Part shown: positions 1-25,561 of the stretch, in pieces
Layout: each line of letters starts with the position of its first letter
How positions within the stretch are numbered: the first letter of the stretch is position 1
Origin: a virus
Length of the DNA: 25,561 bases
Strand: one strand, 5' to 3'
Virus record (IMG/VR): IMGVR_UViG_3300008259_000927
Location: 1 to 25,561 of that record
Program-made: the position numbers and the translations under genes
The notes under the pieces: model-generated
Told to the model about the DNA's origin: nothing
Databases searched by the model: none
The model's input: the letters and a program-made list of their open reading frames with translations, nothing else

Positions 1-1
1 C

Positions 2-709
2 GATGTCTCTCGCGGAACAGGAAATGACTACTCAGCATTCACCGTAGTGGACATAACTACAGCACCTTATAAGTTGGTGGCTACCTTCAGGAACAATACC
101 ATGTCACCCATGGTCTTTCCAAATGCCATCCATGTTGCAGCCAAGCAGTACAACAACTGCCATGTGCTTGTGGAGATCAACGACATGGGTGGTCAAGTGG
201 CAGACATCCTCCATGGCGAGATGGAATATGAGAATCTATTGTCCTCGACCATGCGTGGCCGAAAGGGTCAGGTTCTCGACGGTGGCTTTGGATCGGGTAC
301 AAGTCAGTTTGGAGTCAGGACAACTGAGGTGGTAAAGCGCACGGGGTGTTCCATCCTCAAGTCTCTGATTGAATCTGATAGGCTACAGATACAGGATTTC
401 GATGTCATCAAGGAACTATTTGCCTTCATCTCCAAGAAGAACTCTTTTGAGGCAGAGGTTGGTTACAATGACGATCTTGTGATGACCTTGGTTCTATTTG
501 GGTGGCTATCCACCCAACCATACTTCAAGGATCTTTCCTCCATGGATATCAGGAAAGACATATATCAGGACACGATCACGAAACTTGAGGAGGAGATGAC
601 GCCTTTTGGCTTCATCGATGATGGAGTTGACGATTCTACCCCTGAGCGAAGCGAAGATGGTTCTGTGTGGTTCAAGGACAGAGATTCTCGAATGAATTCT
701 TGGTACTGA
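2..709 (+). CDS. 17: Terminase large subunit, C-terminal nuclease part (5' end outside window)
   Basis: This is the 3' part of the DNA-packaging motor gene. The frame is open from base 2, before the first internal ATG at 47, and begins DVSRG-TGNDYSAF, the classic opening of the T4 gp17 RNase H-like nuclease domain that cuts concatemeric DNA at headful packaging. The first Asp (2-4), the Glu of VEIN (173-175) and the Asp pair of NDDLVMTL (470-475) match the three acidic metal-binding positions of the family. The ATPase domain lies upstream of the window. The C-terminus is acidic, then runs into SVWFKDRDSRMNSWY. The gene is followed by gp18 after about 50 bases, as in T4-like phages. The call is very secure; only the 5' extent is unknown. 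Confidence 0.95.
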   Translation, partial: DVSRGTGNDYSAFTVVDITTAPYKLVATFRNNTMSPMVFPNAIHVAAKQYNNCHVLVEINDMGGQVADILHGEMEYENLLSSTMRGRKGQVLDGGFGSGTSQFGVRTTEVVKRTGCSILKSLIESDRLQIQDFDVIKELFAFISKKNSFEAEVGYNDDLVMTLVLFGWLSTQPYFKDLSSMDIRKDIYQDTITKLEEEMTPFGFIDDGVDDSTPERSEDGSVWFKDRDSRMNSWY

Positions 710-759
710 TTCAAATACCAAAAATCCTACATACATTGTAGAATCATCGGGAGAACCAA

Positions 760-2667
760 ATGAGCAGAATACCTGTACAACTTAGCCCTGGTGTGAATTA
801 TTCGGAAATTGATCTTACGACGATTGTTCCAAATGTGGCAACTGCCACTGGTGCCATCGCGGGAGTCTTTCAATGGGGTCCAGCAGAAAAAATAGTAACC
901 GTAACTTCAGAAGACGATCTAGTCCGTATCTTTGGAAAGCCCTTAAGGGATGAAAACGGAATAGATTTTCACTGTGCAGCAAACTTCCTTCAGTATGGTC
1001 GTGACCTTCGGATTGTTCGTGCTGTTGGATCTGATGAAACAAATGCAAACTCCTCTGGCTTTACGGGCTTGCAGTATGTAAATGAGGATGTTCTTGGTGG
1101 TGAGGCCGCATCTGGTCTAACTGCTTCCTTCTATGCTCGTTATCCTGGTGTTTTGGGAAATTCACTCAAAGTCGTGGTTCTAGACGGCAATGGTGAGGCT
1201 TCTGTTGTGGTTGGAGCAACAGCAACAATCGGAACAAATACCATCAGATTCTCAACAGTTCTTGGCGGAACTCTTGAAGAAAATGACAAGTTGATCTATC
1301 AGACAAATCAGTTCTCTCAGACATTCCTTGTCGATTCGGCAGCGGGAAACACGGTCACAACAAAGACATATGTTGCAAGCGTCATCGGTCTAAGTGCGGA
1401 TGTCAAGTTCCGCAGTAAGTATGCCGATCTATTCCAACTCACAGCCGAAACAAGCACACAAGCCTCCGCAAAGGGTGGCTCTAATGACGAACTCAATGTC
1501 GTAGTCATTGACGAAGATGGTCTATTCACGGGAACCAAGGGTACGATTCTTGAGACATTCCAAAATGTCTCCAAGGCATATGATGCTCGGGACAATGACG
1601 GCGCACCAAACTATGTTTCGTCGGTGATCAACTCACAGTCGAACTACATTTGGGCTGGTAATCTTGAGACACTTTGGGGAGCATCTGTTCCACAAGATCT
1701 TACAACCACATTCTCTGATATCAGCGGTGGATATGCTGCTGCCAAGGTTTCTCGCTATAGCCTTAGCGGAGGCACTGGTGCTGCTTCATCGACAGCAAAT
1801 ATCTACACTAAGGGATACAGCAAGTTCATCGACCGAGACAATGTTGATATTTCTCTTCTTATCTCTGGTCGATCTGATGCAACCACAGTAAAGTTGCTAT
1901 CTGATCTTGTAAATGAACGCAAGGATTGCGTGTTGTTTGTGTCTCCACTTCTTACAGATGTTCTAAACAAGACACAATCAGTCGCAACAAATAACATTCT
2001 TACCACAAGAAACACAACATACGGAATCAATTCCTCCTATGTCGTGATGGATAGCGGTTGGAAATATATCTACGACAAGTACAATGACATGTTCCGCTAT
2101 GTTCCGCTCAATGCTGACATTGCTGGTATTTGCGCCCGTGCAGAGTTTGCAACACAATCTTGGTTTTCTCCAGCGGGTCTAAACAGAGGAACAGTCAAGA
2201 ATGTCATCAAGTTGGCATTCAATCCAGACCAAGCAGCAAGAGATCTTCTCTATGTCGCAAATGTAAATCCAGTTGCTACATTCAGCGGAGAGGGAACCAT
2301 CCTCTTTGGCGACAAGACCATGTTGAAGAAGCCAAGTGCATTTGACCGCATCAATGTCAGGCGGCTTTTCATCACCCTTGAAAAAGCAATCTCCACAGCC
2401 GCTAAATACTCATTGTTCGAATTCAATGATGAGTTTACTCGCTCACAGTTCAGGAACCTTACCATTCCATATCTCCGTAATGTTCAGGCACAAAGAGGTA
2501 TCACCGACTTCAGAGTGATTTGTGATGAAACCAATAACACTGGAGAAGTCATCGACCGCAATCAGTTCGTGGCAGACATTTACATTAAGCCAGCGCGGTC
2601 TATCAACTTCATTCAGTTGAACTTCATTGCAACAAGAACAGATAGCACCTTTACTGAGATCATCTAA
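760..2667 (+). CDS. 18: Tail sheath protein (first copy)
   Basis: This gene encodes the contractile tail sheath subunit, which polymerises around the tail tube and contracts to drive the tube through the host envelope. At 635 residues it is close to T4 gp18 (about 659). The N-terminus QLSPGVNYSEIDLTT is the conserved start of T4-like sheath proteins, and the last 130 residues (FGDKT, KPSAFDRINVRR, NDEFTRSQFRN, NQFVADIYIKP) are the conserved C-terminal core that holds the sheath fold. The ATG at 760 has GGGAG a few bases upstream. A second, diverged sheath gene follows after 11 bases. The reading frame is intact, so this copy is presumably the functional major sheath. Confidence 0.95.
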   Translation: MSRIPVQLSPGVNYSEIDLTTIVPNVATATGAIAGVFQWGPAEKIVTVTSEDDLVRIFGKPLRDENGIDFHCAANFLQYGRDLRIVRAVGSDETNANSSGFTGLQYVNEDVLGGEAASGLTASFYARYPGVLGNSLKVVVLDGNGEASVVVGATATIGTNTIRFSTVLGGTLEENDKLIYQTNQFSQTFLVDSAAGNTVTTKTYVASVIGLSADVKFRSKYADLFQLTAETSTQASAKGGSNDELNVVVIDEDGLFTGTKGTILETFQNVSKAYDARDNDGAPNYVSSVINSQSNYIWAGNLETLWGASVPQDLTTTFSDISGGYAAAKVSRYSLSGGTGAASSTANIYTKGYSKFIDRDNVDISLLISGRSDATTVKLLSDLVNERKDCVLFVSPLLTDVLNKTQSVATNNILTTRNTTYGINSSYVVMDSGWKYIYDKYNDMFRYVPLNADIAGICARAEFATQSWFSPAGLNRGTVKNVIKLAFNPDQAARDLLYVANVNPVATFSGEGTILFGDKTMLKKPSAFDRINVRRLFITLEKAISTAAKYSLFEFNDEFTRSQFRNLTIPYLRNVQAQRGITDFRVICDETNNTGEVIDRNQFVADIYIKPARSINFIQLNFIATRTDSTFTEII

Positions 2668-2678
2668 CAGGAGAGAAA

Positions 2679-3086
2679 ATGGCTAGTCCAATCCCAACAC
2701 AACTAAGCCCAGGCGTTAAAGTTTCGGAGATCGATCTTTCTCAGTTCATTCAGCCAGAGTCTCTCAACAGTGCTGGTATGGTGGGAACATTCAATTGGGG
2801 TCCATGTTTGATTGCAAATCGAGTCACATCGGAAAGCAATCTTGCTGCCCTTTATGGAAAGCCAACCCTTGATCCTTCTGATGTTGACAGTGAGGCAGAT
2901 TTACAAGTATTGCAAACTGTACTCATGGTAGCATCAAGAATGAGGCAGAGTTTGCACTATTGGGAGGATTTTCTGGACAAGATGGCATCGAATCCATTGC
3001 ACACTTCCGCGGTAGATATCCAGGAAACTTTGGAGACTCACTTAAGGTCATTGTTTGGGATGGTGCTACAAGTGAAAATGGTATAA
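2679..3086 (+). CDS. Second tail sheath protein, 5' fragment (frame broken)
   Basis: The N-terminal piece of a tandem sheath paralogue starts MASPIPTQLSPGVKVSEIDL, clearly homologous to the first copy. AGGAG lies just upstream of the ATG. Homology in this frame runs to about base 2921 (DLQVLQTV); the rest, to the stop at 3086, is out-of-frame translation. Compared with the first copy (GIDFHCAANFLQYGRDLRIV), about nine residues are missing between DVD and DLQV, immediately before the frame break. The continuation in the correct frame is readable from about base 2924 (HGSIKNEAEF). This is either a damaged gene or an assembly or consensus error; read it together with the next entry. Confidence 0.85.
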   Translation: MASPIPTQLSPGVKVSEIDLSQFIQPESLNSAGMVGTFNWGPCLIANRVTSESNLAALYGKPTLDPSDVDSEADLQVLQTVLMVASRMRQSLHYWEDFLDKMASNPLHTSAVDIQETLETHLRSLFGMVLQVKMV

Positions 3087-5329
3087 TAAACACAACAACC
3101 ACGGCATACACAGATTATACATTGTTTGGCGGATACGCACTAGCAACAATGGCTGGTATAAGCACGGGTACTATCGGATATACATTTGAGGTAAAAAGAA
3201 ATCCTTTTACTATTGGGCTTGATATGCCTGATGTTGATGGTCTTGTTTCTTTGGGATTTACAAGTGGATCGCATCAATACACTCTTGTCACGGTTGTCCC
3301 GCCAACGAGTCAAACTACAGCACAGTTTATAGATTCTCTATCAAACGCAGAAGGAATCAAGTTCTTCTATGCAACAGGAACAACTTCAAGCAATCTTTCT
3401 TTGACTAGTTCTGGTAGCATTCCCGATGGAAATAATGGAAATTATTATGTTCTTGAGGATGCAACAGCAACCATAGGCAAAGCGTTCAATCCATTCAATA
3501 CATTCAACCCATCAACGAATCCTTCGAAAAATATATTCGCAAAAGTAAATTCTGTAAATAGTGCGGCTGTTGATCTGTTATTCTTGAATGCAGATTCAAC
3601 AAATATGAACTCTGGATTTGCAAATCCATCAGCAACCGCAAAAGCACCAAATCCAGCCGCGTTCAAGAACTTCCAAACATCTGGTATTCCATCAAACTTT
3701 GGTTCTTTGATCTATACAGGAACAGATAGCACAAATCTATTTGTTACCTACAGATCCACATGGTCAACTATAGCCTCCAAGATATTCAACACAGTATCGG
3801 GGACTCCATCTACTTCTATAAAGGGTTGGAATCTTCTTGTTGGGTTGACTGGTGGAATCACATTTGTTCAGACAGTCAGTGGAACTCAACAAGCAATAGG
3901 TCTTACCTTTGATACTGTTGGTGGTCTTACTGGTATCCAAAGAGACTTTGCATTCGGTATGAAGCAGTTTGGAAAGACATCAGTTGTAAACTCACAGACA
4001 ACATCAACTGTTGCAGATTTTACATCATCAACCGCGATCTTTGATAAGATACCAAATACATCAGAATTCGCTCTTAGTGTTGGTGGTTCAAATGATGAAG
4101 TAAGTTTTGCAGTTATTGATACGGGTGGAAAGTTTGGTCCAAAGAATGGACTTCTTGAAAGATTCCAACTTCTATCAAAGGCAAAGGATGCAAAGAATCT
4201 TGATGGTGAGTCAATCTACTATAAAGACTACATCAATAATAACTCTAAATTTGTTTACTGTACCAAGCCGTTTGGTTTGAGTGGTGGTGGCAATGCATCA
4301 TCGGATGCAACCACCGCATTCGGTGAAATCTTCTATTCTTATGTTGATGTACCTGGTGGCACAACCTACACAAGGAAGGGATTCTATGAATCCCAACTTT
4401 ATTTTGGTGAATCAAGCGCATCAACTCCAACAATCGCTGAGTATAGCAATGCATATTCAATCTTTGCTGATGATGATTCGGCAGTTGATATTATCTTTGT
4501 ACCAGAATCATCAGTTGCAACTGATACATCAAGCGCAGCAACAACAGTAGAATCTATCGTCTATGATACGGTGATTGAACCACGCAAGGATACCATCCTT
4601 GTCATTCCAACACCAAAGCCAGCAAGCACAACTCAACATTCTGCACAAGCAACAGCAAATGCCATTGGATTCAGGAAGACCAATCTAACAGTTCCTTCCA
4701 ACTCGTACACAATGCTTGTTGCTGGTAGAAAGATCTACTTTGATACATTCAATAATCAGTTGCGTAGAATGTCTCTATCATCAGATCTTGCTGGAATACT
4801 CTCCGCACAAGAGATTCCTTGGGAATCGCCAGCGGGATTTGCAAGAGGAATCATCCGCAATGCCATCAAGTTGGAGACAAACTTCTCCAAGCCTGATCGC
4901 GACGAACTTTATAAGAACGGAATTAACTTCTTCGTTCAGTTCAATGATGGATCTGGTACAGCATTGTTCGGTGACAAGACTCTTCTAACCAAACCAAGTG
5001 CCTTTGATCGCATCAATGTCCGCAGAGTGTTCATCTCTCTTGAGAAGGCCATTTCTAAGGCGGCTAAGTTCTCATTGTTCGAATTCAATGACGAGTTCAC
5101 CCGTTCTCAGTTCCGCAATCTAGTAATCCCATTCCTCTCAAGTGTACAATCACAAAGGGGTATTGCAGATTTCAAGGTTGTTTGCGACAACACAAACAAT
5201 ACTGCTGAAGTGATTGATAAGAATCAGTTCGTTGCAGACATCTATATCAAGCCATTGAAGTCCATCAACTTCATTCAGTTGAACTTCATTGCAGTGAGAA
5301 GCGACTTTAACCTCACCACCATCGAATAA
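2960..5329 (+). CDS. Second tail sheath protein, main part (3' fragment)
   Basis: The body of the second sheath protein is readable from about 2924 (HGSIKNEAEFALLGGFSGQDG). The nominal TTG start at 2960 is only the first permissible start after the frame break and is not a real start. The conserved early core (HFRGRYPGNFGDSLKVIVWD) and the C-terminal core (FGDKTLLTKPSAFDRINVRR to the end) closely match the first copy, with synonymous third-base changes that indicate past purifying selection. The middle, roughly 3090-4060, is Ser/Thr/Gly/Asn-rich and longer than in the first copy, so the full protein would be near 880 residues. The stop codon lies inside a late-promoter-like motif for the tube gene. 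A minor sheath subunit, or a sheath carrying an extra outward domain, is possible. Confidence 0.88.
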   Translation: MGGFSGQDGIESIAHFRGRYPGNFGDSLKVIVWDGATSENGIINTTTTAYTDYTLFGGYALATMAGISTGTIGYTFEVKRNPFTIGLDMPDVDGLVSLGFTSGSHQYTLVTVVPPTSQTTAQFIDSLSNAEGIKFFYATGTTSSNLSLTSSGSIPDGNNGNYYVLEDATATIGKAFNPFNTFNPSTNPSKNIFAKVNSVNSAAVDLLFLNADSTNMNSGFANPSATAKAPNPAAFKNFQTSGIPSNFGSLIYTGTDSTNLFVTYRSTWSTIASKIFNTVSGTPSTSIKGWNLLVGLTGGITFVQTVSGTQQAIGLTFDTVGGLTGIQRDFAFGMKQFGKTSVVNSQTTSTVADFTSSTAIFDKIPNTSEFALSVGGSNDEVSFAVIDTGGKFGPKNGLLERFQLLSKAKDAKNLDGESIYYKDYINNNSKFVYCTKPFGLSGGGNASSDATTAFGEIFYSYVDVPGGTTYTRKGFYESQLYFGESSASTPTIAEYSNAYSIFADDDSAVDIIFVPESSVATDTSSAATTVESIVYDTVIEPRKDTILVIPTPKPASTTQHSAQATANAIGFRKTNLTVPSNSYTMLVAGRKIYFDTFNNQLRRMSLSSDLAGILSAQEIPWESPAGFARGIIRNAIKLETNFSKPDRDELYKNGINFFVQFNDGSGTALFGDKTLLTKPSAFDRINVRRVFISLEKAISKAAKFSLFEFNDEFTRSQFRNLVIPFLSSVQSQRGIADFKVVCDNTNNTAEVIDKNQFVADIYIKPLKSINFIQLNFIAVRSDFNLTTIE

Positions 5330-5332
5330 ATA
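5325..5332 (+). promoter_or_regulatory. Late-promoter-like motif AATAAATA before the tail tube gene
   Basis: The octamer AATAAATA differs at one base from the T4 late promoter TATAAATA, which is recognised by RNA polymerase carrying gp55. It overlaps the TAA stop of the second sheath gene and would start a transcript near 5338, just before the GGGAG ribosome site of gp19. A gp55 gene is present in this window. This is a motif match only. Confidence 0.4.
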
Positions 5333-5353
5333 AGCCTATAGGGAGCATCAAGA

Positions 5354-5923
5354 ATGAACATCAAGAACTTTGCCAATGCAATGCAGGGAGCGGGAGTCAA
5401 GCCTTCTCTCTTCGAAGTTCAGGGTAGAATCGGTGGAACGGAAAGCCCACTCACTCCGTTCCTTGTCAAGTCCGCATCATTGCCAGGTACTGCGTTAGGA
5501 ACCATCGAAATTCCATTCCGTGGAAGAAGAATCAAGGTACCTGGCGACCGCGTCTTCGGTGATTGGACAATCACACTCATCAATGATAATAAGTTCCAAC
5601 TTCGTAATCTTTTTGAACTTTGGGTCAACAGCATTCAGTCGATGCAGACAAATGTTGCTACCAACGAGTTCATCAACTTCGCTGGTCCAGTCTTCACAGA
5701 TTGGACTGTAAATCAGTTGGATCGTGCAGGAAAGCCAATCAAGGCATATACTTTGGTTGGATGCTTCCCAACTGACATCTCTCCAATCGATCTTTCATAT
5801 GAAGCAACAGATCAGATTGAAGAGTTCAGCGTCACTCTTGCATACTCTTACTTCACATCTAATGTCGGAACGCCAGACGCACAACCGCTACCTGGCTTGA
5901 ACAACTTCACCCCAGGTGGTTAA
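5354..5923 (+). CDS. 19: Tail tube protein
   Basis: This is the inner tube subunit of the contractile tail, stacked as hexameric rings inside the sheath. At 189 residues it is close to T4 gp19 (163) and typical of marine T4-like phages. It starts MNIKNFANAMQGAGVKPS, followed by SLPGTALGTIEIPFRGRRIKVPGDR and FGDWTITLINDN, the conserved beta-barrel segments of the T4-type tube family, and later DLSYEATDQIEEFSVTLAYSY. GGGAG lies 8 bases upstream of the ATG. Its position directly after the sheath genes and before the portal matches the canonical order. Confidence 0.95.
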   Translation: MNIKNFANAMQGAGVKPSLFEVQGRIGGTESPLTPFLVKSASLPGTALGTIEIPFRGRRIKVPGDRVFGDWTITLINDNKFQLRNLFELWVNSIQSMQTNVATNEFINFAGPVFTDWTVNQLDRAGKPIKAYTLVGCFPTDISPIDLSYEATDQIEEFSVTLAYSYFTSNVGTPDAQPLPGLNNFTPGG

Positions 5924-5946
5924 TCTTTAGTATTTGGAGATCGTGA

Positions 5947-7623
5947 ATGGCTTTTGAACTTTTTGGATGGAGCCTGGGTAGATCAGGCGATAGGACAGCC
6001 CCGAAACTTGAGCAGGAAGAGATTAAGGCAAATGCATCATTTGCCCCTCCTGATCTTGAGGACGGGGCTATGCCTATTTCGTCTGGTGTATACTTTAGTT
6101 CCTACATGGATTTCGATGGGGGAATCAAGTCAACAGCCGACATGATTCGCAAGTACAGGGAAATGGCCCTGTATCCTGAAGTTGAAATGGCAATCGATGA
6201 CATCTGCAACGAAGCAATCGTCTACGATGACACAAAGAGGCCAGTCGAGATCGTTGTTGATGACAGGAAACTTTCTCCAAAGATTAAGGCAAAGATCCAA
6301 GAAGAGTTTGATGAGATCCTTCGTCTGCTGAAGTTTCAAGATAAAGGATACGAAATCTTTCGAAAGTGGTACATTGACGGAAGACTCTATTATCACAAGA
6401 TCATAGACAAGGAAAACCCAAAGAAGGGTCTTGTCGAACTTCGTCCAATCGAATCAACCCACATCAGGAAGGTTCGAAATGTTCAGAAGAAGAAGGACAA
6501 GGCAACCAATGCTGATCTTGTCACAAAGGTTGACGAGTTCTTTGTCTACAGCGAGCGCGAGGAAACATCCACAACCACTGCGGCATTCACTCCCGCCACA
6601 CCAACCAAGGGTGTGAAGATTGCCACAGATTCGATCTGTTACACACACAGCGGTTTGTTTGATTCAGGTAAGAAGCGCGTCCTATCCTATGTTCACAAGG
6701 CACTCAAGCCACTCAATCAGTTGAAGATGGTCGAGGATGCCGTTGTGATCTATCGGTTGTCTCGCGCTCCAGAGCGAAGAGTTTTCTACATCGATGTCGG
6801 CAATCTTCCAAAGAACAAGGCCGAGCAGTATCTCAAGGACATCATGAACCGCTATCGCAATAAGTTGGTTTATGATGCATCGACTGGAGAACTCAAGGAC
6901 GAGCGTAGGCACATGACAATGCTTGAGGACTTTTGGATGCCTCGCCGCGAAGGTGGCAAGGGAACCGAAGTCTCAACGCTACCAGGTGGACAGAATCTTG
7001 GACAGATGGACGATGTCCTGTACTTTCAGAAGAAACTATACAAGTCATTGAATGTTCCCACATCAAGACTTGAGACTGATCAGAACGGCTTCAATATGGG
7101 CCGTCAGGCAGAAATCACCCGCGACGAACTCAAGTTCTTCAGATTCATCGAAAGACTTCGCAAGAAGTTCGGTGAACTATTCATGGACATCATGAAGACT
7201 CAGTTGCTTCTCAAAGGAGTCATCACGAAGGAAGATTGGGAATACATTCAGCCCATGATTCGCTTCGACTTCCGCAAGGATTCATACTTCACGGAAGCAA
7301 AGGAGAACGAGATCCTAACAAACAGACTGAATCTCGTCAATAGTGCAGATCCATATCTCGGCAAGTACTTCTCTAAGGCTTATGTTCAGAAGCATATTCT
7401 GCGTCTTTCTGAGGAAGAAATCGCGGATATCACGCAGGAAGTCGAGCAAGAGAAGCAAGAGAATCCCGATACTGCCATTCCAACGCAGATAGCGACCCAA
7501 GTCACCACTCAGCAGATGACTGGTGATATACAGATGCAGCAGCAGTTGCAACAGCAACAGGCTCAAATGCAGATGCAAGCACAAATGCCACAGCCCCAAG
7601 AACAACCAAACTCCAAGAAATAA
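5947..7623 (+). CDS. 20: Portal vertex protein
   Basis: The portal forms a dodecameric ring at one capsid vertex, initiates prohead assembly and is the channel for packaging. The 558 residues are comparable with T4 gp20 (524). Conserved blocks include YREMALYPEVEMAIDDICNE, the GRLYYH/ELRPI region, VIYRLSRAPERRVFYIDVGN, LPKNKAEQYLKDIMNRYRNK, and then TLPGGQNLGQMDDV with NVPTSRLETD. The C-terminal 45 or so residues are a low-complexity Gln/Met-rich tail (MQQQLQQQQAQMQMQAQ) ending in basic SKK, probably disordered and variable. GGAGA precedes the ATG. The frame is intact. Confidence 0.97.
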   Translation: MAFELFGWSLGRSGDRTAPKLEQEEIKANASFAPPDLEDGAMPISSGVYFSSYMDFDGGIKSTADMIRKYREMALYPEVEMAIDDICNEAIVYDDTKRPVEIVVDDRKLSPKIKAKIQEEFDEILRLLKFQDKGYEIFRKWYIDGRLYYHKIIDKENPKKGLVELRPIESTHIRKVRNVQKKKDKATNADLVTKVDEFFVYSEREETSTTTAAFTPATPTKGVKIATDSICYTHSGLFDSGKKRVLSYVHKALKPLNQLKMVEDAVVIYRLSRAPERRVFYIDVGNLPKNKAEQYLKDIMNRYRNKLVYDASTGELKDERRHMTMLEDFWMPRREGGKGTEVSTLPGGQNLGQMDDVLYFQKKLYKSLNVPTSRLETDQNGFNMGRQAEITRDELKFFRFIERLRKKFGELFMDIMKTQLLLKGVITKEDWEYIQPMIRFDFRKDSYFTEAKENEILTNRLNLVNSADPYLGKYFSKAYVQKHILRLSEEEIADITQEVEQEKQENPDTAIPTQIATQVTTQQMTGDIQMQQQLQQQQAQMQMQAQMPQPQEQPNSKK

Positions 7624-7650
7624 TAGATAATCAAATCAGGAGATAATAAA

Positions 7651-7947
7651 ATGTCCGATTCAAGAGAACTCATCAGGGCAATCATGGACGAAGATTTCGT
7701 CTCTGCCAAAGAAATCACAAATGGCCTTCTTTTCTCCACCGTTGCCGATCACATTGATGATGTAAAGGCTGAAGTTGGAATGAACCTTTTCGATGAACTT
7801 GAGGAAGGTAAGGATTATGATAAGGACGGCACGATTGAATCTCCAAAGGATGAAGTCCTTGGTTCACGCATCAATGCCGCAGTCAAGTCTGGTAAACTCT
7901 CACCACAACAGGCAGCAAAGACCAAGAACAAGGGCATGTACCGCTAA
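7651..7947 (+). CDS. Small prohead-core-like protein with EF-hand-like loop
   Basis: This 98-residue protein sits exactly where T4 carries the prohead core genes 67 and 68, between portal and protease, and is preceded by AGGAG. The N-terminal 50 residues (LIRAIMDEDFVSAKEITNGL) look like the short helical start of gp67-type core proteins. Residues 55-60 read DYDKDG, followed by TIESPKDEVLGSRI, which resembles an EF-hand or dockerin-type calcium loop, although the usual acidic residue at loop position 12 is Lys. The C-terminus is basic (AAKTKNKGMYR). The assignment as prohead core protein rests mainly on position; the calcium-binding reading is inference. Confidence 0.6.
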   Translation: MSDSRELIRAIMDEDFVSAKEITNGLLFSTVADHIDDVKAEVGMNLFDELEEGKDYDKDGTIESPKDEVLGSRINAAVKSGKLSPQQAAKTKNKGMYR

Positions 7948-7956
7948 GGATTTTCT

Positions 7957-8604
7957 ATGCTACTAATCACAGAACACAACGAAACAAACATTCAGACCAT
8001 TGCTGAAGATGCTGGCAACGGAAAGAAGAACTACTACATTCGTGGTGTGTTCATGGAATCCGAGCAGATTAACAAGAATGGTCGAATCTACCCACAATCC
8101 ATCATGGAGCGTGAGGTTGGTAAGTACAACGACAACTACATCAAGAGCAGCCGTTCGCTTGGCGAACTAGGCCACCCACAGGGACCAAGCCTAAACCTCG
8201 ACAGAGTTTCCCATATCATCAAGGAGATGAATATGGATGGAACTGTCGTTTATGGAAAGGCAAAGATTCTTGATACACCATTCGGAAACATTGTTAAGAA
8301 CCTCATTGATGAGGGTGTGCGCCTTGGCGTTTCATCCCGTGGAATGGGTTCTTTAAAGCAAGTAAACGGCGTGAACGAGGTTCAGGACGATTTTAGTCTT
8401 GCAACAGTAGACATCGTTGCAGATCCATCAGCCCCAAATGCCTTTGTCAATGGCATCATGGAAGGCAAGGAGTGGGTCTGGAACAATGGTATTCTTCAGG
8501 AGAAGGCTATTGCCTCATACAAGAAGACCATCACAAAAGCCAGTTCACGCGAACTAGAAGAAGCAAAGTTGGAAGTCTTCAAGGACTTCTTATCAAAACT
8601 CTGA
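7957..8604 (+). CDS. 21: Prohead core maturation protease
   Basis: This is the serine protease that processes scaffold and capsid proteins inside the prohead before packaging. At 215 residues it is near T4 gp21 (212). The fold markers of the phage prohead protease family are present: YYIRGVFMESEQINKNGRIY, then SLGELGHP with the likely catalytic His at 73, GVSSRGMGS with the likely nucleophilic Ser at 126 or 127, and TVDIVADPSAPNAF. It lies 9 bases after the preceding gene, with AAGGA as a weak ribosome site, and directly precedes the scaffold gene, its main substrate. The C-terminal segment after about residue 170 is variable and rich in Lys and Glu. Confidence 0.94.
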   Translation: MLLITEHNETNIQTIAEDAGNGKKNYYIRGVFMESEQINKNGRIYPQSIMEREVGKYNDNYIKSSRSLGELGHPQGPSLNLDRVSHIIKEMNMDGTVVYGKAKILDTPFGNIVKNLIDEGVRLGVSSRGMGSLKQVNGVNEVQDDFSLATVDIVADPSAPNAFVNGIMEGKEWVWNNGILQEKAIASYKKTITKASSRELEEAKLEVFKDFLSKL

Positions 8605-8608
8605 TTTT

Positions 8609-8616
8609 TATACATA
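8609..8616 (+). promoter_or_regulatory. Late-promoter-like TATACATA before the scaffold gene
   Basis: TATACATA matches seven of eight bases of TATAAATA. It lies in the 35-base gap before gp22, with a plausible start near 8622 and a good ribosome site (AAAGGAG) before the ATG at 8640. This is a motif match only. Confidence 0.3.
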
Positions 8617-8639
8617 AGGGAAGATAAAGGAGATTTCTA

Positions 8640-9764
8640 ATGCCTCAGCCAGAAGAGTTCTACGAAGAAGAAGAGATCCTTGAAGACATTGACAACGATG
8701 TTGATGAGGACGATACCATCGATGATGAAGAGCCAACCGACGATGAACTCGTTGAAGATGGCGAAGAAGAATTTGATGAAGACGACTTCATCGATGAAGA
8801 CGAAGAAGACGAGGACGAGGAAGATGTCTCTGAGGAGTACGAGGTGGTTGCAACAAGCGACACCAATACTGACTTCGGCGGTGGCAAGACCAAGAGGTTC
8901 CCCGAGCCAGAAGACAAGTCTGCTCAGAACAAGGCAACCATTGCCTCCAAGGTTCCATTCAAGGGCAAGGCAAAGATTCCAGATCGTTCGGACTTCACCA
9001 TGCAGGAGCATATCGGTGCAATGTTCGAAGGCGAGGATCTCTCCGAAGACTTCAAGAACAAGGCGATTGCAGTATTTGAGGCAGCAATCAACGAGCGTTA
9101 CGACGCAATCGTTACTCGCCTTGAAGAGGCATATGAGCAGACTATCGCTGAGAACACCGAGAAGATTCTTGATGAACTCTCAAGCCGCGTCAATGACTAT
9201 ATCTCCTACATCGCTGAAGAATGGGTCGAAGAAAATCGTCTCGTTCTTGAAAGCGGTATCAAGGTAGAGATCGCAGAGAACTTCCTCAACGGCATGAAGG
9301 GTATCTTCGAAGAGAACTTCATTCAGGTTCCTGAAGAGAAGGTTGATCTCATGGATGAACTCTCCGATGAGAACGAAGAACTCCGCGACGAAGTAAACAA
9401 TCAAGTCAACGAGAACATGGAACTCCGTAAGGAAATCCTTGCTCTCCGCTGCGACGATATCTTTGAATCATATTGCGACGGTCTTGCAGACACCCAAGTT
9501 GAGAAACTCCGCACTCTCGCAGAGGGTATTGAGTTCGACTCAGAGGATATGTTTGAAGACAAGTTGGCAGTCCTCAAGGAATCATACTTCGGCAATGCTC
9601 GTCGCGTAAAGGCACCAGCACCTGTCACCGAGAATCTTATTGAGGAAGTAGTCCTCGACTCAGGCGACGAGGAGCAGGAACTCGCAGAAGAAACAGCACC
9701 AATCAATCCAATCATGCAGCACTACACATCTGCATTGTCACGCAAAGGTCTAAAGAACAGGTAA
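8640..9764 (+). CDS. 22: Prohead scaffold protein with very acidic N-terminus
   Basis: This is the major component of the prohead core, around which gp23 assembles and which gp21 digests. The family signature is in the second half: YISYIAEEWVEENRLVLESG, then ENFLNGMKGIFEENFI-VPEEKVDL, a coiled coil of heptad-like DELSDENEELRDEVNNQ, and DTQVEKLRTLAEGIEFDS. At 374 residues it is longer than T4 gp22 (269). The excess is largely an N-terminal arm in which 44 of the first 70 residues are Asp or Glu and none is Lys or Arg. In T4, acidic internal head peptides are derived from core proteins such as gp22, so this arm may serve that role; that is inference. AAAGGAG lies upstream. Confidence 0.92.
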   Translation: MPQPEEFYEEEEILEDIDNDVDEDDTIDDEEPTDDELVEDGEEEFDEDDFIDEDEEDEDEEDVSEEYEVVATSDTNTDFGGGKTKRFPEPEDKSAQNKATIASKVPFKGKAKIPDRSDFTMQEHIGAMFEGEDLSEDFKNKAIAVFEAAINERYDAIVTRLEEAYEQTIAENTEKILDELSSRVNDYISYIAEEWVEENRLVLESGIKVEIAENFLNGMKGIFEENFIQVPEEKVDLMDELSDENEELRDEVNNQVNENMELRKEILALRCDDIFESYCDGLADTQVEKLRTLAEGIEFDSEDMFEDKLAVLKESYFGNARRVKAPAPVTENLIEEVVLDSGDEEQELAEETAPINPIMQHYTSALSRKGLKNR

Positions 9765-9790
9765 TCCCTGTCAAATCAAGGAGAATAGAA

Positions 9791-10567
9791 ATGGGTACTT
9801 TCACACTAGTCGAACAACTTGAGCGCAAGTGGGAGCCAGTTATGGAACATAACAGCCTCTCGCCAATCAAGGACAACTACCGCCGTGCAGTCACGGCAAT
9901 CCTCTTGGAGAACCAAGAGCAAGCACTTCGCGAAGCAGCAGCACCAGCAAGTGCAATCGGAGCAGCGGGTCTTGATTATGCAACTGGATCTGGTCTTGCA
10001 GGATATGATCCAATCCTCATCTCGCTCGTTCGCCGCGCAATGCCAAACCTCATGGCATACGATGTTGCATCAGTTCAGCCAATGACCTCGCCAACTGGAC
10101 TCATCTTCGCAATGAAGTCCACTTATGTCAACCGCAGTGGATCAGAAGCCCTCTTCAATGAAGCATTCACTAAGTTCTCGGGTGTTTCGGGATCTGCTTC
10201 GTCTGCTGGTGGCGGCACTGCCGAATCAACATTTGTTGGTGATCCACTTTATGGTATTCTCGGAACCACTGGTTCTGCCATTTCGGGTGCCTCTGGTTGG
10301 GAACCATCTAGCGGAATGTCCCGCGAACTCGGTGAAGGTCTTGGTGAAGGTGGAGCAAATGGCGACTTCAACACCATGGCATTCACGATTGATCGTGCAT
10401 CATCAACCGCGAAGTCGTTCGTTCGATCTACACCACAGCCAAACTCGGCGCACAGCACAGCGATCTTTTCTACAAGACCTCTGGAAGCACTTACTCGTTC
10501 GTTCCAGGCGCATCAAATCCATCTCAAAGCACTGGTCTTGCTGCTCCAGGTGGTGTCTATGACCTAA
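9791..10567 (+). CDS. 23: Major capsid protein, 5' fragment (frame broken)
   Basis: This is the N-terminal half of the T4-type HK97-fold capsid subunit: LVEQLERKWEPVMEHNSLSPI, NYRRAVTAILLENQEQ, the TGSGLAGYDPILISLVRRAMPNL block and PMTSPTGLIFAMKS. Real homology stops at about base 10414 (MAFTIDRASSTAKS). From there to 10567 the protein is out of frame. In relatives, AKS is followed by about 43 residues of helical sequence (the ALKAEYT-ELAQDL-AIHGLDAE type), and none of it is found here, so about 130 bases are missing as well as the frame. AAGGAG precedes the ATG. The rest of the protein is in the next entry. Confidence 0.92.
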   Translation: MGTFTLVEQLERKWEPVMEHNSLSPIKDNYRRAVTAILLENQEQALREAAAPASAIGAAGLDYATGSGLAGYDPILISLVRRAMPNLMAYDVASVQPMTSPTGLIFAMKSTYVNRSGSEALFNEAFTKFSGVSGSASSAGGGTAESTFVGDPLYGILGTTGSAISGASGWEPSSGMSRELGEGLGEGGANGDFNTMAFTIDRASSTAKSFVRSTPQPNSAHSTAIFSTRPLEALTRSFQAHQIHLKALVLLLQVVSMT

Positions 10568-10614
10568 TCCGCGACTCAGACGGTCGTTGGTCTGCTGAGA
10601 AGTTCCGCGGCCTC

Positions 10615-11133
10615 ATGTTCCAAATTGAGCGCGAAGCCAATGTGATCGCTAAGGATACCCGCCGTGGTAAGGGCAACTTCATCATCTGCTCTGCGGATGT
10701 TGCATCAGCCCTCGCAATGGGTGGATTCCTTAACATCAGCCCAGCACTCAATGTTAACCTTGATGTTGATGACACGGGCAACACCTTCGTCGGTGTTCTC
10801 AATGGTAAGATCAAGGTCTATGTTGATCCTTACTCCTCAGTTGGTATCAGCGCAAACGCTCGCGACTTCGTCTGCGTCGGATACAAGGGAACCTCGCCAT
10901 ATGATGCAGGACTCTTCTACTGCCCATACATCCCACTACAGATGGTTCGTGCAATCAACGATGCGACCTTCCAGCCAAAGATTGGTTTCAAGACCCGTTA
11001 CGGCATGGCAGTCAATCCATTCGTCAACACAACCAATGTTGCAGTTTCTAGCAACTATCGCGCAAATCAGTACTACCGCATCTTCCGCGTGGACAACCTC
11101 CATGGCGTTCAGGGTGTAGTTTCACAGTCCTGA
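10615..11133 (+). CDS. 23: Major capsid protein, 3' fragment
   Basis: The C-terminal half of the capsid protein is readable in this frame from about 10417 (VRSIYTTAKLGAQHSDLFYK), well before the nominal ATG at 10615. Conserved blocks are GRWSAEKFRGLMFQIEREAN, TRRGKGNFIICSADVASAL, GTSPYDAGLFYCPYIPLQM and IGFKTRYGMAVNPF, ending at a tandem TGA-TAG stop. The sequence is highly conserved up to the break point, so this is not an old pseudogene. It is followed by a strong intrinsic terminator. A phage needs an intact gp23, so an assembly or consensus fault is likely. Confidence 0.92.
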   Translation: MFQIEREANVIAKDTRRGKGNFIICSADVASALAMGGFLNISPALNVNLDVDDTGNTFVGVLNGKIKVYVDPYSSVGISANARDFVCVGYKGTSPYDAGLFYCPYIPLQMVRAINDATFQPKIGFKTRYGMAVNPFVNTTNVAVSSNYRANQYYRIFRVDNLHGVQGVVSQS

Positions 11134-11160
11134 TAGTTGACTGAAAATAATCAGTAGAGG

Positions 11161-11192
11161 TCGGGGGGAGAAATCCCCCCGATTTCTTTTTT
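11161..11192 (+). terminator. Intrinsic terminator after the major capsid gene
   Basis: TCGGGGGGA pairs with TCCCCCCGA around a GAAA tetraloop (9 bp stem, 11161-11182), followed by TTTCTTTTTT. It lies 27 bases after the capsid stop codon and closes the head-gene transcription unit. This is a textbook Rho-independent terminator. Confidence 0.93.
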
Positions 11193-11208
11193 AAGGATAC
11201 ATATAGGC

Positions 11209-11775
11209 ATGAGCGACGAATACGATTCATCATTGATAAATGCCGCTGCCATAAACGAAGAAGGCACTAGTTACAATGCACTTCTTCGTCAGCCGACAAA
11301 TGTAAATGCATATCAGAATACAAACTTTAAGTTGTCTTTCACAAGACTCCCAAATGTCACCTTCTGGTGTACATCGGTAAATATACCATCAATTTCGGTT
11401 GGTGAGATAAGCATACCGAATAGACTGCTAACACATCATGTGCCTGGGTCATCTGTTCAGTTTGATCAGTTGCGAGTCACATTTGAAGTTGATGAAGATT
11501 TTGCGAACTGGTATGAGGTATATCGATGGATGAAAGGCATTGTCCCTTTCGAAGATTTTGAATCTATTCTTGCAAATGAGAACAACTATTATTCAGATGC
11601 CACAGTACACATGCTGAATAGTGCAAAGAATCCTAATAAGAGATTTGTTTTCAAGCAAGTATTTCCTGTCAGTATAGATGGATTTGATCTAAATGTTGCC
11701 CTAAACGAACCAGAGCCAGTACAAGTCAGCGCAACATTCACATTCCATTCATTTGAACTTGAAGATGTGACTTGA
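11209..11775 (+). CDS. 3: gp3-like tail completion and sheath stabiliser protein
   Basis: This 188-residue protein resembles T4 gp3 (176), which caps the tube and sheath at the neck-proximal end. Matching features are FKLSFTRLPNVTFWCTSVNI-PSISVGE, the PGSSVQFDQLRVTFEVDEDF-NWYEVYRWM block (a central signature of gp3 and of tube-like domains), and a C-terminal beta-strand ending SATFTFHSFELE. The position after gp23 and before uvsY is the usual place for gp3 in cyanophage-type T4 relatives. It has a weak AAGGA ribosome site and follows the terminator. A different tube-fold structural protein cannot be fully excluded. Confidence 0.72.
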   Translation: MSDEYDSSLINAAAINEEGTSYNALLRQPTNVNAYQNTNFKLSFTRLPNVTFWCTSVNIPSISVGEISIPNRLLTHHVPGSSVQFDQLRVTFEVDEDFANWYEVYRWMKGIVPFEDFESILANENNYYSDATVHMLNSAKNPNKRFVFKQVFPVSIDGFDLNVALNEPEPVQVSATFTFHSFELEDVT

Positions 11776-11799
11776 CTTGATTTGATTTTGTGATATTCT
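11772..11799 (+). promoter_or_regulatory. Sigma70-like promoter for uvsY, predicted start at the ATG
   Basis: TTGACT (11772-11777), a 16-base spacer and TATTCT (11794-11799) resemble a host sigma70 promoter. Counting seven bases from the end of the -10 box puts +1 at 11806, the A of the uvsY ATG. No Shine-Dalgarno lies before that ATG. The -10 box is only four of six to consensus, so this is tentative. Confidence 0.4.
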
Positions 11800-11805
11800 T
11801 TAACC

Positions 11806-12240
11806 ATGGATATAGAAACAATCAAGAAGATGGTCGCAGAGGACATGGAGATTGATGACCTCAATCTCGACCTTGAATCTCTCAAGACACCACAACTACA
11901 CAGCAAGTATCTGAACATACTGCACGATGAGTCTCTTGTTCTACACAAGGCCACGATTGAGCAGAAGGAACTTCGTAGACTCAAGTGGGAATATTACCTT
12001 GGCAAGTTGGATCAAGAGACGCTTGATGAAAAGGGATGGCAACCTTTTGGCCTGAAGATCCTCAGAACAGACATCGATGTTTACCTTGAATCTGACAAGG
12101 ATCTACTAAGGTTGGAAGCCCGTGTATACTACCTCAAGGAAAAGGTGAAGTACATCGAATCCGTATTACAATCCATTGGTCGCCGTGGTTGGGACATCAA
12201 GTCTGCAATAGAATGGAAGAAGTTCATGAGTGGATCATGA
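11806..12240 (+). CDS. uvsY: UvsY recombination mediator
   Basis: UvsY loads the UvsX recombinase onto gp32-coated single-stranded DNA in recombination-dependent replication and repair. The 144 residues are close to T4 UvsY (137). Family marks are the acidic N-terminus (DMEIDDLNLD), LRRLKWEYYLGKL, GWQPFGLKILRTDIDVYLESD and the C-terminal helix IGRRGWDIKSAIEWKKFMSG. No Shine-Dalgarno is visible, and a promoter-like element places the transcript start at the ATG. The stop codon overlaps the start of the deaminase gene as ATGA, implying translational coupling. Confidence 0.93.
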   Translation: MDIETIKKMVAEDMEIDDLNLDLESLKTPQLHSKYLNILHDESLVLHKATIEQKELRRLKWEYYLGKLDQETLDEKGWQPFGLKILRTDIDVYLESDKDLLRLEARVYYLKEKVKYIESVLQSIGRRGWDIKSAIEWKKFMSGS

Positions 12241-12737
12241 AGATAGTAACCGAAGGCATTCACAGAGTCTATCTCAGACAAGCCTACATTCATGCTCAGG
12301 CTCGTAGCGAAGACACAAACACACAGGTTGGTGCCTTGATTGTATTTCCTTCATCGGGAATCATAGCAGCAGATGTAAACCGCTACCCATCCATACGACA
12401 ACCAAACGAACAACCGAAATACGATTACATCGAACACGCTGAGAGATCTGTGATATACAGGTGTGTTTCCAAGGGTCTTACAACCCTCAATACGCACATG
12501 TATTGCCCATTCATCAGTTGTCCCGATTGTGCGAGGGCAATCGTTCTATCTGGCATAAAGAGGGTGGTTGGACACAAGACTCTATGGGACATCATCCCCG
12601 ACAGGTGGAAAACAAAGTGCGATATCGGAGTGTCAATCCTTGAGTCTGCGGGGGTAGAAGTCCTGCTCTATGAGGGAAAAGTCCTAAACGAAGGAGAGTT
12701 TAAGATTCATTTTGATGGGAGAGATATAGAACCATAA
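12237..12737 (+). CDS. dCMP deaminase-like nucleotide deaminase
   Basis: This is a zinc-dependent deaminase of the deoxycytidylate deaminase family, which makes dUMP from dCMP for phage dTTP synthesis. The 166 residues start at the ATG overlapping the uvsY stop; an earlier in-frame ATG at 12189 lies inside uvsY and is unlikely. The zinc and catalytic motif is HAE (67-69), with a CPDC pair (Cys95, Cys98) as further ligands, preceded by NTQVGALIV, typical of the family. It is shorter than T4 Cd (193), and I do not see the full allosteric insert. A related cytidine deaminase-fold specificity is possible. Confidence 0.87.
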   Translation: MKIVTEGIHRVYLRQAYIHAQARSEDTNTQVGALIVFPSSGIIAADVNRYPSIRQPNEQPKYDYIEHAERSVIYRCVSKGLTTLNTHMYCPFISCPDCARAIVLSGIKRVVGHKTLWDIIPDRWKTKCDIGVSILESAGVEVLLYEGKVLNEGEFKIHFDGRDIEP

Positions 12738-12740
12738 ATA
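12733..12740 (+). promoter_or_regulatory. Late-promoter-like CATAAATA before uvsW
   Basis: CATAAATA matches seven of eight bases of the T4 late motif and contains the TAA stop of the deaminase gene. The expected start, about six bases downstream, coincides with or lies within a base or two of the uvsW ATG at 12746, which has no Shine-Dalgarno. Confidence 0.4.
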
Positions 12741-12745
12741 TCTGC

Positions 12746-13984
12746 ATGGATACATTGGTTCTGGAAGATGTTGATTCAGTATTCATCCGTGTGCGTTGTG
12801 AACGCGGCACCGCAAAGGAGTTGAGCGATTGCTTCTCCTTCAAGGTTCCAAACCACAAGTACATGTCGCGTTTCCGCAAGTCGCGGTGGAGTGGCGACAT
12901 CAAACTCTACAACATAGGCAAGGCAACGATCTACAGAGGTCTGAAGAACTATGTCACAAAGTTCGCCTGTGATCGTGGTTATCATGTGGAGAGCAGTCTT
13001 TCACAGAATCAATCCATTCCTCTAGACAACGAGGGCTTGGATGATCTCTTCAACAGATGCGTAGGCAAGGCATCTGGAATACCTTCATTACACGACCATC
13101 AGCGGGAAGCCATCATCAAGGCTACCGAGGCATCAAGGCTTCTGCTCGTCTCTCCGACAGGCAGTGGCAAATCCATGATCATCTACCTTCTGCTCAGGCA
13201 TTTACTTGAAAATGTCGATGGCAAGATTCTCATAGTTGTTCCAACCATAGGTCTTGTTACACAGATGGCAAGTGATTTCGAAGCCTATGCCAAGGGAACG
13301 GATTGGAAAGTTTCAAAGAACTGCCACCCGATTTATGCGGGACAAGACAAAGAAACAAACAAACGAGTTGTCATCACCACATGGCAATCAGTGTTCAAGC
13401 AACCACGCGCTTACTTCGACCAGTTCAAGGTTGTTTTCGGTGATGAATGCCATATGTTCAAGGCAAAGTCTCTCACTGGCATCATGGAAAAATTGACTGA
13501 TTGCAACTATAGGATTGGCACCACGGGAACACTTGATGGAATGCAATGCCACAAGTTGATCATCGAAGGTCTGTTCGGACCTTCCTATCATGTCACAACC
13601 ACGAAGAAACTCATCGACAAGAACATACTTTCGCATCTGAAAATCGACACAATACTACTTCAATACGGAGAAGACGAAAGACGCGCTGTCAGCAAGTATA
13701 ACTATAGTGACGAGATGTTGTGGCTTATCCACAACGACAAGAGAAACAGATTCATAGTAGATCTTGCAGACAAACTAAAGGGAAATACTTTGATTCTGTT
13801 TCAGTTTGTTGAGAAGCATGGAAAGTATCTCAATCATCTTGCAGAAAAGACGGGAAGAAAGACCTTCTTCGTGCATGGCGGAACGGAAGCGGAGGACAGA
13901 GAGAAAGTATCTCAATCAAGAGGCTACACAACATCATATTTGCATCACCTAGCAAGTCAAGGATTCGGGTGCTGCAATCGATAG
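12746..13984 (+). CDS. uvsW: UvsW helicase, main part (frame broken near the end)
   Basis: UvsW is an SF2 DNA/RNA helicase that unwinds R-loops and branched DNA, shifting the phage from origin-dependent to recombination-dependent replication. Visible motifs are a Q-motif-like DHQREAI (117-123), Walker A SPTGSGKS (136-143), Walker B DECH (233-236) and GTTGTL (258-263). The N-terminal domain (SFKVPNHKYMSRFRKSRWSG) is typical. True sequence ends at about base 13908 (GTEAEDREKV); the last 25 residues are out of frame. The segment carrying helicase motif V (the SYG-STG-NIK type) is missing. The end of the gene is in the next entry. Confidence 0.92.
   Translation: MDTLVLEDVDSVFIRVRCERGTAKELSDCFSFKVPNHKYMSRFRKSRWSGDIKLYNIGKATIYRGLKNYVTKFACDRGYHVESSLSQNQSIPLDNEGLDDLFNRCVGKASGIPSLHDHQREAIIKATEASRLLLVSPTGSGKSMIIYLLLRHLLENVDGKILIVVPTIGLVTQMASDFEAYAKGTDWKVSKNCHPIYAGQDKETNKRVVITTWQSVFKQPRAYFDQFKVVFGDECHMFKAKSLTGIMEKLTDCNYRIGTTGTLDGMQCHKLIIEGLFGPSYHVTTTKKLIDKNILSHLKIDTILLQYGEDERRAVSKYNYSDEMLWLIHNDKRNRFIVDLADKLKGNTLILFQFVEKHGKYLNHLAEKTGRKTFFVHGGTEAEDREKVSQSRGYTTSYLHHLASQGFGCCNR
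13821..13918 (+). repeat. 16-base direct repeat at the UvsW lesion
   Basis: GAAAGTATCTCAATCA occurs at 13821-13836 and again, identically, at 13903-13918. The first copy encodes part of a natural helicase segment (GKYLNHL). The second copy lies exactly at the point where frame and homology are lost. The repeat is visible directly; its cause is not. Confidence 0.9.
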
Positions 13985-14166
13985 GAAGACAACTGCGAGT
14001 ATCTGAACACAAGGAATACGCGAAACTATACGATATTGGGGATGATTTATCATGGAAGAGCAAAAAGAATCACACGCTTCGTCACTTTGCGGAACGAATA
14101 AAGATCTATCGATCAGAAAACTTCGACTTCAGACCAGTGTTACTAAAGATGGAGAATCTACCATGA
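13915..14166 (+). CDS. uvsW: UvsW helicase, C-terminal fragment
   Basis: The C-terminal end of UvsW reads in the -1/+2 frame from 13915: IKRLHNIIFASPSKSRIRVL, then motif VI QSIGRQLR, then the helical end KNHTLRHFAERIKIY. The nominal ATG in this frame at 13969 is internal. The two parts total about 473 codons against 503 in T4, consistent with 25 to 30 codons lost at the junction. The stop overlaps the start of the next gene as ATGA. Confidence 0.88.
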   Translation: MKRLHNIIFASPSKSRIRVLQSIGRQLRVSEHKEYAKLYDIGDDLSWKSKKNHTLRHFAERIKIYRSENFDFRPVLLKMENLP

Positions 14167-14909
14167 ATCAATACATCTTGATTAAGTTGAGATCGGGTGA
14201 GGAGATAGTAGCCAGCATCCTCTCCAAGAATCGAAATGGCATCAAGGTGTCTAGACCGATGCTTATTCGACAGGTTCCATTCATGGATCCATCAAGTGGT
14301 GCATTGAAGGCAGCGTCTGTCATGGAAAATTGGATTGGTAGGACAAATGAAAACGAAGTCACCATTCCTAATAGTTGGGTTGGAATAAAGATGACTCCTG
14401 CCCAAGAAATAGTAGATGCTTATGAAAAGTATAAAAACCGCGAGGACAATCCATCCCTACCTCCCATCAAGGAAGAAGCAAAGACCATCAGAGAAGAAGT
14501 CGATGAAGCAAAGAAGAAAGAACTAGCAGAAATGGAAGGAGAGATGAGTCGTTTGTTAAAGGAAATGGCCGCTGATGCTGGTATTTCTCCAATGATAAAC
14601 AGCATGGCCGATTTCGATTCAATGATGCAGTCAAAACTTGACCCAAAAGATCCAGAGAAGGAAATGGTTGTTGTGAACTTTATGATCCCTGCAAAGATCT
14701 TCAAGAACCTAATGGAAGAAGGTCTGATCGAAGATATGATGACTGCTGGTATGCATGACATCGATGATGACGATGATTTGGAAGATGATGTCGATCCGAG
14801 CCTACCCAAGAAGCCCAAGGATGACCATGAAACCATCAAGGATACTGGAGACGAGAAGTGGGGCAACAGTCTCAAGGACTGGAGTCCAGATCCCAATGAT
14901 TACCTGTAA
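14163..14909 (+). CDS. Conserved phage protein, possible Sm-like N-terminal domain
   Basis: This 248-residue protein starts at the ATG overlapping the uvsW stop; an earlier in-frame ATG at 14052 lies within uvsW. Residues 1-75 (YILIKLRSGEEIVASILSKN, then GIKVSRPMLI) have the beta-strand pattern of Sm/Hfq-like small barrels seen in hypothetical proteins next to uvsW in marine T4-like phages. Residues 95-125 are a Glu/Lys-rich helix. A conserved-looking block VVVNFMIPAKIFKNLMEEGL follows, and then a strongly acidic run (DDDDDLEDD). Function is unknown. An RNA- or nucleic-acid-binding role is only suggested by the possible barrel. Confidence 0.75.
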   Translation: MNQYILIKLRSGEEIVASILSKNRNGIKVSRPMLIRQVPFMDPSSGALKAASVMENWIGRTNENEVTIPNSWVGIKMTPAQEIVDAYEKYKNREDNPSLPPIKEEAKTIREEVDEAKKKELAEMEGEMSRLLKEMAADAGISPMINSMADFDSMMQSKLDPKDPEKEMVVVNFMIPAKIFKNLMEEGLIEDMMTAGMHDIDDDDDLEDDVDPSLPKKPKDDHETIKDTGDEKWGNSLKDWSPDPNDYL

Positions 14910-15010
14910 GTAATCTGTAAGTACATTTCTTGATTAAACACGACACAGTCAAGTTACCATTCTCGTTTTCATCTGTCAAGACCCTTTCAAATAAATCTAA
15001 ATCAAGGCAC

Positions 15011-15038
15011 TTGTCTTTGACGATAACTGGTGTATGAT
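15011..15038 (+). promoter_or_regulatory. Sigma70-like promoter before gp55
   Basis: The 154-base gap 14910-15063 holds no gene. It contains TTGTCT (15011-15016), a 16-base spacer and TATGAT (15033-15038), giving a start near 15045 and a 19-base leader with AAAGGGA before the gp55 ATG at 15064. An alternative -35, TTGACG, overlaps at 15017. Moderate match. Confidence 0.4.
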
Positions 15039-15063
15039 TACTACACTATGAAAGGGATACTAC

Positions 15064-15582
15064 ATGAACGAAGAAGGTCACTATGTTGATAATAAAGTTT
15101 TCTATCAAGAGATGATAAAGTGGAAGCGGGAGTGCAATAAGGCAAAGAGGAAGAAGGAACCTCAGCCTCCTGTGACTGACTATATCGGAAGATGCTTTCT
15201 GGCTATTGCTGAAAGACTCTCATATAGACCAAACTTCATCAACTATCCATATCGCGAGGAAATGGTCGGGGACGGCATTGAGAACTGCCTGATGTATGCT
15301 GCCAACTTCAATCCAAAGAAGTCAAAGAATCCATTCTCATATTTCACACAGATAATCTACTATGCCTTCGTTCGTAGGATACAGAAAGAAAAGAAGCAGA
15401 ACTATATCAAATATAAGAGTATAGAGATAGCACAAGTCAACGGGAAGATTCCGAACTGGCTGAAGAACATGTGCTATGACGAAAACAAGGTCGAAGAGTT
15501 CTTCAAGTCATTGGCATTGTCTGAGACTGATCTCAAGAACTTTGAGGTTACGAAGAAGGAACCCAAGAAGAGCAAGAAATGA
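15064..15582 (+). CDS. 55: Late sigma factor
   Basis: gp55 replaces host sigma factor on RNA polymerase to read the short late promoters (TATAAATA type). The 172 residues are close to T4 gp55 (185). Residues 65-112 (EEMVGDGIENCLMYAANFNP, then NPFSYFTQIIYYAFVRRIQK) match sigma region 2, which binds the polymerase clamp and the -10 element. The C-terminus is basic (KKEPKKSKK); a T4-style clamp-binding hydrophobic tail is not obvious. Its stop overlaps the start of gp47 as ATGA. The presence of gp55 supports the late-type motifs annotated elsewhere in this window. Confidence 0.92.
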   Translation: MNEEGHYVDNKVFYQEMIKWKRECNKAKRKKEPQPPVTDYIGRCFLAIAERLSYRPNFINYPYREEMVGDGIENCLMYAANFNPKKSKNPFSYFTQIIYYAFVRRIQKEKKQNYIKYKSIEIAQVNGKIPNWLKNMCYDENKVEEFFKSLALSETDLKNFEVTKKEPKKSKK

Positions 15583-16292
15583 AGATTGCAATAATCACCG
15601 ATACACATTTCGGGGTGAAAAACGACTCACCGATTTTCCTTGAGGCATATCTTTCATATTTCGAAGAACAGGTGTTTCCGTATCTACTGAAGCACAACAT
15701 CAAGACAGTCATCCATACGGGAGATGTCCTTGATCGCAGAAAGTACATAAACTTCAATACTCTTTACAATGTCCGCAGAAGATTCACGGAGTGGTTCAGA
15801 AAGAACGACATAGATGTTCATTGTGTCATCGGGAACCATGATTGCTATTGGAAAAACACCAATGAGGTCAACTCTGTTGTCGAGATATTCGGTGATGCCT
15901 TCCATGTCTATGAGAAGCCAAGCGATGTCATGATTGGCGGAATGATCTGTGGATTTGTTCCGTGGATATCCAAGGACAATGCACAGGTTGTTCAGGAATA
16001 TCTTGCAAAGAGCAATGCTGATGTCCTTTTTGGTCACTTTGAACTTACGGGATATGAGGTTGTTCGTGGAGTTAAGCACGAAGGTGGCTTGAATCCAATC
16101 GCCCTATCCCGCTTCAAACAGGTCTATTCGGGTCACTTCCATTGCAAGCAGCAGAATGGAAACATCCACTATCTCGGAACAGCCTATGAGATGTTCTATT
16201 CAGAGGCAACCGAGACAAAGGGATTTAAAGGTTGTAGTTACCTCCAAGAAGAACACTGCCAAGTTCGATATGTTCTGCGACAAGTTGTTTGA
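15579..16292 (+). CDS. 47: Recombination nuclease subunit gp47, 5' part (frame broken)
   Basis: gp47 is the SbcD/Mre11-like nuclease that works with the ATPase gp46 to resect DNA ends. Calcineurin-like metallophosphoesterase motifs are complete: DTHFG (Asp8, His10), GDVLDRR (Asp49), GNHD (Asn86, His87), GHFE (His153) and SGHFH (His186, His188). Homology in this frame ends at about base 16227 (ATETKGF); the following 22 residues are out of frame. About 40 to 50 residues expected between this point and the next recognisable block are missing. The gene starts inside the gp55 stop codon (ATGA). Confidence 0.93.
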   Translation: MKIAIITDTHFGVKNDSPIFLEAYLSYFEEQVFPYLLKHNIKTVIHTGDVLDRRKYINFNTLYNVRRRFTEWFRKNDIDVHCVIGNHDCYWKNTNEVNSVVEIFGDAFHVYEKPSDVMIGGMICGFVPWISKDNAQVVQEYLAKSNADVLFGHFELTGYEVVRGVKHEGGLNPIALSRFKQVYSGHFHCKQQNGNIHYLGTAYEMFYSEATETKGFKGCSYLQEEHCQVRYVLRQVV

Positions 16293-16491
16293 TGCTGGTG
16301 TGTACGACCTACAGATTGTTGAAAAACTTGAGGAAGAAGCCGCCACGGAAGAGGAATATGTCTCTGAAAAGGAACTTTCCAAGAACACCGTGGAACTGAT
16401 AGATGGCTATATTGATGAACTAAAAATCGACAGCGGAACTGCCCTGAAATCCCTCATGCGTGAACTTTATGCTGAAAGTTTGTCTCTGTAG
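16228..16491 (+). CDS. 47: gp47, C-terminal fragment
   Basis: The C-terminal capping part of gp47 reads in a different frame from about 16228: KVVVTSKKNTAKFDMFCDKL, then YDLQIVEK, a Glu-rich stretch and a final helix (GTALKSLMRELYAESLSL). The nominal ATG in this frame at 16156 gives 24 out-of-frame residues first and is not a real start. The two parts span about 304 codons, shorter than the roughly 340 usual for the family, in line with a small deletion at the junction. Confidence 0.85.
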   Translation, partial: KVVVTSKKNTAKFDMFCDKLFDAGVYDLQIVEKLEEEAATEEEYVSEKELSKNTVELIDGYIDELKIDSGTALKSLMRELYAESLSL

Positions 16492-16495
16492 TTTT

Positions 16496-16503
16496 CCTAA
16501 ATA
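16496..16503 (+). promoter_or_regulatory. Late-promoter-like CCTAAATA opening the tail-fibre cassette
   Basis: CCTAAATA resembles the T4 late motif at its last six bases (TAAATA). It lies 4 bases after the gp47 stop and about 20 before the next ATG, with AGGAG in between. It probably drives the 16524-25207 block late in infection. Confidence 0.45.
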
Positions 16504-16523
16504 TTGGGAACTAGGAGACATGC

Positions 16524-17555
16524 ATGGGAAAGGTTCTTACATTTGAGGATTTGAGAAATTGGTTCAGCCCATCTCACCCCGAGGGTGGTTGGAAGAGGAT
16601 CAATGCCAAAGGTGAGGCCATCGGTCCCTGTGCAAGGGAGACTGGTGAACCCAAGCCAAAGTGCATGTCTAACGAAAAGCGAGCGATGCTCTCCAAGAAA
16701 AAGAGAGCCGCCGCTGTTCGCGTTAAGAGAAAGCACGATCCAAATCCTGAAAGAAAGGGTGAACCCATCATGGTGTCCAACTTCGGCAAAGGCAAGATAA
16801 ATGAGAAAAATGAGCCAACAAATAAGGAACTTTGGAGCAAGATTCAAAGCCTTGTGTCTGGTAAAGTTGCAAGTATAGAATACAACGGTAAGACCGTTGA
16901 TGGACCGAACAACGGAAAGGGTTTTCGGGTACACCCATCGGCCTATAGTAATGGCTGGGCGTCTGCAAAGTATAAGGAACTTGGTGGTGATTGGAAGACT
17001 ATCAAAGAAGGCAGATACAATCTTAATGCGTTTATTGATAGGCAGGAAATACTTTCAGCACTGTCTTCATTCAATGATGTTATTTCAAGGGATGGGCCTG
17101 TCATCTTGGAGAAGTACATCGTACAGGGAAATCTCAAGACGGGAGTTGGTGCAAGCAGCATTCGTTCACACGCCAAGAAGTATGGAGCAAAAGTCAAATC
17201 AAATGACGAGACAACCGAGTTTGTATTTGATGATGAAGGTTCAGCAGATTCATTCCTAAAGGCTCTAACGGGCAAGGGCATGAACGAGGCTAATGAGTGC
17301 GAGGGACGAGCCACTGGTAAGCCTTGGAGAACACCTGGTGAGCGTAAGAAGTTCGCTGTGTGCGTTGACAACAAGATCGTTAGATTCGGTGATCCTGGTC
17401 TTTCGATCAAGCGTGATCAACCAGGTCGTTTGAAGAACTTCCGCGCTCGACATGGCTGTGACAAAGGTGGTCTTTCGCGAGATACGCCAAAGTACTGGTC
17501 GTGTCAGATGTGGCGCAAGGACAAGAGCGTTACTGACCTCACGAAGGGGGACTAA
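16524..17555 (+). CDS. Modular marine-phage protein of unknown function
   Basis: This 343-residue protein has AGGAG six bases before its ATG. Three modules are visible. Residues 15-60 (HPEGGWKRINAKGEAIGPCA, then PKCMSNEK) resemble a short Cys-containing DUF5872-type domain. Residues 90-155 include FRVHPSAYSNGWASAKYKEL and GG-W, a PSAY-type motif common in cyanophage structural proteins. Residues 255-335 (ECEGRATGKPWRTPGERKKF, then RARHGCDKGGLSRDTPKYWS and CQMW) form a third Cys-containing conserved unit. The central part is charged and may be a linker. The function is unknown. It leads the tail-fibre block, so it is probably virion-associated. The stop overlaps the next start (TAATG). Confidence 0.75.
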   Translation: MGKVLTFEDLRNWFSPSHPEGGWKRINAKGEAIGPCARETGEPKPKCMSNEKRAMLSKKKRAAAVRVKRKHDPNPERKGEPIMVSNFGKGKINEKNEPTNKELWSKIQSLVSGKVASIEYNGKTVDGPNNGKGFRVHPSAYSNGWASAKYKELGGDWKTIKEGRYNLNAFIDRQEILSALSSFNDVISRDGPVILEKYIVQGNLKTGVGASSIRSHAKKYGAKVKSNDETTEFVFDDEGSADSFLKALTGKGMNEANECEGRATGKPWRTPGERKKFAVCVDNKIVRFGDPGLSIKRDQPGRLKNFRARHGCDKGGLSRDTPKYWSCQMWRKDKSVTDLTKGD

Positions 17556-18001
17556 TGGCACTTGTTGATCAGGATTTTATTGTTGAGCAAGGTTCAACCT
17601 TTGTGTTACAGTTTGATCTCAGAAATGATGATAACAGTACACTAACAACCACCACGACAAATCAATATACAGCCACCTCATCTGCCGCTAATATTTCATT
17701 GCGAATGAAGGTAAAGAAGAGCAAGTATGGGACAGCGGCAGCAGTTCTTGGTATAACTGCAAACAGTGTTTTGCAAGCAAATACAGAATCAACTGAAGGC
17801 AATACCATAGATGGGTTCTATTTTGATGCTGAAAATCAAGGTAGAGTGAAGTTCATTATATCATCCACGACAACTGCTGCATTGAAGCATGGAAAATATT
17901 TCTATGACATAGAAGTTGTAGATACAAAGACAAGTGGTGGAGTTGAAGTTACAAAAGCATTAAGCGGAAGATTAGATGTTCAAGCGGAGGTAACTAACTG
18001 A
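17555..18001 (+). CDS. Small beta-rich virion structural protein, paralogue A
   Basis: This 148-residue protein is of a type common before tail-fibre genes in marine T4-like phages. It starts with DFIVEQGSTFVLQFDLRNDD, has a short basic strand LRMKVKKSKYG, then FIISSTTTAALKHGKYFYDI and a C-terminal strand GRLDVQAEVT. The pattern resembles the N-terminal Ig-like domain of baseplate upper proteins. It shares QGSTFVL, KKSKY and G(K/R)YFYD with the next gene, so the two are tandem paralogues. Its start and stop overlap both neighbours by one base, indicating translational coupling. A structural role at the baseplate or fibre base is inferred. Confidence 0.7.
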   Translation: MALVDQDFIVEQGSTFVLQFDLRNDDNSTLTTTTTNQYTATSSAANISLRMKVKKSKYGTAAAVLGITANSVLQANTESTEGNTIDGFYFDAENQGRVKFIISSTTTAALKHGKYFYDIEVVDTKTSGGVEVTKALSGRLDVQAEVTN

Positions 18002-18450
18002 TGCCAGCACTAAACAACGATCTTTCACTTGAGCAAGGTTCTACTTTCGTTCTTGAATTTCAAGTTTTTACAGATGATCTTCAGCCATTGTCTATATTAA
18101 ACTCATCTATAAATGAGTTCGGTACACTTGTCTACTCATTAGATGATTACAGAGCAAGAATGAAGATCAAGAAGTCTAAGTACAGAGATCCCGTTTTATT
18201 CACACTTGGAAGCACAGCCACTCAAGTATTTCAGCCTGGAAGCACACAGGGCTTTGTACAGGATGGGATATTTTTCCTTGGTGGTAATACGGGTTTCATG
18301 CGTATGGTGATAAGTTCGGATACAACAACGACTTTTAAGGCTGGTCGTTATTTTTATGATGTTGAACTTGTACAGTTGGTTGATGGTGGAGAGATAGTCA
18401 GCAAGTTGATGGCGGGTAAGTTTGAGATTGAAGCGGAGTCAACTACATGA
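18001..18450 (+). CDS. Small beta-rich virion structural protein, paralogue B
   Basis: At 149 residues it is homologous to the preceding gene: DLSLEQGSTFVLEFQVFTDD, then RARMKIKKSKYRDPVLFTLG, MVISSDTTTTFKAGRYFYDV and GKFEIEAEST. The two are diverged outside these blocks, so the duplication is not recent. The stop overlaps the start of the giant fibre gene as ATGA. It is probably a connector between baseplate and fibre; no enzymatic motif is seen. Confidence 0.7.
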   Translation: MPALNNDLSLEQGSTFVLEFQVFTDDLQPLSILNSSINEFGTLVYSLDDYRARMKIKKSKYRDPVLFTLGSTATQVFQPGSTQGFVQDGIFFLGGNTGFMRMVISSDTTTTFKAGRYFYDVELVQLVDGGEIVSKLMAGKFEIEAESTT

Positions 18451-20915
18451 GAATAACTAATATACGGGTATTGAACAACTACAAGGTAAAGTTGATAAAC
18501 GCAAAGTTTTCTGGCGTTAATCCTTTTGAGTCCGCATTCAACGATCAAGGCACAAGACCACCAAGTGATTTTCCCACGATTATAACAACTCCACCAGATC
18601 CAGAGTTTCAGGAAAAGTTTAATCGTGTATTCAATTATTTGATCAATAGATACGAGCCAGGTTGGTCTGCTGCTACTGCTGATTTAGGTAAAGCAGCAAC
18701 CATGGAATTGCTTGGAATATCTGCTCCTGTCAACCCGCTAATACTGGGTGGAACTGTTGAGGCATCGTTCAACTATACTACAAATGGTGATGATGGTTGG
18801 TTTGATATATTGACTCACCCAAGGGATTTTGCATCTGCTGTTAGAACTGCATACAAAAAGTTTGATAGAGCAAGAAGTCCACAGAGAGCGTCGAATAAAT
18901 TTGTTCAGTATAATTTGAATGGAATATATGCACAGGATTTCTTGTTTGATGGTGGCAACGCTTTCTTTGGTTATCATCCAAAGTTTGATTGGTATCCTGG
19001 CAACTCTCTCCCGTCGCAACTATACATGGGCTTAAGTGCAAACTATGACAACTGTATTCGTCGTTCTGTAATCCATAGTCCATACGGAAACTTTTCCAGT
19101 CCGATGAATTCACTCGTTGGCAACTGGAGAAGATATCCTTGGTTGTCCGACAGATATACGGCTGAATCATTTCAGTTTGACATGTATTTGCTATTACGGG
19201 AAAACACAACAGTTAGCGATCTGTTGAATGTAGATGTGTTTGGTGGAAGATCAGCAGAACTTGGTGTTATTGTGAATGGTGTTACTGATGCAAACTTGAA
19301 TACAGCGTATAGCGGACTCTGTTTTCCTGCTGGTTTAGTATCGCGAGTTAGATTTAATGATTACGGAAGAACTGGTGGTGGATACTCTGCTGATCAAGTG
19401 CTGGTTGGTTCTCCGTGGATTCGATATCCCGAAGCACTGACTTATTCAACTTGGTGGGGGCAAGTAAACGAAAGAGCGGGACTTTGCTTTGCTTATGAAA
19501 CTCTGATTCTATTCAATGGAATGACTTTTCCCGATAGTCCACAAGACTTGACGGAACTTACTTTCAAACCTCCGATGACTGATGTTGTTGGCATCTCCTA
19601 TGGTTACGGCAACAGACTTCTCCAATCCTTGAATGATTTGTCCGCAGCATGGGGAAACTCAATGGAGTTCATCGCTTATCTTGGATGCCTTCCATATGGA
19701 ACTGGCTTTGAGATGCGTATTCCTTTTGGTCTTTACAAAGATCCAACAGTAGAAGGAAATAAAGATTACTTCAAGTGGAGACTTGATGCATCAGTATCAC
19801 ATTGGAAGGAAAAATTCAAGTCACCAAATGATGGATTTGCACATGTCATCATGGATGCAAGTGCAGTTATAGAAAGAACATTCCATCAATGGCAAGCACC
19901 TGGTTATACCTTGTGGACAAACATCGCAAGTTCTGGTGCAAGTTATGTCGAGAATATTCCAGTAGAATGGGCAAGGGATCAATACAACTATACATTCGGT
20001 GACTCTGGTCCAGATGCAACTGGTGGTGTTGTTCTTGGTGTTGAGCGATTTGCTCAATACATGTTCAAGGATGATGTTGGGCTAATTGATCCAACGCGAA
20101 ATGATCAGAGAAGATTCAATGGAGACACAAATCCAAGACACTGGTGTTTGGATAGCGACAAAGCCAACGACTTGTTTACATCAGGTCATGACATGTTGCT
20201 TGGACAGAGAAAATGGGGTCTTACCTATTCTAATTCGATTTGGGGTATGGGTATCTGTGGAACAAGTGAACTTGGCGAGATAATGGCAGTATGCACACCA
20301 GAAGATTCCTCTGATAGCAACAAATCAGTGATGAGTGCGTATCCATTCTTTTACAATGTTTTCACAGAGGTGGAAAACAACGGTGATATCTCATGGAAAG
20401 GTGTAACTGGAACAATATTTAATGGAGATTTCGAACAACAAGTACCATGGATAAACGACAGACGATTTAGATTGTTCTATTTGTATCCAACCATGTTGGC
20501 ACTCAACATGAGTATAGTTGATTACTTCCATGATGGCGTTGGTTATTACAATCATCTCAATAAGTCTGGATGGTTTGACAAGACACTAAACAATAAGTTT
20601 AGACCAAATATGGAAATGATTGGAAATGCGGCAGTTGTTTCAAACTTCCCATTTCCAAATAGAAAGACACCAACAAAACCACCACAGAATTTCTGGACTG
20701 GGTTTGCGAGGACATCCGAGTTTGAGTTGCTGTATGCTTGCATGAAAGGTGGGATTACAACTGGTCTTGATTCGTTGTACTTCAACGAACTACATGAAGA
20801 ACTTGTAAACGGATTGATTGATCCTCCCGACACTTCAAGAACTGGATTCTTTAGAGCATTGGATTTTGCGGTATGGGGAGTTTCGTGGACACCAGCAGCA
20901 ACAGACCTGGTGTAG
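18447..20915 (+). CDS. Large tail-fibre or tail-associated protein, N-terminal part
   Basis: The 822-residue product starts at the ATG overlapping the upstream stop. The short N-terminus (MRITNIRVLNNYKVKLINAK) may attach it to the virion. From about residue 50 onward it is rich in Trp, Tyr and Phe, with many Gly/Asn turns, as in carbohydrate-binding or glycosidase-like phage proteins. I recognise no specific family or catalytic motif. It ends WGVSWTPAATDLV, with the next very long frame opening 43 bases before the stop and no ribosome site there. It may therefore be the first third of a single 2,250-residue protein. The sequence looks more A/T-rich than the head genes. Confidence 0.7.
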   Translation: MRITNIRVLNNYKVKLINAKFSGVNPFESAFNDQGTRPPSDFPTIITTPPDPEFQEKFNRVFNYLINRYEPGWSAATADLGKAATMELLGISAPVNPLILGGTVEASFNYTTNGDDGWFDILTHPRDFASAVRTAYKKFDRARSPQRASNKFVQYNLNGIYAQDFLFDGGNAFFGYHPKFDWYPGNSLPSQLYMGLSANYDNCIRRSVIHSPYGNFSSPMNSLVGNWRRYPWLSDRYTAESFQFDMYLLLRENTTVSDLLNVDVFGGRSAELGVIVNGVTDANLNTAYSGLCFPAGLVSRVRFNDYGRTGGGYSADQVLVGSPWIRYPEALTYSTWWGQVNERAGLCFAYETLILFNGMTFPDSPQDLTELTFKPPMTDVVGISYGYGNRLLQSLNDLSAAWGNSMEFIAYLGCLPYGTGFEMRIPFGLYKDPTVEGNKDYFKWRLDASVSHWKEKFKSPNDGFAHVIMDASAVIERTFHQWQAPGYTLWTNIASSGASYVENIPVEWARDQYNYTFGDSGPDATGGVVLGVERFAQYMFKDDVGLIDPTRNDQRRFNGDTNPRHWCLDSDKANDLFTSGHDMLLGQRKWGLTYSNSIWGMGICGTSELGEIMAVCTPEDSSDSNKSVMSAYPFFYNVFTEVENNGDISWKGVTGTIFNGDFEQQVPWINDRRFRLFYLYPTMLALNMSIVDYFHDGVGYYNHLNKSGWFDKTLNNKFRPNMEMIGNAAVVSNFPFPNRKTPTKPPQNFWTGFARTSEFELLYACMKGGITTGLDSLYFNELHEELVNGLIDPPDTSRTGFFRALDFAVWGVSWTPAATDLV

Positions 20916-23900
20916 ATTTGAACTATTTCAGATATAGAGATGGACCAGGTTCAACTGCGGGAATGACATTTACTTCAGACACATATTCGGACATTTTTGG
21001 CGCACATAAGAGATTGGCTGCTCAGATACCATATGAAAGAAGAATGCTTAAACCACAGTACTGGCTTCTTGTTGGACCTCCTGGATTCCATCGTGAACCA
21101 CACTATTACTTTAAGAAACTTACAGATGGAACGACATACACTGGTGTCGCTGGTGGACTCACATTCCTAAGTACAGAGTTTGGCGGAACATGGGGTGCAT
21201 TTACAGACACAAACCCAATCAGGTTCTTGACTCCATGGGCATATGAAAATAGATCTGTAGCAAAACAGTCATTCTTGAACTTCTTGAGTCAAGCCAAAAA
21301 TGATGAAATGTTATTCAAATATCTTCACGATGATTCAGAAGCATGGGGAGATCAGTTTGCAGTTGCTGGTCCTTATTTGTCAAGAACAGATCTTGGAAGC
21401 ACAGCAGCACTATTGAATTGGGCAAATGATCCAAACAATGGCTTCAAAGTTATACCAGATGCTCGTCAGACATATGCAATAGTGAACGATGCCAGATTCA
21501 ATGGTATCACATCAAGCATTACAAATAGAACATTTGCTCAGGAGTTTAAGCATTGGTATGATGGATTGACCTATATGGATCCAAATGGATTTGCTGGTGC
21601 TTGTGGAGCAAGTGCCGAAGCATTATTGTCTTACTTCACGAATGTGGCAAGCAGACAAGACTTCAAAAATGCATATCAAAGTGATGAAACTAGACAAACT
21701 GCATTTGCTTGGTCTACAGCACTTTATGTGTTTACACAAGGTGATTTGAAATCAAAGATAATAGGAGATTCATTGAGAGAAACTCCTGGATTTCAGAACA
21801 CTATAGTGACTTCATCTGAAGTACATGAAATGACACCAGCAGAAGCAAGATATGGTGTTGACCCAGGTGGATTGTCTAGGGTAGCAATAAAACTTCCTGG
21901 CTATGGACATTCACATCACTTGTATGCTGAAATGGCAGATTATCTCATAAGAGATTATGGATATCCTCCATCTGTGTCATCTGATGAATCTATTAGGTTT
22001 GGAAAAAGATTTGGATTTCACCCTGTATCAGAGGGAGGAATAACATTTGGAAATAAGGCATATCAAGGATTGATACACAATCAAAAGAAAGTAAGAGCAA
22101 TTCTGAGATCAAGGCCACAGGCACCATCAGAGGGATTGAATTTCCTTATAATTTCTGGTCCACATAATGTCTTCAACAATTCTGTTGGATTCACGGGACC
22201 ACTTTCTGAAGAATACTATAAAGAAGATATTTTCCACAGTTGTCTTGCTGGAACAAATCAGTTTATCGTATTCAATACAAGAGACCCTGCTGGTAAAGAT
22301 CTAAGTAGAGTAAATTCTGCACTTGTAGAATGGAGAGAAATAAGTGGAAATAAGGTTGCTGCTCCTTGTGACTCTACTGGTTCTACCTCGGGTCTTGTGG
22401 ACAGAATCGATCTGCATCAGGCTGGTACAAATATACTTGTAAGTGGTGCATATACAAACGATCCAAATAAGAGACTATGGAGACTCACGGCACCAGCAGG
22501 AAAGAATGTGTTTGTAAAGCAAGGAACAAGTCAACCAAATCTTCCTGATACTATTGCAATTGCATCTGGTGAGAGAGGAGTTTGGTTGGAGGCTCCTGCA
22601 TCCTATGGCGTTCCTGTATATCAAAGCCAGTTTAATGCAACTCCAGATTACTACACAATAAGTGTTTCTTCCATGAGCGGAGATGATGCCTCTGATGGTG
22701 TTTCGTCGCCAGTTCAAACAATAGGAAGAGCGTTGAATATTGCTGCATCCTATACTGGTACTTTGCCAATCATTATTGATATGATGCCTGGTGTTTACGA
22801 GTTGTTTGGGGAAACTGTGGAATTTAATTCTACTCACAGTGGCGAAGCGGACAAACCATTGACGATTCGTGCTACTCAACAAGATTCAGTAATAATCACT
22901 GGTGCAAAGACTCTAGATGTTGCTGGTGTGACCTTGATAAACAGTGCTGATCCTATGTACGAAAGGTTCAAGCCATCTGTTCGCGGAAGCATATACAAGG
23001 TCAACTTGAATGATGGAAATGGTTTCGGCATGATAGATGTCGGCGTTTTCGGAAACATAAGATATACACAGCCAATATATCCTATTGCTGGTGTTACTGT
23101 TGATGTCTATAACGGAAGAAGACTTGGCTTCAAAGACATACCAACACTTCCTGAAATATCATTCAATGGTGAACCACTCACACTAGCAAGATTCCCAAGC
23201 ATAGCAACTGGAGCGGAATCATCGGAATTTAGTTTTGATTCAAGTGCAATAATCGAAAGCGTTATTGAATCTGGTTCTGGATCTGCCTTTACATCACCAG
23301 GATTTACTTTCGGGGTGTTTAGATATCCTTCTGGTGTGTGCTATGGAATAGACTATAGTGGAATAACAAGATGGTCTGATAGAGTTGGGCCAAACAGTGA
23401 CATCTATGTTCATGGCTTCTGGCGATTTGATTGGAATGATGAAGCCTATAGAATCGATTCTATAAACACAGCAACAAGAAATATCACGGTTCGCTCGTCT
23501 GATTCGGCATATGGAATCGCTGGCGTTACATCATGTACATCATATGTTCCAGCAAATCCCTCACCAAGAAGATGGTTTGCTCTTAATGTCCCTGAAGAAC
23601 TCGACACTGCTGGTGAGTATTACATCAGCAGAAACAGATTGAACTCTGGTTCTCTCACCTCTGGTCTATCAGATACTCTGTATTTTATACCTCCAGTTGG
23701 AATAACTTCTGGAACAAAGATTCGGGTGTCCTCTTCAAGAACATCTAGTGGTGTTGATTGGAGCGATGGAACACCTGAATATGATGCATCTAAGGTTATA
23801 CAAACAAAGGATCCGAGTAACACGCGAGATACATTGGCATCTTTGTTCAAACTATACAGAAGTGACAATATTGTTATAGATGGTTTGATATTTGATACAT

Positions 23901-25207
23901 GCTCTGGTTCTGCGGTTGAGATAAATCAGTGCAACAATGTAGTGGTGAAAAATTGCAAGATTCGGAATATGAGAAAAAATGGCGTTGTCATTCTTGATGG
24001 AACTACCGCCACGGTTGATAATTGCGATATAAGAAACATTGGACTCAAGGGAATAATTCTAACTGGTGGAAATAGACAAACACTATCGGGATCTGGCAAT
24101 GTAGTAAGCAACTGTGTTATAAAGTCTTTCGGTAGACTTTCCAGTTCAAACGGTGCTGCAATTCAAATGTCTGGTGTCGGAAACATCATACAAAAGACAT
24201 TGATTGCTGATGGAAATGGAAAGGGAATAGACTACTCTGGTAACAACAATATAATAGAGTCAAACAACTTCACAAATCTAAATTTCTACAACGATGACAT
24301 GGGTGCTGTCTACAAGTATGCAGACCCATCTCATGTGGGAAATGTCATTCGTGGAAACTTCTTTAACAACATCGGATCCCGCTTGCCAGGTGGACCTTAT
24401 TATGGAATATGCGGAGTTGATTCTCTACACAATGCTTGTGCAATATATTTCGATTACAGCGGTGGTGGCGACAACATCATAAGAAATGTGTTCTATCGAT
24501 GCGGTAGCACAATGTCTGATGTTGACAACGCCATCTTCATCGGCGGAACAAACATCAAAATCAATAACAATATTTTCATAGAATGTACTAGACCATCAAC
24601 ATTTGTGAAATTCAATGAAGGAAACTGGAACAGTCTATGGAAAGCAAATGGACTCAAGTATTCCACATTTAACATTGATGGAGATGAGTGGCTTGAAAGG
24701 TCTAGTACAATTCCAACAACGGATCGTAGATATGGATATACTCCGTACTCGTACTATGAAACAAATTATGGTGAAGCCACCATGCAGCAAGGTAATAGCG
24801 ATTATTTCGGTTTATACAACAAGGTTGACATCAGAAATTTGCCTTGGGTGAGTCAATATCCTCATCTAACCAGCATAATGTCTTTTGATGGAACAAACAT
24901 TCAACTAAATCTATCTCAGATAAACAATCCATCTAATCTTGTGATAGCAAACAACAATGTTTGTATAGGTACGACAACGGGGGCAACATATGCTTTCTTT
25001 GAGAAGGTATATTCTGCAAGTGGAACTCTTTATGGTGGGTTTACTATTGGTGGTATAACTTTTGCAAGTGTGGCTGGAGGATCTGGATGGTTCTTAAATT
25101 ATGGAAACAAAGACTTCAAACTTTCTTCATCTGGTCTACAGGCAATCAAGCAAAGCCTACCGCAGTTTGCAGACATAGCCTTTGAAAATATTCCGATCTA
25201 CTCATAG
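20873..25207 (+). CDS. Giant tail-fibre or depolymerase protein with right-handed beta-helix
   Basis: The 1,444-residue product is probably a receptor-binding or polysaccharide-degrading tail protein. Residues 1-590 are aromatic-rich with a possible alpha/beta enzyme domain (RYRDGPG, VNDARFNG, PGYGHSHH), ending in a beta-rich piece. Residue 593 onward (YTISVSSMSGDDASDGVSSP, then QTIGRAL, IDMMPGVYE) is the typical opening of secreted right-handed parallel beta-helix proteins such as polysaccharide lyases and epimerases. Residues 990-1260 show many short beta-helix coils with Asn ladders (NIVIDGLIF, NVVVKNCKI, NIIESNNF, NIKINNNIFIE). The last 180 residues may be a trimerisation or capping domain. 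No Shine-Dalgarno precedes the nominal ATG. Substrate unknown. Confidence 0.75.
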   Translation: MGSFVDTSSNRPGVDLNYFRYRDGPGSTAGMTFTSDTYSDIFGAHKRLAAQIPYERRMLKPQYWLLVGPPGFHREPHYYFKKLTDGTTYTGVAGGLTFLSTEFGGTWGAFTDTNPIRFLTPWAYENRSVAKQSFLNFLSQAKNDEMLFKYLHDDSEAWGDQFAVAGPYLSRTDLGSTAALLNWANDPNNGFKVIPDARQTYAIVNDARFNGITSSITNRTFAQEFKHWYDGLTYMDPNGFAGACGASAEALLSYFTNVASRQDFKNAYQSDETRQTAFAWSTALYVFTQGDLKSKIIGDSLRETPGFQNTIVTSSEVHEMTPAEARYGVDPGGLSRVAIKLPGYGHSHHLYAEMADYLIRDYGYPPSVSSDESIRFGKRFGFHPVSEGGITFGNKAYQGLIHNQKKVRAILRSRPQAPSEGLNFLIISGPHNVFNNSVGFTGPLSEEYYKEDIFHSCLAGTNQFIVFNTRDPAGKDLSRVNSALVEWREISGNKVAAPCDSTGSTSGLVDRIDLHQAGTNILVSGAYTNDPNKRLWRLTAPAGKNVFVKQGTSQPNLPDTIAIASGERGVWLEAPASYGVPVYQSQFNATPDYYTISVSSMSGDDASDGVSSPVQTIGRALNIAASYTGTLPIIIDMMPGVYELFGETVEFNSTHSGEADKPLTIRATQQDSVIITGAKTLDVAGVTLINSADPMYERFKPSVRGSIYKVNLNDGNGFGMIDVGVFGNIRYTQPIYPIAGVTVDVYNGRRLGFKDIPTLPEISFNGEPLTLARFPSIATGAESSEFSFDSSAIIESVIESGSGSAFTSPGFTFGVFRYPSGVCYGIDYSGITRWSDRVGPNSDIYVHGFWRFDWNDEAYRIDSINTATRNITVRSSDSAYGIAGVTSCTSYVPANPSPRRWFALNVPEELDTAGEYYISRNRLNSGSLTSGLSDTLYFIPPVGITSGTKIRVSSSRTSSGVDWSDGTPEYDASKVIQTKDPSNTRDTLASLFKLYRSDNIVIDGLIFDTCSGSAVEINQCNNVVVKNCKIRNMRKNGVVILDGTTATVDNCDIRNIGLKGIILTGGNRQTLSGSGNVVSNCVIKSFGRLSSSNGAAIQMSGVGNIIQKTLIADGNGKGIDYSGNNNIIESNNFTNLNFYNDDMGAVYKYADPSHVGNVIRGNFFNNIGSRLPGGPYYGICGVDSLHNACAIYFDYSGGGDNIIRNVFYRCGSTMSDVDNAIFIGGTNIKINNNIFIECTRPSTFVKFNEGNWNSLWKANGLKYSTFNIDGDEWLERSSTIPTTDRRYGYTPYSYYETNYGEATMQQGNSDYFGLYNKVDIRNLPWVSQYPHLTSIMSFDGTNIQLNLSQINNPSNLVIANNNVCIGTTTGATYAFFEKVYSASGTLYGGFTIGGITFASVAGGSGWFLNYGNKDFKLSSSGLQAIKQSLPQFADIAFENIPIYS

Positions 25208-25236
25208 TTGACACCACTCACTTATTAGGTTATGCT
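25208..25236 (+). promoter_or_regulatory. Strong sigma70-like promoter, predicted start at the next ATG
   Basis: TTGACA (25208-25213) is a perfect -35 box, the spacer is 17 bases, and TATGCT (25231-25236) matches four of six of the -10 box. Seven bases downstream is 25243, the A of the next gene's ATG, and no Shine-Dalgarno is present. The element begins at the last base of the fibre gene region and probably marks a return to early transcription. Confidence 0.6.
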
Positions 25237-25242
25237 CTCGCC

Positions 25243-25561
25243 ATGAACATCTTTGTAGTAAACAGCAATCCACGCAAGGCAGCACAAGACATGTGCGATA
25301 AGCATATTGTCAAGATGATTTTGGAAACAGCGCAGATGCTTTGTTCTGCACACCCAGAGGGGACTGCGACATACAAACCAACCCATAGAAAGCATCCATG
25401 CACTCTGTGGGCATCAGCAAGCATAGCCAACTACAATTGGCTGTGTCTGCATGGTCTTGCTCTATGTGACGAATACACAAAGAGATATGGCAAGATTCAT
25501 AAGAGCGAAGACATCATTCGGTGGTGTCATGCCAACTACCCACCAAATATTCCAATCAAGG
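25243..25561 (+). CDS. Conserved phage protein of unknown function (3' end outside window)
   Basis: The frame is open to the window edge and gives 106 residues: MNIFVVNSNPRKAAQDMCDK, HIVKMILETAQMLCSA, TYKPTHRKHPCTLWASAS, then NYNWLCLHGLALCDEYTKRY and GKIHKSE. This matches a small protein type I recall as widespread in T4-like and other marine phages (typical start MNIFVLD-DP-KAAQ-HCDKH). The conserved His, Cys and Trp residues suggest a binding or catalytic site, but I do not know an established function. It is not gp46, which would be expected after gp47. Its strong promoter suggests early expression. Confidence 0.7.
   Translation, partial: MNIFVVNSNPRKAAQDMCDKHIVKMILETAQMLCSAHPEGTATYKPTHRKHPCTLWASASIANYNWLCLHGLALCDEYTKRYGKIHKSEDIIRWCHANYPPNIPIK

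Follow-up and report, generated by a model that had tools for sequence, protein, structure and literature searches.

Frame-breaking block losses in five genes of a T4-like phage contig are very probably artefacts of sequence production

Metagenome assemblies contain scaffolding gaps and local assembly errors, as passages of Chen et al. 2020 (PMC7111523) set out, and where these go uncurated, public databases take in protein-coding sequences that are incomplete or incorrect (the same passages). For draft genomes, a study of bacteria (PMC11017572) raises sequencing or assembly artefacts as a cause of apparent frameshifts. Here we analyzed a 25,561-base virus record of a T4-like phage (the window, by which we mean this whole stretch of DNA), in which five genes are interrupted. 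Like the assemblies treated in those passages of Chen et al. (PMC7111523), the window shows unsupported local sequence and what appear to be gaps at scaffold joins. However, the scaffold gaps described there carry Ns, whereas the apparent gaps of the window carry no letters and therefore read as deletions. The window also differs from the bacterial drafts of PMC11017572, as it instead loses whole blocks of 58 to 140 bases.

The closest described phages are T4-like cyanophages. Among the best-ranked 40 of 2,501 matching phage records, Synechococcus and Prochlorococcus phage portals are ∼54% identical to the portal protein of the window (53.6% for Synechococcus phage S-RIM8). Homologs of the portal, major head protein, sheath, late sigma factor, UvsY and UvsW lie in one block, which places the phage among the T4-like phages. 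Specifically, profile searches matched four of the broken genes to sheath, major head protein, UvsW-like helicase and gp47-like nuclease profiles, and other genes of the window to late sigma factor, UvsY, dCMP deaminase and tail tube profiles; the labels gp19, gp21 and gp22 used below are provisional names given by the first-pass annotation. The head, tail and recombination genes are T4-like both in this phage and in T4-like cyanophages such as S-RIM8. Unlike the latter, the window phage has a 2272-residue tail-fibre-like gene for which neither part scanned gave a PHROGs match at E 0.001.

With the portal protein as query, two contigs matched at 100% identity, IMGVR_UViG_3300032116_003506 (10,819 bases) and IMGVR_UViG_3300042691_008788 (156,618 bases), and further searches added IMGVR_UViG_3300008117_000062 (61,907 bases) and IMGVR_UViG_3300010354_003528 (17,221 bases). 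These four sister contigs carry four different IMG dataset numbers, so that no more than one of them can come from the dataset of the window, which suggests that the intact contigs derive from samples other than that of the window. A base-by-base comparison of all 25,561 bases with the 156.6-kb contig revealed that the two are identical save for three substitutions private to the window (positions 3916, 21072 and 21147) and five block losses, none with a length that is a multiple of three (Table 1). Lesion 5 has two of the three substitutions in its vicinity, at distances of 168 and 243 bases, a pattern expected where coverage thins out towards the end of a contig.

Table 1. Interrupted genes of the window and the junctions at which blocks are missing (window coordinates).
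Feature	Position	Strand	Description
Second tail sheath gene	2679..5329	+	Broken after base 2902; 916-residue open frame in intact contig
Lesion 1 junction	2902..2903	.	100 bases missing; end homology 0; block intact in three other contigs
gp23-like major head protein gene	9791..11133	+	Broken at 10402; 490-residue frame in intact contig
Lesion 2 junction	10402..10402	.	130 bases missing; end homology 1 base; intact in three other contigs
uvsW-like helicase gene	12746..14166	+	Broken at 13909; 495-residue frame in intact contig
Lesion 3 junction	13909..13909	.	67 bases missing; end homology 1 base; intact in two other contigs
gp47-like (SbcD-like) nuclease subunit gene	15579..16491	+	Broken after 16225; 350-residue frame in intact contig
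Lesion 4 junction	16225..16226	.	140 bases missing; end homology 0; intact in two other contigs
Long, putatively tail-fibre-like gene	18447..25207	+	58-base loss splits it into ORFs 18447-20915 and 20873-25207
Lesion 5 junction	20904..20905	.	58 bases missing; end homology 0; intact in two other contigs

According to the first-pass annotation, an internal block is missing from the second sheath gene, gp23, uvsW and gp47 alike, and the reading frame is lost with it; the comparison with the intact contig bears this out for all four. The profile matches break at the same places. The tail sheath profile matches both halves of the second sheath gene, while the gp23 match is interrupted in the window (profile positions 4-198, then 285-443), as is the gp47 match (29-246, then 293-376). 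The count of four was incomplete, however, as the loss at 20904/20905 lies beyond the region covered by that annotation and was missed. Because of this 58-base loss, one gene appears as two neighboring genes; in the intact contig it is a single open frame of 2272 residues, and Pfam Beta_helix matches its second part. The genes between the lesions had been described as whole, in agreement with what we observed. In a tblastn comparison gp19, gp20, gp21 and gp55 were free of such lesions, as were gp18 and the second tube gene of the window; gp22 was outside the protein comparison, but positions 2903-10402 match the intact contig save for one base.

Other assemblies of this phage contain all five missing blocks, each matched exactly together with 30-base flanks in the two or three contigs counted in Table 1. 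The junctions, in contrast to the blocks, appear to be private to the window. Junctions 1, 2, 3 and 5 each gave 0 exact matches in a search of viral contigs (2.9 million, by the description of the tool), a result weaker than its face value as the search may omit records very near the genome of the window; with the same proviso on near-identical records, none of these four lesions was found in an independent sample. The left flank of lesion 4 was found in two contigs, both of which are intact. Lesion 4 also falls where other contigs end: the 61.9-kb contig stops 37 bases beyond it, and the 17.2-kb contig begins 30 bases before its right edge.

One of the sister contigs has a loss of its own. 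The 61.9-kb contig is intact at lesions 1-4 and lacks 103 bases corresponding to window positions 5035-5137, which stand in the window and in two other contigs. This loss has no end homology and likewise breaks the second sheath gene. It is the sole length difference between this contig and the 156.6-kb contig over 61.9 kb, with at most seven mismatches besides. Thus, as far as a search that may omit near-identical records can tell, the lesions of the window are private to one assembly, and a second assembly of a nearly identical genome has a comparable lesion elsewhere that is private to it. Such a shift of site between assemblies is a mark of assembly and not of biology.

We therefore have little doubt that the five losses are artefacts of sequence production and not features of the phage. 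Three observations support this: the blocks are present in sister contigs, end homology is at most one base at every junction, and the second contig has its own gap. The first-pass annotation was right to prefer one common cause over independent mutations, and of the causes that it listed, an assembly or gap-closing artefact is the one supported by the intact copies elsewhere and by the second contig. As for the form of the artefact, we consider it probable that stretches were not recovered and that the pieces on either side were joined without gap letters. The window would then be a draft scaffold of six correctly assembled pieces of a T4-like phage, separated by five stretches, 58 to 140 bases long, that the assembly missed. 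The pieces would have been ordered rightly and joined minus the missing stretch, with no gap letters, giving each gap the appearance of a clean, frame-breaking deletion. The cause would be missing coverage followed by a scaffold join at which Ns were dropped or never written, and the letters may have been lost at the assembler, with the depositor or in a later copy. Missing coverage and joins of this kind fit all of the observations but the junction-spanning matches at lesions 2 and 3.

These matches bear on a second form of artefact, namely chimeric molecules generated by template switching during amplification or library preparation and then assembled where true coverage was thin. We regard this as unlikely, and it falls within our overall confidence in an artefact. 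Three of four lesions had been said to have a direct repeat at the junction, which holds only for the 16-base repeat: the copy at 13903-13918 spans junction 3 and recurs at 13821, just 82 bases upstream. The other two adjoin their junctions (the 9-base repeat, 2891/2941, junction 1; the 10-base repeat, 10415/10495, junction 2) and are at chance level: when 500 stretches of 300 bases were drawn at random from the window, 42% contained an exact direct repeat of at least 9 bases, 21% one of at least 10 and 1% one of at least 12. The 16-mer is made up of 7 bases that end the left flank followed by 9 that open the right flank, and the intact 43-kb stretch holds it once. Junction 2 similarly has a 15-base junction-spanning match, located in the sheath gene. 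Among control junctions drawn from the whole 156.6-kb genome, 26 of 3,793 reached 15 bases (207 of 4,000 having been removed for direct homology of at least 3), and the binomial probability of two of six junctions at the level of at least 15 bases is ∼7 in 10,000, in a test chosen after the repeat had been seen. The 15- and 16-base matches could mark bridged switches, and the partner site of lesion 3 is close by. Against template switching, end homology does not exceed one base at any junction, and the junction-spanning matches at lesions 1, 4 and 5 and at the gap of the second contig (11, 8, 9 and 10 bases, respectively) are inside the control range. A plain gap does not predict the matches at junctions 2 and 3, and we leave them unexplained.

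A third form, to which we give somewhat less credence still and which is again counted within the artefact reading, is an assembly tangle, in which blocks shared exactly with a co-occurring relative would collapse from the graph and their unique flanks be joined by read pairs. The gp23 block agrees well with this proposal: 48% of its length is covered by 31-mers that also occur in other contigs, and for the region the figure is 6.2%. When 20-mers are used, the region reaches 18%, the uvsW block 30% and the second contig's gap 34%, a weak fit for the latter two, and the other three blocks are not above average; these comparisons were confined to loci collected up to that step. Against a tangle as the general cause, neither the other four blocks nor the second contig's gap contain shared 25-mers in these loci, and the sheath and lesion 5 blocks lack even shared 16-mers. 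Conserved blocks were thus rejected as the explanation for the lesions as a set. Strong secondary structure or extreme base composition was rejected as well: the 200-base stretches centered on the six lost blocks were within the control range, with minimum free energies ranking at 0.22-0.89 of 300 controls (DNA or RNA parameters unstated) and G+C contents of 0.41-0.51.

The remaining explanations invoke real molecules or real genomes. It is very improbable that junctions 2 and 3 at least represent real molecules from a bridged template switch, in which each end of the lost block would pair with adjacent parts of a third site, giving the 15- and 16-base matches. Such an event would leave part of the phage genomes, or of the amplified DNA, with deletions whose ends share no direct homology. 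Still harder to credit are defective genomes, that is, a population or dominant subpopulation that has five deletions, each breaking a frame, and depends on intact helper phage for its propagation. All five losses do fall in genes, and the bases of the window are otherwise of high quality (three differences in 25.5 kb). However, five frame-breaking losses stand against only three substitutions, and the broken genes include those for the sheath, major head protein and gp47, which are regarded as essential in T4. In addition, junctions 1, 2, 3 and 5 were matched by no other contig in a search that may omit near-identical records, the left flank of lesion 4 occurs only in intact contigs, and another contig has a different private loss. 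The suggestion of a defective phage genome is therefore not sustained. Repeat-mediated deletion is rejected on the same junctions, since with end homologies of 0-1 base no lesion is a deletion between repeats, and two of the three repeats named are at chance level. Least probable of all is deletion-prone replication through loss of UvsW and gp47, which had been proposed as both genes are among those broken, but which would be expected to leave direct-repeat or microhomology ends, absent here, and which leaves out the second contig, where a lesion of the same kind accompanies a whole uvsW and a gp47 that is whole as far as it is reached.

The broken genes are thus almost certainly ordinary draft errors and no biological discovery. 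Comparison with one further contig is enough to turn four "broken essential genes" and two "neighboring genes" into five intact phage genes, and a second assembly is needed wherever gene loss, pseudogenes or split genes are claimed on the basis of a single viral contig. Clean, homology-free, frame-breaking losses relative to a near-identical contig could also serve as a screen for whole viral collections.

The base rate of such lesions was estimated by tblastn with 11 intact phage proteins against 163 loci (two capped best-match lists and one further search, to which the window and a single piece of the 61.9-kb contig were added), in which 847 protein-locus pairs had a match. Only two of the 163 loci combined a shifted frame with missing conserved residues, namely the window (five lesions) and the 19.9-kb piece of the 61.9-kb contig (one lesion, detected with both sheath queries). 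The other 161 loci showed no such lesion in this tblastn screen, which may miss lesions in distant relatives, and the remaining three sister contigs were lesion-free over the stretches compared. We also counted gap letters. There were 0 Ns in 1,964,765 bases over 191 partly overlapping records, the window included, although part of a description of the IMG annotation pipeline (PMC4766715) refers to scaffolds with runs of N; a literature search on runs of Ns in IMG VR found no report. That Ns were dropped throughout the collection is neither shown nor excluded by these data, as no locus contains an N, yet 161 other loci showed no lesion in the screen. Collection-wide loss of Ns would predict more lesions, and the step responsible may therefore be special to certain assemblies. 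Two other near-identical locus pairs, L052/L056 and L030/L034, also show breaks, which by their aligned ranges look repeat-associated and divergent, respectively.

At two of the lesions, the last bases of the left flank together with the first bases of the right flank recur elsewhere in the window. The sequence spanning the lesion 3 junction in uvsW comprises 16 bases (13903-13918) and has an exact second copy at 13821-13836, while the 15 bases spanning the lesion 2 junction in gp23 (10398-10412) are repeated exactly at 4023-4037. Junction-spanning matches of at least 15 bases were seen at 26 of the 3,793 control junctions, which were scored against the 156.6-kb genome. At lesion 4 (gp47, around 16225), the ends of two other contigs of the same phage fall within ~40 bases of the right edge, indicating that this is a common break spot in several assemblies.

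The 141 bases at each end of contig 3300042691_008788 (156,618 bases; loci L104 and L103) match one and the same 141-base stretch of contig 3300008117_000062, so that the former probably represents a complete genome in circularly permuted form. The largest k in the usual MEGAHIT list is 141. Contig 3300008117_000062, which comes from the same phage as the window, also carries a private, homology-free loss of 103 bases at 50445/50446 (8446/8447 of L095, a locus fetched from it), in the second of two sheath genes that are, judged by sequence, adjacent paralogues.

Because of lesion 5 (20904/20905), the long putative tail-fibre-like gene appears as two ORFs. Neither part, when scanned, had a PHROGs match; when viral contigs were searched with six short peptide patterns, relatives turned up in three, two of them from the same phage.

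Genes in the 3' part of the window
Feature	Position	Remarks
Two small adjacent genes, one family	17555-18001, 18001-18450	phrog_1084
Single gene, 2272 residues	18447-25207	putatively tail-fibre-like; beta-helix region
Pyrimidine dimer DNA glycosylase-like gene	25243-25560	incomplete, truncated by window end

The phrog_1084 pair directly precedes the long gene. Further upstream, the two sheath genes share ~75% DNA identity at their ends (2329-2631 and 4991-5293).
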